A DNA stretch of 64,000 nt from Cylindrospermum stagnale PCC 7417 (lineage in GTDB: Bacteria > Cyanobacteriota > Cyanobacteriia > Cyanobacteriales > Nostocaceae): positions 1,463,001 through 1,527,000 of the forward strand of contig NC_019757.1 in assembly GCF_000317535.1 (NCBI RefSeq), in the 5' to 3' direction. Below are positions 1 through 64,000 of the stretch, one piece after another. Below the pieces are notes generated by a model. That model ran no database searches. It saw nothing but the letters and a program-made list of their open reading frames with translations, and was not told the DNA's origin. How positions within the stretch are numbered: the stretch's first letter is position 1; every line of letters begins with the position of its first letter. Position numbers and translations under genes: made by a program.

Positions 1-134
1 AAACCCAAGAAATATAAAATAATTAATGTTTTGTTGAAGTGATATTCATAACTTTTTATCATCAAGATAATACATACAACCACTGGATCGGTTAAAATTG
101 GAAATAACTCTTAAGCTTGCTGATCTTGTTAAGT

Positions 135-2078
135 ATGACCATGCACAATTCCGTTGAATTCCAAGACGCTTTTGATGTGATTGTCGTCGGTGCAGGTCAC
201 TCCGGTTGTGAGGCAGCACTCGCTTCTGCCCGCCTCGGTTGTCGCACACTGCTACTGACCCTCAACTTAGATAGAATTGCTTGGCAACCCTGTAACCCTG
301 CCGTGGGTGGGCCTGCCAAGTCACAGTTGACTCATGAAGTAGATGCACTGGGTGGGGAAATTGGCAAAGTTGCCGATCGCACTTATTTGCAAAAACGCAT
401 CCTCAACGCTTCACGAGGCCCGGCTGTGTGGGCATTACGCGCCCAAACAGACAAACGGGAATATGCAGCAGTGATGAAAACCATTGTTGAAAACCAAGAA
501 AACTTAACCATCCGTGAAGGCATGGCCACAGATTTAGTATTGGGCGCTAACGATGAAATCATCGGCGTTCAGACTTACTTTGGCATGGCGTTTCAATGCC
601 TTGCGGTAATCTTGACAACGGGCACCTTCTTGGGGGGAAAAATTTGGGTTGGTAACAAATCAATGCCAGCGGGAAGGGCGGGAGAATTTGCGGCCCAGGG
701 GATGACAGAAACGCTCAATCGCTTAGGCTTTGAAACCGGCAGACTAAAAACCGGTACTCCCGCGCGGGTAGATAAGCGATCGGTTGACTACAGTCAAATG
801 ATCATCCAACCGGGGGATGAAAAAGTTAGTTGGTTTAGCTTTGACCCTGATGCCTGGGTGGAACGGGAACAGTTACCTTGCTACATCACCCGCACCACTG
901 CTGAAACCCACCGCCTGATTCAAGAAAATTTGCACTTGTCACCGGTTTATGGCGGCTGGGTGGAAGCCAAGGGGCCGCGTTATTGCCCCAGTATTGAAGA
1001 TAAAATTGTCCGCTTCGCTGATAAAGAAAGCCACCAAATATTTATTGAACCGGAAGGGAGGGATATACCAGAACTGTATATTCAAGGATTTTCCACAGGG
1101 TTACCGGAAAATTTACAACTGCTAATGTTGCGGAGTCTACCAGGGTTAGAAAAATGTGTGATGCTCCGCCCGGCTTATGCTGTGGAATATGACTATTTAC
1201 CTGCAACTCAGTGTTATCCGACCCTGATGACGAAAAAGGTGGCGGGGTTGTTTTGTGCCGGACAAGTTAATGGTACAACCGGTTATGAAGAAGCCGCTGC
1301 TCAAGGTCTAGTGGCGGGAATTAACGCGGCTCGGTTTGTGCGCGGTGAGGAGATGATTGTTTTCCCCCGTGAGCAAAGTTACATTGGTACTTTGGTTGAT
1401 GACCTGTGTACGAAAGACTTACGGGAACCTTACCGGATGTTGACCAGTAGGTCTGAGTATCGGTTGTTGCTGCGTTCTGATAATGCTGACCAGCGTTTGA
1501 CACCGTTGGGGCGGGAAATTGGTTTAATTAGCGATCGCCGTTGGGACTTATTCACCCAGAAACAAGCGCAGATTACCACCGAAAAAATCCGGCTCGATGC
1601 CACACGGGTAAAAGAGTTTGAGGAAATTGGGCAAGCGATCGCCACCGATACCCAACAAGCAATTAAAGGCTCAATTACCCTAGCTGACTTGCTGCGACGT
1701 CCAGGATTCCATTATCTCGACCTCGACAGGTATGGACTGGGGAACCCCAACCTCAAGCAAGCCGAGAAAGAAGGAGCAGAAATTGACATCAAATATTCTG
1801 GCTATCTCGCTAGGCAACAAAATCAGATTGATCAAATTGCCCGTCAGGCACACCGTCAGTTACCAGCTGAGTTGGATTACACCACAATTGATACCCTTTC
1901 CAAAGAAGCCAGAGAAAAGCTGAACAAGGTCAAACCCCTCACCCTCGGTCAAGCTGCCCGGATTGGCGGCGTTAACCCAGCTGATATCAACGCTTTACTG
2001 ATTTATTTAGAATTGCGTAAAACCAAGATCCAGCCAGATTTTTCAGCATTAGCGGTAATAAAACTGCATCAAGGGTGA
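135..2078 (+). CDS. mnmG: tRNA uridine-5-carboxymethylaminomethyl modification enzyme MnmG (GidA)
   Basis: FAD enzyme that, with MnmE, installs the (carboxymethyl)aminomethyl group on wobble U34 of some tRNAs in the cytoplasm. The N-terminal dinucleotide-binding motif [14 protein letters not shown] is near residue 15. The MnmG signatures [20 protein letters not shown] and [20 protein letters not shown] follow, and the helical tRNA-binding C-terminus ends near KIQPDF. At about 647 residues it has the full family length. The reading frame is open from a TTG at 117, but I prefer the ATG at 135 (or 141) because homologues begin just before the FAD fold. It is monocistronic here, with about 300 bp to the next gene. 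The assignment is secure; only the exact start is open. Confidence 0.97.
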
Positions 2079-2380
2079 GTATAGTATAAGGGAGGAAATG
2101 GGTATGATAGATGACACAGATTAAGAACTTCTATGATCAACGATTTCCCGATTAAAGTTGAATTTAATACCACCGCTCAATCAACTCGTCTCACCTAGAC
2201 GGGGAATCTGCTGTTTCATAAAAAACTCTGATTCCCAGGCAGCAAGCTACTCAACATTTAATTTCCACTTATTCGGCGGCCAGTGCGATTGCCATGAATG
2301 TGTTTTTCACTTTTAATTTTTAATTTTTAATTGCTTAGGGTGTCGTTTCCCCGTCTTAGCAGCTACAACCCAAACCGCCT
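2079..2380. other. Intergenic region between mnmG and the GspC/PilP-like gene
   Basis: About 300 bp without a convincing ORF. It contains an AT-rich stretch around 2308-2332 (repeated TTTTTAAT words) that may be part of the promoter of the following gene. I see no tRNA, hairpin terminator or riboswitch. Confidence 0.4.
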
Positions 2381-3631
2381 ATGTTACAAGATGCCAGCAC
2401 CCATCTCATTGCTCCGGAACCATCAGAGGACTTGATCGCCAGCGAGCCTTGGACGATAGAGACCTATGCTGATGGCTTGATGGATGACCTCTTTTCCGAT
2501 ATTGATGACATTCTGGATAGTAGTGGGAATTTGCCACACCCTACCTCAAGGACAGAATCTGGATCACGGCAGACAGTTACGGTGACGGTGCCACAAATTG
2601 TCTTGCCACAGGCAGTACATCGACAACAGGCAATACCACCAAGTAAAAATCAGCAAATTGGTACGCTGGTTGTTAAACCTCCCACTGTGTCGGCAATTCA
2701 AAAGCATCAGCAAAACAGGGCTGCTGTGAATAAACTGCTGATTCTGGGAGCAATATTAGGTGTGGCCGCTGTCATCGTCTACCTGATACAATCTGGAGTC
2801 CTAACTCTATTCACCCCGCAAACTCTGCCGACAACCCAGCCACAGTCGCAGTTACCGACAAAGAAAGAAGCATCAGCAGAGTTGGTTGATTATATGCTGG
2901 AAGCACTGGCAGTCATAGACAAGCAAGAGATAAACACCAATCAAATATCTGCCAAAGCTGGATTACCTAGTAGTGCAAATATTAACCAAACAGCCCTGTC
3001 TTTGCCCAGCGCTACACCCATTGGGAATTTACCCCCACCTCTGACTGCTAACAATACACAACCAGCTGTTAACCGAGCAACAAACGTTGTTGAGCGGATC
3101 TACATCCCTGTTTATCAAGCACCATCGCCTATGCGCTACGCCCTACCGCCCATTCCTAGTGCTGCGCGTCCGGTATTTAAACCTAGTGTCATGAAAAACG
3201 CCCTAAGTGCCGTGCAGCAACCAGTCAAGCGCGTAACTGAAAAAACCTTACCTGACGCTGTACGCACTGCACCGACTACCCTGAAACAACCAGCTAAGTC
3301 TCTGACTGCATCACCAGTCGTCCCACTCCGGGTAGCACCGCCAAAACTACCTACAGCCAGAGTACCCACACCAAACGTAGAGCCGGAGACAGAGCCAACT
3401 ACCACTCAGCATCAAGTATTTTTGCCTAGCGCTCCCGCAGAGTTAGAGGGATTATTAGAGTTAGGTAATAAATCTGCGGCTTTGTTTAAAATCGATGGCG
3501 TAACACGCCGTGTTAACGTGGGAGAGAACATTGGCGCTAGTGGCTGGACACTGGTAGATGTGAGTAATGGCGAAGCGATAGTGCGTCGTAACGGCGAAGT
3601 GCGCTCAATTTACGCCGGGCAGAAATTTTGA
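2381..3631 (+). CDS. Single-pass membrane protein with GspC/PilP-like C-terminal domain
   Basis: Function unknown. The N-terminal ~115 residues are acidic and then proline/glutamine-rich. One membrane helix follows at about 119-142 (LLILGAILGVAAVIVYLIQS), then a long Pro/Thr/Ala-rich linker. The last ~65 residues are compact (LLELGNKSAALFKIDGVTRR to the C-terminus). That segment resembles the periplasmic HR/PilP-type domain of GspC and PilP, which couples inner-membrane machinery to a secretin: it has an alternating beta pattern with VGENIGASGWTLVDV and ends RNGEVRSIYAGQKF. This is fold-level resemblance by eye only. No other pilus or secretion genes adjoin it. A type IV pilus or secretion scaffold role is possible but unproven. 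Confidence 0.6.
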   Translation: MLQDASTHLIAPEPSEDLIASEPWTIETYADGLMDDLFSDIDDILDSSGNLPHPTSRTESGSRQTVTVTVPQIVLPQAVHRQQAIPPSKNQQIGTLVVKPPTVSAIQKHQQNRAAVNKLLILGAILGVAAVIVYLIQSGVLTLFTPQTLPTTQPQSQLPTKKEASAELVDYMLEALAVIDKQEINTNQISAKAGLPSSANINQTALSLPSATPIGNLPPPLTANNTQPAVNRATNVVERIYIPVYQAPSPMRYALPPIPSAARPVFKPSVMKNALSAVQQPVKRVTEKTLPDAVRTAPTTLKQPAKSLTASPVVPLRVAPPKLPTARVPTPNVEPETEPTTTQHQVFLPSAPAELEGLLELGNKSAALFKIDGVTRRVNVGENIGASGWTLVDVSNGEAIVRRNGEVRSIYAGQKF

Positions 3632-3634
3632 TGC

Positions 3635-3881
3635 TCCCACGCCTTCAAGGCGTGGGATTCTTAAATTCTTCGAGTCCACTGAGCACAGTTTGATGGAACC
3701 AAACATTTATCGTAGGGACACGACATTTGCTGTGTCCCTACAGTATGGTTTATTTATTTGAAAAATGGTAACCCACATTTTGTACCCCCCACATCCACAA
3801 GCGGTTTTTTAGGGTGCCGAATGTGGGACGGTAAATCTACTTGGATGAACCAAGAATCCCACGGCTTCAAGCCGTGGGATT
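3635..3881. repeat. Palindrome-bounded intergenic element between convergent genes
   Basis: Two strong palindromes bound this segment. The left one, at 3635-3657, has 11-bp arms around a central C (TCCCACGCCTT and its complement). The right one, at 3855-3881, has 13-bp arms (AATCCCACGGCTT and its complement). A third hairpin sits between them at 3713-3740 (TAGGGACAC/GTGTCCCTA). Palindromes of this CCCACG...CGTGGG type often lie at the ends of cyanobacterial IS200/IS605 elements, so this may be a non-coding derivative. The outer hairpins could also terminate the two convergent genes that flank it. Confidence 0.6.
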
Positions 3882-3895
3882 GTCAAAAAGTCCTA

Positions 3896-6800
3896 CTAAG
3901 CAAAAGTGACTTTAACAATCGTATCGTTAAAATCTCTGTCACTACCAATGGCTACATCCTCAAAGCTAAAGATGTTATTTCCTAACAAGCGAACGTGATC
4001 AACTCCATCTGTGTTAGCGCCTAAGTATGTGAAGTAAACTGCTGGATCGTCACTTGAATTGCCATCGAGAATGGCATCAGGACTGCCATTAGCAATCAGA
4101 AATGGTGCATAGATAGCACCAGGTTGGAATATTCCAGAGTAAGTTGCCGTCCCTTGGTTGCTTACCGTTAGATCAATGCCGGAAACACGTCCACTCACTG
4201 CTGCTTGAGTATAACCAGCCTGTCCGGCGAAAATATCTGCCTGACCGTCGCCATTGGTATCAATCCCACCATTCTCGTCAGCCACTTTATAGAAGCCAAC
4301 AAAATTGTTGAAATCGGCTTCTCTGTTGACCACAAACTGAGCTGTTACCTGGCTTGTGACACTCCGCAAATCAATGACTTCTCCTTGTGGCGAACTTTGC
4401 AGCTTTGTACCTACAACCAAGGAGCTAGTAGTGGACTGAAAATTTACGACTAAATCTTGGAATTGTCCCGTACTATTACTAGATCCGTCGTTCCAAGCTA
4501 GGGAGAACTGATTACCGCCCAAGTCTGTAATCTTGGCGTTTTGTGAATCAGAAAACAGCACATCTCCATATTGCTTGTTAATTCTTACATCATCGCTTGT
4601 ACTGTTTTTGAGCAAATAGAATCTCAAGTTATCACCGGTATTCAATTCCAGCAAACTTGTAATATTATTGCTATTATACCCGTCGGGTAGATCGGCAATG
4701 GCGGAGAAAATTACCTTGGATCGGTTGAAAGCAGCTTCGGCGTAACCTGCTGCCCCTGGTGCAATCCCGTCAATCGTACCTTGAGCATCATCTACAGTAA
4801 ATACCCCAAGTTCTTTGACCAAATTAAAATTTTGCCCTACGAGCGCGACTTGAAGTTGTGCTTTGTTACTATTACCGTTGATGGTAAAGACATCATTGTC
4901 ACCATTCCGGGCTAGAGGGAGATCGTCGTCGGTAATATTTACATCAGTACTTTTGGTAACGTTGTATTGACTATCGCTGCTGGTCGCTGTACTCAGGATT
5001 TGGACTGTGCGAGTGCCTTGTGCTAACGCATCATCTACAGCCGTCGCCGTCACAGTTTGCGCTACATTCCAGTTGGCGGCTGTAAAGGTGAGAGTTGTCA
5101 AATCAGTGGTAAGTTGGTTGCCACTATTGATACTGATAGTCACATCAGCCGTGGGTTGGCTATTGAGGACGATAGAGTAGCTGTCAGAAGCACCTTCAGA
5201 GACGTCGAGACTACCGCCATCGTTGATGATGATACCTGCGGTATCGTTGTCTTTAATGTTTACACCAGTAGTTTTGGTAACGTTGTTGTATAGGCTATCG
5301 CTGCTGGTCGCTGTACTCAGAATTTGGACTGTGCGAGTGCCTTGTGCTACCGCATTATCTACTGCCGTCGCCGTCACAGTTTGCGCTACATTCCAGTTGG
5401 CGGCTGTAAAGGTGAGAGTTGTCAAATCAGTGGTAACTTGGTTGCCACTATTGATACTGATAGTCACATCAGCCGTGGGTTGGCTATTGAGGACGATAGA
5501 GTAGCTGTCAGTGACACCGGCTTCAGAGACGTCGAGACTACCGCCATCGTTGATGATGATACCTGCGGTATCGTTGTCTGTAATGTTTACACCAGTAGTT
5601 TTGGTAACGTTGTTGTATTGACTATCGCTGCTGGTTGCTGTACTCAGAATTTGGACTGTGCGAGTGCCTTGTGCTACCGCATTTTCTACAACCGTCGCCG
5701 TCACAGTTTGCGCTACATTCCAGTTGGCGGCTGTAAAGGTGAGAGTTGTCAAATCAGTGGTAACTTGGTTGCCACTATTGATACTGATAGTCACATCAGC
5801 CCTAGGTTGGCTATTGAGGACGATAGAGTAGCTGTCAGAAGCACCACCTTCAGAGACGTCGAGACTACCGCCATCGTTGATGGTGATACCTGCGGTATCG
5901 TTGTCGCGAATAGTAACACCAGTATTGATGGGTTTGTTGTTGTATAGACTATCGGTGCTGGTCGCTGTCCCCAGAAGTTGGACTGTGCGAGTGCCTTGTG
6001 CTACCGCATCATCTACTGCCGTCACATTCACAATTTGCGCTACATTCCAGTTGGCGGCGGTGAAGGTGAGAGTTGTTTTGTCGGTGGTGAGTTGGTCGCC
6101 GCTATTGAGCTGAATAGTGACATCAGCCCTGGGTTGGCTATTGAGGGTGATAGAGTAGGCCGTGGTATTGCCTTCAATGACCGAAGCATTGCTACCAACT
6201 AGGTTAACGTTGATACGTGCGCTATCGTTGTCAGTCATGTTAACACCAACATTACTGATAACTATCCCAGCGTATTCAGCAGCACCACTTGCTGTATGCG
6301 CTATCTGGACTTGGAAAGTGCCTTCTGCGATCGCATCATCTACTGCTGTCACGGTCACGGTTTGCGCTACATTCCAGTTGGCGGCGGTGAAAGTGAGAGT
6401 ATTGTTAATAGCATCAGTGGTGAGTTGGTTGCCAGTGTTAATTTGAATAGTTACATCAGCAGTGGGTTGCTGATTGAGAACTATCTGATAGGTGTCAGTG
6501 ACACCGCCTTCAGCAACGTTGACACCGCCAAGTGGGTTAATAGTGACACCTGCCAACACTGCACTATATGCCTCCAATATTGAGGGAGCAAAGGCCAGGG
6601 TAGGGGTGGCATATCCTGTCATTACCTCTAGTTCCCAGTCACCCCCTAGTGCGGCACTACCAGTGAGGTTATCAGATGCCGCTACTATGGCACTAGTTAG
6701 CTCTCCCAAACGCCGCACAAATCCTTTGCCTTGCTCTGTCTGAGCGACAGAACAACCATATAAAAGTATTTGGGCATCAGCACTCAAGGCATTTGCCCAG

Positions 6801-7132
6801 CCGCTGATTTGCCCAGCATAGCGGTTGAGGTTTTCATCGCTCAATACGCTGTTACCTATATATAACCGCCCTGGATCTCCGTGAGAGACAATATGTATAC
6901 TCTTGATTTCTCGCCAGAATGCTAAGGCTTGGCTAATTTGTTGAATACCATCTTGCTCAACATCCAGGATGTTGACGACAGTATTCGGCAAAACACCCGC
7001 TACCAGACTTTGATAGTCTTCTACTCTAGGGTCAATAAAAACTAGGCGCTCAAAGGGTAGTTGTCTACCAGTATGTTGGAGTAAAAAGGTAGCACTCTTG
7101 AAGCTTTCTTCCATCTTTAGATTCATTGTCAT
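3896..7132 (-). CDS. DUF4347 / Calx-beta-like repeat / DUF4114 large surface protein
   Basis: Predicted extracellular or cell-surface protein of 1078 residues. Residues ~25-190 form a DUF4347 domain (ERLVFIDPRVEDYQSLVAGV, IHIVSHGDPGRLYIG, LLYGCSVAQTEQG). About five beta-sandwich repeats of ~105 residues follow, each with ADVTI-INSGNQ-TTD-TTLTFTAANWNVAQTV and ending TDNDTAGI, like calcium-binding Calx-beta repeats. The C-terminus (HVRLLGNNIFSFEDVAIGSD and RDFNDTIVKVTFA) is a DUF4114 module. There is no classical signal peptide, as is usual for DUF4347 proteins, which are often exported by type I secretion (family knowledge). Repeats 3-5 are almost identical at DNA level, which produces long spurious antisense ORFs. 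The exact biological role is unknown. Confidence 0.88.
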   Translation of the reverse strand: MTMNLKMEESFKSATFLLQHTGRQLPFERLVFIDPRVEDYQSLVAGVLPNTVVNILDVEQDGIQQISQALAFWREIKSIHIVSHGDPGRLYIGNSVLSDENLNRYAGQISGWANALSADAQILLYGCSVAQTEQGKGFVRRLGELTSAIVAASDNLTGSAALGGDWELEVMTGYATPTLAFAPSILEAYSAVLAGVTINPLGGVNVAEGGVTDTYQIVLNQQPTADVTIQINTGNQLTTDAINNTLTFTAANWNVAQTVTVTAVDDAIAEGTFQVQIAHTASGAAEYAGIVISNVGVNMTDNDSARINVNLVGSNASVIEGNTTAYSITLNSQPRADVTIQLNSGDQLTTDKTTLTFTAANWNVAQIVNVTAVDDAVAQGTRTVQLLGTATSTDSLYNNKPINTGVTIRDNDTAGITINDGGSLDVSEGGASDSYSIVLNSQPRADVTISINSGNQVTTDLTTLTFTAANWNVAQTVTATVVENAVAQGTRTVQILSTATSSDSQYNNVTKTTGVNITDNDTAGIIINDGGSLDVSEAGVTDSYSIVLNSQPTADVTISINSGNQVTTDLTTLTFTAANWNVAQTVTATAVDNAVAQGTRTVQILSTATSSDSLYNNVTKTTGVNIKDNDTAGIIINDGGSLDVSEGASDSYSIVLNSQPTADVTISINSGNQLTTDLTTLTFTAANWNVAQTVTATAVDDALAQGTRTVQILSTATSSDSQYNVTKSTDVNITDDDLPLARNGDNDVFTINGNSNKAQLQVALVGQNFNLVKELGVFTVDDAQGTIDGIAPGAAGYAEAAFNRSKVIFSAIADLPDGYNSNNITSLLELNTGDNLRFYLLKNSTSDDVRINKQYGDVLFSDSQNAKITDLGGNQFSLAWNDGSSNSTGQFQDLVVNFQSTTSSLVVGTKLQSSPQGEVIDLRSVTSQVTAQFVVNREADFNNFVGFYKVADENGGIDTNGDGQADIFAGQAGYTQAAVSGRVSGIDLTVSNQGTATYSGIFQPGAIYAPFLIANGSPDAILDGNSSDDPAVYFTYLGANTDGVDHVRLLGNNIFSFEDVAIGSDRDFNDTIVKVTFA

Positions 7133-7572
7133 ATATATTTGAGCACTGGTGTAGTTAATTGTTTATTTGTCAAAATTGATACTAATTACATAGCTTAACT
7201 CCCTTGAGTCTAGGCGATAGACCAAGGCGCCCGAACTGAGCGCAATCGTCTATCTTAAATTAACTAGTACCGCTATCTTTAGTGACGGTAATGATTGAGC
7301 TTTTGTGTCTTAGTGATCACATCTCTTAACGAAATAGTATCACTATAGCTAGAGTTAGTGACGGTGATGATGAATACACACAAATTTATATATCATAGAT
7401 CATCAATTTTTTATTTTTTTATCAACATCACACATCTAAAAAAGTTAGAGAGGAATTGGATATTTTCGGAAATGTTTATATAGTGGTAGCTTAATGCTTG
7501 GACGGCTTGAAACTGTCGGATTTGTAGAGTAACTTAGACTGAGAAAAATTACTCACCTGGGTTAGAAAGTAG
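7133..7572. promoter_or_regulatory. Upstream region of the DUF4347 gene with duplicated motif
   Basis: 440 bp without a gene, between two minus-strand genes. A module (AGTAyCrCTAT followed by TTAGTGACGGTrATGAT) occurs twice in direct orientation, at about 7265-7295 and 7336-7371. A 7-bp inverted repeat GATAGAC/GTCTATC lies at about 7215-7254. The region probably holds the promoter of the surface-protein gene. The duplicated motif could be a regulator site or a small mobile repeat; the sequence alone cannot decide. Confidence 0.4.
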
Positions 7573-9810
7573 CTACTTTGCTGTAATCGGTAATGTAAAC
7601 CAAAAAGTTACTCCTGTTTCTAGACCAGTATTGACCCCAATCTCCCCTCCATGGGCATTGATGATTTGTTTACACAGATACAACCCCAGTCCCAAACTCA
7701 CAGAATTGCGATCGCGTAGCATTACGTAGTCAATATTACTAGATCGGTAATAAAGGTCAAACAGTTGCACACTTTGTTCGGGGCTGATACCTATGCCATT
7801 ATCACTGACAGTACAGTAAATTTTGTCTTCTTGATTGATAGCATTGATCTGCAAAAACAACCCAGGAGGATTGTGTTTGAGGGCGTTGACAATTAAGTTA
7901 GAAAAGACTCGCCACAGTTGGAGAGAATCGGCATTCACTGTTGGTAATTGTACAGTTACCAGATTTGTGAGGGTGGCTTGATTTTCTACTAGCATTGGTT
8001 CTAAATCTGCGATCGCATCTGCCACCACTGTATGCAGTTGTATCGGTTGGCGTTGCAAGACAACCCCTTGCACTTCGCTTTTATGTGCTTCCATCAACGA
8101 ATTAATCAAGTTCAGTTGGCGATCGCCACTTTGCTCCATCCGCTGTAAAATCGAGCGAGATACTGGGATTAGGGATTGGGTATTGGGGATAGACGAGGGA
8201 GAACCAAATTCAATCATTCTCCCTTCTCCTCCAGTCCCCAATCCTCCACCCAAGAGCAAATTCCTCAGCACCATTAAAGTACCAAGCACCGGGTTGCGTA
8301 AGTCATGGGAAACCGCATGGAAAAATACTCGCAGTGCTTCTTCTGTGCGCTTGCGTGTACTAATATCTAAAATCACCCCCACTAACCCGCCAAGACTGCC
8401 ATCTGCCTTGGAGAAAGTGGCTTTGTAAAATATCACATCATGCTGAGTGCGATCGGCATACACTAAGGAACTTTCATAACTCTGCACTTGCTGCTGTTCA
8501 AACAGTGCTATGTCTGCTTGATGGTATTGATCAGCCAAATCTTTGGGTGCTAGATCATAAACAGACTTGCCGATAATCTGCCCTTTGCTCAAACCTAGGG
8601 ATGCTGCAAATGCCGTATTACAGCCAAGATATATTCCTTGGGAATTTTTATAATAAACTGGTGCGGGAATGGTATCAATTAAAATTTGTAGAAAATTAAA
8701 CTGTTCCTGTAGCGCTTCCTCAGCTTGTTTGCGCTGGGTGATATCTTCAATCAAACCTTCGTAGTAAAGCAGATTACCTTTTTCATCACGGACTGCGTAG
8801 GCTTTCTCGGAAATCCAGACAATGCTGCCATCTCGGCGATAAATTTGGGACTCAAATTCTGAGATGCTGCCCTGAACTTCAATCAAGCGGATAAACTCTG
8901 CCCGACGTTGCGGGTCAACATATAATTGATGTTCAATATCAGTGAAGTTTACTGTCACTTCTTCTGAGAGTGAGTAGCCATAAATCCGGGCTAATGCTGG
9001 ATTAGCCGTAATGTAACGCCCATCGCTACTGCTTTGGAAGATCCCTTCGACGGCATTTTCAAAAATACTCCGATACTTAACTTCTGCCGTCTCTAGTTTT
9101 TGATAGGCAGATTCCAGTTCTCGACGGGCGTAAAACTCTGAGCGTTGCAGGCAATCGTATAAGTAAACACCGACATCACATATAGCACATAACCAAAAAA
9201 CATACAAAATAAATGTCACATTATAAATTTCCGGGTGATTGGGCCAGATTGTTTTGAGCCTTAGTCCCCAATTGACACCAAAATAGTAAACCAGCACTAC
9301 CAACTGAGACAGCAGGTGGAGACGCCAACGGACTGGCATAAACGTCGCTTGACTCAGAAATAGTAGCGACCAACCAAGGGTGTCTGGTAGTGCAAAACCT
9401 TTGAGGGTGGCGAACAACTGTGATGATAGACTAATTGACCAAGATGAACCCAAAAATAATAGCCCTGGACGACGACGGCCAAACTTAGTTTTATGCAGGG
9501 CAAAGCAAACAAGTAGAATGAGGAGCATGGCAAAATTGATTGCTAGCCCTTGAGTTCTCAGTGGCAGCTTAACTAATTCTTTTAAAGGTGAAAAATAGTC
9601 GTAAATGTTTCGCAAAGTAAAGCTCAACAAACAGATCAACCCCAGCCATAACCACAGATGCAACCTCTGCCATAAAAAGCGATCCCTAAAAGCCAGCCAC
9701 TCTTTTTCTTTGAGATTCGCTTGGTAAACAGCGGTAACTTCCTCTGTTGTTGGTGTCCACAAGGCTTTTTTCCACCACCTTTGCACTTTTTTCAATAAGG
9801 TAGTCATCAT
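7573..9810 (-). CDS. Membrane PAS-PAS sensor histidine kinase
   Basis: Two-component sensor kinase of 745 residues. Six hydrophobic helices lie between residues ~50 and 222. Two PAS/PAC domains follow (about 245-365, and 370-490 with ITQRKQAEEAL and ISTRKRTEEAL ends). The HisKA phospho-acceptor is His502 (HAVSHDLRNP). The HATPase has an intact N-box (NLIVNALKH, Asn642), G1 (DNGIGISP, 670) and G2 (LGLGLYLC, ~706), so it should be catalytically competent. An in-frame Gly/Ser-rich stretch (~520-545) between the two DHp helices coincides with a repetitive GATTGGG-like DNA insertion. No response regulator adjoins it and its signal is unknown. It shares its C-terminal architecture with the degenerate kinase at 10953-13145. 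Confidence 0.9.
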   Translation of the reverse strand: MMTTLLKKVQRWWKKALWTPTTEEVTAVYQANLKEKEWLAFRDRFLWQRLHLWLWLGLICLLSFTLRNIYDYFSPLKELVKLPLRTQGLAINFAMLLILLVCFALHKTKFGRRRPGLLFLGSSWSISLSSQLFATLKGFALPDTLGWSLLFLSQATFMPVRWRLHLLSQLVVLVYYFGVNWGLRLKTIWPNHPEIYNVTFILYVFWLCAICDVGVYLYDCLQRSEFYARRELESAYQKLETAEVKYRSIFENAVEGIFQSSSDGRYITANPALARIYGYSLSEEVTVNFTDIEHQLYVDPQRRAEFIRLIEVQGSISEFESQIYRRDGSIVWISEKAYAVRDEKGNLLYYEGLIEDITQRKQAEEALQEQFNFLQILIDTIPAPVYYKNSQGIYLGCNTAFAASLGLSKGQIIGKSVYDLAPKDLADQYHQADIALFEQQQVQSYESSLVYADRTQHDVIFYKATFSKADGSLGGLVGVILDISTRKRTEEALRVFFHAVSHDLRNPVLGTLMVLRNLLLGGGLGTGGEGRMIEFGSPSSIPNTQSLIPVSRSILQRMEQSGDRQLNLINSLMEAHKSEVQGVVLQRQPIQLHTVVADAIADLEPMLVENQATLTNLVTVQLPTVNADSLQLWRVFSNLIVNALKHNPPGLFLQINAINQEDKIYCTVSDNGIGISPEQSVQLFDLYYRSSNIDYVMLRDRNSVSLGLGLYLCKQIINAHGGEIGVNTGLETGVTFWFTLPITAK
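8165..8255. repeat. Intragenic heptamer-type repeat and inverted repeat inside the kinase gene
   Basis: The plus strand shows repeated GATTGGG/TATTGGGGAT words at 8169-8190 and their complement (CAGTCCCCAATCC) at 8235-8247. This is the kind of short repeat normally found between genes in Nostocales. Here it lies in frame within the DHp region of the histidine kinase and encodes a Gly/Ser-rich loop absent from the paralogue at 10953-13145. Confidence 0.55.
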
Positions 9811-10417
9811 GTCGAACCTCGGACAAAAAGTGATGCCATTTGTAGCCAGATCCTGTAAGGTAGGGGTGCTTACAGCGCATCAACGGTAGTTTTCAAGAAA
9901 ACGGATACTCTTCTTTCCTCAGTTTTACCAAGTTATCGCCACTTTTTGCAACACAGCTTTGTCAAATTACGGTTGTTCAAGATGAGAGTTGACAATACCT
10001 GTGTGGCAAGTAGCTAGCTATTGATGAAAATAAAAAATGATTAATCGAAAATAAATTAATTTATAAAAATTTCATAAACTAAATAGCTAGAAATGGTAAT
10101 CAATTATTCCTTAGGGAAATAAAAATCAGTAAAATCCACATTTACACTAATCGTAATAGATAGTTATATTAAGGCATAAAATCATTCAAGCAGTAATTTT
10201 TGTTATCTAGATTTTGTGATAAGAACTGCCTCGGCTAGTCCCTTTATGCAAAATAGTATTGAAAACTCCTGAAAGGATTTTCCGATAACCTATTTCAGGG
10301 TAAATAACCCCAAAGAATTGACAAAACAAGGCTTTTATCCTGATTTTGCTGTAATTAATATTCTTCCATCGGTAGCAATCAAAAACTTTAACTCAGATTC
10401 AAATAAATTCGCTAAAG
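9811..10417. promoter_or_regulatory. Divergent intergenic region between histidine kinase and comFB-like gene
   Basis: 607 bp, AT-rich in its right half, lying between two genes transcribed away from each other, so both promoters must be here. I see no convincing ORF, RNA gene or strong hairpin. A heptamer/HIP1-type repeat is not evident. Confidence 0.4.
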
Positions 10418-10951
10418 ATGCCAATCTTTGATTCATCATTCGATTCTTCAATTCTTAATTCTCAGCAGAATGCATTCACCAAAAGTTCTCGCAATGTAAT
10501 GGAAGTGCTTGTGGTAGAGGAGGTAGAGAAACAATTCCAATCCTTGCCCGCTAAAACGGCTAAATACATTAAGGCTTCTGAGGTGATTGCCTATGCCCTG
10601 AATCGTCTACCTGCTCTGTATGCTACTAGCAAACGAGGGTGGCAGCGGCAATGGCATCGCGGAAAAACCGAGATGTATCAGAAAATCACCACGGCTGTGC
10701 GGCAGGGAATTATTGCTGTACAGCAAGATCCTCTACGTGCTAACGATCTTCTGATTTTCCCAGACGAGGATGCAGCATCGGCTGCTTTGCAAGGACTAAA
10801 GGTTTTGCTCCAACGTGAAGATATATCGTGGGAAAACTTAACTGATGTGGTTAAACAAACATTGATCAATACCTCGCGAGGGAAGATTACTTGGCGTCAA
10901 CCTGGTCGTCCGGACAATCAACTATTTGACTGGGAGAAACATCAGATGTGA
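10418..10951 (+). CDS. ComFB-family protein (late competence development family)
   Basis: 177 residues. The region from ~26 to 120 (NVMEVLVVEEVEKQF, SEVIAYALNRLPALYATSKR) is a ComFB domain. Cyanobacterial ComFB proteins have been reported as cyclic di-nucleotide receptors affecting motility and competence (established for relatives, not shown here). A 25-residue Ser/Asn-rich N-terminus precedes the domain, and a C-terminal extension ends GKITWRQPGRPDNQ. Its stop codon at 10949-10951 lies one base from the stop of the convergent kinase gene at 10953, so the 3' ends must interact transcriptionally. The ATG is the first in the open frame and the ribosome-binding site is weak. Confidence 0.82.
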   Translation: MPIFDSSFDSSILNSQQNAFTKSSRNVMEVLVVEEVEKQFQSLPAKTAKYIKASEVIAYALNRLPALYATSKRGWQRQWHRGKTEMYQKITTAVRQGIIAVQQDPLRANDLLIFPDEDAASAALQGLKVLLQREDISWENLTDVVKQTLINTSRGKITWRQPGRPDNQLFDWEKHQM

Positions 10952-10952
10952 A

Positions 10953-13145
10953 CTACCCCAACTTGCCGAGTACGTCTGAAGTTGGGACTTCCAGTTTTAC
11001 GGGGGTTAGCGGTAGTGTGAACCAGAAGGTTAAGCCGTGCGTTGGGTGGCTAATTATGCCAATTTCCCCACCGTGGGCCTGAATAATTTGCCGACAGAGA
11101 TACATTTTTAAGCTAATGCCTGTGGAACAAGGAGCTTGGGGATCGCGGACATACAAATCGAAGAAGCGATCGCATTCTAGTTTGTTCATCGCTATACCGT
11201 TGCTTTGAATTTGGGTGCGAATCATTCCCCCTGTAACTTTGGCTTTGAGGGTGAAGTGTAATCCTGGTGGATTGTGTTGCAAGCTATGAGTTAACAAATT
11301 TGCCAAAACTCTCTGTAACTGAGTTGTATCTGCCATCACTAGCGGTAAATCTGCCGACACCAGGTTAGTGAAAGTCCCTTGGTTTTGGGTGAGTAGGGGT
11401 TGCAAGTCTGAGAGCATTTCCTCCAGTAGGTAACTAAAGTTGATGAGTTGGCGATCGAGAACAACTCCTTGCTTTTGGCTACAATGAATTTCTAGCAATG
11501 AGTCAAGCATCCCTAGTTGATGGTCATTGCCTTGAATCATCCGCTCGATGATCGAGCTAGACACAGGGATAATTGATGGGACAGATTCTTTGATAGTACA
11601 AAGTTCTCGATTTTTCAGTAAATGTTTGAGCACCATCAAATTACCCATCACCGAAGTCCTTAAATCGTGGGCAACTGTGTGCAGCACAACGTCTTTTACC
11701 CGGTGCAGTTCTTCCAATTCCTGCATTTTTTGTTGCAACTGCGCTGTACGTTCTTCTACCTGACGTTCTAAATTTGTGTTGAGTGCGGCGAGTTTTTGAT
11801 AAATCAGACTTTGCTGAATGGCGATCGCTAATTGCTCTGACATCTGCTGTAGCAAATCAATTTCTATTGCTTGCCACTGACGGGTTCCAGTGCATTGGTT
11901 AGCAATCAACGCCCCCAACAATTCGTTACCCAAGATAATGGGTACAACTAAGGAAGCCCTAGTTTGGAATTGTTGATAGTGTGTTCTCAACTTCGGAGAT
12001 CCAGAAATTTTGGCTGTATCTTCCACCACCAAGATCCGATTAGTTGCAAGTAATGTTCTCAATTCTTGGATATAAGCTTGATCGTCACTATACCAACCTA
12101 AAATTGATGGATACTTTGGCTCTACTGATTCAGCAACAATTCTGGCTCCTTCAGGGAAATCATTTAACCCAATAAAAACCCGGTTAACTTGCAGAAATTG
12201 CCGGACTTCGGTGACGGTGGTTTGGAGAATTTGCTCTAAGTCGAGGGAAGAGCGAATTCGCACCAGAGTTTCTTTCAACAAGCGATCGCGTTGTGCTGAG
12301 AGGCGTAATTTTGCTTCTGCTTGTTTGCGTTCTGTAATATCTCGGACAATAGCTAGAACTTCATTTTGTCCACTAGTTACCAACCGCGCCTCATAATCTC
12401 GCATTCCCAAAGGCGTTGGTAGTTGATATTCGCAAGTTTGCAGAGTTCCGGAATTTAAAGTTTTGGCGATCGCCTCTTGGCTAATTGCTGCCACATCATT
12501 TGGCAATAAATCCTGCAAATTTTTACCAACAATTTCTTCCTTGGCAAGGACAACATTAACTCCGTCATCTTTCAGGTCTAGATACTCACCATCGCGACTG
12601 ATGCGAAACATTAAATCGGGAATAGCATCTAAAATTGCTTTATACCGGGCCTCACTCTCGCACAGTTTAGCTTCAGCTTGCTTTCGATCTGTAATATCTA
12701 TGACCAATCCATCCCAAAGAAGATCCCCATTAGCAAGCCTTGCTAGTTGAGAAGCACCTTGAATCCACTTGAGTTTACCACTAGGGGTAATGATGCGACC
12801 TTCCCAGCGCCACGGTGCAAGACTAGCCACAGCAACAGCCATAGATTCGTCGAAGGCTTGCACATCTTGGGGATGAGTTAGTGCACATAAGACGTGTAAA
12901 TCTGCCTGTATAACTTCTGGTTCTAATTCATACAGTTCCCTACAACCTGAACTGACATAGAGGACAAACTGTGAACCATCTTGCTGTTGGCGGATTTGAA
13001 AGATCATCCCCGGTAAGTTGGCAGCAATTTTTGACAGCAGAGTGAAAGCCTCTTGTCGACAATCTGGTGTGTGCAGCAATTTTCTAGTCTCAACCACTCT
13101 TCGACCCTTAGATACACAAATAACACATTGATGATTAACAGCCAT
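10953..13145 (-). CDS. PAS-PAS-GAF histidine-kinase-like protein with degenerate ATPase domain
   Basis: 730 residues. Two PAS domains (~40-160 and 165-280, each ending DRKQAEAKL or ERKQAEAKL), a GAF domain (~300-445), a coiled coil (~452-485) and a DHp helix with His493 (VAHDLRTSVM) precede a HATPase-like C-terminus. Compared with the neighbouring kinase, the N-box Asn is His620 (NLLTHSLQH), the G1 Asp is Ser648 and its second Gly is Ala652 (SNGIA), and the G2 Gly-rich motif reads TGISLKMYLC. These are the ATP- and Mg-binding residues, so autophosphorylation is doubtful and a pseudokinase role is likely. The ATG at 13145 lies inside a membrane-helix-like sequence read in another frame, so the true N-terminus may have been lost. 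Confidence 0.8.
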   Translation of the reverse strand: MAVNHQCVICVSKGRRVVETRKLLHTPDCRQEAFTLLSKIAANLPGMIFQIRQQQDGSQFVLYVSSGCRELYELEPEVIQADLHVLCALTHPQDVQAFDESMAVAVASLAPWRWEGRIITPSGKLKWIQGASQLARLANGDLLWDGLVIDITDRKQAEAKLCESEARYKAILDAIPDLMFRISRDGEYLDLKDDGVNVVLAKEEIVGKNLQDLLPNDVAAISQEAIAKTLNSGTLQTCEYQLPTPLGMRDYEARLVTSGQNEVLAIVRDITERKQAEAKLRLSAQRDRLLKETLVRIRSSLDLEQILQTTVTEVRQFLQVNRVFIGLNDFPEGARIVAESVEPKYPSILGWYSDDQAYIQELRTLLATNRILVVEDTAKISGSPKLRTHYQQFQTRASLVVPIILGNELLGALIANQCTGTRQWQAIEIDLLQQMSEQLAIAIQQSLIYQKLAALNTNLERQVEERTAQLQQKMQELEELHRVKDVVLHTVAHDLRTSVMGNLMVLKHLLKNRELCTIKESVPSIIPVSSSIIERMIQGNDHQLGMLDSLLEIHCSQKQGVVLDRQLINFSYLLEEMLSDLQPLLTQNQGTFTNLVSADLPLVMADTTQLQRVLANLLTHSLQHNPPGLHFTLKAKVTGGMIRTQIQSNGIAMNKLECDRFFDLYVRDPQAPCSTGISLKMYLCRQIIQAHGGEIGIISHPTHGLTFWFTLPLTPVKLEVPTSDVLGKLG

Positions 13146-13230
13146 ATTAGCCAGTTCGGCAGTTTTTCTGCTGTGAGAATAACTGCTAACAGAATAAAAA
13201 CTTTATCTTCCTTCAGAGTAGTTGGGGATG
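13065..13230 (-). pseudogene. Possible out-of-frame N-terminal membrane segment of the kinase-like gene
   Basis: In a frame different from the kinase start, the minus strand encodes FILLAVILTAEKLPNWLIWL and then LIINVLFVYLRVEEWLRLE, two typical membrane helices followed by a charged exit. This overlaps the first ~25 codons of the kinase-like ORF. A one-base frameshift near 13080-13100 would join these helices to the PAS region, as in other membrane histidine kinases. It may be decay, a sequencing error or coincidence. Confidence 0.4.
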
Positions 13231-13275
13231 CTAATGTCGCATTCACCCAATCGGGTGAACCAGTTGCGAGAGGGT

Positions 13276-13375
13276 GAACTAATCCATACCCAGAATCATC
13301 TCGACTATCGATTCCCGACTCATCGACATAGATAATTATTGTTGTGGCCAAACTCATTAGTGACAATTTACCCAT
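13276..13375 (-). pseudogene. IS630-family transposase fragment
   Basis: The minus strand encodes TTIIIYVDESGIDSRDDSGYG, which matches the second-Asp motif region of IS630/Tc1-type transposases (consensus xxYxDExGxDxxxxxxYG). Only about 30 residues remain and both sides are unrelated sequence, so this is a dead fragment. A 12-bp inverted repeat (CATTAGTGACAA at 13355-13366, complement at 13385-13396) lies at its upstream edge. Confidence 0.6.
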
Positions 13376-13779
13376 TTCCTTAACTTGTCACTAATGGTCT
13401 TGTCCCGAAAATCTCATCCCTTGGGAAAAACCTGGACAAAACTTGTAAACCAAGGCTTGTTGGCGGCTTTTAGAATCTCGTTTTCACCCCAAAAAATTGG
13501 GTGATGCCACCAATAAGCGCCGATTCTATGCATCTAACAACTAGATTTTGGATCAGGAACCGCCAATTTTGATAACTTTAATAAAACCCAATCTTTCAAC
13601 CTGATCATAGTCCTCAAATCAATCCGATTGAGGGATTGTGGCAATTTATGATACAAATAATTATTGATATAAAACTTGCTAGTCCCTAATTTTTCTTTGT
13701 CCTCATCTTGAGCAGATAACCTCCAAGAGAGAAATCTCAGCAATAGGTTAAGTATTCACCATCAAAATTCGTAAAAAAG
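13376..13779. promoter_or_regulatory. Intergenic region upstream of the cyclase-globin operon
   Basis: About 400 bp holding the probable promoter of the plus-strand operon that starts at 13780. It has a short hairpin near 13491-13510 (CACCC...GGGTG around an A-rich loop) and insertion-sequence debris at its left edge. A 69-codon minus-strand ORF at 13534-13743 has no recognisable family features and I do not call it. Confidence 0.4.
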
Positions 13780-16380
13780 ATGTTAAATCTTCAAAATCGC
13801 TTCCGTAAGTTTGGTAATGGCTCCCTAAGTAATCTAAAATTGGGCGACTGGACAATTAAATCTAAGCTGCAAGCGTTGCTCTTAGGAGTTAGCCTCGGTT
13901 CTGTAGTGGTAGTTAGCGGGATTGGTTGGTATCAAACACAAGCCACCCTCAGAAGCAAAATCGCTGACCAACTTGCAGGTATAAACAGCACCAAAGCCGA
14001 GCAGTTCGAGTCGTACTTTGAAAATTTAAACAACCAAGTGGGGATGCTGGCAGCAGACAGCAACATCGTTAAAGCAATGGTGGAGTTGAATGGGGGTTTC
14101 CGCAACCTAGATCGGAACTTTATTCCCCCTGAATGGGATACTGCAATAGATGCTTACTACAACGAGCAATTTTTGCCGCTGTTAAAAAAGAATTTATCCC
14201 CTGAAGAACTGAACCCCAGCGTTTATCGTCCCACCGGACAAGCAGCTCGCTATCTCCAGTATCATTATCTTGCTTCTAATCCCAATCCAGTAGGCAAAAA
14301 AGACAAGCTACTCGATGCTGGTGATGGGAGCAATTATACTAAAGCTCATGCCAAATATCAAAATTTTTTTGCAGGAATTGTTAAAAAATTCGGTTATTAC
14401 GATTTATTTTTGATTAACCATAAAACAGGGGATTTAATCTATTCCTATTTTAAAGAAACAGATTTTGCCACTAATGAGTTCCAGGGTGTTTACTCCCAGA
14501 GTGCACTATCGAATTTGGTGCGGACAGTGCAGACAAATCCGACAAAAGGTAGCATTCAGGTAGCTGATTTTAAGCCTTACCGCGCCTCTTATGATGCTCC
14601 CACCGCTTTCGTGGCAACGCCCATTTATAGTGGTTCTAACATGATTGGCATCTTGGCGGTGCAAGTACCTGTTGACAAGATCAACCAGGCTATTAGCCGG
14701 AATAATAATTGGGAAGGTAGTGGTTTGGGTAAAACGGGAGAAGCTTATTTAGTCGGGCCTGATTCCCTAATGCGTTCAACATCTCGTTTTTGGGTTGAAG
14801 ACCCCAAAAAATATCAAAATGTTGCTCGTTACATGGGGACTGATCAGAAAACTCTCCAACTGATGGAGAACTTCAACACTACCATTGGCTTACAGAAGAT
14901 CAAGAGTCCAGCCGCTCAAGCCGCTTTGGAAGGGCAACAAGGCATGATAGTAACCCGCAATTATCGGGGGGCAGAAGTATTAAGTTCCTACGCTCCTTTG
15001 AAGTTGAACGGGTTAAATTGGGCGATTCTGGCAGAGATAGAGGTGGGGGAAGCCTATCGTCCGCTTTACACGTTAGAGATAATTTTGCTGATTGCGGCGG
15101 TGATTTTCCTACTGGGGACGTCGTTTTTAGCGGCAATTGTTGCAAGGATTTTTACCTCTCCCCTACGTCACTTGACTGAGAGTGCCCGGAAACTTAGTGC
15201 GGGGGAAATGGATGTGGACGTTGAGGTGAAATCCCAAGACGAGTTTGGGGAATTCGCAAAAGAGTTCAAAGCGGTGGCGAACAAATTACGCCAAACTGAA
15301 GAGCAGCTAGAGATCAAGAAGCAAGAAAATAGTATTCTCTTGCAGAATATCCTACCCAGCGCGATCGCCGAACGCAGGAAACAAGGAGAATTGCTCATTG
15401 CCGACAGCTTCAAGCAAATAACCATTCTCAATGCTCATGTGGCAGGTATTGCTGAGTTGAACAAGCGGATGTCACCCACAGAGGTAACCCAACTGCTTAC
15501 CCAACTATTTAATGAGTTTGACCAAACGGCAGAGCACTACGGCATGGAACGGCAGAACACCATCAGTACAAGCTACATGGCAACCTGTGGACTCACCCAA
15601 GCTAGATTTGACCACAGCAAACGAACTGTTGATTTTGCCCTAGCTATGTTAGACATTATCCAGCGTATGGATAAAAGTCATAATTCTGCTTTTGGCTTAC
15701 GCATCGGCATTCATGCAGGTTCGGTAACAGCAGGGGTAGTCGGAACTCAGAGACTTGAGTACGTCATTTGGGGGGAAACGGCATATTTAGCAAGCCGCCT
15801 ACAGACCCAAGCTGAGTTGAACTATATTTTGATCACTCAGAGTGTGTACGAACGGGTAGCAGATAGCTTCACATTCATCCAAAACCCATCGATAAAAGTT
15901 CAAAGCCTGGGAGAGGTAGAAACTTGGACACTTGTCACTACTAGGAAGTTAGTTCCTTCTCAGGTGGATTTGGTTCAGTCATCCTTCGCCAAAGTCAAGC
16001 CCATCGCTGATAAAGCTGCTGAAATATTCTACAACCGACTGTTTGAATTAGCACCTTCTTTTCGTCCTCTATTTAAGGGGGATATGAAACAACAGGAGCG
16101 TAAGCTAATGAATACCCTTGCTCTTGCCGTGGAAGGTTTGCGTCAGCCAGATCAGATTATCCCTGCCGTCCAAAAGCTGGGTCGCAACCATGCGGGTTAT
16201 GGTGTCAAGGCTGAATACTACGATATTGTCGGCGAAGCTTTGCTGTGGACGTTAGCACAAGGACTGGGTGAAGATTTTACTACGCCAGTGCGAAAGGCAT
16301 GGGAAGAAGCCTACACATTCTTGAGCGAAATTATGAAAGAAGCAGCAGCAGAACTTGAGTTGGAAAAGATCGGTGTATAA
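13780..16380 (+). CDS. dCache-HAMP-cyclase-like-globin fusion sensor
   Basis: 866 residues. TM1 is at ~29-50, an extracytoplasmic dCache-type sensor at ~51-428, TM2 at 431-457, HAMP at ~455-508, a signalling helix with NILPSAIAERRKQGE, a class III nucleotide-cyclase-like domain at ~540-720 and a globin domain at ~728-852. The cyclase fold is clear (RIGIHAGSVTAGVVGTQRLE, WGETAYLASRL). However, the first metal Asp is replaced (NAHVAGIAEL, His553), the second lies in ISTSYM (Thr597) and the transition-state Asn is Tyr669, so ordinary cyclase activity is unlikely. The globin resembles bacterial haemoglobins, with B10-like Tyr751 (IFYNRLF) and proximal His804 (GRNHAGYGV). An MscS-type channel gene follows after 74 bp. 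It may sense an external ligand together with O2, NO or redox state. The architecture is unusual. Confidence 0.88.
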   Translation: MLNLQNRFRKFGNGSLSNLKLGDWTIKSKLQALLLGVSLGSVVVVSGIGWYQTQATLRSKIADQLAGINSTKAEQFESYFENLNNQVGMLAADSNIVKAMVELNGGFRNLDRNFIPPEWDTAIDAYYNEQFLPLLKKNLSPEELNPSVYRPTGQAARYLQYHYLASNPNPVGKKDKLLDAGDGSNYTKAHAKYQNFFAGIVKKFGYYDLFLINHKTGDLIYSYFKETDFATNEFQGVYSQSALSNLVRTVQTNPTKGSIQVADFKPYRASYDAPTAFVATPIYSGSNMIGILAVQVPVDKINQAISRNNNWEGSGLGKTGEAYLVGPDSLMRSTSRFWVEDPKKYQNVARYMGTDQKTLQLMENFNTTIGLQKIKSPAAQAALEGQQGMIVTRNYRGAEVLSSYAPLKLNGLNWAILAEIEVGEAYRPLYTLEIILLIAAVIFLLGTSFLAAIVARIFTSPLRHLTESARKLSAGEMDVDVEVKSQDEFGEFAKEFKAVANKLRQTEEQLEIKKQENSILLQNILPSAIAERRKQGELLIADSFKQITILNAHVAGIAELNKRMSPTEVTQLLTQLFNEFDQTAEHYGMERQNTISTSYMATCGLTQARFDHSKRTVDFALAMLDIIQRMDKSHNSAFGLRIGIHAGSVTAGVVGTQRLEYVIWGETAYLASRLQTQAELNYILITQSVYERVADSFTFIQNPSIKVQSLGEVETWTLVTTRKLVPSQVDLVQSSFAKVKPIADKAAEIFYNRLFELAPSFRPLFKGDMKQQERKLMNTLALAVEGLRQPDQIIPAVQKLGRNHAGYGVKAEYYDIVGEALLWTLAQGLGEDFTTPVRKAWEEAYTFLSEIMKEAAAELELEKIGV

Positions 16381-16454
16381 AGTAACAATTTAACTAATCG
16401 AATTGGCTGAAATATACTCACTATTTACTGTTTATGGTTCGTTAAAAAACAGTC

Positions 16455-17942
16455 ATGGATAAATCACTTCTGGGATGGATATTGCTTTTGGGTCTGGGAT
16501 TTCCATTGTTGGGTATACTGCTTGGTGAAGCAGCCTCAAGATTAGAACGGCAGCAACACCCCTTAGCAGTTGGTCTACGTCAGGTGCGCGAGTATGTGTT
16601 ACCTCCCTTAGCCGTGATCTTGGTAATGCGACAGCTTTTAAGCATCGCTGGCAAAGATTCCTGGGCACGTTTTGTGGAAACTTTAACTTGGGTTGCCGTT
16701 ATTGTCGCGGGACTTTCTTTAATCAACGCTTTGTTGACCACAAAAAAACAACCGATTAAATGGCAAATTCATGTACCTAGCCTGTTCTTTCAGGTAGCTA
16801 GGGGTGTAGTGATCTTCGCCATTGGCTATCACATTCTCAATGGAGTTTGGAATATAGATTTGACTGGCTTGGGTTCCACTGTAGGGATAGCTTCAGCCGT
16901 AATTGCCCTAGCGTTGCAAGATACCCTCAGTAACCTGGTGTCAGGATTACTATTGCTATTTGCCAAACCGTTCAGAACGGGTGATTGGATTGAGATAGAT
17001 GGAAAGCAGGGACGGGTAATTGAACAAAACTGGTGGTCAGTCACGATGAAAAATCCGGCGATGACATTCAACGTTCCCAATGGGGTGTTGTCGAAGGCAA
17101 GCATTATCAATTACGGTCAGAGAGGAATCTGGAAGAGTATTTACGCCTCATTTTCTTATGACGATTCTCCTAGTCAAGTGATTTCAGCCCTAAATACCTT
17201 GACGGAGGGTATAGATCTGATCGAAGCCAAAGATCCTGCTCTGGTTAGTTCCTATGAAGACTCCAGTATCACATACAAGCTTTCCTATACAGTACTGCCT
17301 GAAAAAGATTGGATCGTTGCTGCGGAACTCAAATTTCGACTTTACTACATAACCAAACGTTATGGCTTTACTATGCCTTATCCAATTCAAGTGCAGTACG
17401 ACGTTGAGGCGAAACTTGGAATACCTTGCCTAATTCCCCAAGTAGTCGAGAACCGCCAACAGGAATTAGTAACTTATTTGCGATCGCTTTCTTATTTCTC
17501 GACGCTTAATGATCATCAGATTGAGAAACTAGCTGAACGGGCTAGATTTAAAGCCTACGGTAAGGGTGAGTTAATTATCACAGAAGGTAAAGAAGACGAG
17601 GGACTTTATATTATCTTCAAGGGCACGGGACACGCCTATCTAATCGATGAGCAAGGTGAGCGCCAGATAGTGGACGAGCTTGAACTTAACGAAGCATTCG
17701 GGGAAATGGCGATCTTTCCAGGGCAGGTAAGTCCGGTTACAGCCGTTGCCGATGAGGATGTTGAGGTTGTAGTGATTCCAGCCAAAGAGATTGTCCAAGC
17801 GATCGAGTCTAACAACAAATTCGCTTCAGAGATTCTTCAGTACATCGAAGAACGGAAAAAAATGGTTCTACTTGCTAAAGGAATCAAAGACGCGGCGAGT
17901 TCATTAATTAGTCACAATGGTCGCCGGGTGCAAGTGGGATGA
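16455..17942 (+). CDS. MscS-family channel with C-terminal cyclic-nucleotide-binding-like domain
   Basis: 495 residues. Three to four membrane helices lie between residues 5 and 135. The MscS pore and beta domain follow at ~138-225 (GLGSTVGIASAVIALALQDT and KPFRTGDWIEIDG), with a cytoplasmic vestibule to ~325. A CAP_ED/cNMP-type beta-roll occupies ~343-450 (GELIITEGKEDEGLYIIFKG, FGEMAIFPG). In cNMP-binding members the phosphate cassette carries Arg after the FGE motif; here the segment reads GQVSPVTA with Ser/Pro at that place, so cAMP binding is doubtful. It lies 74 bp downstream of the cyclase-globin gene, and its stop overlaps the start of the PstS-like gene, indicating one transcript. It probably passes ions or small solutes under control of a cytoplasmic signal. 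Confidence 0.9.
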   Translation: MDKSLLGWILLLGLGFPLLGILLGEAASRLERQQHPLAVGLRQVREYVLPPLAVILVMRQLLSIAGKDSWARFVETLTWVAVIVAGLSLINALLTTKKQPIKWQIHVPSLFFQVARGVVIFAIGYHILNGVWNIDLTGLGSTVGIASAVIALALQDTLSNLVSGLLLLFAKPFRTGDWIEIDGKQGRVIEQNWWSVTMKNPAMTFNVPNGVLSKASIINYGQRGIWKSIYASFSYDDSPSQVISALNTLTEGIDLIEAKDPALVSSYEDSSITYKLSYTVLPEKDWIVAAELKFRLYYITKRYGFTMPYPIQVQYDVEAKLGIPCLIPQVVENRQQELVTYLRSLSYFSTLNDHQIEKLAERARFKAYGKGELIITEGKEDEGLYIIFKGTGHAYLIDEQGERQIVDELELNEAFGEMAIFPGQVSPVTAVADEDVEVVVIPAKEIVQAIESNNKFASEILQYIEERKKMVLLAKGIKDAASSLISHNGRRVQVG

Positions 17943-19048
17943 TGAGGATAACCAGAGCAAAGCTTTACAGGAGTTGCTTATTTTTGAGCGGCATGGTTTT
18001 ACTATTGACAGCCTGCACCCAAGGGTCAAAAACCTCAAAGGCAAAGATTGACAATCAAGCCAGTGCAGACAAGACCTCAAAAGCAGACTTAGGGATTCAG
18101 CAGGTTGAGCGTAAATTAGTTAAACCCCCCTCAACCCAAGACTCAGCTAAACAGGGCATTGTACTGCCAGAGGTAAAACCCCTGGAACTGGAGGGAACAC
18201 TGGCGATATCGGGAACTCAGGTAGTTTTTCCCATTAGTCAGGCTATTGTTCAACGCTTTATCCAAGACGGGTATCCCAACAAGATTGATCTGGCTGGTAT
18301 TGATACTCAGGTTGGCTTCAAACTATTTTGCGAGGAGAAAAAGGCAGATATTTTCAATGCAGTTCGTCCGATTACTAGTCAGGAGTCAGCCGTCTGTGCC
18401 AAGTCAGGTGTTGAGCCGATAGGCTTTCAAATTGCCACCGATGCAGTGACTATTGTAGTTAGTTCTCAGAATAATTTCGTTCCCAACAATTTGACGCGCG
18501 ACGAAATGGCAAAGGTATTCACTGTCGAAAAGTGGTCAGATGTGAATCCCAAATGGCCAGCGGAATTAATTAAACGCATTGTCCCGGCGGGTGCTGGTAC
18601 GGGAGACTCAGTTGAGTTGTTTGCCCAAGCTATCCTCAAGGGGAACGTTAGCCAACTTATTAATGCTGCCAATACGATATCTTATGACTATGTAGAGCAG
18701 TTGCACTCAGAAGCTTTAATTAATCCCTACATGGTTGGCTTTTTAGAGTATAGCTCCTATAAACAAAACCGAGACAAGCTGAAGGCGATCGCCATCGATG
18801 GAGTTGCCCCTGAGCAGTCGGGATATCCTCTAACCCGTCCGTTATATATTTATGCAGATGTCAAAGCGATTCAGCAACGACCGGAAGTAAAAGGATTTGT
18901 TAACTATTACTTGACCAATGTGAACGAAGAAATTCCTAATTTGGGCTACTTTCCCGTCAAAGCCACCGTATTGGATGAGTCAAAAACTAAGTTTTTGCAA
19001 GTGAAGGGTAATCAAGAGTTATTGAAGGAAGCAAGTAAGAAAAATTAG
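17939..19048 (+). CDS. PstS-like phosphate/substrate-binding lipoprotein
   Basis: 369 residues. The lipobox LLTAC places the lipidated Cys at residue 26, so the protein is membrane-anchored in the periplasm. The mature part is a PBP-like domain of the PstS type: ISGTQVVFPISQAI, DIFNAVRPITSQESAVCAKS, DAVTIVVSSQNNF, VPAGAGTGDSVELF. The usual Gly-Ser-Ser/Thr phosphate loop is GTQV, so phosphate specificity is uncertain. Its start overlaps the stop of the MscS gene (ATGATGA at 17939-17945), implying translational coupling. No pstCAB genes follow, so it is not part of an ordinary phosphate importer. It may be a ligand sensor or accessory protein for the upstream dCache sensor or channel (inference). 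Confidence 0.82.
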   Translation: MMRITRAKLYRSCLFLSGMVLLLTACTQGSKTSKAKIDNQASADKTSKADLGIQQVERKLVKPPSTQDSAKQGIVLPEVKPLELEGTLAISGTQVVFPISQAIVQRFIQDGYPNKIDLAGIDTQVGFKLFCEEKKADIFNAVRPITSQESAVCAKSGVEPIGFQIATDAVTIVVSSQNNFVPNNLTRDEMAKVFTVEKWSDVNPKWPAELIKRIVPAGAGTGDSVELFAQAILKGNVSQLINAANTISYDYVEQLHSEALINPYMVGFLEYSSYKQNRDKLKAIAIDGVAPEQSGYPLTRPLYIYADVKAIQQRPEVKGFVNYYLTNVNEEIPNLGYFPVKATVLDESKTKFLQVKGNQELLKEASKKN

Positions 19049-19069
19049 TTATTTTGTTATTAACATCAA

Positions 19070-19165
19070 AAACCCGGAACCTAACCCCCCTAGCCCCCCT
19101 TCTCTATGAGGGAATGGGGGTTTCAAAGCCTCTCCCCACCCCCCTAAAGTCCCCCAGGGGGGACA
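19070..19165. repeat. C/G-rich intergenic repeat between convergent genes
   Basis: The stretch carries runs such as CCTAACCCCCCTAGCCCCCC and GTCCCCCAGGGGGGAC, the latter a short perfect palindrome near 19149-19164. Similar C-rich inserts occur near 33720-33840. It sits between the PstS-like gene and the convergent oxidase gene and may contribute to termination. Confidence 0.45.
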
Positions 19166-19208
19166 ACAAATGATGTGGCTCACAATTATTTAAGTGCCAA
19201 GATTTTGA

Positions 19209-21290
19209 CTAGAAATTTTCCTTTCTATAGCCAAACCCGTATTTAGTGCAGAGATGCCTCAACTGTAGTGCAAGTCCAGTTGGCCCGCAGAAAAATACTT
19301 CAACATTATCAGGTGCGTGTTGTTTTGCGACATCTTTAAAAATTTCTTCCCAGTCTGGACGACCAGTTTTTGTCCGGCTCTTTAAGCCTGTAATCAAATC
19401 AACCTTCGTCTCTTGATGCATTAAATCCATTGCCACAAATAGGGTGCTGGATTTCATATCTGATTTTTGCTGGGCACCTGTGAGATATAAATTCAGGTCA
19501 AATAAATTGTTAGTGTCTTCGGCTTCGATTTTCGACAACAGTTCAACAAACCATTCAAAAGCTTTTTGCTCTCGGTTAAGCCAGTAAAAATGTACCTTTT
19601 TCAAAGGCATTTTTGCAGGATTCTGTTGGTTGCGGTGCAAAATACTTTTCAGGATAGAGGCAAATGGAGTAACGCCAATACCAGCACAAATAAGTATTGC
19701 ATACTTGGATTCAAATATATGCGTACTTGGTGTGCCATAGGGGCCATCTATATAGACTGGCACTCCTGGTAGGGACTGAGAACTACCTGACCGTATCCAT
19801 TCTTCTCTCTGTTCTCGGATAAGTTGATATAGCTTTCCAGTCCAACTACCTACGGCACGGATATGTAAAGTTAAAACATCCGGCATTTCAGGAGCGCTAC
19901 TAATTGTAAACGGATGCCATTCAAATTTGGATATACCGGGACACTTAATAAATAAGTAATCCCCTGGTTGATAGTTGAAAGATTGCGGACGTTGGACTTG
20001 CAAGCCTAGAACTTTAGAAGGAAGTAAAGAGGCATTAACCACAAAGGTTGGTTCTTTTGTTGTCTTCCAGCGGATAACCAGTTCGATAATGAATCCCACA
20101 ACGGGTAATAATACCCACTGCCAAAAAACTGGCCCGTGAATTAAAGCTAGAGCAAACCACAGCACATAACCCATGTGAGCTATATAGAAAAGCGCAAATT
20201 TTCCGCCTTTGCGTATTGGTGCTTGTGCCGTTACCCACATAATTATGAAAACTAGCAGTAACAAAAATCCTGATATACCTGCCTTGGTTCCAAAAAGACT
20301 TTGTGCGAAGGGAATTGGCAATGTCGTGTAATTTAGAAAATGTGCGCCAGTATGCACAATTGCTAAGGCAAACATCACTTGACCAACTAGCTTGTGAAAC
20401 TCGATGCTCTCATCTATAGGGATATAGTTGTTAATAGTTGTTTTGCGAAGCCAAGTCATAAAATGCCGCAACATGGGAATGAGGATCAGCGCACCATTTA
20501 AGTTAAGGGTGGCGCCACAACCTCTGGCAATTTGAACGTATAAATTTGCGCCTTGGCTTTCGTATTTTTCAACTGCCGACATGAAGAAAAACATATTAAC
20601 AAAAACATAGAGGGCTAAAAAAGCGATTTTGACCCAGTTGTTTTCGATATAATACTTGATGTAAGCTTTTTGTGAATCCATTCGCTCTTTGGGCAAAACT
20701 GCTATGGAGTCTTGCTTGTGAGGTTTTAACCAGCTAATGGGGCTAACTGTCATTGCCTCAATCAGATCGGGGAATTTTTCGATTAAACCTTTGAATTCAG
20801 CAAAAGAAATTTCGCCGCTTTTGTCAGCGTCAGCTTCTCGAAACAACAAATCGACTAGCTCGTTTATTTGTTCTGGTGAAAAGCTGAGATTGTTTTCTTT
20901 CAAGCTAGCAGTAATTAAGTGAGAAATTTCTGCTTTTTCTATGCAACCATCCCCGTTAACGTCGTGTAATTCGTAAGCAAATTGCAGTTTTTCTTCGCTG
21001 GTTGCAAAAACGAGGTTTTCTACAGTTGTTAAAAATTCTTCTATTTTAATAGTGCCGCTACTATCAGTATCAAATATAGAAAAAAGCCGATCTACAAAAT
21101 ATTCATCTTTCAACCCTAAAGCTGACTTAAATTCTGCTTGATCAATTTGTTTATCTTCTTTAGCTATCTGGGTAAAGACCCGTCGCAATTCCTCTAGAGT
21201 TTTTTTAGGTGTATCCACAATGATATTAATCTCTGTCCTTGTGAGAAATTCATTATGGTACTTAAGTGATAATACTGTCAATAACCCCAA
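19209..21290 (-). CDS. Calcium-dependent NADPH oxidase, NOX5 type
   Basis: 693 residues. It moves electrons from NADPH through FAD and two haems to oxygen, making superoxide on the far side of the membrane. N-terminal EF-hands are visible (loops starting near Asp74, Asp110 and Asp154: DTDSSGTIKIEEF, DVNGDGCIEKAEI, DADKSGEISFAEF), with one degenerate hand before them. Six helices at ~210-410 carry haem ligands His299/His372 and His313/His385 and the oxygen-pocket residues Arg256, His317 and Trp378. The FAD motif HPFTISSAP (459) and NADPH motifs (CAGIGVTPF, FCGPTGLA) follow, and the chain ends in Phe693. These numbers equal those published for Cylindrospermum stagnale NOX5. The start is a TTG. 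It is convergent with the globin/MscS/PstS operon. Confidence 0.95.
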   Translation of the reverse strand: MGLLTVLSLKYHNEFLTRTEINIIVDTPKKTLEELRRVFTQIAKEDKQIDQAEFKSALGLKDEYFVDRLFSIFDTDSSGTIKIEEFLTTVENLVFATSEEKLQFAYELHDVNGDGCIEKAEISHLITASLKENNLSFSPEQINELVDLLFREADADKSGEISFAEFKGLIEKFPDLIEAMTVSPISWLKPHKQDSIAVLPKERMDSQKAYIKYYIENNWVKIAFLALYVFVNMFFFMSAVEKYESQGANLYVQIARGCGATLNLNGALILIPMLRHFMTWLRKTTINNYIPIDESIEFHKLVGQVMFALAIVHTGAHFLNYTTLPIPFAQSLFGTKAGISGFLLLLVFIIMWVTAQAPIRKGGKFALFYIAHMGYVLWFALALIHGPVFWQWVLLPVVGFIIELVIRWKTTKEPTFVVNASLLPSKVLGLQVQRPQSFNYQPGDYLFIKCPGISKFEWHPFTISSAPEMPDVLTLHIRAVGSWTGKLYQLIREQREEWIRSGSSQSLPGVPVYIDGPYGTPSTHIFESKYAILICAGIGVTPFASILKSILHRNQQNPAKMPLKKVHFYWLNREQKAFEWFVELLSKIEAEDTNNLFDLNLYLTGAQQKSDMKSSTLFVAMDLMHQETKVDLITGLKSRTKTGRPDWEEIFKDVAKQHAPDNVEVFFCGPTGLALQLRHLCTKYGFGYRKENF

Positions 21291-21610
21291 AAAAATAGCT
21301 AAGTTTCTATATTTAGATAATTATTCTAGATAAATTGAGTATTGCAGCCATGTTTAGCATCTAACAAAGCTAATAACCAAGTAAATCTTGTTTATGTTCT
21401 AGTGCCTGAGATCACTAAATTTCAGTATTTACTCTTAATAAATATATATAAAGAAAGTGTAACTTTTATGATGACTTCAATTTTCAGGTTATATTAAATA
21501 CATTAACTGGTAGTTAATACCAATTTTCTATAGATTTGTAGTTAGTTAAGGATAGTTTTGTCTTAGTGGTATGGCAGGCTTTTTGGCCCGCCCTACGCAA
21601 GCCCAAGAGG
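21291..21610. promoter_or_regulatory. Intergenic region upstream of the NOX5 gene
   Basis: 320 bp, AT-rich, between two minus-strand genes, and therefore the promoter region of the oxidase. The left end, near 21570-21600, contains a GC-rich repeat fragment (GGCTTTTTGGCCCGCCCTAC) typical of Nostocales intergenic repeats. No RNA gene was seen. Confidence 0.4.
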
Positions 21611-22450
21611 TTAGATTTTACCTGTAAACACTCGTTCTGCTGGCCCGGTCATGTAAACCCGTTGGTCGATTTCTGACCATTCGATTTCTAAGGTGCCACC
21701 TGGTAATTCGACGATCGCGCGGCGATCGCATTTCTCGGTCAACACCCCAGCCACCAAGGCAGCACAAGCACCAGTACCACAAGCTAAGGTGATACCAGCG
21801 CCCCGTTCCCAAACGCGCATTTTCACGTAGTCGCGGCTAACCACTTGAATAAATTCTGTATTAGTTCGTTGGGGAAAAACTGGGTGATGTTCAAATTGGG
21901 GGCCGATGCTTTCTAGAGAAATTGCGGCTACATCATCGACAAAGGTAATGCAGTGGGGATTACCCATGCTGACACAGGTGACATCCCAAGATTGTCCCGC
22001 TACTTCTAGAGGCTGATTAATCACTTTGGCGTCAGCGGCTGCCAGAGTTGTGGGAATTTCGCCTGCGAGTAAGTGGGGTAAACCCATATCTACCCTGATT
22101 TGGCCATCTTCTGTGAGTTGGGGTGTCATCACACCAGCTAGGGTATGAATGCGATAGCGGTCTTGAGTGCGAGACATTCCCTCTAACTCTGCCAAAAACC
22201 CTGCTAAACAGCGAATGCCGTTACCGCACATTTCCGGTTCTGAACCATCGGAATTATAAATCCGCATGGTGTAGTCGGTGTCTTTTGTGCCAGGTAAGGC
22301 AAAAATTACACCATTTGCACCGATACCAAAATGGCGATCGCACAAATTGACAGCTTGCTCTGGCGTCAGTCGTGGTGTAGATGATGAGCGATTGTCAATC
22401 AGAATAAAATCGTTACCTAAACCGTGATACTTAGTAAATTCGATTGCCAT
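21611..22450 (-). CDS. dapF: Diaminopimelate epimerase
   Basis: Converts LL- to meso-diaminopimelate for lysine and peptidoglycan synthesis. At 279 residues it is of normal family length. The two catalytic Cys lie in the canonical motifs [10 protein letters not shown] (near residue 75) and [10 protein letters not shown] (near 225). The N-terminus [20 protein letters not shown] is classical and fixes the start at 22450. It is divergent from hfq with about 135 bp between them, an arrangement common in cyanobacteria. An overlapping 64-codon frame on the same strand is a shadow. Confidence 0.97.
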
Positions 22451-22479
22451 TTTCCCGCAGATGAATTATTAATGATGAA

Positions 22480-22530
22480 GAATTGGGTAATTGGTAATAG
22501 GTAATTGGTAATAGGTAATAGCTTTTTCCT
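22480..22530. repeat. Short tandem GGTAATA/GGTAATT heptamer-type repeat
   Basis: The sequence between dapF and hfq repeats the word GGTAATTGGTAATAGGTAAT. This is the short tandemly repeated repetitive (STRR) type known in heterocystous cyanobacteria. It lies in the divergent promoter region of both genes. Confidence 0.6.
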
Positions 22531-22586
22531 CTTTCCTGGTTCCCAGTCCCCAATTCCTTAATTATGTGCATACAGCTTTACCAAAA

Positions 22587-22805
22587 ATGGCAACAACTGA
22601 ATTTGATACCTCACTGCCTAGTATTCGGCAAGTGCAAAACCTGATTAAACAAACCGCAACGGTTGAGTTAAAACTACTGACTGGCGATTTGCTCACAGGT
22701 AGGGTTTTATGGCAAGACCCACAATGTATGTGTATTGTGGATGAAAACAGTCAGCAAATCACAATTTGGAAGCAAGCGATCGCTTACATCAAGCCCAAAA
22801 GTTAG
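22587..22805 (+). CDS. hfq: Cyanobacterial Hfq-family RNA-binding protein
   Basis: A 72-residue Sm-like protein. In cyanobacteria Hfq is tied to type IV pilus function and motility more than to classical sRNA chaperoning (family knowledge). The Sm1 strand pattern is visible (ATVELKLLTGDLLTGRVLWQ) and Sm2 is in QQITIWKQAIAYIKP. The frame opens at a GTG at 22566, but the ATG at 22587 (MATTEFDTSLPS) gives the usual family length and is preferred. It is divergent from dapF and convergent with the antiporter gene, whose end lies 3 bp away. Confidence 0.9.
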   Translation: MATTEFDTSLPSIRQVQNLIKQTATVELKLLTGDLLTGRVLWQDPQCMCIVDENSQQITIWKQAIAYIKPKS

Positions 22806-22808
22806 ACT

Positions 22809-25148
22809 CTACTCCCAGCGATTTTCCCCAGGCAGAAACTCTTTGAGGGCTTCTGCTTCACCAATCTTACCTACTCCAATAGCCAGCGGCAGTTTACAGC
22901 TAGCGGCAAATAACTGTTGTAGTTGATTCAGACTTGGCAGGCTACCGCACAACAGCACTTGATCACCATCCCGTAAATCCATACTGCCATTAGGAAAGCG
23001 GATAAACTTGCCATCTCGCCGCATCGCTTGCACCTTCACCCCATACTGTTCGCCGATCGCTAAATCCGCGAGAATTTTCCCCAAAACTGGACAATTAGCC
23101 TTGACTGTAATCCACTGACAAGCGCTATTTTCTCCAGGAACAGCGACTTGTCCCTGAGCGAGTTCGGCTAAAGCTGCCAGTTCTTCAGATGCTCCTACCA
23201 CCAACAAGCGATCGCCAACTGCCAATATAGTTTGATTGTTGGGATAATCGATTTCCTCGCCATCAGCGCGGCGAATCGCCATTAAACTGGTTCCTGTGAG
23301 GTAGCGCATATCCGCTTCTTCTAAGGTCATGCCAATCAGGGGCGAATCAGCTGGTAAAGCATACCAACGGCGGTTTAAATCGCGGGTAACTTGCTGTAAA
23401 TAACGGGAAACCTCGGAAGCAGAACGCTCTGGACGCAAATCTAAATAATGGTCATTGCGGATTTTCTGCATTTGCTGTTGCACCACATCTGCCGCTAAAC
23501 CTAAACCTGTTAATAGATAGGTGGCCATTTCTAAACTGGCTTCAAACTCTGGTTGCACTACTTCCCTAGCTCCCAGTTGGTAAAGCAGTTCAATATTTTT
23601 ATCTTGGGTAGCGCGAACAACCAAATTTAATTCTGGGCACAATTCCAAAGCACGTTTCAAGCACAGACGGATGCTCATCGGGTCAGGAAGTGCGATCGCC
23701 ATTCCTTTAGCATCGTTGACCCCAGCGGTTTCCAAAACATGAAAACTCACGCCATTGCCATAAACATAAGGTATCCCCGCCTCCCGCAACTGCTGAATTC
23801 TCGCCTCCGATTGATCGATCACCACCACAGGTATCTGGTGTAGTTGCAACAACTTCACCAAATTCTTCCCGACTCGCCCATAGCCGCAAACTACTACATG
23901 GTCTTTTTGTGGCACATCTTCCGAAACATCCTGTGGCTGACCTTCTCCGTCTAAGTATGGTTTCAGCCAAGGCATTGATTCAGCCCAGTTAAATAAAAAT
24001 GGTACCAACCGCAAAACAAACGGTGTCAGCATCAGTGTGACTGCTGTGGTTCCCAAAGTCAGTAAATATATGCGGCGAGAAACTAACCCCAGGGCTTGCC
24101 CTTCACTGGCGAGAACAAAGGAAAATTCCCCAATCTGCGCCAGTCCCAAGCCAGCAATTAAGGCTGTTTTCCAGGGATAGCGGAATAGTTTCACCAAGGG
24201 GGTGATAATTAAAAATTTACCAACAAAAACTAGGGCTACCAGACCGAGAATTAATTCTAGGTTATTCCACAAAAACACTGGGTCGATTAACATCCCAATG
24301 GCGGCAAAAAATAAACTAGCAAAAATATCTCGCAGGGGTTCTACATAAGTTAGGGTTTGGTCGGCGTACTCCACCTCAGAAATCATCAAGCCGGCGACAA
24401 ACGCCCCCATCTCGATAGATAGCCCCAAATGCTCTGTCAGCAGAGCAATACCCAAACACAGAGTTACTACCCCTAACAAAAATAACTCTCGGCTTTCAGT
24501 GCGGGCTAGCATTCTCAATAAAGGGGGAATTAGCCAAATACTGGCGGCGACTGCACCAGCGGCAAATACCGCTATCCACAGCAGCGCTGTTAGCACCGCA
24601 ACGCCGATGACTTCTGGTGGTTCGTGGAGCGCGGGTAAGACGGCGATCATCAGTCCCAGGGCTAAATCCTGCACCACCAAAATTCCCAGCATCACCTGTC
24701 CGTGGGGCGTTTCTGTTTCGTTGCTCTCCATCAAGCACTTGAGCACAACTGCGGTGGAAGATAAGGAGAGAATTGACCCCAAAAATACACCTTTAGCGGG
24801 TAAGGTTCCCCAGGCTCCTGTGACGCCACACACCACAACTGTGATCAAAATGGTGAGAATAATTTGCAGTCCACCGCCCCCAAGTGCGATCGCTTTTACC
24901 TTCTTCAACTCCGCAAACGAAAATTCCACCCCCAACGCAAATAACAAAAAAGCCACCCCAAACTGAGCCAGGGTTTCTACCTGCACAACTTCTTTAATTA
25001 GCCCCAACCCAGTAGGGCCAACGATCATCCCGCCGATGAGATACCCCAATAACACAGGTTGTTTTAACAGCGACGCCAACAGTCCCCCACAGGCTGCGAC
25101 GGCGAGAACTGAAACTAAATCAACAATTAACCTAAAATCTGACTGCAC
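22809..25148 (-). CDS. Kef-type cation:proton antiporter with TrkA domains
   Basis: 779 residues. The N-terminal ~390 residues form a CPA2 Na+/H+ exchanger-like membrane domain with about 12 helices (VLLGYLIGGMIVGPTGLG, LLFALGVEFSFAELKK, GAFVAGLMISEVEY). A Rossmann RCK/TrkA-N domain begins near residue 417 (HVVVCGYGRVGKNLVKLLQ) and two RCK-C (TrkA-C) regions follow to the C-terminus (LIGMTLEEADMRYLTG, VLGKILADLAIGEQYG). It probably exchanges K+ or Na+ for H+ under nucleotide control. It starts at MQSDFRLIVDLVSVL, just after a 310-bp region shared with psb34. The substrate ion is not readable from sequence. Confidence 0.92.
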   Translation of the reverse strand: MQSDFRLIVDLVSVLAVAACGGLLASLLKQPVLLGYLIGGMIVGPTGLGLIKEVVQVETLAQFGVAFLLFALGVEFSFAELKKVKAIALGGGGLQIILTILITVVVCGVTGAWGTLPAKGVFLGSILSLSSTAVVLKCLMESNETETPHGQVMLGILVVQDLALGLMIAVLPALHEPPEVIGVAVLTALLWIAVFAAGAVAASIWLIPPLLRMLARTESRELFLLGVVTLCLGIALLTEHLGLSIEMGAFVAGLMISEVEYADQTLTYVEPLRDIFASLFFAAIGMLIDPVFLWNNLELILGLVALVFVGKFLIITPLVKLFRYPWKTALIAGLGLAQIGEFSFVLASEGQALGLVSRRIYLLTLGTTAVTLMLTPFVLRLVPFLFNWAESMPWLKPYLDGEGQPQDVSEDVPQKDHVVVCGYGRVGKNLVKLLQLHQIPVVVIDQSEARIQQLREAGIPYVYGNGVSFHVLETAGVNDAKGMAIALPDPMSIRLCLKRALELCPELNLVVRATQDKNIELLYQLGAREVVQPEFEASLEMATYLLTGLGLAADVVQQQMQKIRNDHYLDLRPERSASEVSRYLQQVTRDLNRRWYALPADSPLIGMTLEEADMRYLTGTSLMAIRRADGEEIDYPNNQTILAVGDRLLVVGASEELAALAELAQGQVAVPGENSACQWITVKANCPVLGKILADLAIGEQYGVKVQAMRRDGKFIRFPNGSMDLRDGDQVLLCGSLPSLNQLQQLFAASCKLPLAIGVGKIGEAEALKEFLPGENRWE

Positions 25149-25458
25149 AAGTTTTTAAAAGAACCATTAAGAGCTATTAACTTTAGGATACAAATTTTAT
25201 CTGTTCAGGGGGAGTTCAGCAGTGCCGTCAGGACAAAATTTACAGTGCTGATTGCTGGCTCTATATCCCCCGGAAATACCCTCACAGAGAGCTATCTGGC
25301 AGAAAGCTACTAAGCGTCTACCCTCGACATCTCTGATCTAGTATAAGTATTTCTTATTAAATCTGTCTGCAATTATGTGTCAACCCCCATTGACAAATTG
25401 TAATAATGTTGTTAAATTTATTTACATAAGTTAATAAAAAGAGAAAAAAATTTAATTT
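25149..25458. promoter_or_regulatory. Divergent promoter region between the antiporter and psb34
   Basis: 310 bp between two divergently transcribed genes. The right end is AT-rich (TAATAAAAAGAG before the psb34 ATG, giving a GAG-type ribosome-binding site). No ORF or strong hairpin was found. Confidence 0.4.
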
Positions 25459-25629
25459 ATGTACACCACCGTTAACGAACAAGGCATCCTGAATAACTAC
25501 GCTAATGAGCCAAAAGCTTACTACGCCGCCTACCCCTCACCAGAGCAACAAAGCCGCTATGTCTTCCAAGGCGCAGCAGCACTTTTATTCGTCGCAGCTT
25601 TAGTTCTCATCGCTTTGGGGGTTAGCTAA
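25459..25629 (+). CDS. psb34: Photosystem II assembly protein Psb34 (Hlip-like small membrane protein)
   Basis: A 56-residue protein. The sequence reads MYTTVNEQGILNNYANEPKA, then YYAAYPSPEQQSRYVFQGAA, then a single hydrophobic helix (ALLFVAALVLIALGVS) at the C-terminus. This is the pattern of the ssl1498/Psb34 family, which binds CP47-containing photosystem II assembly intermediates (family knowledge). It has its own strong terminator 57 bp downstream and an AT-rich promoter, so it is probably monocistronic. Assignment by recalled family pattern; quite sure of the gene, fairly sure of the name. Confidence 0.88.
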   Translation: MYTTVNEQGILNNYANEPKAYYAAYPSPEQQSRYVFQGAAALLFVAALVLIALGVS

Positions 25630-25685
25630 TACCTTCTTAACCATGATTTGCTATATCTAAATCGTCATTCGTAATTTTTCTTTAG

Positions 25686-25712
25686 CCCCGGTTAGTTTCG
25701 CCGGGGTTTTTT
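25686..25712 (+). terminator. Intrinsic terminator of psb34
   Basis: Stem CCCCGG (25686-25691) pairs with CCGGGG (25701-25706) across a 9-nt loop and is followed by six T. The hairpin lies 57 bp after the psb34 stop. Confidence 0.85.
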
Positions 25713-25789
25713 GTTATTGAGTAAATTTATTGAGCTAGTGGTCATCGCATTCAGAGTTTCGACTATCGCCATTATTTCTCAAAGTGGGA

Positions 25790-26002
25790 TTACTTTAAAA
25801 CCTCAACTTCGTGAGAAACACTTGACGGCAGGGGAATAGGTAAACCGTCTTCTAGCATTCCCTCTATATGAAATTCAATAGCTTCTGCAATCATCTGCTT
25901 CACTTCTTCTAAGGTTTCACCCACAGCCACACAACCGGGTAAATCAGGAACATAAGCACCATAACTAGTTTCTCCCTTTTCGATTATTACTGTATAACGC
26001 AT
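25790..26002 (-). CDS. hicB: HicB-family antitoxin
   Basis: 70 residues with the HicB partial RNase-H fold: MRYTVIIEKGETSYGAYVPD, LPGCVAVGETLEEVKQMIAE, AIEFHIEGMLEDGLPIPLPS. It lacks an obvious C-terminal DNA-binding domain, as in the short HicB class. The start codon overlaps the hicA stop by one base, so the toxin is read first and the antitoxin is coupled. It neutralises the HicA mRNA interferase encoded immediately upstream. Confidence 0.92.
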   Translation of the reverse strand: MRYTVIIEKGETSYGAYVPDLPGCVAVGETLEEVKQMIAEAIEFHIEGMLEDGLPIPLPSSVSHEVEVLK

Positions 26003-26193
26003 TAGTCTTCCTCCAATTGAGCCTGTCTCCAGATATTTTTCAGAGTACCAATAGGCACATCAATGTTTGGCTTACCAGATACTGTAACAGTACCAGGTTT
26101 ATCAGGATGTTTGAGTTGCCGATGGCTACCTCTAGTTCTATCAAGATACCAACCATCAGCTTCAAGTCGCTTGATAACTTCTCGTACTTTCAT
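26002..26193 (-). CDS. hicA: HicA-family mRNA interferase toxin
   Basis: 63 residues from the preferred ATG at 26193: MKVREVIKRLEADGWYLDRT, then RGSHRQLKHPDKPGTVTV. The catalytic His of the double-stranded-RNA-binding-like fold is in GSHRQ. The frame is open further upstream (to 26259), but that extension is not family-like. It is co-transcribed with hicB (1-bp overlap) and cleaves mRNA during translation when free of antitoxin (family knowledge). Confidence 0.92.
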   Translation of the reverse strand: MKVREVIKRLEADGWYLDRTRGSHRQLKHPDKPGTVTVSGKPNIDVPIGTLKNIWRQAQLEED

Positions 26194-26315
26194 GCTACCG
26201 CTCCTCTGTGCAGGTGGAATTTCTGCTAAAGATAGAGTGGCATATTTTGCAAGAAACATGAAGGCTATTTTGTATATGATTTTGTATACCTAAAGTTTTT
26301 GTAGAGAGAGGTAAA

Positions 26316-26924
26316 TTAACCAATAGGTTGATTACCAGGATTAACCGCATGAATAAATTCACTACCTGAATGTGGCCTTCCTCTTTTATATTTGGCTTCT
26401 TCTGGTTTACCCCAACCCAACTGCAAAATTATTTCTAAAAAGTTAGAGTTTTCATACTTCCACAAACTTGCCCACTCTGTTCTCTGAGCAATTCTCTCAA
26501 CATCTAGAATGCTAACTTTTTGGTATAATTTGCCGTTACTAAAACTCAAGTGTAAGTCCATTGCCGCAGTAACTACAAACCAAAATTCCCAAATAGAATT
26601 TTTGGCTGCTTTTAATATTTCCAAGTCACTAGCTAAAGCAATTAATTCAGCATCAACTTCTGGATAGTGCAAGGTTTGACCTTTAAGCGTCACATTCTTC
26701 CAGATAATGCCAGAAACTTGATTTTCTCTTTGATAATCGTGAATAGCAGCTTTAAAATCTTGATAGGCGGTGAACTGTTGCAGCCCATCAGTTCTGATAA
26801 ACTGGTCTATAACAGGATTACCAGAAACTGGTAACTCTAACTTTAGGCGTTCTCCCTTCAGGCAAGCTTGGCGTTCGGCTGCCAAAACTTGGATTAACTC
26901 CTGGGTAGTGTAAAGGTTTGACAT
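26316..26924 (-). CDS. Conserved hypothetical protein
   Basis: About 202 residues from the preferred ATG (MSNLYTTQELIQVLAAERQA). The frame is open to 26945. I recognise no domain. It is soluble and mixed alpha/beta, with a patch IWEFWFVVTAAMDLHLSFSN in the middle and KRGRPHSGSEFIHAVNPG at the end, the latter basic and possibly nucleic-acid-contacting. It has no signal peptide or helix bundle. It lies upstream of hicAB on the same strand, separated by ~120 bp, with heptamer repeats (ATTAGTCATTAGT) just before its start. Function unknown. Confidence 0.65.
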   Translation of the reverse strand: MSNLYTTQELIQVLAAERQACLKGERLKLELPVSGNPVIDQFIRTDGLQQFTAYQDFKAAIHDYQRENQVSGIIWKNVTLKGQTLHYPEVDAELIALASDLEILKAAKNSIWEFWFVVTAAMDLHLSFSNGKLYQKVSILDVERIAQRTEWASLWKYENSNFLEIILQLGWGKPEEAKYKRGRPHSGSEFIHAVNPGNQPIG

Positions 26925-26937
26925 CAGAACCAACCTA

Positions 26938-26975
26938 TTAGTCATTAGTGATTAGTTATTAGTCATTAGTTCTTA
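26938..26975. repeat. Heptamer repeat (STRR type)
   Basis: Repeated AGTCATT/AGTGATT/AGTTATT words immediately upstream of the hypothetical gene. The same word family recurs near 52580-52625 and 61988-62012, a dispersed short tandem repeat of this genome. Confidence 0.65.
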
Positions 26976-27111
26976 ACTAGCGACTAACTCCTAACTTTTG
27001 TTAGATGCTAGCTATGTGAGGTGATATTTAAACATTATCTCTTGACAGAAATCTAATTGCAGTATCAGATAAAACTAAAATTAGGGTTCTTACGTTGGGT
27101 GCGACACGTGG

Positions 27112-27192
27112 TAGGGGCACAGCAATGCTGTGCCCCTAATGGTTCAAGGGAAAATTAAATGTAGAGATGTTGTCGGTAGCGTCTCTACATTT
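27112..27192. repeat. Pair of extragenic palindromes
   Basis: The first is a perfect palindrome at 27112-27138 with 13-bp arms (TAGGGGCACAGCA and its complement). The second, at 27157-27192, is a hairpin with arms AAATGTAGAGATG/CGTCTCTACATTT (one mismatch). Both belong to the small repeat families dispersed in Nostoc-like genomes; a related hairpin is at 3713-3740. They lie downstream of the thioredoxin-like gene and may also end its transcript. Confidence 0.6.
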
Positions 27193-27235
27193 CAAGGTGA
27201 GAGGTTTTCCAAATTAGAGTCAAAAGTAAGATAAT

Positions 27236-27787
27236 TTACTTACTCAACTCACTACTGAACTCGTTAAATGAACGCCGCTTTAACTCTGTTGTTTCCGTGC
27301 GGGGTAATAAATCCAACATTTCTCGAAACTTGTCATCTATCTGTTCATAGGGCACTTGACCCTTCTTATTCAAGACTACCTGACCCGATTGGTTAAAAAT
27401 TACGACTTGCGGAACACCCCCAGCGTAGTAGTATCCCGGTTCTGTGGGTTCGTAGGTCTGTTTGGGCGGGATGGTATCGACATCCACAGGGATAATCTCA
27501 GATGCTCGTCCATAGTATGCCTGCACCTGTGAAAGCACGATCGCATATTCCTTGCAATCGCTGCTGTCATCGACATAAAATAACAAGATTGTCGGTTTAT
27601 GTTCTGTTAAAGCTTGGGCGAGACTTTCTCTGGCAGGCACGAGTGAGCCATTACCAGCATAAACCACAAAAATATTGCCGTCATATCTATCATCTTTGAT
27701 ACCTGCTAATGCTGGCTGCATACTTATAATGAACAAACAAGCAAGTAGCACCAAGCATTTAGATACTAACCGTCGCCAATCAGCCAT
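27236..27787 (-). CDS. Thioredoxin-like lumenal/periplasmic protein, probable photosystem I accumulation factor
   Basis: 183 residues from the ATG at 27787. A signal or anchor peptide is visible (KCLVLLACLFIISMQPALAG), followed by a thioredoxin-like fold: YDGNIFVVYAGNGSLVPARE, PTILLFYVDDSSDCKEYAIV, GGVPQVVIFNQSGQVV with the cis-Pro. Only one Cys remains where CxxC would be, so it is not a classical disulfide reductase. Cyanobacterial and plastid relatives are annotated as thylakoid membrane photosystem I accumulation factor; I match that by pattern memory. An ATG 14 codons upstream gives a less typical signal peptide. Confidence 0.72.
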   Translation of the reverse strand: MADWRRLVSKCLVLLACLFIISMQPALAGIKDDRYDGNIFVVYAGNGSLVPARESLAQALTEHKPTILLFYVDDSSDCKEYAIVLSQVQAYYGRASEIIPVDVDTIPPKQTYEPTEPGYYYAGGVPQVVIFNQSGQVVLNKKGQVPYEQIDDKFREMLDLLPRTETTELKRRSFNEFSSELSK

Positions 27788-28081
27788 TATTTTATTTTGT
27801 AAAAAAAGCCACTTTATGCTATTCATCAAATGGAACCTTTCAAGCTACTATTTTCCCTAAGTTTGTGCTGAACTCAGCCAACTGGGCTGGAGATATAATT
27901 ACGTCCACGCACCATTTTTTAAGATAACGCTTAGTGGGATGCTTTCTCGTTAATGGCTGGGGAAACAGTATTCTCAATCCAAAATCTAAAATCCAAAATT
28001 GGTATGTCTGGCTTTTTTGGTAAGGATTCGCTAGACTTTCAAAATTAAATTTGCAATTAAAGGCTATTTTTAGCAACCGCT

Positions 28082-29440
28082 GTGGGAAACAAAATACAAT
28101 TGATAGATAGACTGCGACTAGGTTTGGCGGTGTCAGTGGCGAAAAGCGTCACGTTTTTAGTGCGATTTCTTCGACGGGCTGCGCCTATGCTACATTTGGG
28201 AGCCGGTAGTGTATTACCAGGCTCGATTGCCCGTCGCATTGAACCCCGAATTTTAGAATTATTGAGTCAGCAAGTCAAAAACGGGGTAATTTTGATTGCT
28301 GGTACTAATGGCAAAACTACCACATCGCTGCTGTTATGCACGATGTTGGAAAACAAAGGATACCGCATCGCCCATAATTCTACAGGTGCAAATCTGGAAA
28401 ATGGCTTGATGACAGCGTTGATTGAACACGCTAACTTGCTGGGCACGCTGGATGTAGATTATGCCATTTTGGAAGTTGACGAGAATATTGTACCCAAGGT
28501 ATTAAAACCGCTGCAACCGCGCATCATCCTTTGTTTAAACTTGTTCCGTGACCAACTTGACAGGTACGGGGAAGTAGACAGCATTAGCAAACGTTGGACA
28601 AAGGTTATCGCTACCTTACCACCAGAAACTGTGGTTATCCCCAATGCTGATGACCCGACTTTATCACTTCTCGGTCAGCAGTTACCCCAACGGGTGTTAT
28701 TTTTTGGCTTGAATGAACCAGAAAATTATCTAGAAGCAATACCTCACGCTGTTGATTCTATCTACTGTCCTAAGTGTGGACATTCTCTAGATTACAAAGG
28801 TGTTTATTTATCTCATTTGGGAGATTTCACTTGTCCTAGTTGTGGTTTTACGAAGAGTAAACCGACTTTGGAAAGTAGGGAATGGTCGCAAATTCTTGTT
28901 GGTTTGTACAACAAATATAACACTCTAGCCGCCGCAACAGCCGCCCAGGAGTTGGGAGTTGATGAAACGACAATCAGAGATACAATTAACAATTTTCAAG
29001 CTGCTTTTGGTCGGGCGGAAGATTTAACAATTGACGGTAAACGGGTACGAATTCTGTTATCAAAAAATCCCGTAGGGACGAATGAAACTATTCGCGTTGT
29101 CACTCAAAGCACTGATAAAACTACATTGCTAGTCTTAAATGATCGCACTCCCGATGGTACAGATGTATCATGGATTTGGGATGTAGACACAGAAAAACTG
29201 GTCGAACGGGGTGGGACTTTGGTTGTAAGTGGCGATCGCGTTTATGATCTGGCCTTACGTCTGCGTTATAGCCAGAAATCTGTTGAGAGTCCAGTTAACT
29301 TGATTGTAGAAGAAGATTTGCGTTGTGCGATCGCCACCGCCTTAGAGCATACACCAGCAAATCAAACTTTACACATCCTACCCACCTATTCAGCCATGCT
29401 AGAAGTGCGGGAAGTCTTGACTGGTCGGAAAATTTTGTAA
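28082..29440 (+). CDS. murT: Mur ligase family protein, lipid II isoglutaminyl synthase subunit MurT
   Basis: 452 residues. MurT activates the D-Glu alpha-carboxyl of lipid II for amidation by ammonia from GatD. The ATP loop is IAGTNGKTTTS (~residue 72). The central Mur ligase domain contains LFRDQLDRYGEV, a four-Cys zinc ribbon typical of MurT (CPKCGHS and CPSCGFT near 225-260) and the C-terminal domain DUF1727 (RVYDLALRLRY). The start is a GTG at 28082 after a leader with a weak ribosome-binding site, so the N-terminus is uncertain. Its partner gatD is in the window (31887-32702) but separated by three genes. D-Glu amidation is best known in Gram-positives, so the target in this organism is inferred. 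Confidence 0.9.
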   Translation: MGNKIQLIDRLRLGLAVSVAKSVTFLVRFLRRAAPMLHLGAGSVLPGSIARRIEPRILELLSQQVKNGVILIAGTNGKTTTSLLLCTMLENKGYRIAHNSTGANLENGLMTALIEHANLLGTLDVDYAILEVDENIVPKVLKPLQPRIILCLNLFRDQLDRYGEVDSISKRWTKVIATLPPETVVIPNADDPTLSLLGQQLPQRVLFFGLNEPENYLEAIPHAVDSIYCPKCGHSLDYKGVYLSHLGDFTCPSCGFTKSKPTLESREWSQILVGLYNKYNTLAAATAAQELGVDETTIRDTINNFQAAFGRAEDLTIDGKRVRILLSKNPVGTNETIRVVTQSTDKTTLLVLNDRTPDGTDVSWIWDVDTEKLVERGGTLVVSGDRVYDLALRLRYSQKSVESPVNLIVEEDLRCAIATALEHTPANQTLHILPTYSAMLEVREVLTGRKIL

Positions 29441-29444
29441 GAGG

Positions 29445-30089
29445 ATGTTTGGAAAGCGTAAAATGTCATGTTGTTCGCATAGCGTAGCTATGGCTGTGTT
29501 CAGCATGACATTTTTACTTTTCAGATATCTTTACAAGAAGAAAAGTGAGGTAGAAATTCCTACAAGCTATAAAGGGGAATTTGCAGGCTTACAAGCGCGT
29601 CAAGACTATCGCGTGATTAATCTTTGGGAAGTTGATGTAGAAATAGCTTTTAATCAACCAATTCCCTTATTGCTGCCTTTTGTACCCATCCTCAAAGGTG
29701 GTGCAGAAACTTCGACGGTGCAACGAGCATTGCAAATTCTCCGCGCTGATGAGAAATTGAGCCAGTTAGAAACGGTTATGGCTTTTTTTGCTACGTTTGT
29801 ATTAGATAGTGCTTTAGTACAGCAAATCATGAGGTGGGATATGGCAGTATTACGCGAGTCTCCCTGGTATCAACAGATTTTGATAGAAGGAGAAAAACGA
29901 GGCATACTATCAAGTATCGAACTAAGTTTAGAAATAAAATTTGGCAGTGACGGTTTACAACTGATGCCCGAAATCTCTCAAATTACTGATTTAGAGCAAT
30001 TAAAGACAATTCAGCGAGGTATCCTCACTATAAATTATCTTGATGAATTGCGGGAACTCCTTCAGAGAATTAAAACTTACACAAGTTAG
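29445..30089 (+). pseudogene. C-terminal remnant of an Rpn-type (PD-(D/E)XK nuclease/transposase-like) protein
   Basis: The ORF of 214 codons matches, from about residue 30 on, the C-terminal half of cyanobacterial Rpn-type proteins: DYRVINLWEVDVEIAFNQPI, LLPFVPILKGG, AVLRESPWYQQILIEGEKRG. The nuclease N-terminal half (PD-(D/E)XK core) is missing. The apparent first 25 codons are supplied by a palindromic repeat (29461-29513: AAATGTCATG ... CATGACATTT). It starts 4 bp after murT, so it could still be co-translated, but it is probably non-functional. Confidence 0.65.
29461..29513. repeat. Palindromic repeat inserted at the head of the Rpn remnant
   Basis: Perfect 10-bp arms AAATGTCATG/CATGACATTT enclose an inner palindrome around GCATAGCGTAGCTATGGC, itself a common Nostoc repeat word. 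It lies between murT and the Rpn-derived sequence and is read as the first codons of the truncated ORF. Confidence 0.65.
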
Positions 30090-30155
30090 ATAAATCATCA
30101 GGTATTGCAAGCAAATAGCGTAAGTGTAGATTTCAACCTATTAGCAAGTTGAAAA

Positions 30156-30210
30156 AACCCCTAATATATTAGAGTTGCTACACTCCAATCAAATATCAGG
30201 GGTTATTTGT
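30156..30210. terminator. Putative bidirectional terminator
   Basis: AACCCCT at 30156-30162 pairs with AGGGGTT at 30198-30204, extended by ATAT/ATAT-rich sequence. It is preceded by A-run (minus-strand T-run) and followed by TATTTGTT. It lies between the plus-strand Rpn remnant and the convergent minus-strand gene at 30243. Confidence 0.5.
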
Positions 30211-30242
30211 TCTGCGTTTGCTTAGTTAGGATTATCTTGAAT

Positions 30243-31028
30243 TTAAACTAAATAGCTGGTATTAGGCACAATGGGAAAGAAAGCATACTCATACCAAGCA
30301 GTCCAGATGAAACTTCTAATCCAGCGTTGACGCTTTTCGGGACTGTATTCATATTCAAATACTCCCTCAGAGATATCAATAGAAGAAAGATGAGAATTAC
30401 AACCGCAACCATGTTGATAGGTAAAGCCGTATTTAGAGGCTATACTTTGTACCTTCATTTGGATAGCGAAGACTTTTCCCGCGTGTAGCACAGCATCCCA
30501 AGAACGCTTATGTGCTATATCCCGCTTGTCAAAGCGTAAAGCGCGTTCTTCAAAAACATGATCTCGGTAAATTGGTGCTAGATGCACATGATAGAAGCTA
30601 GCAGGCATTTCATAGCCAAACTCATCAAAAAGTTCTATCCCAATGCGAGCAACTTTGACTTCATTAGCATATTCTGCACCCTTTGACTCAACATCTTGAA
30701 GAATTTTTGCAAAATTCGGATAGCTATCAATCATCAAGTCATGACCGTAAAAGTCCAGAGCTTCATAAGCTAGTTTTCCGAATAGCTGGGAGAATGCCGG
30801 TTTGAGGCGAGCTAGCTCTGGGCGATCGCTAAATAAGTCTACATCACCGTGCTCCAACTTGTATTGGAACAACTGCGCCATTTCAATATAACTCTGTGGA
30901 TTATCGAGTCCTATATTCGCCACTCCTGTTGCAATATCTTGCCACACAAGAGGTAGTTGAGAAACTGGAACCGCATTCTCCGAAGCAATTACTGCAATAT
31001 TGGGAGCTTCAATCAGCTGCATATACAA
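30243..31028 (-). CDS. Hypothetical protein with C-terminal Cys/His motif
   Basis: 261 residues, soluble, no recognised family. The N-terminal half is helical (LPLVWQDIATGVANIGLDNP, YIEMAQLFQYKLEHGDVDLF). The central part has FYHVHLAPIYRDHVFEERAL, rich in His and acidic residues. Near residue 215 lies HGCGCNSHL, a compact possible metal site, followed by aromatic-rich IRSFIWTAWYEYAFFPIVPN. A ParE-like or nuclease-like fold is conceivable, but I see no decisive motif. Divergent from dinB with ~325 bp between them; expression probably independent. Confidence 0.6.
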   Translation of the reverse strand: MYMQLIEAPNIAVIASENAVPVSQLPLVWQDIATGVANIGLDNPQSYIEMAQLFQYKLEHGDVDLFSDRPELARLKPAFSQLFGKLAYEALDFYGHDLMIDSYPNFAKILQDVESKGAEYANEVKVARIGIELFDEFGYEMPASFYHVHLAPIYRDHVFEERALRFDKRDIAHKRSWDAVLHAGKVFAIQMKVQSIASKYGFTYQHGCGCNSHLSSIDISEGVFEYEYSPEKRQRWIRSFIWTAWYEYAFFPIVPNTSYLV

Positions 31029-31353
31029 TTCTCCATTAAGATTTTAGTTCAGAAATTTACCGACAGCACAGACTTTAAAATATTAGTCTTTGAAAAATTA
31101 CTAAGCATTTGGAAAAGTATCGCGAATTTTTTCCAGATGAACTTCTGTTTGGTAAGCCAAAGTAGCAGTTTTGCAATCCATAAAATTATTGATCTGGTTG
31201 TGAAGTGAAATTGTTGCCCTCTGTACCCTAAACAGAAATAATTTAACTAATAACCAGATTTCTGGCTAAATTTCTCGTTAGCTATTTTGTGATTATCGTG
31301 ACAATGATACCAAAAAACTGTTACATAAAATACGAAATCATCAAATCAGCTAT
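31029..31353. promoter_or_regulatory. Divergent intergenic region upstream of dinB-like gene
   Basis: 325 bp between two divergent genes; I see no RNA gene, repeat or credible ORF in it. Confidence 0.35.
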
Positions 31354-31845
31354 ATGCCCATTCAACATTTTCAGATGCTCGCACGTTACAATTCTCTAGC
31401 AAATCGGCGGTTATATGAAGTTTGCACGCTGCTAACCGATGCAGAACGGAAGCAGACCCGACCGGCATTTTTCAAAAGTATTCACGGGACACTGAATCAT
31501 ATAATGGTAGGCGATCGCATTTGGATGGGACGCTTTGCAGGTGAAGAGATTTCATCCACAGGACTTGATGCTATTCTCTATGATGATTTTGATCAGCTAC
31601 GTACAGCGCGTGTATTAGAAGATGAGCGCATCGAAGGATTTATTGCTGGTTTAGAAGCTGAATTCTTGGTGGGAACGATTACTTACGAAAATGTCAAGGG
31701 TACGATTTATACCGACCCGATTAACTTGTTGGTGGCTCACTTTTTTAACCACCAAACCCACCACCGAGGACAAATTCACGATATGCTGTCCCAAACGGAA
31801 ATTGACCCACCAGTGTTGGATCTGCACCGGATTCTCCGAGCATAA
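31354..31845 (+). CDS. DinB-family (four-helix, metal-dependent) protein
   Basis: 163 residues with the DinB/YfiT four-helix bundle. MPIQHFQMLARYNSLANRRL is the typical first helix. The three metal-binding His are expected in SIHGTLNHIM (near residue 49) and NHQTHHRGQI (near 130), both present. DinB-like enzymes are thiol transferases or hydrolases using bacillithiol, mycothiol or similar cofactors in some bacteria; the substrate here is unknown. It is followed 41 bp later by gatD on the same strand and may share its transcript. Confidence 0.9.
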   Translation: MPIQHFQMLARYNSLANRRLYEVCTLLTDAERKQTRPAFFKSIHGTLNHIMVGDRIWMGRFAGEEISSTGLDAILYDDFDQLRTARVLEDERIEGFIAGLEAEFLVGTITYENVKGTIYTDPINLLVAHFFNHQTHHRGQIHDMLSQTEIDPPVLDLHRILRA

Positions 31846-31886
31846 GGAGAAAAAATTATGAGTTATACGGTTATGGGTAAAAAGTT

Positions 31887-32702
31887 ATGAATTCTCCACA
31901 GTTGGAAATCACAATTGGTTGGCTATACCCGACGCTAATGAGTACCTATGGCGATCGCGGAAATGTGATTACTATAGAACGTCGCGCTCAGTGGCGGGGG
32001 TATAATGTGCAGGTGTTACCTCTCGATCAAAACTCCACAGCAGAGGATATTAAGTCTGTAGATGTGATTGTTGGTGGTGGTGCACAAGATCGTCAGCAAG
32101 AGATCGTCATGCGGGATTTGCAGGGTGCGAAAGCTGACGCCATGCGCGAGAAAATCGAAAATGGGACGCCGGGAGTCTTTACCTGTGGTTCTCCCCAATT
32201 GCTAGGACATTATTACGAACCGGGATTAGGACAGCGAATCGACGGTTTGGGAATTCTGGATTTAGTTTCTGTCCATCCTGGTGAAAATACTAAGCGCTGC
32301 ATTGGTAACTTGGTAATTGAAGTTACAGCTTCTCGGTTGGCGCAGGACTTAAAAGAGATGACGGGAACTACACCCTATTTGGTGGGGTTTGAAAATCACG
32401 GTGGACGGACAAAGCTAGGAAAGGTGGAAGCTTTGGGGCGTGTGGTCTATGGTTTGGGGAATAATGGTGAGGATGGGACAGAGGGTGCATTTTATCAAAA
32501 TGCGATCGCCACTTATTCCCACGGGCCATTGTTACCAAAAAATCCTTTTGTCGCTGACTGGTTGATTCAAACAGCCTTGCGGCTAAAGTATCAGCAGCCA
32601 ATTACCCTAGAAGCGTTGGATGATAAATTAGCAATCCAAGCGCGAGAAGCAATGCTAAAGCGGTTAAAGGTAAATTTACCCGCTACTACAGCTAAAGTTT
32701 AA
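31887..32702 (+). CDS. gatD: Type 1 glutamine amidotransferase GatD (lipid II isoglutaminyl synthase subunit)
   Basis: 271 residues, CobB/CobQ-like glutamine amidotransferase that supplies ammonia to MurT. The N-terminus has LEITIGWLYPTLMSTYGDRG, typical of GatD. The nucleophile Cys is in GVFTCGSPQLLGHYY (near 96) and the catalytic His in ATYSHGPLLPKNP (near 212). Its partner murT lies 2.4 kb upstream on the same strand; in Gram-positives the two genes usually adjoin. A hairpin repeat (TTCCCAGTC/GACTGGGAA, 32719-32739) lies just after the stop. Confidence 0.92.
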   Translation: MNSPQLEITIGWLYPTLMSTYGDRGNVITIERRAQWRGYNVQVLPLDQNSTAEDIKSVDVIVGGGAQDRQQEIVMRDLQGAKADAMREKIENGTPGVFTCGSPQLLGHYYEPGLGQRIDGLGILDLVSVHPGENTKRCIGNLVIEVTASRLAQDLKEMTGTTPYLVGFENHGGRTKLGKVEALGRVVYGLGNNGEDGTEGAFYQNAIATYSHGPLLPKNPFVADWLIQTALRLKYQQPITLEALDDKLAIQAREAMLKRLKVNLPATTAKV

Positions 32703-32718
32703 ATGTCTCATTTCCTCG

Positions 32719-32739
32719 TTCCCAGTCTCTGACTGGGAA
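32719..32739. repeat. Small hairpin repeat after gatD
   Basis: 9-bp arms TTCCCAGTC/GACTGGGAA with a TCT loop. This word family is dispersed in filamentous cyanobacteria. There is no T-run, so termination is uncertain. Confidence 0.6.
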
Positions 32740-32793
32740 TGCATTACATAAGGCTCCGCCTCCAATTCCCAACCAACAGAAAAATATCCTAAT

Positions 32794-33237
32794 TCACTTA
32801 TTAATTCTTTGCTTTGCGGCTGCTGATGGATACCTACCAACTTCTATCAATAATTGTCGCTCTAAAATCCGTTCATCGTTGTTGAAATCGAAAATACGTG
32901 CTGTGACTTCACCAATATCTGTAAGTGATTGAATTACAGCCTCATCAAGTCGAAAATGATCACCCCAAAAATCTCTCCGGGGGTTAAAAAATCTGACAAG
33001 TTCACCATTTCGCCAATTAATAGAACCTAAATCTGTACCTTTTTGCAAATTACAGAAAACACAAGCATAACAGAGATTATCTGCTGTTGTTGCTCCACCA
33101 TGTTTAACACTAATGATATGGTCAACTTGACAGCCAGATGATCTATCTTCTGCTGAAATTAAACAATATTCACAGATATTACCAGCACGTTCAGCAACTA
33201 AATGCCGTAGATCTACACTAATGTAAGAACGAGACAT
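32794..33237 (-). CDS. HNH endonuclease family protein
   Basis: 147 residues. The beta-beta-alpha metal fold is clear: ICEYCLISAEDRS (first CxxC), CQVDHIISVKHGGATTADNL (DH and H of HNH), CYACVFCNLQKGTDL (second CxxC and Lys). The C-terminal ~70 residues (NPRRDFWGDHFRLDEAVIQS, ILERQLLIEVGRYPSA) are shared by a large cyanobacterial subfamily. A partner gene (33239-33499) lies one base upstream on the same strand, so the two form a transcription unit. Probably a nicking or restriction-type nuclease whose biological target is unknown. Confidence 0.88.
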   Translation of the reverse strand: MSRSYISVDLRHLVAERAGNICEYCLISAEDRSSGCQVDHIISVKHGGATTADNLCYACVFCNLQKGTDLGSINWRNGELVRFFNPRRDFWGDHFRLDEAVIQSLTDIGEVTARIFDFNNDERILERQLLIEVGRYPSAAAKQRINK

Positions 33238-33238
33238 T

Positions 33239-33499
33239 TTATTTACCCTCAGCGTTACTGTACTTATGAGCCTTAGCTTTGGCTAGAGTCATAATATGTT
33301 CTAGAGTTAGAAAAAAGTCTAATTCCTGTTTTTCATCTTTCGTCAATTCATTATTTTTAGCAGCGTAAATTAAATCCTCTAAACGTTCTTGCGCTGTCTC
33401 GGAAAGGTGAAACTTAATCACACTTTCGGGGGTTGTACCAGCAGCAATAAAATCTATGATTTCGTCGTAGACTTTGGTAGTTGTGACAGATATATTCAT
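33239..33499 (-). CDS. Small partner protein of the HNH nuclease
   Basis: 86 residues, acidic and helical: MNISVTTTKVYDEIIDFIAA, GTTPESVIKFHLSETAQERL, EDLIYAAKNNELTKDEKQEL. No known domain. It ends one base before the HNH ORF, so translation is probably coupled. The order (small acidic protein then nuclease) resembles an antitoxin-toxin or immunity-nuclease pair, but this is inference. Related pairs appear to be common in filamentous cyanobacteria. Confidence 0.75.
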   Translation of the reverse strand: MNISVTTTKVYDEIIDFIAAGTTPESVIKFHLSETAQERLEDLIYAAKNNELTKDEKQELDFFLTLEHIMTLAKAKAHKYSNAEGK

Positions 33500-34171
33500 G
33501 ACGCTATCCTTCTAGATGAGAATTTTCGCACTTTTACAAAACTTTTACAATTATTTATCCGCTTCGGAACACTACAAAAGGCTTTGAAATAGTTCCGAGA
33601 TATTCATACTTTTTTATTATTTTATCGCTTTGCAGATTGTCGCGTTTATCGACGAAAGACATCTCTCCAACACAGCTAACGTGTACATACATCTCTATAC
33701 AAAACCAAAATCGTCATAGCTCCCCCTAAATCCACGCCAGTCGCTCATGGGGGAGACCCCCAAGACCGCGCTGGCTCCCCTTAACAAGGGGGACTTTAAG
33801 AGTCTCTTGCCCCCCTTTTTAAGGGGGGTTGGGGGGATCTACACCGTGTTGGGAAACTCTAGAAAACTTGTGTGTCCACGGTAGCTTTCCAAGGAGGGTT
33901 GGGGGGATCTACACAGTGTGAGGCAACTCTAAAAGCCTTATGTGTACACGGTAGCCGACACAGAGTGAAGCTTTGAAACTGCCCCTGAAAGTGACGGGAA
34001 GGGGATAGGAGGGTGAGATTTGCCAAAAACCGATGAAATGGTGCTGAATTCAACCGAAAAGCAATATAATTTACACTGAGAATTGCGTAAAACTCGTTAA
34101 CGCAGGTGTAGATATTTCTAGAAACCTGGTTTCTATCAGCGGGCGTTTTCTTTTAGCGGTAAGGCAGCAGC
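33500..34171. repeat. Repeat-rich intergenic region with a 70-bp tandem duplication
   Basis: About 670 bp between divergent genes. C/G-rich repeats occupy 33720-33840. Two imperfect 70-bp units follow, at 33821-33890 and 33891-33960, both beginning AAGGrGGGTTGGGGGGATCT and containing CACGGTAGC near the end. The right part (34020-34170) should hold the promoter of the LRR-Roc-COR gene, with a GGTAAGG ribosome-binding-like site before its ATG. No RNA gene was recognised. Confidence 0.55.
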
Positions 34172-36988
34172 ATGGCAACCACACCTCAAAGTGTTCTAGC
34201 AAAAATCCGAGAAGCGAAAGAGAAACGGCTGATTAAATTAGATTTAAGAAATGATTGGGGGACTCCAGACAAAGATAAATTAACAGAAATTCCTGCTGAG
34301 GTGTTTGCACTGACTTGGTTGGAGGAACTGGATTTAAGCCGCAACGAAATGACAACGCTGCCTGATGCGATCGCCAAACTGCAAAATCTCTCCACTCTGT
34401 ATTTAAGCCACAACGGAATCACAACGCTGCCAGATGCGATCGCCCAACTGCAAAATCTCAACTCTCTGGATTTAAGCTACAACGGAATCACAACGCTGCC
34501 AGATGCGATCGCCAAACTGCATAATCTCACCACACTGAATTTAAGCGTCAACAAAATCACAACGCTGCCAGATGCGATCGCCAAACTGCATAATCTCACC
34601 ACACTGAATTTAAGCGTTAACAGAATCAGAACGCTGCCAGATGCGATCGCCAAACTGCATAATCTCACCTCTCTAAATTTAAACGGCAACCGAATCACAA
34701 CGCTGCCAGATGCGATCGCCAAACTGCATAATCTCACCTCTCTGGATTTAAGCGGCAACCGAATCACAACGCTGCCTGATGCGATCGCCAAATTGCATAA
34801 TCTCACCTCTCTGAGTTTATGGAACAACGGAATCACAACGCTGCCTGATGCGATCGCCAAACTGCATAATCTCACCTCTCTGGATTTAAGCGGCAACCGA
34901 ATCACAACGCTGCCTGATGCGATCGCTAAACTGCAAAATCTCTCCACTCTAGATTTAAGAGGCAACGAAATCACAACGCTGCCAGATGCGATCGCCCAAC
35001 TGCATAATCTCACCTCTCTGGATTTACGCCGCAACCCTATTGAAAAACCACCGCTAGAAGTCGTTAAAAAAGGTATTGAGGCAATTAGGGATTATTTCCG
35101 CCAACTGGAAGCAGAGGGAACAGACTATCTGTATGAGGCAAAGTTGCTGATTATCGGTGAAGGGGGTGCAGGGAAAACCACTTTAGCAAAGAAAATTGAA
35201 AACGAAAATTATCAACTGCAAGATGAGGACTCGACCAAGGGTATTGAGGTGATACCGTGGCATTTCACAGCAGATGGGCGAGATTTTCAGGTTAATCTCT
35301 GGGACTTTGGCGGACAAGAAATTTACCACGCCACCCACCAATTTTTTCTCACTAAGCGTTCCCTCTATATTTTAGTAGCAGATACCCGCAAGGAAGACAC
35401 AGATTTTCACTATTGGTTAAATGTGGTAGAATTATTAACTGATAACAGTCCCTTGTTAATTATCAAAAACGAGAAGCAAGACCGCCACAGAGAAATCAAT
35501 GAACCACAATTACGGGGACGATTTAATAACTTAAAAGAAACCTTAGCAACTAACTTTGATACTAAGCGAGGTTTGCCGGAACTGTTGAAACTAATCCAAC
35601 ATCAAATCACTTCTTTACCTCATATTGGTATACCACTCCCCAAAACTTGGGTAAAAGTCCGGGAAGCTTTGGAGAACGATTCACGCAACTACATCAGATT
35701 GGCAGAATATTTGCAAATCTGCCAGACAAATGGCTTTACTTTACTAAAAAACAAGTTGCAGTTAAGTAGCTATTTGCACGATTTAGGCGTGTGCTTGCAC
35801 TTCCAAGATGACCCGATTTTAAATAATATCGTCATTCTCAAACCTAAGTGGGGTACTGAGGCAGTTTACAGAGTTTTAGACGATAAACAAGTTATTAACA
35901 ATTCGGGAAAATTCACATGGAAAGACTTGCAAAATATCTGGCATGAAGAACAATATGCCACAAAGCGAGGCGAACTTCTACAATTAATGATCAATTTCAA
36001 GCTGTGTTATGAAATTCCCCACAGCCCCAAAACTTATATCGCACCGCAACTGTTAACTGAAAAACAGCCTAAATATCATTGGAATGAAAGCGAAAATCTC
36101 ATCCTACGCTACACTTACGACTTCATGCCCAAAGGTATTGTTACTCAGTTCATAGTTGCTATACATGAGTTTATTGATGAACAAAAATATGTCTGGAAAA
36201 GTGGAGTTATTCTCAGCAAGGATGCGACAAAGGCAGAAATAATTGAATTTTACGACCAGCGAGAAATTAAAATTCGGGTTGCAGGTAGTCACAAAAAAGA
36301 TTTATTGACAATAGTAACTTACGAACTTGATAAAATTCATAACGCCTACAAGAAACTGAAGTACAACAAGTTAATTCCCTGTAATTGCGACACCTGCAAA
36401 GGCAGTCAAAAGCCACATTTTTATAAATTTGAAAGCTTAAAAAAACGTATTTCAGACAAACGATCCCAGGTAGAATGCGACGTTAGTTATCAAATGGTTA
36501 ATGTCTTGGATTTGATTGATGATGTAATAGATAGAGGTAGAGATAATTTATTTACAGAGAGGGAAGACTTTAAAATTAACCAGATGCCGAATATATCTGT
36601 TAATGTAACTCAAGTTCAAGAGCAAAAAAATCAAATTCATCAAAAGCGAAATAATAATATGTCAACCTATAATCAATATGGTTCTGGAGATAATGTTGCT
36701 GGTGATAAAGTCATGGGTGACAAAATCGGCACTCAAATCAACAATTCCCAAAACTTGGCACAAGCTGCAAAAGATATTAAAGAACTCCTTGATCAACTTT
36801 CACAGAAATATTCAAATAATGGGATTGTTGGTGCAAGAGCAATTGAGGAAATTGAAAGTAAGCCAACTCTAAAAGCTCGCGTTGTTAATGCGATCAAAGA
36901 AGCAGGAACAGAAGCTTTTGAAAAAGCTGTTGATCATCCTGCTGTTAGTATTGTGATAGCAGCTACAAAGGGTTTTATCGACGGTTGA
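34172..36988 (+). CDS. LRR-Roc-COR (ROCO family) GTPase-like protein
   Basis: 938 residues. Eleven 23-residue leucine-rich repeats (about 35-290; ten begin TLPDAIAKL or similar), then a Roc GTPase: P-loop LLIIGEGGAGKTTLAKK (~325), G3 LWDFGGQEIYH, G4-like KNEKQDR. A COR dimerisation region follows (~500-770; WGTEAVYRVLDDKQVINNSG). The C-terminal ~110 residues carry the repeated GDN/GDK motif (YGSGDNVAGDKVMGDKIG) common to cyanobacterial signalling and conflict proteins, then an amphipathic helical tail. Each of the ten near-identical repeats includes the HIP1 octamer, giving a 69-bp DNA periodicity. Function unknown; bacterial ROCO proteins cycle between nucleotide-dependent monomer and dimer states (family knowledge). 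Confidence 0.9.
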   Translation: MATTPQSVLAKIREAKEKRLIKLDLRNDWGTPDKDKLTEIPAEVFALTWLEELDLSRNEMTTLPDAIAKLQNLSTLYLSHNGITTLPDAIAQLQNLNSLDLSYNGITTLPDAIAKLHNLTTLNLSVNKITTLPDAIAKLHNLTTLNLSVNRIRTLPDAIAKLHNLTSLNLNGNRITTLPDAIAKLHNLTSLDLSGNRITTLPDAIAKLHNLTSLSLWNNGITTLPDAIAKLHNLTSLDLSGNRITTLPDAIAKLQNLSTLDLRGNEITTLPDAIAQLHNLTSLDLRRNPIEKPPLEVVKKGIEAIRDYFRQLEAEGTDYLYEAKLLIIGEGGAGKTTLAKKIENENYQLQDEDSTKGIEVIPWHFTADGRDFQVNLWDFGGQEIYHATHQFFLTKRSLYILVADTRKEDTDFHYWLNVVELLTDNSPLLIIKNEKQDRHREINEPQLRGRFNNLKETLATNFDTKRGLPELLKLIQHQITSLPHIGIPLPKTWVKVREALENDSRNYIRLAEYLQICQTNGFTLLKNKLQLSSYLHDLGVCLHFQDDPILNNIVILKPKWGTEAVYRVLDDKQVINNSGKFTWKDLQNIWHEEQYATKRGELLQLMINFKLCYEIPHSPKTYIAPQLLTEKQPKYHWNESENLILRYTYDFMPKGIVTQFIVAIHEFIDEQKYVWKSGVILSKDATKAEIIEFYDQREIKIRVAGSHKKDLLTIVTYELDKIHNAYKKLKYNKLIPCNCDTCKGSQKPHFYKFESLKKRISDKRSQVECDVSYQMVNVLDLIDDVIDRGRDNLFTEREDFKINQMPNISVNVTQVQEQKNQIHQKRNNNMSTYNQYGSGDNVAGDKVMGDKIGTQINNSQNLAQAAKDIKELLDQLSQKYSNNGIVGARAIEEIESKPTLKARVVNAIKEAGTEAFEKAVDHPAVSIVIAATKGFIDG
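34350..35035 (+). repeat. Ten 69-bp tandem coding repeats, each with a HIP1 octamer
   Basis: The LRR segment of the ROCO gene repeats with a 69-bp period. Every unit contains GATGCGATCGCCAAACTG or a close variant, so GCGATCGC recurs ten times in phase. The antisense frames over it are open only because of this periodicity. Confidence 0.9.
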
Positions 36989-37033
36989 AAATATCGTTGT
37001 GATTTCATCTATAAAAAATAATTAAACTAGCTC

Positions 37034-37078
37034 GTAGTAAGGGCTTTAGCCCTACTTGAGGGCTTCAGCCCTCACTAC
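37034..37078. terminator. Double palindrome between convergent ROCO and hetF genes
   Basis: Palindromes AGGGCTTTAGCCCT (37040-37053) and GAGGGCTTCAGCCCTC (37058-37073) lie inside an outer GTAGT/ACTAC repeat. Position between two gene ends suggests a bidirectional terminator, but there is no long T-run and it may simply be a dispersed repeat. Confidence 0.45.
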
Positions 37079-37102
37079 AAACCTTTAATTATTTACGCCC
37101 AG

Positions 37103-39592
37103 CTACTTACTTTCCTCTTGAAGAAGCGATCGCCAATCAGAAATCGCCTTCTCAGTCCACAGCCAGTTGTGAGCCAATTTATCGACTTGGAAATCTACCG
37201 GATCATCCTTAAGCACCATTTGCCGCAGTTTAATCGCTTCACTAATATATTGTGCCCGTTTGGTGGCAACAGGTTGATTATTTGCCGATTTATATAAACC
37301 TATAGCTAACCCAGCATAAGAAGTTAAAGCATCGTTTGGCACTACCTTCTTTAGAGATACTGAAGCATTAGAGGCTATATTCTGAGGTTTGAGAGCTAAA
37401 TCCAAAGCCTTGAACCAAGAGTCATTAGCCCGGTTGAGATTGCCTTCTGCGTAGTAAGCAAAACCCAAAGCGTTTTTATATTCCAGTGAATCTGGCTGAT
37501 CTCTCACCGCAATTTCCCAATAACGGCGGGCATCATCAATACTGTATTTTTTGTCCCCAATTTGGACTAACTGCCACGCCAATCGCCCCCGCCTAAAGTT
37601 AACTGCTGGATCATCAGCTTGCTTATCCACAACGAGATTCAAAGCAGTTTGAGCAGCTGCCAGTGCCCCCCGGTTGAGTAATTCATCCACAGCTTCCAGC
37701 CCTGGTTGCAAGTCCCCTAGGCTCATTTTTTCTGTAGCGGTGGCGGTGACAATTCCTGTGGGCGCTGTTTTCAAGTCAATGGGTAGGCTTTGAGAATTAA
37801 CTAGCGACTGGGTGGGAATTTGCGGAATATCAGACAGAACCCAAGAGCGATTTTGCCCCCACCAATTTACACCGATGAGAAATGCGATCGCACTCACACC
37901 CACAAAACCCAAAATCTGCCACTTTTGGCGATCGCTGTGATCTGCCACTGGGACTGGTGGTGAAGTTGGCAGCCGGGGACTTTCCCTATCTACTGCCAAA
38001 TTCTCAGCAGTTTGACTTGACCTAGTAGGAACTTGTCGCCGCAACCCTAATTCCTCCTCCAAGACAGCCATTTGCTCAGACACCTGCCTTGAGAGGAGAT
38101 TATTGTCTCCCTCCTGTTGCATCAGTTCCGCCATCAGCGGAGGTTCTTCAGCGGTGGCTTTTTGGTCATCTAGCTGGCGAAACAAATCCGAAACTATGGC
38201 AAAATCTTCATCATAGCTGGGGTCATCATACTCAATTTCATCTACGAGGTCGCCCCAAGTCTCTTCCCCTAGCCAGTCTAACTCAGCAGAATCCCGCATC
38301 AAATTAGAGGAGGTCATTTCCTCCATAGCTAAAGGCAACTCCAGCTCATCTGTCACAGCAGAATACATCGCCGTGGGGCTTGGCTGCAAGGTTGGCTGAT
38401 AATTATTTAGTAACTCCACACTTGTAACTAAGGTATTTTCCGGGCTGAGAAAACCTTCAAATTCCCGCTGGAGGTACAAAATCGGTAACGCCCAGTACAT
38501 CTGGTGAGAACCATAGGCAGAGATTAAGCCCTGTCGCACCCGACTCACACACAAATCTAGGGGATATCCCTGACTCAAGTTACGGTAAAACAATTGTGTC
38601 AGCGTCAGCGCCACTTCGTCGGGAATCCGTTCTGACATAGCCAAAACACCCCTGAGTCCCCGTTTTACCAGGCTTTCAGTCAGGTTACGTTCCCCTGAGT
38701 CCCCACCACCATCGACATTAGCTGTATATGCCCCCAAGCAGGAGTTAAACACAGCCATTTGGATATTATTGTTAACCAGCAAACCAGCCAAATCATCCCC
38801 ACTCAGAGTTTCTGTTAAGCCGGTTCTGTTGCTAACTAGATAAATTTCACCGCCATTTGGGCCTAAGTTACTATGCCCAGAGTAGTGCAAAACGTGGAAT
38901 CTGCCTTGTTCTAAAGCTTGGGTTAATTCTTCCCTTCCTGGTTGGTCTAGGATAGTGAGTTCAATTTCTGGCAGATGATAATTGCCTTCACCAGAACGTA
39001 ATATTGGCCGATGCAATTCTGCTTGGAGTTTGATCGCTTCCTGTTTCTGTTCCAGACGGACTTGATCCGTAGGCGACGCAATCACCATCAACACTTTTAC
39101 CCCACCTGCTTCCTGTGGTGTGGGGATGTTTCTCGATGGCAAACGCGATGCCGTCAGAATTCCACTTTGGTAGCGGGAAAAAGTGATATAAGGGCCAGTA
39201 GCTAGGGGGCGATCGCCTGCATGCATCACTTCCCAAGGCAAACAAGCTAACCTAGTATCTTTGAGTCCCAAACGCAAGCGCAGTACCTGTTGTTGATTCT
39301 GGGCTATACCTTGGGCAGTAATCCAACTATCTCTAAGAGTGCCTTGAAACAGTGCGTTATAAAATTGCTGACCCAACTCCACCAAGTTAACAGAGTTTCT
39401 GGCTATAACATCACCCTGCAACACCGACTTCAATGGGTCATTCATTAAATGTCCAGCAGCCGTTAACCACTCAGCTACGGGCCAAGTCACCAGTTCTTCT
39501 GCCAATGGCACCCCAGGCGCGACTTGTTCCGTCCGCACCAAGTAGTCATTTTGCCCTACTGGGGTTACGGAAATGTGAAATTCCTGGGTCAC
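37103..39592 (-). CDS. hetF: HetF, CHAT-domain caspase-like protein required for heterocyst development
   Basis: 829 residues. The N-terminal ~400 residues contain a CHAT (caspase HetF-associated with TPRs) peptidase domain with candidate dyad His240 (VLHYSGHSNLG) and Cys285 (VFNSCLGAYT). An acidic linker, one membrane helix (WQILGFVGVSAIAFLIGV, ~555-575) and C-terminal TPR-like helices (VNFRRGRLAWQLVQ, YKNALGFAYYAEGNLNRAND) follow. In Nostoc PCC 7120 HetF is needed for heterocyst formation and normal PatA/HetR behaviour, and its 5' side carries the NsiR1 array. The same arrangement is seen here, which supports the name strongly. The ATG at 39592 fits the family N-terminus MTQEFHISVTPVGQNDYLVR. 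Confidence 0.92.
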   Translation of the reverse strand: MTQEFHISVTPVGQNDYLVRTEQVAPGVPLAEELVTWPVAEWLTAAGHLMNDPLKSVLQGDVIARNSVNLVELGQQFYNALFQGTLRDSWITAQGIAQNQQQVLRLRLGLKDTRLACLPWEVMHAGDRPLATGPYITFSRYQSGILTASRLPSRNIPTPQEAGGVKVLMVIASPTDQVRLEQKQEAIKLQAELHRPILRSGEGNYHLPEIELTILDQPGREELTQALEQGRFHVLHYSGHSNLGPNGGEIYLVSNRTGLTETLSGDDLAGLLVNNNIQMAVFNSCLGAYTANVDGGGDSGERNLTESLVKRGLRGVLAMSERIPDEVALTLTQLFYRNLSQGYPLDLCVSRVRQGLISAYGSHQMYWALPILYLQREFEGFLSPENTLVTSVELLNNYQPTLQPSPTAMYSAVTDELELPLAMEEMTSSNLMRDSAELDWLGEETWGDLVDEIEYDDPSYDEDFAIVSDLFRQLDDQKATAEEPPLMAELMQQEGDNNLLSRQVSEQMAVLEEELGLRRQVPTRSSQTAENLAVDRESPRLPTSPPVPVADHSDRQKWQILGFVGVSAIAFLIGVNWWGQNRSWVLSDIPQIPTQSLVNSQSLPIDLKTAPTGIVTATATEKMSLGDLQPGLEAVDELLNRGALAAAQTALNLVVDKQADDPAVNFRRGRLAWQLVQIGDKKYSIDDARRYWEIAVRDQPDSLEYKNALGFAYYAEGNLNRANDSWFKALDLALKPQNIASNASVSLKKVVPNDALTSYAGLAIGLYKSANNQPVATKRAQYISEAIKLRQMVLKDDPVDFQVDKLAHNWLWTEKAISDWRSLLQEESK

Positions 39593-39736
39593 AACCTCTC
39601 CTGTTCGCCTCCTAATCTGGTTTGAAACGCGAAAGTTTCAAGTCGATTTTTCGCTCCTTCTCATACCTTAGATGCATCCTGCCACGGAATGTTTCTGATT
39701 CTGTGTCATTTTGCTTTTTCTGCTTTGGCGACTTTA

Positions 39737-39830
39737 TCCGGATCAGATTACTGACCCCCAGAACAAATTATTGGTAGATGCACCTTGATCTTCAACTCCC
39801 CTGCTTGGCTAACAGCCACAGGGGTTTTTT
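39737..39830 (+). ncRNA. nsiR1: NsiR1-like sRNA, copy 1 (hetF-proximal, divergent sequence)
   Basis: DIF1 element TCCGGA at 39737-39742; RNA body from TAGATGCACC at 39775 to the T-run at 39830 (CTCCCC...GGGG stem). The spacing of 38 bp equals that of the other copies, but the middle sequence differs (CTTGATCTTCAACTCCCCTG). It runs antisense to the region 145-240 bp upstream of the hetF ATG and could pair with the hetF leader. Confidence 0.8.
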
Positions 39831-39984
39831 ATTTTGGCAAGCAACGGCAACTGCTGACTCAATAATTCCTTTAACTCTGGGATACCCAAGGGATAAACAG
39901 CAATCCCTCTATACCCTCAATATTTTGGAGATTACTTGTACCTATACCTGTATTTTAATAGACCGATAAATTTGACTTTTAAAG

Positions 39985-40560
39985 TTGTTTTGACTGTGAA
40001 TTAGGTAAAGTACATTGACAATTTATAACCTGCTTGTTTAAGAGTGAATAATTTGTATTTTCTAACCTTTTTAAAACCTGGTGGTCTGTCGCCTTTCTTG
40101 TTGTGTTGAAAAAATAGTTGATAGGTTTTCTCTATGCGTTGACAGATATCTTGTACTGCTTGAGAACCTACTGATTGCCAGAAAAAAATGCGTTTTCTTA
40201 ATTTAGCAATTTGAGATTGAAGTTTGGCACAGTTTAGGTGTTTACCCCACATCTGGTAGTACCGTTTATGCAGAGCAATACAATGGTTGTAGATCACCCC
40301 GGCGGCGTTAATCATCCGCAAGAGGTGTCTATTCCGTTTGTGTTCGTACAGCTTAAACTTCAGCGTTTTCATGCTAATATTATCTCACAACTGACAGCAA
40401 TATGACATCAGAAAAAGATTAACAATTAGATGTTCGAAGAATACGAGATACTTGTGGAGTATTGCTTGGAAACAAACCGTACTCATAATGATGTACTCAG
40501 AGAATTAATGAGAAAATTAAAGAAAAGCCGTCCTTCTAGGACGGGGCTTTAAACCCAGTT
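39985..40560 (-). mobile_element. IS200/IS605-type remnant inside the NsiR1 array
   Basis: A decayed element containing the 5' part of tnpB (40001-40372) and a hairpin AAAGCCGTCCT/AGGACGGGGCTTT at 40524-40550 typical of IS200/IS605-related ends. It separates NsiR1 copy 1 from copies 2-10 (TCCGGA spacing 988 bp instead of ~137). No TnpA or intact end pair was found. Confidence 0.65.
40001..40372 (-). pseudogene. Truncated TnpB (OrfB) of IS200/IS605 family
   Basis: 123 codons match the N-terminal helical domain of TnpB: MKTLKFKLYEHKRNRHLLRM, INAAGVIYNHCIALHKRYYQ, PGFKKVRKYKLFTLKQAGYK. The RuvC nuclease core (about 270 residues), with its catalytic acidic residues, is missing and the frame ends at MYFT. 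It is therefore non-functional as a guide-RNA nuclease. Confidence 0.85.
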
Positions 40561-40762
40561 TTTTGGTAAAAAAGCCAAATCAATACTTGATGGCGGCTTT
40601 ACCTCACCTAATTATGCCAGTTATGAGGGAAATGATCGATATTTTTGACAAACATTTTCCCACCCTAGAACAGGTTATGAGCAAAATACTTTGTACACAG
40701 CGTCAGAATATGTGATTGAATTTATCCGGAGCGTAGTCAGTCAACTAAGAACATTTAATTGG

Positions 40763-40822
40763 TAGATGCACCCTGATAACTAAACTCCCCCGGTTGGCTA
40801 ACACCCATTGGGGGGTTTTTTT
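40763..40822 (+). ncRNA. nsiR1: NsiR1 sRNA, copy 2
   Basis: TAGATGCACCCTGATAACTA then a CCCCC...GGGGGG stem and T-run ending at 40822. DIF1 TCCGGA at 40725-40730, AT-rich -10-like TTTAAT about 8 bp before the body. Confidence 0.85.
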
Positions 40823-40899
40823 GTTTTAGCAACTGTGACAACTGCGACACACCCAGATTTATCCGGAGCGTAGTCAGTCAACTAAGAACATTTAATTGG

Positions 40900-40959
40900 T
40901 AGATGCACCCTGATAACTAAACTCCCCCGGTTGGCTAACACCCATTGGGGGTTTTTTTT
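40900..40959 (+). ncRNA. nsiR1: NsiR1 sRNA, copy 3
   Basis: Same body as copy 2 with DIF1 at 40862-40867; stem GGGGG then eight T. Confidence 0.85.
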
Positions 40960-41035
40960 GTTTAGCAACTGTGACAACTGCGACACACCCAGATTTATCC
41001 GGAGCGTAGTCAGTCAACCAAGAACATTTAATTAG

Positions 41036-41096
41036 TAGATGCACCCTGATAACTAAACTCCCCCGGTTGGCTAACACCCATTGGGGGTTTTTTTTT
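41036..41096 (+). ncRNA. nsiR1: NsiR1 sRNA, copy 4
   Basis: DIF1 at 40998-41003; TTAGTAGATG at the start of the body instead of TTGGTAGATG; nine-T terminator. Confidence 0.85.
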
Positions 41097-41172
41097 GTTT
41101 AGCAACTGTGACAACTGCGACACACCCAGATTTATCCGGAGCGTAGTCAGTTAACCAAGAACATTTAATTAG

Positions 41173-41232
41173 TAGATGCACCCTGATAACTAAACTCCCC
41201 CGGTTGGCTAACACCCATTGGGGGTTTTTTTT
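41173..41232 (+). ncRNA. nsiR1: NsiR1 sRNA, copy 5
   Basis: DIF1 at 41135-41140; body and terminator as in copy 4. The following spacer is 10 bp shorter (one CAACTGTGA word lost). Confidence 0.85.
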
Positions 41233-41300
41233 GTTTAGCAACTGCGACACACCTAGATTTATCCGGAGCGTAGTCAGTCAACCAAGAACATTTAATTTAG

Positions 41301-41360
41301 TAGATGCACCCTGATAACTAAACTCCCCCGGTTGGCTAACACCCATTGGGGTTTTTTTTT
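41301..41360 (+). ncRNA. nsiR1: NsiR1 sRNA, copy 6
   Basis: DIF1 at 41262-41267; spacing to the body is 39 bp because of an extra T (TTTAATTTAG), the only copy that departs from 38. Terminator GGGG then T-run. Confidence 0.8.
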
Positions 41361-41436
41361 GTTTAGCAACTGTGACAACTGCGACACACCCAGATTTATC
41401 CGGAGCGTAGTCAGTCAACCAAGAACATTTAATTGG

Positions 41437-41494
41437 TAGATGCACCCTGATAACTAAACTCCCCCGGTTGGCTAACACCCATTGGGGGTTTTTT
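41437..41494 (+). ncRNA. nsiR1: NsiR1 sRNA, copy 7
   Basis: DIF1 at 41399-41404; body as in copy 2, with a shorter T-run (six T). Confidence 0.85.
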
Positions 41495-41569
41495 GTTTAT
41501 ACCACCACAAAACTAGATTTTGGCAATTTCATCTGGAATATATTGCTGGCTCTGAGAACGGAATATTGG

Positions 41570-41624
41570 TAGATGCACCTTGATAACTAACTCTCTTAGC
41601 TGTCTAACACCCAATGGGGCTTTT
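41570..41624 (+). ncRNA. nsiR1: NsiR1-like sRNA, copy 8 (decayed)
   Basis: The promoter box reads TCTGGA (41532-41537) instead of TCCGGA, and the 5' stem arm CTCTCTTAG no longer pairs with the 3' arm TGGGGC, so both promoter and terminator look impaired. The 38-bp spacing is kept. Confidence 0.55.
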
Positions 41625-41709
41625 GTTTGGTTAGTACCAGTCGCTGTACGTTCCTAGTAATGACAATTTTATCCGGAACCTATAACTCAAACTGAGAACA
41701 TTTAATTGG

Positions 41710-41766
41710 TAGATGCACCCTGATAACTAACTCCCCCCGTTGGCTAACACCCGCTGGGGGTTTTTT
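41710..41766 (+). ncRNA. nsiR1: NsiR1 sRNA, copy 9
   Basis: DIF1 at 41672-41677; body TAGATGCACCCTGATAACTA with stem CTCCCCCC...GGGGG and T-run. Its upstream spacer is unrelated to that of copies 2-7. Confidence 0.8.
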
Positions 41767-41841
41767 ATTTTAAATAATAACTAGCGACCTTTCGATAAAT
41801 TTATCCGGAGGCTTGTGCTACACCTGAGAACATTTAATTGG

Positions 41842-41898
41842 TAGATGCACCCTGATAACTAACTCCCCCTGTTGGCTAACACCCGCTGGGGGTTTTTT
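41842..41898 (+). ncRNA. nsiR1: NsiR1 sRNA, copy 10 (distal)
   Basis: DIF1 at 41804-41809; stem CTCCCCC...GGGGG and six T. Close to copy 9 in its CACCCGCTGGGGG arm. Confidence 0.8.
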
Positions 41899-42243
41899 CG
41901 GAAACGATTTGGCTTGTATCGCCTATCCACCAAAAGGGTCTGTGGAAATATACTAACGCCACAGGTGCGATGCTAAGGACTGTTGCTACCACCTGGTAGA
42001 CTCTAAGTGTACTCTTGTTTTTAGCAAAGAGCAAAACTTAGTTTCTGAATCGCTTTGATTACATTTTCAGCCCAAGAGCCGACTCCAGAATGATCGCCGC
42101 GATATATAATAGCATTCTTAATAATTTTTATAGAATCTTATCAAATAATTGCTTGATTGCCATTGTTAGGCTACTGGCAATCTGCTAGTATTTTATAACA
42201 TATCTTAAAGTATTTTACTTAGAACCGAGAGAGTCACTAGCCA
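41899..42243. promoter_or_regulatory. Intergenic region between the NsiR1 array and the thioredoxin-like gene
   Basis: 345 bp without a gene; a CCACAGGTG...CACCTGG imperfect inverted repeat lies near 41960-41995. The AT-rich right half probably holds the promoter of the following gene, which has GAGAG about 10 bp before its ATG. Confidence 0.35.
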
Positions 42244-42567
42244 ATGAGTTTAGCCGTGATTAAGTTCTCCTCTGAAGAGTGCGGCATCTGCCACAAGATG
42301 TCTTTTTATGACCAAAAGGTGGCTGAGGAACTGAGTTTGCAATTTATCGATGTGAAAATGCAGGATACAGCTACTTACCGCAAGTATCGCAAAATTCTGC
42401 TAACTCAGTATCCAGATAAATCAGATATGGGATGGCCTACTTACATTATCTGTGATTCTCCAGAAGGAGATTTTCAGATTGTTGGCGAGGTGAAAGGCGG
42501 ACATCCCAAAGGGGAATTTAGAAGCCGTATTCAAGAGGTGCTGGGTTCGGCGGCTAGTCAGAGTTAA
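42244..42567 (+). CDS. Thioredoxin-family protein
   Basis: 107 residues with a thioredoxin fold: AVIKFSSEECGICHKMSFYD holds the redox motif CGIC and GWPTYIICDSPEGDFQIVGE holds the cis-Pro. It lacks a signal peptide, so it acts in the cytoplasm. The WCGPC of classical thioredoxins is replaced, and the helix after the motif is short. Its stop overlaps by 14 bp, tail to tail, the convergent gene at 42554-42787. Confidence 0.88.
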   Translation: MSLAVIKFSSEECGICHKMSFYDQKVAEELSLQFIDVKMQDTATYRKYRKILLTQYPDKSDMGWPTYIICDSPEGDFQIVGEVKGGHPKGEFRSRIQEVLGSAASQS

Positions 42568-42787
42568 TTAACTCAAAGGATTTTACCTCTAGGACAGGGC
42601 CAATCATAGCAATTGTCATGACATCTTCTCGCACCTGTCCTGTGACTTTGGCTTTTTGTCCTGATTTGAGTAAGTTTTTGTCAGCGCCTTTGAGAATTTC
42701 GTAGGTAACGCCCTCGTCTGTGACTAACGCCCATGCGCCCATACCAATTTCGCGGCGTTGGATTGTGCCTGTAACTGTAATGCTCAT
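42554..42787 (-). CDS. Small OB-fold-like conserved protein
   Basis: 77 residues: MSITVTGTIQRREIGMGAWA, LVTDEGVTYEILKGADKNLL, KSGQKAKVTGQVREDVMTIA. The alternation of short strands and the final GPVLEVKSFE suggest an OB-like barrel as in DUF5818-type proteins. No catalytic residues are seen. It overlaps the convergent thioredoxin-like gene by 14 bp and lies downstream of the subtilase gene on the same strand (84 bp), with which it may be co-transcribed. Confidence 0.75.
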   Translation of the reverse strand: MSITVTGTIQRREIGMGAWALVTDEGVTYEILKGADKNLLKSGQKAKVTGQVREDVMTIAMIGPVLEVKSFELINSD

Positions 42788-42870
42788 GATCAGTTCTGGG
42801 TGTTGAGGATGGAGAGTTGAGAGAAGGAAAAAGGCTAATTAATAGAAAAGTGCCTTTTTCCTTCAGGAAT

Positions 42871-44721
42871 TTAGGCTGTTTTGCCTTCGTTTGGCAATGC
42901 TAAACGAGCCAGTCCATAACAAAGTATGGCATTGGCAATTAGGAAGATGCGAGCTAAGTTACTACTTCCCAGCCCCCAAACCGCTGGGTCATAAAATGCA
43001 CTTACAGTCAAGCACGCCGCTATGCCTAGGGTAGAACCAATGGCAAACCATTTCCCACTCGGATGTCCTAGCAGCAAGGCGGTTAGAATAATCGGAATCA
43101 ACACGCTGGCAAATAGGGGATTCAAGGCATCAGTTCCCTGAAGGGCGTTGCCTAATTCGGGGATGGAACTGCCCAAAACTCGCAAGGGCCACTGGGGAAG
43201 GTCAAAGATATAAATTCCTTTGAGAAAGAATAACCCTGAACTGCCAGCTATTAAGCCACTGGATAAAGACCAACTCCAAGCAAAGGGGAAGTAAACCCGT
43301 AAAAACCAAGCGAGGAGATAGGAACCCAATACCATTAAAATTTTAGGCAATAGTGCGATCGCACCGCCATCAATCCAGAAACCAGGGTTGAGATAGCCAT
43401 TATCTCGCAACCAGCGGAAGAAATCAGGAAAACTGATTTGCCCTTGGGTGGCAAGTTTGACTGCTGCCTCAGCATTAAGTTGTCCAGCGCCATAATAGTT
43501 CAAACCATCATCCTGGATAACTCTGGCCGACTGCTTGAGGACTTTTAAAATTTCATCTGGTTCTTTAATCCCGGCAGCTTTAATCAAGGCTGCTACACCA
43601 GCAACGTGGGGAGAAGCCATGCTTGTGCCTTGGAGTCCCAGAAACGCTGCTTCGCCGTTTTCAGTGATCGTTTCTTGCAGAATTGCCCCACCTTCACTAC
43701 CACCAGGGGCAGAGATATCAACGCCAGCACCAAAGTTAGAATAAGGTGCTTTTTCCCCATCGGGTCCGAATGCGGAAACACCGATGACGTGGGGATAACG
43801 GGCTGGATAGCTGGACCCATTGGTGCTTTCATTCCCCGCTGCGGCAATGATGACTACGCCTTTTTTGTAGGCATACTCAATCGCTTGCTTCATCAGTTGG
43901 CTTTCACCACCACCACCTAAGCTCATATTGATCACATCTGCGCCTTTATCGGCAGCAAATTTAATCGCTTCGGCAATATCGGCAACAGTCCCGCCACCAT
44001 TGGCACTCAATACCTTTAGGGGCATGAGATTGGCTTCGTAGGCAATGCCGGCGACGCCATATTTGTTATTAGTGGCTTGGGCTACGGTACCAGCTACATG
44101 GGTACCATGTCCGTTGTCATCTGTGGCTTCTTCTCGGTCGTTAACAAAATCGTAGCCTTTGACGAATTTTGTTTCAGACAAGTCGCGCACCTTAGTAATC
44201 CCGGTGTCGATTACAGCAACGGTGATCCCGCTACCTTTGGTGAGAGTCCAGGCGCCTTCAACGCCGATTTTGTGCAGGTTCCACTGCTTGCTGTAATATT
44301 GGTCGTTAGGGCCAGTTAATGAGGGATTTACCTCTTGATCATCTTGCTCTGTCAAAAATTCCCCTAGCCACTTGGCTTCACCTGGTTGGGGAATCTTGCT
44401 GTAAATGTAATTTGGCTCGATGATTTCCGTAGCTTTGGCGAAGGTCGATGCTTTCAGTTTTTTCAGCCGATCGCGATCGCCTTTAATAATGTACACATTG
44501 TCTGACGCTGAGAATTTATTATCCAGTTGGGGTGTAACGTTGTAAAGTTTGGCGATCGCTTGCAGATCCTGCTGTACGACTGCTGCGGGAATATCTTCCC
44601 GAAAATCTAGCAGAATCGTCTCAAATTCACCTTTAGCTGCCAATCCCTGAAAATTCAGGAACCCAAACACGCTAGCTCCTAGCCCAATGACAAACAAACA
44701 CAATAATATAAGCCTTCTCAT
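42871..44721 (-). CDS. S8 (subtilisin-like) serine peptidase with C-terminal membrane segments
   Basis: About 616 residues from the ATG at 44721 (the frame is open to 44745). A signal or anchor helix (RLILLCLFVIGLGASVFGFL) is followed by an inhibitor-like propeptide. The peptidase domain has Asp in VAVIDTGITKV (~178), His in DDNGHGTHVAGTVAQA (~215) and Ser in GTSMASPHVAGVAAL (~383), with the oxyanion Asn in AAAGNES. The last ~180 residues hold three to four membrane helices (MVLGSYLLAWFLRVYFPF, FASVLIPIILTALLLGH), unusual for secreted subtilases and suggesting a membrane-tethered protease. Substrate unknown. Confidence 0.92.
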   Translation of the reverse strand: MRRLILLCLFVIGLGASVFGFLNFQGLAAKGEFETILLDFREDIPAAVVQQDLQAIAKLYNVTPQLDNKFSASDNVYIIKGDRDRLKKLKASTFAKATEIIEPNYIYSKIPQPGEAKWLGEFLTEQDDQEVNPSLTGPNDQYYSKQWNLHKIGVEGAWTLTKGSGITVAVIDTGITKVRDLSETKFVKGYDFVNDREEATDDNGHGTHVAGTVAQATNNKYGVAGIAYEANLMPLKVLSANGGGTVADIAEAIKFAADKGADVINMSLGGGGESQLMKQAIEYAYKKGVVIIAAAGNESTNGSSYPARYPHVIGVSAFGPDGEKAPYSNFGAGVDISAPGGSEGGAILQETITENGEAAFLGLQGTSMASPHVAGVAALIKAAGIKEPDEILKVLKQSARVIQDDGLNYYGAGQLNAEAAVKLATQGQISFPDFFRWLRDNGYLNPGFWIDGGAIALLPKILMVLGSYLLAWFLRVYFPFAWSWSLSSGLIAGSSGLFFLKGIYIFDLPQWPLRVLGSSIPELGNALQGTDALNPLFASVLIPIILTALLLGHPSGKWFAIGSTLGIAACLTVSAFYDPAVWGLGSSNLARIFLIANAILCYGLARLALPNEGKTA

Positions 44722-44990
44722 AGAATCTCGCAGTAATTGTGTCAACCCATTACGAATAGAGGCGTGAGAGAAAACAGAGCTTGTGCCGTTAACAGAGTCT
44801 TCAAAAACGACTCAGCTTGAGCAAATATCAACTATAACTTGGGCTAATCGCCCGCTAATTCAAGTTGTGAGTTGCTGACACCAACTGAACACTGCTCTTT
44901 GCTAGTTTGTTCACTACAATAACTTATCTCGCTCCTTTGTTGGTGTATTTTGCATTTTAGTTACAAACTTCGCACAGGACTGTTGAAGCA

Positions 44991-45428
44991 ATGGAACGTG
45001 GTCTTTTGTGGTTGCCACTGTTAGTGGTATTTTTCTGGTTAGCTTGGCAGGGGTCAAAAGAGTATCAAAAAGTTGAGGCTTATCGCATCTGGGCAGAGCA
45101 ATTTGAACGGGCTAAGTACGATATTTATGCAGTCTTAGGTCAAAAAGGTAACAATATCACTTGGGGTAAACCTACACCCAAAGGACCAATTCACCTAGCA
45201 ACGTTTTCTCTACTAGAAGTCCAACAAATCCGTTTTTTGGTTGATCACAAAGAAGCAGATCTAGAAAATCCACCCCAGAAAGGCCGGGCGATTGAGTTAG
45301 AATTTCTATTTTCCCCAGGTGCTAAGTCGGTGCGCGTTCCGTTTACAGAAATTCCTTTAGCCGCTAAATGGGGCAAGTATTTGCAGGGAGCATTGCAAAG
45401 CTTGCATTCCGAGAGTGGGGAGTCCTGA
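44991..45428 (+). CDS. Conserved membrane-anchored hypothetical protein
   Basis: 145 residues. An N-terminal helix (LLWLPLLVVFFWLAWQG) anchors a soluble domain with EAYRIWAEQFERAKYDIYAV, LGQKGNNITWGKPTPKGPIH and IELEFLFSPGAKSVRVPFTE. It looks like a cyanobacterium-specific family; I do not recognise a function. Divergent from the subtilase gene with ~245 bp between them. Confidence 0.72.
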   Translation: MERGLLWLPLLVVFFWLAWQGSKEYQKVEAYRIWAEQFERAKYDIYAVLGQKGNNITWGKPTPKGPIHLATFSLLEVQQIRFLVDHKEADLENPPQKGRAIELEFLFSPGAKSVRVPFTEIPLAAKWGKYLQGALQSLHSESGES

Positions 45429-45476
45429 TTTGCGCTCAAGTGTTTGCTTCACTGCTGGGATTGCTGAATCGGAATC

Positions 45477-45662
45477 TTAGTGAATTCCCCCGTCTTGCTT
45501 TAGCAATGCTGCGAAGGCTTGGTTGACTGCTTCTCTAGAACTTTCAGCTACTAACAGTCCTGCTGCATGGCGGACCAGTGCTTCATGGTAACTATAACCA
45601 CAGATAGCTTCAGCCGCAGGATTCCAGTCTGTCACCTCAAACGCCGTATTCCTTGAAATCAC
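45477..45662 (-). pseudogene. PAS-domain fragment
   Basis: 61 codons: TDWNPAAEAICGYSYHEALV is a typical PAS core (consensus WNPAAExIFGY), followed by ESSREAVNQAFAALLKQDGG. Nothing else of a kinase is present on either side, so it is probably a relic of a degraded sensor gene. The 3' end coincides with the short gap after the plus-strand gene. Confidence 0.6.
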
Positions 45663-45850
45663 TCCTAAAATGGCACATAAATCCCTGATACTTGTTTTTG
45701 TCCACTTAACTTATCTTAACCCCGTACGCTGCGAACGAGCTAAGGGCTGACCTCTACAGAACGCCAAAGAACTTTGCAGAGTAAAACCACACAAAGTTTA
45801 CGGGATACTTCAAGTGATTTATCCGCAGACAAAATATTATTTATTACTAT

Positions 45851-46222
45851 TTACAGCGTGATGAAATCTTTGACTTGATGAAAGTCTGGATTATGAGGAT
45901 CTATCTTTTGAGAAAGCATAGCAATCCATTGTGAGTCGGTTATGGTATGAAAAGTATGAAATTCCCCAGGTTCGATTATAAAATTATCACCTTTTTTTGC
46001 CACGAACACAGTTGATTGACCAGAAGATAAATTCTCTACGCTTACTTTTATCTCACCGGAAATAATGAAAAAAAGTTCAGATGTTTCTTTGTGATAGTGC
46101 TTGCCTCTGATTTTATTAGCCAGGGTTTCAACATAATTCACCTCAGCCCATCCATCTTGCGCTATTTGCAAAAAATAACCACGATCATCTGAGTTCATAC
46201 TGTGGGAAGACAATTTTTTCAT
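45851..46222 (-). CDS. Cupin-domain protein (WxcM-like sugar-isomerase family)
   Basis: 123 residues with a cupin barrel: IRGKHYHKETSELFFIISGE carries the two His and Glu of motif 1, and IIEPGEFHTFHTITDSQWIA the His of motif 2. The N-terminus (RGYFLQIAQDGWAEVNYVET) fits the WxcM/FdtA-like subgroup of dTDP-sugar ketoisomerases, but the small size also fits simple metal cupins. No sugar-biosynthesis genes adjoin it. Divergent from thiD. Confidence 0.78.
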   Translation of the reverse strand: MKKLSSHSMNSDDRGYFLQIAQDGWAEVNYVETLANKIRGKHYHKETSELFFIISGEIKVSVENLSSGQSTVFVAKKGDNFIIEPGEFHTFHTITDSQWIAMLSQKIDPHNPDFHQVKDFITL

Positions 46223-46356
46223 CTTACCGTTAGCTTTTAAATATGATTATGATTAATATATCAATTCAATGAATAAAAACCTACTACTCATTTATAGATT
46301 TTTTTGCTAATTTTTGTTTTGTGCCATCGAAAAATCTTTTTAAACAAAATTGACCT

Positions 46357-47202
46357 ATGAACGCCAACTCCTCATCAAGAATACCTGTTGCTTTAACCAT
46401 TGCCGGTTCAGATAGCGGCGGTGGTGCGGGAATTCAAAGTGATTTACGCACCTTTGCTTTTCATTGTGTCCACGGCACTAGTGCTATCACCTGCATTACA
46501 GCCCAAAATACTGTAGAGGTGAGGCGAGTCGATGCGATGCCAACTGAGGCGGTTGTGGCGCAAATTCAAGCAGTAGTTGAGGATATCGGCGTACAGGCTG
46601 TAAAAACGGGAATGTTACTCAACCAAGAAATTATCTCTGCTGTTGCCCAGCAACTGGAAGCTTTACAAATTGCTAACCTAGTGGTTGATCCGGTGATGGT
46701 GTCACGCACAGGGGCACAATTGATTGATGATCAGGCTGTGAGTACTCTGTGCCATGCCCTCATTCCCCAAGCTGCTATTATTACGCCAAATCGCTACGAA
46801 GCTGAGATTTTGAGCGGTTTAGAGATTGATTCTCTAGAGAAAATGCGACTAGCTGCCCAAATCATTCACCAAAATTTAGGGACAAAGGCTGTTTTAGTCA
46901 AAGGTGGAGGAATGCAGGGAAATTTGCGTGGTGTTGATATCTGGTTTGATGGGCAAAGGTGGGAAACTTTGACGACAAAACAAGTAGATACGAAAAACAC
47001 TCACGGTACTGGTTGTACCCTATCAGCTGCGATCGCTGCTAATCTGGCCTTGGGCAAAGATTTGTGGTCAGCAGTGCAACAGGCAAAGCAGTATGTCACC
47101 ACCGCACTTACCTACTCCCTCAACATTGGCAAAGGACAAGGCCCTGTAGGACATTTTTTCCCCTTGTTGCAAAATAGCGCTGAGAAAGACAATTCCTTGT
47201 AA
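46357..47202 (+). CDS. thiD: Hydroxymethylpyrimidine/phosphomethylpyrimidine kinase
   Basis: 281 residues, two-step kinase making HMP-PP for thiamine synthesis. The ribokinase fold motifs are clear: VALTIAGSDSGGGAGIQSDL, AITCITAQNT, VVDPVMVSRTGAQLID, and NTHGTGCTLSAAIAANLALG near residue 215 with the anion hole and catalytic Asp equivalent. Full family length. A ribosome-binding site is not evident, but the ATG precedes the conserved strand by about 12 residues. Monocistronic. Confidence 0.95.
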   Translation: MNANSSSRIPVALTIAGSDSGGGAGIQSDLRTFAFHCVHGTSAITCITAQNTVEVRRVDAMPTEAVVAQIQAVVEDIGVQAVKTGMLLNQEIISAVAQQLEALQIANLVVDPVMVSRTGAQLIDDQAVSTLCHALIPQAAIITPNRYEAEILSGLEIDSLEKMRLAAQIIHQNLGTKAVLVKGGGMQGNLRGVDIWFDGQRWETLTTKQVDTKNTHGTGCTLSAAIAANLALGKDLWSAVQQAKQYVTTALTYSLNIGKGQGPVGHFFPLLQNSAEKDNSL

Positions 47203-47361
47203 GGCTGGTAAAATCTCCAACTTCCTGCCCTACTTTGTTATTAAAATCTTTGCCTCTGGGTATTTTTCTATTATTGTTGTTGGGCATAGTTTCAGGACAA
47301 ACTATACTCTGGTAGTATCTCTTGTTAATCTAAATTACTTTATTTTGATACCAAGCCACCG

Positions 47362-47928
47362 ATGCGAACAACCACAGGTTCTGTTCACAGCCACCCACCC
47401 ACTACTCCAGGCTACTCCCCCTCTGTACCACTTTCTGTATACCGGGAATTGACAGCGGAGTTACAAGCAACACAAGCCAAATCTGATGCACTCACAGCTA
47501 AAAATCACCAACTAGCTCAAGAAAATCAACTACTCCGCCAAGAAATTGCTAAGGTAGTTGAGTCTTGTTTACAGCTGCAAAAGTTGGTTGATTCCTCTGC
47601 CGCACCCGTTTCTCCACCAGTGCCTCGTGCTGCTACCCAGGCGAAAAGTCCAACCAAGCATCCAGCAAATCCAGCGCCTCCACGTCAGCAAGCAAACCGT
47701 GTTCCTCCCCAAAAAAGCCGCCGCGATGACTTTGTGGACACGAGTTTCCCAATTCGAGAACCTGTCTTTATTGAAGAACAAGAAGTCCGTTATTATGCTG
47801 TCCCCAAGCCTGAGGTAAAGGAACTCAGTGGCTGGTTGTTAGTCTTCACCATCTTTTTCATTATGGTGACTGCTTTTGGTGCTGGGTATTTAGTTGTGCG
47901 TCCCTTGTTTGCAAATCAGAATAATTAG
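47362..47928 (+). CDS. Coiled-coil, proline-rich membrane protein of unknown function
   Basis: 188 residues. A coiled-coil from ~25 to 80 (ELTAELQATQAKSDALTAKN, LAQENQLLRQEIAKVV) is followed by a basic proline-rich region (PTKHPANPAPPRQQANRVPP) and a C-terminal membrane helix (WLLVFTIFFIMVTAFGAGYL). The end YLVVRPLFANQNN would be outside or lumenal. No catalytic motif. Possibly a cell-envelope or division-associated scaffold; this is only shape-based. Confidence 0.7.
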   Translation: MRTTTGSVHSHPPTTPGYSPSVPLSVYRELTAELQATQAKSDALTAKNHQLAQENQLLRQEIAKVVESCLQLQKLVDSSAAPVSPPVPRAATQAKSPTKHPANPAPPRQQANRVPPQKSRRDDFVDTSFPIREPVFIEEQEVRYYAVPKPEVKELSGWLLVFTIFFIMVTAFGAGYLVVRPLFANQNN

Positions 47929-48032
47929 CTGATATGAACACGGCTACCAGTGGGGGGTTGTGAAGTAGCTGGGAAAATTCTCTTGGTATTAGAACTGTTC
48001 AGGCAGAGCATTTACGCGCCTGGTTCAAACAA

Positions 48033-48048
48033 GTACCACTATAGTTAC
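48033..48048. promoter_or_regulatory. Weak NtcA-like site upstream of glnB
   Basis: GTA (48033-48035) and TAC (48046-48048) are separated by 10 rather than the canonical 8 bases, with a TATATAA element ~25 bp further on. NtcA regulates glnB in cyanobacteria, but this site departs from consensus, so it is only a candidate. Confidence 0.25.
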
Positions 48049-48081
48049 AGCTTCAGACAGCGAATCTGGTTAGATATATAA

Positions 48082-48450
<369 letters not shown>

Positions 48451-48473
48451 ATACTGAGTTTCTAGATAATGGG

Positions 48474-48541
48474 CGTTGCTGAATGAGGGGATGAAGGATG
48501 GCGAGTTTATTGCTTCATCTCTGGAATCAGCAACGTTTTTT
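48474..48541 (+). terminator. Intrinsic terminator of glnB
   Basis: Arms CGTTGCTGA (48474-48482) and TCAGCAACG (48527-48535) enclose a second helix GATGAAG/CTTCATC; six T follow at 48536-48541. Confidence 0.85.
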
Positions 48542-48581
48542 GTTGAATTAGGTATATTTAGTTTTATAACTGGAGAATAAT

Positions 48582-48893
48582 ATGGCGCGTCCACCTATTC
48601 ATCCCGGCGAAATTCTGGCTGATGAACTGCATGAATTAGGAATGAGTGCGAGTGATTTAGCCTGTTTCCTTCATGTCCCTAAAAATCGGATTACAGAAAT
48701 AATTAATGGTAAAAGGTCAATTACTGCTGATACTGCATTACGTCTAGGACGATGGTTTGGTACTGGGGCTGAACTTTGGATGAATTTGCAAAAAAATTAT
48801 CACCTCAGGCTTGTTGAACAAAAAATTGGTAAAGAAATTAAACTAACTATTTCCCCTCGGTTATCAACGCAGAATATACAAGTTACAGCCTAA
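48582..48893 (+). CDS. HigA-family (XRE) antitoxin, apparently orphan
   Basis: 103 residues. MARPPIHPGEILADELHELG is the signature HigA N-terminus, and SASDLACFLHVPKNRITEII with DTALRLGRWFGTGAELWMNL form the helix-turn-helix. HigB toxin genes usually lie just upstream, but the 140 bp to glnB holds only the glnB terminator, and nothing HigB-like follows. It may be a solitary regulator or the survivor of a lost system. Confidence 0.9.
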   Translation: MARPPIHPGEILADELHELGMSASDLACFLHVPKNRITEIINGKRSITADTALRLGRWFGTGAELWMNLQKNYHLRLVEQKIGKEIKLTISPRLSTQNIQVTA

Positions 48894-48974
48894 AATGTGG
48901 CTGGTAGCAGTTGATGATTAAATTTTAAAGGGATATTTTATTTTGTGGTGAGAGGTTTTATCGAATACAGGGCT

Positions 48975-49160
48975 ATTTCGTTCTAGACATAACCCGCCCT
49001 GAACTGAAGTTCCGGGCTAATAACTAAAGTCCGTTAAAACGGACTAGAAATTTCTTTTAGTCGACTTTAGACTTTAGACTTTAGACGACTTTCGCTATTA
49101 GACTCATAATTCATTCAGAGGCGGGCTTTAGTTCTGGGATGTTTATGTCGAGAACGAAAT
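48975..49160. mobile_element. 186-bp MITE-like element with 18-bp terminal inverted repeats
   Basis: The left end ATTTCGTTCTAGACATAA (48975-48992) is complementary, with one mismatch, to the right end TTATGTCGAGAACGAAAT (49143-49160). Inside are a CCGTTAAAACGG palindrome and three TTTAGAC tandem words. No ORF fits. Size and structure suit a miniature inverted-repeat element whose parent transposase is not in the window. Confidence 0.7.
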
Positions 49161-49185
49161 AAACCTGAACAACTACCGTATTAAC

Positions 49186-49587
49186 CTAGATAGAATTTTC
49201 TAACCAGTTCTCTAATTGCAAGTTGGGGATATTAGTAAAATCTTTGATGTTATTAGTTACGAGAATATCATTGCGAGAACGAGCAACAGCAGCAATTAAA
49301 GCATCTAATTCTCCAGTTGGCTTACCAATTTTTTTTAGTTCACCTTGAATCTTGCCAAATTCAATAGCGGCATCTACGTCAAATGTTTCTATGGGTAATA
49401 AGTCAGTAAACTGTCCTAGAGTTTCTAGATTCTTGGTAACCTGTTGAGAAAAGTAAACGCCTTTATAAAGTTCCGCAACTATAATTGTAGATAGATAACA
49501 TTGGCTAAAGTAGCGATTAAATCTATTCACCGCTTGGGGGTTCTCTTTGAGCAGTGCAATGCAAATGTTAGTGTCTAACAGATACAT
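49186..49587 (-). CDS. PIN-domain toxin (VapC type)
   Basis: 133 residues. MYLLDTNICIALLKENPQAV supplies the first acidic residue, and VAELYKGV, GELDALIAAVARSRNDILVT and NNIKDFTNIPNLQLENW supply the remaining PIN motifs, so the Mg-dependent ribonuclease should be intact. Its start codon lies in the one-base overlap with the upstream antitoxin-type gene. Confidence 0.92.
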   Translation of the reverse strand: MYLLDTNICIALLKENPQAVNRFNRYFSQCYLSTIIVAELYKGVYFSQQVTKNLETLGQFTDLLPIETFDVDAAIEFGKIQGELKKIGKPTGELDALIAAVARSRNDILVTNNIKDFTNIPNLQLENWLENSI

Positions 49588-49874
49588 TAACCGTTATCCT
49601 GATTATCAATCGAGTCTAGGTTTCTACCTTGATAAGTGTGGCGTTGTTGGTCAATTTTTGCAAATATTTCTGTTAAATCTGGTTGAGTTTTCCACGCACC
49701 AAATAACTTATTTAGTTTAGCTAATCTCTCTTCTTCTGTTAAATGTAGTTTTGGTTCGGGTATTGGCTTTTCAATAAATTCCAAATCAATTATTATTTCT
49801 GTTCCATCAGGAATGTTATTTAGTTGCTCTAAAACTTCAATAGTTTGACCGCGTTTTATACCTTTAATTTTCAT
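49587..49874 (-). CDS. Antitoxin of the VapC-type pair
   Basis: 95 residues: MKIKGIKRGQTIEVLEQLNN, IPDGTEIIIDLEFIEKPIPE, then charged helical sequence to QRHTYQGRNLDS. The short beta start (KRGQTIEVLEQLNNIPDGTE) is the pattern of cyanobacterial AbrB-like or small VapB-like antitoxins. It overlaps the toxin gene by one base and is transcribed first, as usual in such modules. Confidence 0.8.
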   Translation of the reverse strand: MKIKGIKRGQTIEVLEQLNNIPDGTEIIIDLEFIEKPIPEPKLHLTEEERLAKLNKLFGAWKTQPDLTEIFAKIDQQRHTYQGRNLDSIDNQDNG

Positions 49875-50027
49875 GTTTGCTTATATTGTAAATTGTGCTA
49901 TGTAACTACTATCGTAGCATATTTATTCTCGTCACTTATGTAAATTTGTAAATAAAAAGGTATAAATAAGAATTACACCTTGATTCAACAAAACCCAAAA
50001 ACCTACTATACTGTGCGGTGAAAAATT

Positions 50028-51161
50028 ATGACATTATATTTTTATGCTGATGAAACTAAATTTTATTTAGACAATCATGATGGGACAACTACAAATGCTT
50101 ACGGCTATGGGGTGCTAATAACGAGATATTCTGTGGAAGATACATCTGTAATTATAGAAGCTTTAAATAATTTAAGGCAAGATCCAGATATTAACAAACC
50201 GGAATTTATAATATCTGATAAAAGAACTCTTGACAGAGCGTATTTTCATGCTTCTGACGACAGCCAAAACGCTCATAGTCATTTATGTACAGCTATCAGA
50301 GAATATATACAAGGAAAATTTCGTTATGATTATGATGATAAAAATAAATATGAAGATATTCTTACTCTCTCTTGTTTAGAATTTACTTGCAGAAATGAAC
50401 CTATCGTACTTGTCGTAGAACAAAGAATTGATTTTCAACAACCCGATGCAGATAAATGGAAAGAGGATGCCTATAGAGATATTGAAAAAAGTCTGGTTAA
50501 ACTACCAGATAGTCCGGCTTATTTTCCAGAAATAAAAGTTGAAATTAAGAAGAAAGAAAATGCGGGACTTCAGGTAACTGATTTTATTCTTTGGGCTATC
50601 AATCGAACAAAAAAGAAAAAGCCAGATACAAAATGGTATGACAGATTAAAATTTGTATCCTCTAGTAGCTTTCAAATAGAAAATAATTTATTTACAGGAG
50701 GAGAATATATACTAAAGCAAGACTTATATGAGAATATCTCATATTTTCGATACCCTCAATCATGTTTTCCTCTCAAAGATTTACCTAATAATTTCTTGGA
50801 TTTAGTAGATCTATACTTATTTATTGAACAACAATTATTAAAAATTCATTGTGGTGTTATTCCAAATCATGTTTTACATCTTCAAGACAAACTAACCAAA
50901 GCCGTTAAAAATTTTAATTTTACTGATAAAGGACAATTAAATAACACAAAAATAATCCAAAAAATTGCTTCGATTTACATTAGATTATTTGATACATTTC
51001 CACTATATCAAAATTTGCTAGAAGATGATTCTAGTCAATGGTCAAAGTTTTTACTATCTAGGAAATTCGCATCTAAGTTATTGTTTCAAGAAGATTCTAA
51101 CGTTCAAATATTCTGTCATCAGCTTGTTGAGTATAAACTTAGAAACTCTTCAAGAGGATAA
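50028..51161 (+). CDS. DUF3800-like protein (RNase H-like fold candidate)
   Basis: 377 residues. It begins with LYFYADETKF, resembling the DES/DET start of the DUF3800 family, and has KKKENAGLQVTDFILWAINR, close to the family's GLQ-ADF-AW motif near the end of the core (~185). Acidic residues at D8, E9, D67 and D198 could form a metal site. The AT-rich composition and isoleucine/lysine-rich sequence differ from neighbours and suggest transfer. The C-terminal ~170 residues are unlike known domains. DUF3800 proteins often sit near mobile and defence genes; here the neighbours are a VapC pair and a MITE. Confidence 0.6.
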   Translation: MTLYFYADETKFYLDNHDGTTTNAYGYGVLITRYSVEDTSVIIEALNNLRQDPDINKPEFIISDKRTLDRAYFHASDDSQNAHSHLCTAIREYIQGKFRYDYDDKNKYEDILTLSCLEFTCRNEPIVLVVEQRIDFQQPDADKWKEDAYRDIEKSLVKLPDSPAYFPEIKVEIKKKENAGLQVTDFILWAINRTKKKKPDTKWYDRLKFVSSSSFQIENNLFTGGEYILKQDLYENISYFRYPQSCFPLKDLPNNFLDLVDLYLFIEQQLLKIHCGVIPNHVLHLQDKLTKAVKNFNFTDKGQLNNTKIIQKIASIYIRLFDTFPLYQNLLEDDSSQWSKFLLSRKFASKLLFQEDSNVQIFCHQLVEYKLRNSSRG

Positions 51162-51491
51162 ATTTTAGCATAGATCACGAAAGGCAATTAGTTTATGCAA
51201 AAGTCAAATGCTTCTCTGGTAAGTAAAAAATAGGATCATAGCCGAAACCGCCATTACCACGGGTTGCAGTCAAAATTTCGCCACGAGATACACCTTGAAA
51301 TTGTCAAGCGAGCACGCCATGCTGCCTTGGTGCAGATCGCCCTATTTCTAATTTATTAGGATTTACGAATTGACAGAAAATAGCAAATATGGAGTATGGT
51401 TTGTATCGTTAAAAATCATGATTCGTGCGTTAGGGAACGCACCCTACAGGTTGGGTTCCCTAAGGCATCAAACAAGCCTAAAAAGTCCTAT
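51162..51491. other. Region between the DUF3800-like gene and the minus-strand hypothetical gene
   Basis: About 330 bp. It contains a partial copy of rdgB (listed separately) and otherwise a short stretch with a GGGAACGCACCCTACAG-like repeat fragment near 51432-51450. No functional gene seen. Confidence 0.5.
51196..51318 (-). pseudogene. Partial duplicate of rdgB
   Basis: The 123 bp match, with about 85% identity by eye, the rdgB segment 52093-52213 in the same orientation (both contain AAAAAATAGGATCATAGCC and CCACGGGTTGC). It corresponds to the last third of rdgB before its C-terminal end and has no start codon or continuation. Confidence 0.8.
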
Positions 51492-51902
51492 TTACTCGTC
51501 GCTAGCTTTCCCCAAGCGTTCGGGATTTTGCACACCAGTTAGACGATTCCAAAGCAGATAGTCGATTTCAGTCTTGGGTACATACCAGTTATCGGGCCCT
51601 GCTTCCATCCCACCCATTGCGGTAAACTCATGGCGTTCCGAGTCATTTAAATCAATGTACTTCGCGCCTTGTTCCAAACGACTTCCGGGGGGTAACAGTG
51701 TAATTTGCTTGAGTTCGTCGTCTGTATATTCTGGGAGTTGGTTATGCAGTTCCTTGATTTCAAAAGCATTCAGGGCTGCTTTTTCGGGATCTGATTCCGC
51801 AGTACCGTAATTTTGACCGGCTTTAGGTTGTGGATTCAGGTCTTTTTGCCACTCGTCAGGCTTACCATCTTTTGGACGCCCTTGTTTTTGAGTCTGCGCC
51901 AT
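51492..51902 (-). CDS. Conserved hydrophilic hypothetical protein
   Basis: 136 residues. The N-terminal ~40 residues are charged and Gln/Lys/Pro-rich (MAQTQKQGRPKDGKPDEWQK). Later sequence has FEIKELHNQLPEYTDDELKQ, LLPPGSRLEQGAKYIDLNDS and TEIDYLLWNRLTGVQNPERL. No membrane helices or known domain. The composition recalls desiccation- or stress-type cyanobacterial proteins, but there is no decisive motif. 100 bp from rdgB on the same strand. Confidence 0.7.
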   Translation of the reverse strand: MAQTQKQGRPKDGKPDEWQKDLNPQPKAGQNYGTAESDPEKAALNAFEIKELHNQLPEYTDDELKQITLLPPGSRLEQGAKYIDLNDSERHEFTAMGGMEAGPDNWYVPKTEIDYLLWNRLTGVQNPERLGKASDE

Positions 51903-52002
51903 TGCAAATTTCTCCTTCTGCCTTACTACTAGTAAGCCTGATGGGATTTTTGCTGCCTACTGCCAAAAGAAGGAATTGAAAACCTGTTTTTTCAGTATGA
52001 GT

Positions 52003-52581
52003 CTAACTCAAGACTTTTGCCAATTGCGGAATTAAAGCTTTCAATGCCTTACCCCGATGACTAATTGATTTTTTCTCTTCTGGTGTCATTTGGGCAAAAG
52101 TCAATTGCTTTTCTGGTACATAAAAAATAGGATCATAGCCAAAACCGCCATCACCACGGGTTGCTGTCAGGATTTCGCCACGACATACACCTTCAGATTG
52201 TAAAGCGATCGCACCATCAGGATTAGCGATCGCAATTGCACAGGCAAACTGCGCTTGACGATTAACTCCATCACCCAATTCCCGCAATAGTCTAGCAATG
52301 CGTTCTGCGTCGGTGTTGCCATATCGGGCAGAATATACCCCTGGTGCGCCATTCAGGGCGTCTACTTGCAAGCCAGAATCATCAGCAATCGCCCAATTTC
52401 CTGTAGCTTTGGCAATTTCTGAGGCTTTAAGACAGGCATTAGCAGCAAAGGTTTCACCTGTTTCTTCAACGTCTAATTCTTCCGGTTTGAGGGTTAATTC
52501 CCAACCAGAATCAGCGAGGTAAGCTTGCATTTCCCGCAATTTACCTGGATTTCCTGTAGCGACTACGAGTAATTTAGTCAT
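52003..52581 (-). CDS. rdgB: Non-canonical purine NTP pyrophosphatase (RdgB/HAM1)
   Basis: 192 residues, hydrolyses ITP, XTP and dITP to prevent their incorporation. Motifs: MTKLLVVATGNPGKLREMQA, FAANACLKASEIAK, ADDSGLQVDALNGAPGVYSA (metal Asp), GGFGYDPIFYVPE, SHRGKALKAL. All active-site residues are intact. The start fits the family. Heptamer repeats (AGTCATTAGTTATTGGTCAT) follow upstream of the gene (52578-52625). Confidence 0.96.
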   Translation of the reverse strand: MTKLLVVATGNPGKLREMQAYLADSGWELTLKPEELDVEETGETFAANACLKASEIAKATGNWAIADDSGLQVDALNGAPGVYSARYGNTDAERIARLLRELGDGVNRQAQFACAIAIANPDGAIALQSEGVCRGEILTATRGDGGFGYDPIFYVPEKQLTFAQMTPEEKKSISHRGKALKALIPQLAKVLS

Positions 52582-52625
52582 TAGTCATTAGTTATTGGTC
52601 ATTGGTCATTGGTCATTAGTCATTG
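52578..52625. repeat. Heptamer repeat array (STRR type)
   Basis: Seven or eight copies of AGTCATT/GGTCATT words upstream of rdgB. The same repeat family appears near 26938 and 61988. Confidence 0.7.
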
Positions 52626-52762
52626 GCTAATTAATAGACCGCTTGCAAAAATCCTAATTCATTGATAAACCACATAAACACACCTTGATTTATTTGGATT
52701 TATCTGTGTTTATCTGTGGTTTAAGTTTCCTAAAATTGACTTTTGCAAGAGGTCAAATAATG

Positions 52763-54199
52763 TTATTCCGCCCAGGTTTTTGCCCAAGCGAGAGTTTGAT
52801 GCACTTGTTCCAGTGTGGGGGCTTCACAGTAGAGGCGTAACACTGGTTCAGTACCGCTAAAGCGAATCATTAACCAACTTTGATCGGCTAGGCGGAATTT
52901 ATAACCGTCAATTGTTTGACAACCAATCACGGCTTTTCCGGCAATTTCAGTTAAAGGTTGAGTTTGCAGTTGTTGCAATAACCGCTGTCTCACAGACATA
53001 CTTGCTAGGGGTAAATCGATGCGATCGTAAGCTGAGGTGAAATTAACTTGTTTTTGCAAGTAGCGATAATAATCACCTAAATCTAGCCCAGATTCAACTA
53101 CCGCCTCTAACACATACAATGCCGACAGCAGGGCATCCCGTTCGGGAATATGGCTACCATAGCCAATTCCTCCCGACTCTTCGCCGCCTAATAATACATC
53201 TGCGGCTAACATTCTATCGGCAATGTATTTGTAACCAACTGCTGTTTCAAACACCGACAGGTGATGGTGTTTGGCTACAAGGGGGATTAAGTCAGAACCA
53301 CTCACTGTTTTGACGATTTCGCCGCTAAAGCTGCGCCTTAGGGTTAAGTGGTCAATTAAGATCGGGATTAATATTTGGGAACTCAAGAAGTTTGCTTCTC
53401 CATCCACTGCGGCGATGCGATCGCAATCTCCGTCAAATACCAACCCCACCGCTAAACCTGAGGGATTCGTTTCCCGGTGATTTTTGATGAAGGTAAATAG
53501 ACTAGAAAGGTATTTCGGCAAAGGTTCCGGGGCACCGCCACCAAATAAGGGGTCACGGTTACTGTTGATTTCTTTTACCTCAGCGCCTAGTAGTTTCTCT
53601 AGTCCGCTGGCAGCAGCGCCGTGCATCACATCAACAAAGATTGTGAGTTGGCCAGATGCGATCGCATTCTGAATTTTGGCAATATCAACTTTACCTTTTA
53701 GCGCGGCTGTATAACTTGGCCAGGGGTCAAACTTCTCTGCTTTGCCTGGTATGGCTGACGGGGACACTCCCATCGACAACAGATTTTCGATTTCTTTGGT
53801 AACTTCTGGTGGTACCGATCCGCCAAAAGCACCTTTGACTTTTAAACCTAAATATGAGCCTGGATTATGACTAGCCGTAATTACCAGTGCACCTAAGGCG
53901 TTGAGTTCTTTTGCTGCCCAGCTAAAAGCCGGGGTTGGGGCAAAAGTTTCACTCAGTAACACGTCAAAACCAACGGCTGTGACAGCATCGACGACAACAC
54001 GGGCAAATTCTTCTGCCATAAATCGGCGATCGTAACCGACAATAATTGTCCGGCTACCCACCGTAGAAAAATATGTATTATATAGTACTTGTGCGGCAAC
54101 CGGCGCGACCAAGGCCAGGCGTTCAAAGGTGAACTCTTCACCTATCACGCCCCGCCAGCCGTCTGTACCGAACTTAATTTCGTTAGCTACAACTGGCAT
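52763..54199 (-). CDS. Phosphoglucomutase/phosphomannomutase family protein
   Basis: 478 residues with the alpha-D-phosphohexomutase four-domain layout: IKFGTDGWRGVIGEEFTFER, catalytic Ser in VITASHNPGSYLGLK (~110), metal loop FDGDCDRIAAVD (~255), sugar-binding GGEESGGIGYGSHIPERDAL, phosphate-binding RFSGTEPVLRLY at the end. It interconverts hexose 1- and 6-phosphates for glycogen, sucrose or envelope polysaccharides; the substrate preference cannot be read. The ATG at 54199 gives the usual N-terminus. Confidence 0.94.
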   Translation of the reverse strand: MPVVANEIKFGTDGWRGVIGEEFTFERLALVAPVAAQVLYNTYFSTVGSRTIIVGYDRRFMAEEFARVVVDAVTAVGFDVLLSETFAPTPAFSWAAKELNALGALVITASHNPGSYLGLKVKGAFGGSVPPEVTKEIENLLSMGVSPSAIPGKAEKFDPWPSYTAALKGKVDIAKIQNAIASGQLTIFVDVMHGAAASGLEKLLGAEVKEINSNRDPLFGGGAPEPLPKYLSSLFTFIKNHRETNPSGLAVGLVFDGDCDRIAAVDGEANFLSSQILIPILIDHLTLRRSFSGEIVKTVSGSDLIPLVAKHHHLSVFETAVGYKYIADRMLAADVLLGGEESGGIGYGSHIPERDALLSALYVLEAVVESGLDLGDYYRYLQKQVNFTSAYDRIDLPLASMSVRQRLLQQLQTQPLTEIAGKAVIGCQTIDGYKFRLADQSWLMIRFSGTEPVLRLYCEAPTLEQVHQTLAWAKTWAE

Positions 54200-54282
54200 G
54201 GAGGTATCCTATTTGTCTATCTGGAGGATTCTAGCATTTATACAATTTTTGATGTAAAAAAAGTATATTTCTAAGGTAGTAT

Positions 54283-54951
54283 TTATACCAAAGTTAGGCA
54301 TTGTCTTTGAGCTGCTAATGCGATCGCCTGTGGCAAAATCCGATGTTCCTGAAGTTGAATTCTGGCATGGAGTGTTTCGGCTGTGTCATCCGGAAGCACT
54401 GGCACCGCCGCTTGCATCAAAATTGGTCCACTGTCCACCTCTAAACAAAGTAGATGCACAGTACAACCAGTGATTTTCACCCCAGATGCCAAGGCTTGTT
54501 CGACAGCATGGATACCCTTGAAACTAGGCAACAAGCTGGGATGGATATTGATCATCTGCTCAGGAAAAGCATCAATTAATACTTGTGTTACCAACCGCAT
54601 CCAGCCAGCCATAATCACAAATTCCACATCATACTGCCGCAACGTCTGCACAATTCGTCGGTCTAAATCTTCCCGGCTTTTGTAGTCACGGTGATTCAAC
54701 AAAACAGATTCTACACCCCAATTTGCAGCGCGTACCGCTGCCTTAGCCCCTGGGTTATTGTAAACTAAAACTTGAATAGAAGCATTTAGCTGCCCATCTT
54801 GGATAGCTTGAGCCACTGCCTCAAAATTGCTCCCATTCCCAGACGCCATAATTCCCAATTTCAAAGGAGCGCTTGGTGTAAATTTTTGGCTAGAGATCAT
54901 CGGAGAAATTAGACTAACAGAAGCAACATCTATTGTGGAATTCTGACTCAT
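54283..54951 (-). CDS. purN: Phosphoribosylglycinamide formyltransferase
   Basis: 222 residues. GART transfers formyl from 10-formyl-THF to GAR in purine synthesis. The core begins LKLGIMASGNGSNFEAVAQA (~31) and contains MAGWMRLVTQVLIDAFPEQM, the catalytic INIHPSLLPSFKGIHAVEQA and the Asp of GCTVHLLCLEVDSGPILMQA. About 30 extra residues precede the core. An internal ATG 17 codons in also gives a fit, so the start is open. Separate from the mutase gene by ~80 bp. Confidence 0.93.
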   Translation of the reverse strand: MSQNSTIDVASVSLISPMISSQKFTPSAPLKLGIMASGNGSNFEAVAQAIQDGQLNASIQVLVYNNPGAKAAVRAANWGVESVLLNHRDYKSREDLDRRIVQTLRQYDVEFVIMAGWMRLVTQVLIDAFPEQMINIHPSLLPSFKGIHAVEQALASGVKITGCTVHLLCLEVDSGPILMQAAVPVLPDDTAETLHARIQLQEHRILPQAIALAAQRQCLTLV

Positions 54952-55030
54952 ACCAATTTGGAATTTTAGATTTTAAATGTTTGCTTGATTTGAAACCATA
55001 CAGCCTATCCCAATTCAAAACCATCCACAA

Positions 55031-55999
55031 TTAAGGTTTTAACAAAATTGAGCCTGCTGGACATTGGACTGGTTGTGATTCTTTTGTGGGAAGTTGTGGC
55101 TGAACTGGCGGTATAGTTGAGGGTTTTTCAGTTTCACAGATAGCTGAATATGTCAAGGTTTCACCATTAACTTTTCTAAAAAACACAACGCCTGTATAGC
55201 TTTTTAGTTCAGGTTTTTTAGCAGCAGCTATGTTAATTACACTTTGGCTTCCCTGGCGTGAGGGTACAACTTGATAGCGGTAAGTTTCACTCTCTGGCTT
55301 AATCCCAGCCTGTAGTTGCTTAATTGTGCTAGCGAACTTACTATATTCTAAGTAGTAAGCCTGTTGTGCACGGTTCATCAAACCAATAATTTGTTTAGCG
55401 TCAACTTCTGGCTCCTTCCTGGTTTGATCTTCTACCCCAACGGGGTCAATAACTTTGGTATTATCTGGCAATCTCGTGTTGTCGGAAACCTTTTTAAACA
55501 GCGACGCTGTTTGAGTAAAAGCTTTGGGTCTAGGTTGGCCAGAATTGGTATCATATAATTGCAACCGCAACTGATCATCAGCCGTAAACTCAAAAATCGT
55601 TAGCACTGGCTTTGGATTGTTAGAAATTGTCACATCCATGTGCATGGGTTTGGGCGCCGGGTTAATGCCATACTTAAACTCCACAGCCACCAACTTATTA
55701 AAATCAGGCAGAAGTAGAAATAATTTGCCTTCTGGTGTGAAAATCAAGGTTAAATTTGGAGCGTCTTTTGGTGGGCTTAAAGAATCTTGTCCTTCCCATT
55801 GTCCCAACAATTTCTGGCTAATCGGATTTGTTGGCTGAGGAGATGGCTGAGGAGATAGTGATGGACTCGGTAATGGTGGTGTTGTTTTTTGAGCCAACAC
55901 AGTTGTGTCGAGTGTCATCAGCAGTGATATAAATACGCTAGAGTTTAGCAACTTGCTAGCAATTGAGAGTTTGCCAAAGTAAAAGAAGATTTTAGGCAT
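55031..55999 (-). CDS. Pilin_GH-type exported protein
   Basis: 322 residues. A signal or anchor helix (LLNSSVFISLLMTLDTTVLA) is followed by a proline-rich linker and a lipocalin-like central domain (QKLLGQWEGQDSLSPPKDAP, NLTLIFTPEGKLFLLLPDFN). The C-terminus (QIIGLMNRAQQAYYLEYSKF, ASTIKQLQAGIKPESETYRY, YTGVVFFRKVNG) is the pattern of the cyanobacterial type IV pilin-like G and H family. It lacks a normal prepilin leader, so it is more probably a secreted relative than a fibre subunit. Role unproven. Confidence 0.78.
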   Translation of the reverse strand: MPKIFFYFGKLSIASKLLNSSVFISLLMTLDTTVLAQKTTPPLPSPSLSPQPSPQPTNPISQKLLGQWEGQDSLSPPKDAPNLTLIFTPEGKLFLLLPDFNKLVAVEFKYGINPAPKPMHMDVTISNNPKPVLTIFEFTADDQLRLQLYDTNSGQPRPKAFTQTASLFKKVSDNTRLPDNTKVIDPVGVEDQTRKEPEVDAKQIIGLMNRAQQAYYLEYSKFASTIKQLQAGIKPESETYRYQVVPSRQGSQSVINIAAAKKPELKSYTGVVFFRKVNGETLTYSAICETEKPSTIPPVQPQLPTKESQPVQCPAGSILLKP

Positions 56000-56085
56000 T
56001 TAGTCGAGAACCACTTGATTAACAAAATCCTATCAGTACCTCTGCATAGAATAACCCTACACCGACATTCAGTAACTCATATTTT

Positions 56086-56973
56086 ATGAAAAAATCCCGC
56101 TTTTCTCCTGTATATCTCCTGGATAATGATACAGTTGCCGCCTGGGTTTTTCTCACACCAGCATTGATTTTGCTAAGTGTATTTATCATTTGGCCAATTG
56201 CCTACTTGTTTTACCTCAGTTTCACCGCTGGTAGTTTCACCTCTACAGGCACTTATTGGATAGGCTTTAAAAATTACTGGCGCTTGCTACTCAATGCTGA
56301 TTTCTGGCAAGTTATAGTTAACACCGTATATTTTACCCTTGCTACCGTCTTTCCCAGTTTAGTTATCCCCTTAGGTTTAGCAGTGCTATTAAATCGCTCC
56401 CTAGCCTTGCGGGGTATCCTGCGAAGTGCCTACTTTCTGCCTTCAATTATCTCCCTGGTAGCGGCTGGTTTGGGATTTCGCTGGCTGTTTCAAACCACTG
56501 GCCCGGTGAATGCACTTTTAAATTTGTTTGGCATTCCACCCATTTCCTGGCTGGGAGATACGACTTGGGCGATGCCGGTACTGATTTTAATGAGTATTTG
56601 GAAACAACTAGGTTTCAATATGGTTGTATTTTTGGCGGGGTTGCAAGCAATTCCTCCCAGTCGTTATGAAGCTGCGGAACTGGATGGAGCGAATGATTGG
56701 CAGCAATTTTGCTATATTACATTGCCGGGGTTGACATCTACTTTAATATTTGTCATCGTCACCACTTCTATTTTTACTTTGCGGAGTTTTGAGCAAGTTT
56801 ATGTAATGACCAGCGGTGGCCCATTGAATTCTACAAATTTGCTGGTTTATTACATTTACCAAGAGGCTTTTGCCCAATTTGATTTTGGTTATGCAGCGGC
56901 AGCAGCAACGGTGCTGTTATCCGTGACTTTGGTATTAGTGTATTTGCAGTTACAAACTTGGCGCAAGGATTAA
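56086..56973 (+). CDS. Carbohydrate ABC transporter permease (MalF type)
   Basis: 295 residues with six membrane helices. The EAA loop that contacts the ATPase is present (YEAAELDGANDWQQFCYITL). The N-terminal segment (AWVFLTPALILLSVFIIWPI) is the usual start of MalF-like permeases. No ATPase, partner permease or binding protein lies near, so it must work with subunits encoded elsewhere, as is common in cyanobacteria. Sugar specificity is unknown. Confidence 0.93.
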   Translation: MKKSRFSPVYLLDNDTVAAWVFLTPALILLSVFIIWPIAYLFYLSFTAGSFTSTGTYWIGFKNYWRLLLNADFWQVIVNTVYFTLATVFPSLVIPLGLAVLLNRSLALRGILRSAYFLPSIISLVAAGLGFRWLFQTTGPVNALLNLFGIPPISWLGDTTWAMPVLILMSIWKQLGFNMVVFLAGLQAIPPSRYEAAELDGANDWQQFCYITLPGLTSTLIFVIVTTSIFTLRSFEQVYVMTSGGPLNSTNLLVYYIYQEAFAQFDFGYAAAAATVLLSVTLVLVYLQLQTWRKD

Positions 56974-57479
56974 GACTCAGGTATCTTTATTGATTGTCTC
57001 ATCTAAGTTCAGAAGCTAATCAATCTCCCTCAAGATAGATTTTTAGCAAAAATTTAATATTCAGTGCTACTGGAGATAGCTTTAAGTCTTGCTAAGAGAA
57101 TTTGATGATTAACTGCACTTTTAGCACTGAGTTATCTACCCATAGTCATTATTTTTCCATGAGACTTGACATTTCTTTTGCCGTTATGTATTGTTCGCTG
57201 TTTATAGAAGTAATTACTCTTAGTTTATGCAACCGACATAGTATATGAGCAATAAGCTACTAATCTTGAGATTCTCTGACATTATCAATGTTTCTTGACT
57301 TATGTCAGCATAGTTTCTTTTGAAAACCACTTCAAGAGCGCTTTTGCACTTTCTTAACAATCTTTTCGGAATTTCTTGCCAATTATTGAATCAGCTTATA
57401 GACATTTGCGGTGTAATCTCAATATACAGTGAGTCTCACAATTGACCTTTGAGATAAATTAAACTCTGAGGGGAATAAC
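56974..57479. promoter_or_regulatory. Intergenic region upstream of the pentapeptide gene
   Basis: 506 bp, AT-rich, no credible ORF or RNA gene. The right end has a GAGGGG ribosome-binding site (57467-57472) just before the pentapeptide ATG. Confidence 0.4.
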
Positions 57480-58121
57480 ATGATAAATTCTGCTGACAAA
57501 CAGGAATTGATATTAAGTCAAATCACTGGTAAATGTTTGCAGCGACCAGATTTCAGTGGATATGACTTAAGTGGAATCGACCTGAAAGCGGTAGATTTAA
57601 GTGGTGTTAACTTAATGGGAGCAGATTTACGTGGTGCAAATCTCTGTGGTGCTAACCTAAATAGTGCAAATTTAGTGAATGCTAGTTTGCGTGAAGCTAA
57701 TTTGTCTCAAGCTACTTTGTGCGAAGCTAATTTGATGAATGCTGACTTAACGCGAGCAAATTTGTGTGGGGCTTTCTTGTGGCAAGCTAAATTTAGTAAT
57801 AGTAATCTTTGGGGCGCTTCTTTATGTGATGCAGATTTGCGAGAAGCAGACCTGAACGAAGCCAAATTAATAGAAGCATCGCTGATTGAAGCTAACTTAT
57901 TGAGAGCAAATCTTGCAGGTGCAAAGCTATGTGGAGCAATATTACTAGAAGCTAATTTAACTGCCGCCAACTTAACTGGTGCAGACCTGACATGGGCAAA
58001 TTTAACCGAGGCTAATTTGAGTACAGCCAACCTTTCCCAGACAAAATTGATGTATGTAAAGTTACGGCACACGATCATGCCTGACGGCACAATTGAGCAA
58101 CCGCAGATCATGATTTATTAA
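57480..58121 (+). CDS. Pentapeptide-repeat protein
   Basis: 213 residues, nearly all A(D/N)Lxx repeats from about residue 20 to 195 (DLSGVNLMGADLRGANLCGA), forming a right-handed quadrilateral beta-helix of some 35 repeats. No membrane segment or extra domain. Function not predictable: known members mimic DNA, bind proteins or form scaffolds. It is convergent with fraE, the two stops being adjacent at 58121/58122. Confidence 0.94.
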   Translation: MINSADKQELILSQITGKCLQRPDFSGYDLSGIDLKAVDLSGVNLMGADLRGANLCGANLNSANLVNASLREANLSQATLCEANLMNADLTRANLCGAFLWQAKFSNSNLWGASLCDADLREADLNEAKLIEASLIEANLLRANLAGAKLCGAILLEANLTAANLTGADLTWANLTEANLSTANLSQTKLMYVKLRHTIMPDGTIEQPQIMIY

Positions 58122-58901
58122 TTAAAATTCCCGTTGCGAGAAAATGAGAATCGCGATCGCTAACAACATCAGGCTGTACAGCAAGCCATAGCCAGCATTG
58201 GTAATCAGTGCAATTGGCTCAGGTAATGCTTGCAGACCATACACGGCATCATTTTTCAAATCTAATCGAGATAAATCTGGCAAGATGAGATACAACCCTT
58301 GAGTGAGTCTTTCCATGCCAGCGTTACGGCTCAGACGACCAAGTTGGACTAAATCTGGAGTAATATTCCCCATTAAGTACACAGCAAATGTTAAGGCGAT
58401 CGCTAATAGAGAAGCAGTAAACACACTGAAGGTAATAGCCACAGCAGTAATTAAGGATAACTGCAAGAATAAGAAAAATATGGCAATGAGAATGCTCGAT
58501 GTCGGAGCAGGAATATTGCCAAGTTGTAAAAATACCAGATATATTGCCGTCATTGCTGCAACCAATACGGCCAGCACTGCTGATAAACCCAAGTATTTAC
58601 TGGTGATAAATTCACTGCGGCTAATGGGTTTAGCCATTAACACTAAAATAGTGCGTTTTTCAATTTCTTTACTAACCAGTCCTGTACCCACAAATACTGC
58701 CACAATTAAGCCGATCGCATTCATAGCCGCCATTCCAAAGTCTAAAAAGATTTTGTCTGCGGCTGTAGCTGTAAATTCTGGAATGATGCGAATAGCAAAG
58801 GTGAGTATAAACGCATAAAAACCAAGAATGTACAGGATGCGATCGCGGATCGCTTCCTGAAATACATTCTTTACCATCACAAAAATTCTGCCGGGGTTCA
58901 T
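58122..58901 (-). CDS. fraE: FraE, ABC-2-type permease of the filament-integrity operon
   Basis: 259 residues with six membrane helices (ILYILGFYAFILTFAIRIIP, IGLIVAVFVGTGLVSKEIEK, SYGLLYSLMLLAIAILIFSQ-like end). It is an ABC-2 permease without ATPase. Third gene of the minus-strand set fraC-fraD-fraE; in Anabaena PCC 7120 the same three genes are needed for filament integrity and normal heterocyst maturation (established). It starts MNPGRIFVMVKNVFQEAIRD and lies 28 bp after fraD. Confidence 0.85.
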   Translation of the reverse strand: MNPGRIFVMVKNVFQEAIRDRILYILGFYAFILTFAIRIIPEFTATAADKIFLDFGMAAMNAIGLIVAVFVGTGLVSKEIEKRTILVLMAKPISRSEFITSKYLGLSAVLAVLVAAMTAIYLVFLQLGNIPAPTSSILIAIFFLFLQLSLITAVAITFSVFTASLLAIALTFAVYLMGNITPDLVQLGRLSRNAGMERLTQGLYLILPDLSRLDLKNDAVYGLQALPEPIALITNAGYGLLYSLMLLAIAILIFSQREF

Positions 58902-58929
58902 TGCTATTTAGTCATTGGTTATGAGTTGT

Positions 58930-59937
58930 TCACTGCCGTGCTGGCAGTACTTTGCGAATCGGATCACTAACTTTCCGCTCGCAGACAATTTCTGCAACTG
59001 CGCCTTTATCTGGTTTATTGGAGGCTGAGACGGGGGTAATCCGACAAGATTTTTTGAGGTAAAACCCTTGTGGCTTGGAACTCGGGCCTGTCCAAATACT
59101 GAGAATATCTAATTGATACCCAGACTTAATGTTGACTACACGCGGTTCGATACTCCATAGTTGTTTTTCAGGATATTTCGTCAGGTTTTTTTCGATTACT
59201 CTTTTACCCAGATTCCCTACCTGCTGGTCGGCATCTAGAAGCCATCTCTCAACTTCTGACCAAGGTCTAGCAACTATTTGTTCTTCTACTAATGGTTGCA
59301 GTTTATCTAGAAGCATCACGCCATTTTTTGGGGTTTTGGCTTGGTTTTCTGTTCTCGTTACAAAGGCACTACTCTGAAAATTATCTGCTAACAAACTGGG
59401 ATATTGTTTTAACCAACTATCCATCACAAAGTAAAACTGAATCCAGCAACTGATCAGCATACAACTAGCAACTAAAATGATAATTTTTTGGCGGTCTGGT
59501 GGTTTCGGAATCTGAGCTTTAGATTCTGTACCAGTTCCTTCAAAAAATTCTGGTACTGCTGTAATTAGTGCAGAAATTGTCGGCCAGAGAACAATGGTTC
59601 TGGCTGTAATGATACTTTCCTGGTGTCCAAATGCAAAGACACTAACTAAGAATCCAGTTATCAGCGCTCCTACTGGCATAAAAGTGCCAGGAACCCTTAA
59701 AGGGTCGTCAGTCGTATACCAAGCTGTACCAGCCATTAAAAATAACCAACCGCAAAGTGCAATTAGGTCTTTGATCACATATGTTGCGAAAAAAGAAAGT
59801 CCCCAAGAGAAAACACTCAAATAAATAAGTGTCTGCCATGAGAAAGCCTTGGGTGGCAGCAATAGCTTTTGAATTCCTAAAAAAAGCTCTTCAACGAATT
59901 TGAAGACACCAAATACCTCTTTAAACAATGAGTCCAT
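58930..59937 (-). CDS. fraD: FraD, septal-junction protein
   Basis: 335 residues. Five membrane helices lie within ~33-172 (FSWQTLIYLSVFSWGLSFFA, VGALITGFLVSVFAFG, IIILVASCMLISCWIQFYFV) and the C-terminal ~160 residues form a soluble periplasmic domain (SEVERWLLDADQQVGNLGKR, YQLDILSIWTGPSSKPQGFY). This matches FraD of Anabaena, which localises at the septa and forms the plug/gate of septal junctions mediating cell-to-cell diffusion. Between fraC and fraE in the same order as in Anabaena, 64 bp after fraC. Same operon by orientation. Confidence 0.88.
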   Translation of the reverse strand: MDSLFKEVFGVFKFVEELFLGIQKLLLPPKAFSWQTLIYLSVFSWGLSFFATYVIKDLIALCGWLFLMAGTAWYTTDDPLRVPGTFMPVGALITGFLVSVFAFGHQESIITARTIVLWPTISALITAVPEFFEGTGTESKAQIPKPPDRQKIIILVASCMLISCWIQFYFVMDSWLKQYPSLLADNFQSSAFVTRTENQAKTPKNGVMLLDKLQPLVEEQIVARPWSEVERWLLDADQQVGNLGKRVIEKNLTKYPEKQLWSIEPRVVNIKSGYQLDILSIWTGPSSKPQGFYLKKSCRITPVSASNKPDKGAVAEIVCERKVSDPIRKVLPARQ

Positions 59938-60001
59938 AAGATCACCTCTAATTTATTAGGCTATTAATCATCATTTTTCAACTCGCTCAATTAAGTCATG
60001 T

Positions 60002-60541
60002 CTACTTACTACCGCGAATGATTATAACCAAGCAAATTGCTGTATAGCTCAGGGAATTTGCTATTAATGTAGTTGTCACTAAATTTGCATTTTGCAATTT
60101 TAATGTGCTAGCACGATACCATCTCTGCCGCTGAGATGTTTCCGGTTCTGCTGATTGTTTTTCGGCTTCCTTTAATGAAATTAAAAGAACTTTTAGGAAG
60201 AAAAATTTTAACAAAAATGTTGCTAAAAATATGATAAAAGCTGTAAAAATCACAAAACTATATATATTAGGTGATTTAAAACGATTGAAGAAGACAAAAC
60301 TAATTAATTCTGATTTTGTGCCGATTGGCAACATTGGCTCGGCCAGAAAAAATAGAGTCCAACCAGCAACGCTAGAAAATAGATTAATCGAGATGGCATA
60401 AAAAGTACTGGTTCTTTTGTCAAATTTCAGCCAGTAATGGAGAACATAGGCTTCTATGGGAATGGCAATCAGTAAAAATAAAAAGTGAAATAAAATTGTT
60501 CCAAGGGGAAAAATTCTGGGAATTGACAAATCTTCAAGCAT
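60002..60541 (-). CDS. fraC: FraC, filament-integrity protein
   Basis: 179 residues, the reported length of Anabaena FraC. Three to four membrane helices (FPLGTILFHFLFLLIAIPIE, FYAISINLFSSVAGWTLFFL, FVIFTAFIIFLATFLLKFFF) and a short charged loop (LKEAEKQSAEPETSQRQRWY). FraC is needed together with FraD for septal structure and intercellular communication. It is the first gene of the set; the ATG at 60541 (MLEDLSIPRIFPLG) is well placed. The promoter must lie in 60542-60848. Confidence 0.88.
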   Translation of the reverse strand: MLEDLSIPRIFPLGTILFHFLFLLIAIPIEAYVLHYWLKFDKRTSTFYAISINLFSSVAGWTLFFLAEPMLPIGTKSELISFVFFNRFKSPNIYSFVIFTAFIIFLATFLLKFFFLKVLLISLKEAEKQSAEPETSQRQRWYRASTLKLQNANLVTTTLIANSLSYTAICLVIIIRGSK

Positions 60542-60584
60542 AAAGGGTTAATGGTAAGGGTTTGTTTGCGAGAGTGTCACTGGC

Positions 60585-60761
60585 ATGGTGCTGGTGATGG
60601 CAATTTTCGGTGGCAGCGGTGCTAGGCTGTTTGATGGAAAGCTATACAACTTAGGCCAATTTGGTGTGTTGGGGGCAATTATATCTTGGTATGCCAGTAT
60701 ACTCCCATTTATTCTTTTAATACATTTATTTGATTCTGTTACGGAGGTTTGGCGGCGGTGA
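60585..60761 (+). CDS. Possible small membrane protein upstream of fraC
   Basis: A 58-codon ORF (MVLVMAIFGGSGARLFDGKL, then GQFGVLGAIISWYASILPFI and LLIHLFDSVTEVWRR) with one hydrophobic stretch and a charged end. It is oriented away from fraC, in the 300 bp that must carry the fraC promoter. No family is recognised and the ribosome-binding site is unclear. It may be a relic of a longer membrane protein. Confidence 0.3.
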   Translation: MVLVMAIFGGSGARLFDGKLYNLGQFGVLGAIISWYASILPFILLIHLFDSVTEVWRR

Positions 60762-60848
60762 GAATTTCAGGGTGCTATTGGTAAGGCTTTCACCCGGAGA
60801 GCGAAGTTTTGTAAAATAAAAGACTGCCACATTAGAGCTTTTCGAGAG

Positions 60849-61985
60849 ATGACAAGGAACGGTATCGGTATTCGCACGGCGCAAGTGCGTCCTGAACGGC
60901 TCACTGGTCAAATTCACGTCTATGATGGCGCGGGGAAAGGTAAGTCCCAAGCGGCTTTAGGGGTGGTTTTGCGCTCGATTGGCTTGGGAATAAATGCACC
61001 GAGCAATTCTAACCGCGTTTTATTGCTGCGGTTTTTAAAGGGGCCAGAACGTGATTATGATGAGGATGGGGCGATCGCAGCTTTACAGCGTGGTTTCCCG
61101 CATTTAATCGATCAGGTTCGCACAGGTAGAGCAGAATTTTTTGGCAGCGAGGAAATTACCTCTTTTGACCAAACTGAAGCTTCACGGGGTTGGGATGTAG
61201 CCAAAGGTGCGATCGCCTCTGGTTTGTATTCGGTGGTTGTCTTGGATGAGATTAACCCCGTCTTGGATTTGGGTTTGCTCTCAGTTAATGAGGTGGTGCA
61301 GACGTTAAAATCTAAACCCCAGGAGTTGGAAATTATCGCCACCGGACGGGCCGCACCGCAAAAGTTGCTGGATATTGCGGATTTGCACTCAGAAATGAAA
61401 CCTCAGCATCACCCGACAGCAAAAGCACTGTTAATTGAGGGAATCGAAATTTATACTGGTGCTGGTAAAGGCAAGTCTACCAGCGCCTTGGGGAAGGCAT
61501 TGCAAGCTATCGGCAGGGGAATCAATCATCCCGGTTCTACCCGCGTGTTGATTATGCAATGGCTGAAAGGTGGCACTGGTTACACTGAAGATGCAGCGAT
61601 CGCCGCTTTGCAGCAGTCTTATCCAGAAGTGGTGGATCATCAACGCTGTGGTCGAGATGCGATCGTCTGGCGGAATTCTCGCCAAGAATTGGACTATGTG
61701 GAAGCGGAAAGGGGTTGGGAAATTGCCAAAACGGCGATCGCTTCTGGGATCTATAAAACCATCATCCTCGATGAACTTAACCCGACTGTGGACTTGGAAC
61801 TACTCCCCGTGGAACCGATTGTCCAAGCTTTACTCCGCAAACCCCGCGACACGGAAATTATTATCACCGGTCGCTGTCAAAATCAACCGGCATACTTTGA
61901 CTTAGCCAGCATTCACTCTGAGGTTTATTGCCACAAACACTATGCTAATCAAGGGGTAGAACCTAAACGGGGGGTAGATTTCTAA
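60849..61985 (+). CDS. Tandem CobA/BtuR-type cobalamin adenosyltransferase-like protein
   Basis: 378 residues comprising two copies of the cob(I)yrinic acid a,c-diamide adenosyltransferase fold. P-loops IHVYDGAGKGKSQAALG (~23) and IEIYTGAGKGKSTSALG (~200) are followed in each half by RVLLLRFLKG or RVLIMQWLKG and LDEINPVLDLGLL or LDELNPTVDLELL. Ordinary CobA is a homodimer of a single ~180-residue domain, so this looks like a fused dimer. Pathway: coenzyme B12 synthesis or repair. It is divergent from fraC. Confidence 0.88.
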   Translation: MTRNGIGIRTAQVRPERLTGQIHVYDGAGKGKSQAALGVVLRSIGLGINAPSNSNRVLLLRFLKGPERDYDEDGAIAALQRGFPHLIDQVRTGRAEFFGSEEITSFDQTEASRGWDVAKGAIASGLYSVVVLDEINPVLDLGLLSVNEVVQTLKSKPQELEIIATGRAAPQKLLDIADLHSEMKPQHHPTAKALLIEGIEIYTGAGKGKSTSALGKALQAIGRGINHPGSTRVLIMQWLKGGTGYTEDAAIAALQQSYPEVVDHQRCGRDAIVWRNSRQELDYVEAERGWEIAKTAIASGIYKTIILDELNPTVDLELLPVEPIVQALLRKPRDTEIIITGRCQNQPAYFDLASIHSEVYCHKHYANQGVEPKRGVDF

Positions 61986-61987
61986 AT

Positions 61988-62012
61988 TAGTCGGTTGTCA
62001 TTAGTCATTAGA
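61988..62012. repeat. Heptamer repeat fragment
   Basis: GTCATTAGTCATTAGAC directly downstream of the adenosyltransferase-like gene, another member of the AGTCATT repeat family of this genome. Confidence 0.5.
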
Positions 62013-62042
62013 CTAGAGACTGTGGAGTTTTGACGATTGACT

Positions 62043-62174
62043 ATGGAAAACAGCAATACACTGGACTTGATTACTGGGGGAATTGCGATCGCTATTCTAA
62101 TCGGCGGGATGCTGATGATGTTCACCACTATCTTCAGCACCAAATTCAACACCAAGAAAGGGCCTAAGAATTAG
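62043..62174 (+). CDS. Small single-helix membrane protein
   Basis: 43 residues: MENSNTLDLITGGIAIAILI, GGMLMMFTTIFSTKFNTKKG, PKN. One hydrophobic helix with a basic tail resembles small photosystem or NDH subunits in size, but I cannot match a specific family. The reading frame contains a HIP1 site (GCGATCGC). It lies 57 bp after the adenosyltransferase-like gene, possibly in the same transcript. Confidence moderate because of its short length. Confidence 0.5.
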   Translation: MENSNTLDLITGGIAIAILIGGMLMMFTTIFSTKFNTKKGPKN

Positions 62175-62279
62175 AAATTGGGGATTATGGGGATATTCAC
62201 CAATAAAACCTAACCGAACTCACCCAGGTTTTCTGGGTGAGCAATCAGCAAAAAATCATTCTTTGTGCTTCCCCTTTCC

Positions 62280-62700
62280 TTAGTTTTGTGATGGAAATCT
62301 AGCAATTAATTCCTCACGGGAGAGTTGCAATAGTAAGCGAGTAAATTCTTCTGGTGGTAATGCTAATAATGGTTCCACAATTGCAGTAAGTTCTGCATCT
62401 AATTCACCAAATCGGTTACGGAGTAAACTTTCAATAACGCGACGTGCTTCTTGTTGAATACCTTGTTGAATACCTTGTTGAATACCTCGCTGTTCTGCTT
62501 GGGCGAGTTTTTCTTGATAAAGTGGTCGCAAGCGCATAATTAACTCCCGATCTTCTGCTTCTATTGGTTGGTGTTTAAGTTCTCTTGCAGTTGATAAAAT
62601 AATTCTAAAGTGATGAGGCGCAAGGGGTCATCTGGGGAAAGTGCTTCTAGTTCATCAATTAGGGATATTTGTTTTTCTATAGCTTGAATTTTAAAGCCGC
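62280..62700 (-). pseudogene. C-terminal remnant of an Rpn/DUF4351-type protein
   Basis: The open part (62280-62537) encodes QRGIQQGIQQGIQQEARRVI, ESLLRNRFGELDAELTAIVE and LLALPPEEFTRLLLQLSREE, the DUF4351 tail of Rpn-type proteins. Before it, in other frames, the minus strand still encodes SLIDELEALSPDDPLRLITL, the upstream part of such a protein, so a frameshift and loss of the N-terminus have destroyed the gene. Confidence 0.65.
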
Positions 62701-62945
62701 ATACTTTTATATAGCATCCCCTTCAGCTTTATGCTCTTTTTACAAAGGTGGATATCTACAATTTCAAAAACTGACCGAACCCCCGACTGTACACAAAATT
62801 AAGTAGCAGTTTCGGGTGATGTAGGAATGCGCCACAATTTACGCTTACTGTCAGAGTGTCTCAACTGTGGAGCAAGATTAAAGGTTCCGGCATTGTGGGT
62901 GTTTCTTGTTGGTAGCAGTGATAGAAATCACCTATCCTCGCTGTT
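62538..62945. other. Region with Rpn debris between two minus-strand genes
   Basis: The left ~160 bp is frameshifted Rpn sequence (see above). The remaining ~245 bp contains no credible gene; it includes the stop side of the RelE-like gene and short AT-rich DNA. Confidence 0.4.
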
Positions 62946-63377
62946 TCATAATTCTAGAGAAGGTGGAACAACCAAAACATCTTTTTCTATAAGAAGTAAC
63001 TGTTCTCTAAGTTCGCCATCACTGGGTCTTTTGGGATATTCTTCATGAGTGTAAACCCACACCAAAAAAACAGAACAAGAATCTTGATGCACAACATACA
63101 TCAATCGCCCTTTGCGAGAAGCTCCCCGAAGATCAGGCATAAAAAAGCGGATTTTTCTAAAATCAAAATCCGGCTTGTAGCAACCCTTGGGAAAATTTTC
63201 ACTGTCTGACTCATCAAACAAAGGTTGTTTCCGAAGGATAGTAATGTATTCGTCTATCAACGTTTCAAACAAAACTCTAGCTTGTTTGTTTTTTCTGTAA
63301 TGACTCTTAACAACTTTTTCAAAGCTAAGGCTAAACTTCTCTAATGGCCTTATCTGATAAGCTTCGCAACCACTCAC
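62946..63377 (-). CDS. RelE/HigB-like toxin candidate
   Basis: 143 residues. The segment PDFDFRKIRFFMPDLRGASR, KGRLMYVVHQDSCSVFLVWV and YTHEEYPKRPSDGELREQLL is the pattern of a cyanobacterial RelE/YafQ-like subgroup with a central RK-RL-Y and a final EE-P-RP motif. The N-terminal ~40 residues are a helical extension (FEKVVKSHYRKNKQARVLFE). Its start overlaps the upstream gene by 47 bp, implying coupling. Ribosome-dependent mRNA cleavage is inferred. Confidence 0.6.
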   Translation of the reverse strand: MSGCEAYQIRPLEKFSLSFEKVVKSHYRKNKQARVLFETLIDEYITILRKQPLFDESDSENFPKGCYKPDFDFRKIRFFMPDLRGASRKGRLMYVVHQDSCSVFLVWVYTHEEYPKRPSDGELREQLLLIEKDVLVVPPSLEL

Positions 63378-63813
63378 GCGTCTCCTCCGGCTTTACCTCT
63401 GGAATGCGTTCATGGTTTAAACGCAGTTCTTCCAAAGTATCAGATAAAACAGCCTGATAGCCAGGATCGTTTTGCTCAATACAGTCCAGAATTGTATCAA
63501 CAAAAAAATCAATAGCATCAATACAAGAATCAAATGATTCTCTTTGAGACGTAAAATTTAAAAAAAGCAAATAAACTTTTGCTCTTAGAATCCCAAAAAA
63601 ACCTGGAACTCCATCTGGTGGCGAAATCAGAGAGTAAGCAAAATCTCTCAGTTCGTCACGCTGCTCAGAAGAAAAATTGCTCCACTCAGCCCTGATAACC
63701 CTAGACGCTCTTTTTAAACGTGAAGCAAGCTCATCAAATTTTGAAGAAGACGCCACCTTCTTGTCCCAAACTTGATGAATTTGACCAAAATCAATTAAAA
63801 CTGCGCTAGACAC
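63331..63813 (-). CDS. Partner of the RelE-like toxin candidate (possible antitoxin)
   Basis: 160 residues, all-helical and acidic: FDELASRLKRASRVIRAEWS, NFSSEQRDELRDFAYSLISP, AIDFFVDTILDCIEQNDPGY. No known DNA-binding domain. Overlaps the downstream toxin-like gene by 47 bp, an arrangement typical of toxin-antitoxin pairs. The end at residue 160 is inside the toxin-like frame. Assignment rests on context only. Confidence 0.55.
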   Translation of the reverse strand: MSSAVLIDFGQIHQVWDKKVASSSKFDELASRLKRASRVIRAEWSNFSSEQRDELRDFAYSLISPPDGVPGFFGILRAKVYLLFLNFTSQRESFDSCIDAIDFFVDTILDCIEQNDPGYQAVLSDTLEELRLNHERIPEVKPEETREWLRSLSDKAIREV

Positions 63814-64000
63814 AGGTAATACCCCTACTTATACCTAAACCACAACACCCTAATGACAAGGTTAAACAAGAACCTTTCTACAGGATATGACTCCTCACAA
63901 AAAATATTTGGTAATTTCAGACTGAATATCTATATATTCATCGGAAATTAAGAAACTTCCTGTAATTACTATACAATCCTTTACAAAAAAATTGCAAAAC
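63814..64000. promoter_or_regulatory. Upstream region of the RelE-like module at the window end
   Basis: 187 bp, AT-rich, with the presumed promoter of the minus-strand pair. It is cut by the window edge; nothing else is visible. Confidence 0.35.

Follow-up and report, generated by a model that had tools for sequence, protein, structure and literature searches.

A conserved cyanobacterial gene pair of a sensor with a class III cyclase fold and an MscS-type channel, altered at both nucleotide sites

In the relays of sensory cells, a receptor cyclase and a cyclic-nucleotide-gated channel work as a pair. Pycsar systems combine an intact cyclase with a TIR or TM effector, and in globin-coupled sensors an N-terminal sensor globin is joined to a C-terminal transmitter. 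Within the MscS superfamily, bCNG channels have reportedly been described by Caldwell (2010) and Malcolm (2012). Here, we compare with these systems a locus of Cylindrospermum stagnale PCC 7417, contained in a stretch of 64,000 nucleotides that we refer to as the window. We found no description of a pairing between a sensor-cyclase and an MscS channel with a cyclic-nucleotide-binding domain (CNBD) in the open-access literature searched.

Composition of the locus and its closest counterparts

Three plus-strand genes follow one another in the window: g1 (13780..16380), encoding an 866-residue sensor pseudo-cyclase with a C-terminal globin, g2 (16455..17942), encoding a 495-residue MscS-type channel with a C-terminal cyclic-nucleotide-binding-like domain, and g3 (17939..19048), encoding a PstS-like lipoprotein of 369 residues. 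A gap of 74 bp separates g1 from g2, and the g2 stop and g3 start overlap by 4 bp (ATGA), an arrangement described in a sequence-only reading of the window and matched exactly by the open reading frames; the architectures outlined there are borne out by Pfam, in detail as dCache-HAMP-cyclase-globin, MscS-CNBD channel and PstS-like lipoprotein. No terminator-like site was found between g1 and g2, and the single promoter-like match there (16390-16418) is at chance level, with 11 matches found in the region and 9.7 expected. In Cylindrospermum sp. NIES-4074, the nearest named relative found, all three genes are present in the same order, with 92% identity for g1. A NOX neighbour was rejected as a part of the unit; of 100 loci searched, 20 of them unnamed and 80 named, it is near in one, that of the nearest relative, and lies on the other side.

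The g1 chain has a first transmembrane helix predicted from hydropathy (residues 30–48; 13867..13923), followed by an extracytoplasmic dCache region (residues 49–433; 13924..15078; Pfam, alignment and hydropathy), a second hydropathy-predicted helix (residues 434–452; 15079..15135), a HAMP domain (residues 454–505; 15139..15294; Pfam), the class III cyclase fold (residues 542–718; 15403..15933; Pfam and alignment) and the globin (residues 750–849; 16027..16326; Pfam). The Pfam matches include Guanylate_cyc (E 8e-39) and Globin (E 3e-14), and dCache_1 scores 44.9 bits against a cut-off of 45. The dCache region shows a mean column identity of 57% across 18 members. A search for its ligand among solved structures was given up, as a sequence profile of 18 sequences matched no solved relative at E 0.01. 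In g2, the MscS β-domain (Pfam MS_channel_2nd) spans residues 156–220 (16920..17114) and the CNBD-like domain (Pfam cNMP_binding, alignment) residues 366–453 (17550..17813).

Like bCNG channels, g2 unites an MscS-type channel and a C-terminal CNBD in one chain; it differs in a Ser in place of the phosphate-binding Arg and in its near-constant pairing with a sensor-cyclase gene. The g1 protein shares domain order and fold with membrane-bound class III cyclases bearing Cache and HAMP domains, and its closest solved relatives are class III cyclases (sequence matches down to E 1e-39), whereas most members have an eroded set of catalytic residues, the window copy has lost five of the six and one group carries a C-terminal globin. 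Together, g1 and g2 resemble the sensory-cell relays in combining a sensor-cyclase with a CNBD channel, with the difference that the cyclic-nucleotide link is altered here at both ends. Pycsar likewise places a class III cyclase (PycC) beside a CNBD effector; in the present unit, however, the sensor is an outward-facing receptor, the effector is an MscS-type channel rather than a TIR or TM effector, and the window cyclase lacks catalytic residues. A Pycsar-type defence system was rejected, as matches to the Pycsar models, a library without cut-off, are weak and at domain level both for the window proteins (best 1.1e-5 for PycC and 9.3e-9 for PycTIR) and for a member with a complete cyclase, L086 (1.4e-14 for PycC and 1.9e-8 for Effector, TIR). 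Globin-coupled sensors and HemAC-type globin cyclases, of which HemAC-Lm is named in PMC12755159, also join a haem globin to a signalling protein, but the g1 globin is C-terminal, not N-terminal, and its cyclase is degenerate.

Pairing of the sensor-cyclase and channel genes

Among the matches listed for 291 genomes of the order, scored from up to three g1 and up to five g2 candidates per genome, g1 occurs in 67 genomes, g2 in 65 and both in 64. Of the 82 channel matches listed, 73 have a g1-family match at a distance of no more than 6 kb, 72 of them on the same strand, as counted against 86 g1 places covering the dCache part (two G188 rows merged, g1 fragments and cyclase-only rows set aside). 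The nine unpaired channels comprise two with a g1 or cyclase fragment alongside (L106 and L107), two at 10–11 kb from g1, two that start at a contig start and three others (G129, G051 and a fragment in G247). In the best 80 of 459 matches, which make up our named loci, the channel lies at most five open reading frames downstream in 71 and upstream in two more, and is the next same-strand frame in 66; because the profile was built from unit members, these loci give no estimate of how often the family occurs alone. The median g1-g2 gap is 27 bp (63 pairs), with gene starts taken as those of the longest frames, so that overlaps may look larger than they are.

The two genes share one history as a pair. 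Across 88 non-redundant pairs, the g1 and g2 distances correlate at 0.95, whereas none of 2000 permutations exceeds 0.16, and 45 of 56 strong splits of the g1 tree are recovered in the g2 tree. The constant core is a conserved two-gene unit of cyanobacteria, made up of sensor-cyclase and channel. The sequence-only reading had proposed a three-gene unit and a search for conserved adjacency; a conserved unit, adjacent beyond chance in the 72 of 82 matches given above, was indeed found, but a system specific to the trio was rejected: g1 and g2 are nearly constant, whereas only subsets of loci have the lipoprotein or the globin (L085 and L046 being left out as duplicates of L102 and L103). Plasmid carriage was also rejected, as none of 72,556 plasmid records matched g2 at E 1e-40. 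One natural fusion of the pair (L099), in which the cyclase is missing together with channel helices one and two, comes from one short contig of one incomplete genome; we set it aside as proof of g1-g2 contact, since its relatives have separate genes and it may reflect decay or an assembly error.

Catalytic and phosphate-binding positions

Active class III cyclases carry D, K, D, D, N and R at six sites, to which we assign the canonical roles. By alignment, the first metal-binding Asp is His553 in the window g1, the Lys is Asn593, the second metal-binding Asp is Thr597, the base-binding Asp is Val662 and the transition-state Asn is Tyr669; of the six, Arg673 alone is kept. By sequence, the protein has the class III cyclase fold; it lacks the catalytic residue set and would not be expected to make cAMP.

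The loss extends across the family to different degrees. Among 117 non-redundant unit cyclases (158 proteins, less those for which any scored site is a gap or X and those of at least 95% identity), the first metal Asp is kept in 56, the second in 82 and both in 49; the Asn is kept in 59, the Arg in 22 and the complete set in 10. Read by the same alignment procedure, 56 of 61 class III cyclases outside the unit, from the same kind of genome, keep both metal Asp, the Asn and the Arg: all 23 in a best-scoring set (the best 30 of 132 matches, seven being unit members) and 33 of 38 in a mostly lower-scoring set (40 further loci, 38 of them readable, L302 and L303 not being found by the model). As five cyclase-like genes of the latter set are also degenerate (L280, L288, L290, L291 and L292, with partial or weak matches among them), erosion is not peculiar to the unit. 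On a tree calculated without the cyclase, there are at least seven changes at the first metal Asp, seven at the second, ten at the Asn and nine at the Arg, gaps in two rows being set aside and not scored as losses.

The fold itself is under constraint. In an alignment of 40 of the g1 proteins, G604, D611, G647, W664, G665, F699 and W716 are examples of invariant positions, while the catalytic columns hold many letters, and dN/dS of the cyclase domain is 0.24–0.57 across the seven near pairs for which it could be estimated; two distant pairs gave no cyclase value. The pair is kept together although catalytic residues are lost, and the cyclase fold would most likely serve mainly as a relay.

On the channel side, the window CNBD-like domain keeps Glu417 but has Ser426 (codon 17730-17732) in place of the phosphate-binding Arg. 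Its motif is FGEMAIFPGQVSPVTA; the corresponding motif in many CNBDs from these genomes is FGEM...PRSA (19 of 26, from the best 30 of 64 matches, four of the 30 being unit members). Across 53 aligned channels, drawn from those eligible in the named loci (62 listed, plus the window), the Arg position is Ser in 51 and Glu417 is kept in 50. By contrast, all 14 MscS-CNBD channels of the phylum that match our profile weakly, L273 included, have the Arg. These counts support the earlier proposal that both nucleotide-linked domains lack key residues.

The exchange does not follow the state of the cyclase. Beside the ten complete cyclases, nine channels are readable, the tenth being interrupted by a contig end, and none of the nine has the Arg (eight Ser, one Asn); as the exchange is present in both branches, it is not accounted for by cyclase loss. 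An automatic flag for Arg anywhere in a seven-residue span marked 10 of 102 channels, which reading by eye narrowed to two (L078 and L064) with an Arg at or adjoining the phosphate position; the cyclases next to them read DKTEKG and DKDDNT. The sequence-only reading had named orthologues with intact sites as evidence against it; intact cyclases do occur, in the ten members noted above, but among the 102 channels we saw no member that combines a complete cyclase site with a complete CNBD site.

Conservation of both the Ser and Glu417 suggests a selected pocket, one that would no longer read cAMP in the standard way and that may hold another ligand rather than none. We consider it rather unlikely that this is the whole explanation, i.e. 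that g2 accommodates in its pocket some other small molecule of lower charge, such as a nucleoside or another metabolite, with g1 modulating its supply or merely tuning the channel. A lost phosphate Arg beside a kept Glu does resemble a change of ligand: according to PMC10959531, regulatory subunits of trypanosomatid PKA lack the same Arg and bind purine nucleosides, and the g2 CNBD matches by sequence, among other structures, 6ftf, which is from that group and named there. However, the second mark of nucleoside binding given in that source, a Glu for the conserved Ala of the cassette, is absent from the 53 channels, which have Ala, Thr, Ser, Val or Leu at the position that we assigned to it (the Ala after the Met of FGEMA), and a change of ligand alone leaves the tight pairing with the sensor-cyclase unexplained.

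A candidate receptor-operated channel

A pair in which both nucleotide sites are spoiled suggests that the sensor may work the channel without the usual messenger. We put at about even the chances that the unit works as a receptor coupled directly, through conformational change, to its partner channel. The extracytoplasmic dCache region of g1 would sense an outside signal, assisted in the window lineage by the g3 lipoprotein, and HAMP would pass it to a dimer of cyclase folds at the inner face of the membrane. This dimer would contact the CNBD-like domain of g2 directly and change its gating, the cyclase fold being a relay and docking body and not mainly an enzyme, and the window globin would feed in O2 or NO as a second input, from the cytoplasm. 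Directly established are the domain architecture, the conserved pairing, the missing catalytic residues and the Arg-to-Ser exchange, and from them we infer the g1-g2 contact, the gating, the ligands and the role of the lipoprotein. The sensor-to-channel direction of the sequence-only reading is supported.

Against direct coupling stand the 10 complete cyclases out of 117, which could be active, and the 49 that keep both metal Asp; because of these, a cAMP output is possible for the complete branch. The unit might still be a cAMP relay, in which complete members produce cAMP for an atypical channel pocket or for other targets, while degraded members form mixed dimers or answer other cyclases. 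Such cyclases exist: seven of the eight other class III cyclases read in the window genome (L203, L222 and L274–L279, with the partial match L280 set aside) keep both metal Asp, the Asn and the Arg, and in L124 (identical to L039), from the window clade, a CHASE2-cyclase gene with its catalytic residues lies directly upstream of g1, so that neighbour-made cAMP is conceivable there. Elsewhere, Arg-bearing channels occur near complete cyclases, the L271 channel directly beside a CHASE2-cyclase, and a working cyclase-channel relay therefore seems to exist as a related arrangement. On the other hand, none of the nine readable channels beside complete dCache-type cyclases has the Arg, the window g1 keeps one catalytic residue out of six, and the neighbouring genes scanned showed no other cyclase. 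Continued cAMP relay is, in our view, an unlikely account of the unit.

Tentatively, and with the balance somewhat against so full a history, direct coupling could have arisen from a cAMP relay that turned into a receptor-operated ion channel and dropped its messenger at both ends, the cyclase becoming a protein-protein relay and the channel pocket a docking or alternative-ligand site, with lipoprotein and globin inputs added later. If so, the family would document how a second-messenger pathway can evolve into direct receptor-channel coupling, with intermediates alive in one phylum: cyclases that are complete, partly eroded or strongly eroded, all next to one kind of channel. An MscS-type channel would gain a defined outside signal, and bacteria would have, in a receptor-operated unit, a counterpart of ligand-gated channels made out of second-messenger components. 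The label "adenylate cyclase + cAMP-gated channel" would then be doubtful for most members, and the roles of the Arg-less CNBD and the pseudo-cyclase could be tested directly with a two-gene construct.

The globin of g1 is the only PF00042 match found in the genome, and its closest solved structures are Methylacidiphilum globins (3wfw and 3s1i). The proximal His (F8) and Phe CD1 are named as globin hallmarks in PMC6104048; at these positions, as we placed them in the alignment, the window globin reads GRNHAGYGV and LFK, respectively, keeping both residues. It is very unlikely, in our estimate, that the unit of the window lineage serves mainly as a gas or redox device, with a globin for binding or scavenging O2 or NO at the membrane and the rest a decaying remnant. 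Consistent with such a device, near relatives keep the proximal His, in six of seven near pairs none of the other three domains surpasses the globin in identity (one of the six is a tie), and globins recur beside other units, as a second globin gene (L121), as two-globin pentapeptide proteins (L136 and L141) and as a globin-NO-synthase (L156). Against it, all four domains show dN/dS below 1 in the seven near pairs, a fused globin is present in 21 of 154 loci with g1, and three distant globin-bearing members (L048, L103 and L127) have Tyr at F8. For the last two reasons, gas gating, as envisaged in the sequence-only reading, does not hold as a general principle of the unit.

A statistical link between presence of the lipoprotein and loss of the first metal Asp was rejected, as four independent pairs are too few for a test. 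The g3 protein shares with PstS a match to PBP_like_2 (residues 86–326); it differs in scoring 126.1 bits with TIGR02136, below the PstS-family cut-off of 206.6, and in being encoded next to channel and sensor genes in a putative operon. Its best solved match is 4jwo (E 9.5e-30).

Conservation of the sensor-cyclase/channel gene pair

The three plus-strand ORFs lie where the sequence-only reading had placed them, g1 at 13780-16380, g2 at 16455-17942 and g3 at 17939-19048, with the 74-bp g1-g2 gap and the 4-bp overlap of the g2 stop and g3 start that it described. In the g1 protein, two transmembrane helices enclose a dCache region (44.9 bits, marginally below the Pfam threshold of 45); HAMP, a class III cyclase fold and a C-terminal globin follow in that order. 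Domain search identified g2 as an MscS-type channel bearing a CNBD-like domain; g3 is a PstS-type lipoprotein scoring under the PstS-family cut-off. The closest named relative found, Cylindrospermum sp. NIES-4074, carries all three genes in unchanged order, its g1 being 92% identical. An EF-hand NADPH oxidase (NOX5-like) gene (window 19209-21287, minus strand) is convergent with g3; its 93% identical NIES-4074 copy lies on the opposite side of the unit. A ComFB-family protein gene (window 10418-10951, plus strand) is flanked by two sensor histidine kinases on the opposite strand.

The proposal of a three-gene unit stood with respect to the g1-g2 adjacency, which is conserved, whereas the trio itself was too narrow. 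We searched 291 genomes of the order with g1 and then with a g2-family profile; among the matches listed, 67 genomes held g1, 65 held g2 and 64 held both. For the pairing count we used 86 g1 places, namely the globin-bearing ones and 75 other dCache-covering matches, fragments included. A g1 match lay within 6 kb of 73 of the 82 g2-profile matches listed, on the same strand in 72 of these 73. Among the nine unpaired channels, two adjoin a g1 or cyclase fragment unscored by the first search, two sit 10-11 kb from g1, two start at a contig start and three are left over. In one of the two at 10-11 kb (L103), a 3139-aa NRPS/PKS gene (5604-15023, minus strand) separates a globin-bearing g1 from g2-g3.

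In 80 loci from named strains (the best 80 of 459 profile matches, including strains named Cyanobium and Synechococcus), the channel lies at most five ORFs downstream of g1 in 71 and is the next same-strand ORF in 66. It is upstream of g1 in L127 and L150; the contig ends after at most one further ORF in four of the other seven, and no channel was found in the stretch fetched around g1 in L169, L186 and L198. The median g1-g2 gap is 27 bp (63 pairs), and a phylum survey of 292 genomes also revealed units in four genomes of the class outside the order.

Variants of the arrangement were seen as well. Three tandem sensor-cyclases precede one channel gene in L075 (7791-15133) and L077 (7154-14413), and a tandem channel pair follows one or two sensor-cyclases in L080 (2813-5867) and L118 (4312-7360). 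The same type of dCache-HAMP sensor carries an MCP (chemotaxis) output in place of the cyclase in L100 (6794-9238). A 906-aa single frame (L099, 2203-4923, minus strand) fuses dCache-HAMP straight to a channel with CNBD, lacking the cyclase and the first two channel helices, with breakpoints that are sharp relative to L149; it may reflect decay or misassembly.

Distances among g1 and g2 proteins correlate at 0.95 across 88 non-redundant pairs (2000 permutations reach at most 0.16). Of the 56 g1 splits with strong support, the g2 tree reproduces 45 (41/50 in the reverse direction). The two genes thus have one common history. As any two jointly inherited genes would correlate, these agreements show co-inheritance, not contact. 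The unit is real and conserved, and we found no description of the pairing in the open-access literature searched, which misses most subscription-journal papers.

Catalytic sites and the CNBD-like pocket

At the six catalytic sites, which we take to be D, K, D, D, N and R in active class III cyclases, the window g1 aligns H, N, T, V, Y and R. Five of six sites thus appear changed, in line with the earlier suggestion of a cyclase lacking key residues. Of 117 non-redundant proteins of the family, 56 retain metal Asp 1, 82 retain metal Asp 2 and 49 retain the two together; the base site holds Lys or Arg in 88, Asn survives in 59 and Arg in 22. The sequence-only reading had named orthologues with intact cyclase and cNMP sites as evidence against it; most unit cyclases are incomplete, but 10 of the 117 have all six residues. 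Both metal Asp, Asn and Arg occur together in 23/23 best-scoring other class III cyclases from unit-bearing genomes, as opposed to 0/7 unit members. A second, mostly lower-scoring control set gave 33/38, so degenerate cyclase-like genes exist outside the unit too, though few.

The g1 tree (midpoint-rooted only; 73 rows, some duplicates) has two deep branches, one mostly retaining the metal site yet often losing Arg, the other, which includes the window, with Asp at metal Asp 1 in no member. A tree of dCache and HAMP only, with the cyclase left out, requires at least 7 changes at each metal Asp, 10 at the Asn and 9 at the Arg position. Many fold residues are at least 90% conserved in 40 aligned members, in which the catalytic columns hold many different letters. 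When the window is compared with seven near relatives, dN/dS of the cyclase domain ranges from 0.24 to 0.57 and exceeds that of the globin in 6/7 pairs. Together, these features form the pattern of a pseudo-enzyme retained for shape under somewhat relaxed constraint; judged from the alignments, the catalytic residues are eroded and the fold preserved. Members of the complete branch may still produce cAMP. A CHASE2-cyclase gene with its catalytic residues present lies directly upstream of a window-type globin-bearing g1 (L124, 5726-7579, plus strand; the same as L039, 4416-6269).

In g2, Ser occupies the phosphate-Arg position (Ser426 in the window) in 51 of the 53 members aligned, with Asn and Thr in the remaining two; Glu417 is conserved in 50/53. 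By our reading, Arg is present in 19/26 control CNBDs from the same genomes (the best 30 of 64 matches, with four unit members removed). Nine of ten channels beside complete cyclases were readable, with Ser in eight and Asn in one. The phosphate Arg is thus replaced in the g2 members aligned, as anticipated for the CNBD-like domain, and the pocket is changed in a consistent manner.

The phylum's weaker g2-profile matches are MscS-CNBD channels outside the unit, with Arg in 14/14. Several stem from small, probably picocyanobacterial genomes and share a stretch with complete class III cyclases; all eight fully aligned cyclases in these loci have both metal Asp, Asn and Arg. In L271 (3682-7394, minus strand), such a channel is directly adjacent to a complete CHASE2-cyclase on the same strand, a candidate functioning cyclase-channel relay; in L270, a complete CHASE2-cyclase lies downstream of the channel with one small ORF intervening. 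These neighbors suggest that intact cyclases do pair with Arg-CNBD channels; in its arrangement, the dCache unit resembles a modified form of that pairing.

A possible receptor-operated channel

The most economical reading is that the unit is a receptor-operated channel: an outside signal would reach the dCache domain of g1, HAMP would pass it to the cyclase-fold dimer, and this dimer would act by contact on the CNBD ring of g2. Such a channel would account for the retention of the pair despite many losses of catalytic residues, for the persistence of fold residues and for the lack of a standard cAMP pocket even in channels that neighbor complete cyclases. It would not explain the near-constant Ser in g2, leaving room for another ligand in that pocket. 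A precedent for such a ligand is the trypanosomatid PKA, whose Arg-less CNBD binds nucleosides according to PMC10959531; however, the Glu marking that change there was not seen in the g2 family. Receptor-operated gating nevertheless remains our preferred reading. While the parts belong to known kinds, the combination, to our knowledge, does not, and we know of no other system joining these parts with joint loss of the cyclic-nucleotide link. If direct gating is true, there is a fair chance that the unit is a categorically new thing.

Globin and lipoprotein parts

Relatives of g3 accompany eroded-branch members (the window clade, L047-L051, L054, L056, L071 and L113); PBP matches near L075, L077 and L176, of the other branch, are several genes distant from the unit. 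L105 has g2 and g3 with no g1 nearby.

Among the matches listed in the 291 genomes, globin-bearing g1 copies comprise eight full-length ones in the window clade, window included, and, outside it, two distant copies and one fragment. A fused globin is found in 21/154 g1 loci, duplicates between genome and named sets included. Its state changes twice on the dCache tree and the full-length g1 tree unites both globin groups (support 0.845), a disagreement that is compatible with one or two origins. No PF00042 match besides the g1 globin was found in the window's genome. Among solved structures, this domain is closest to the Methylacidiphilum globins 3wfw and 3s1i, the source of 3S1I being named in PMC6104048. 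Members of the window clade and Calothrix sp. MO_167.B12 (L125) retain the proximal His; Tyr takes its place in L048, L103 and L127, where the globin may bind haem differently or not at all.

Separate globin genes occur in four non-redundant loci (L121, L136, L141 and L156). In L121, a 141-aa globin gene is situated between g1 and g2. Two-globin pentapeptide-repeat proteins adjoin complete or nearly complete cyclase-branch units in L136 (10801-12786) and L141 (6539-8458). Just upstream of a sensor-cyclase/channel unit in L156 lies a gene (1267-6465, plus strand; the same as L060, 2116-7314) for a 1732-aa nitric oxide synthase that combines a globin with NOS oxygenase and reductase domains and a C-terminal LCIB-type carbonic anhydrase domain.
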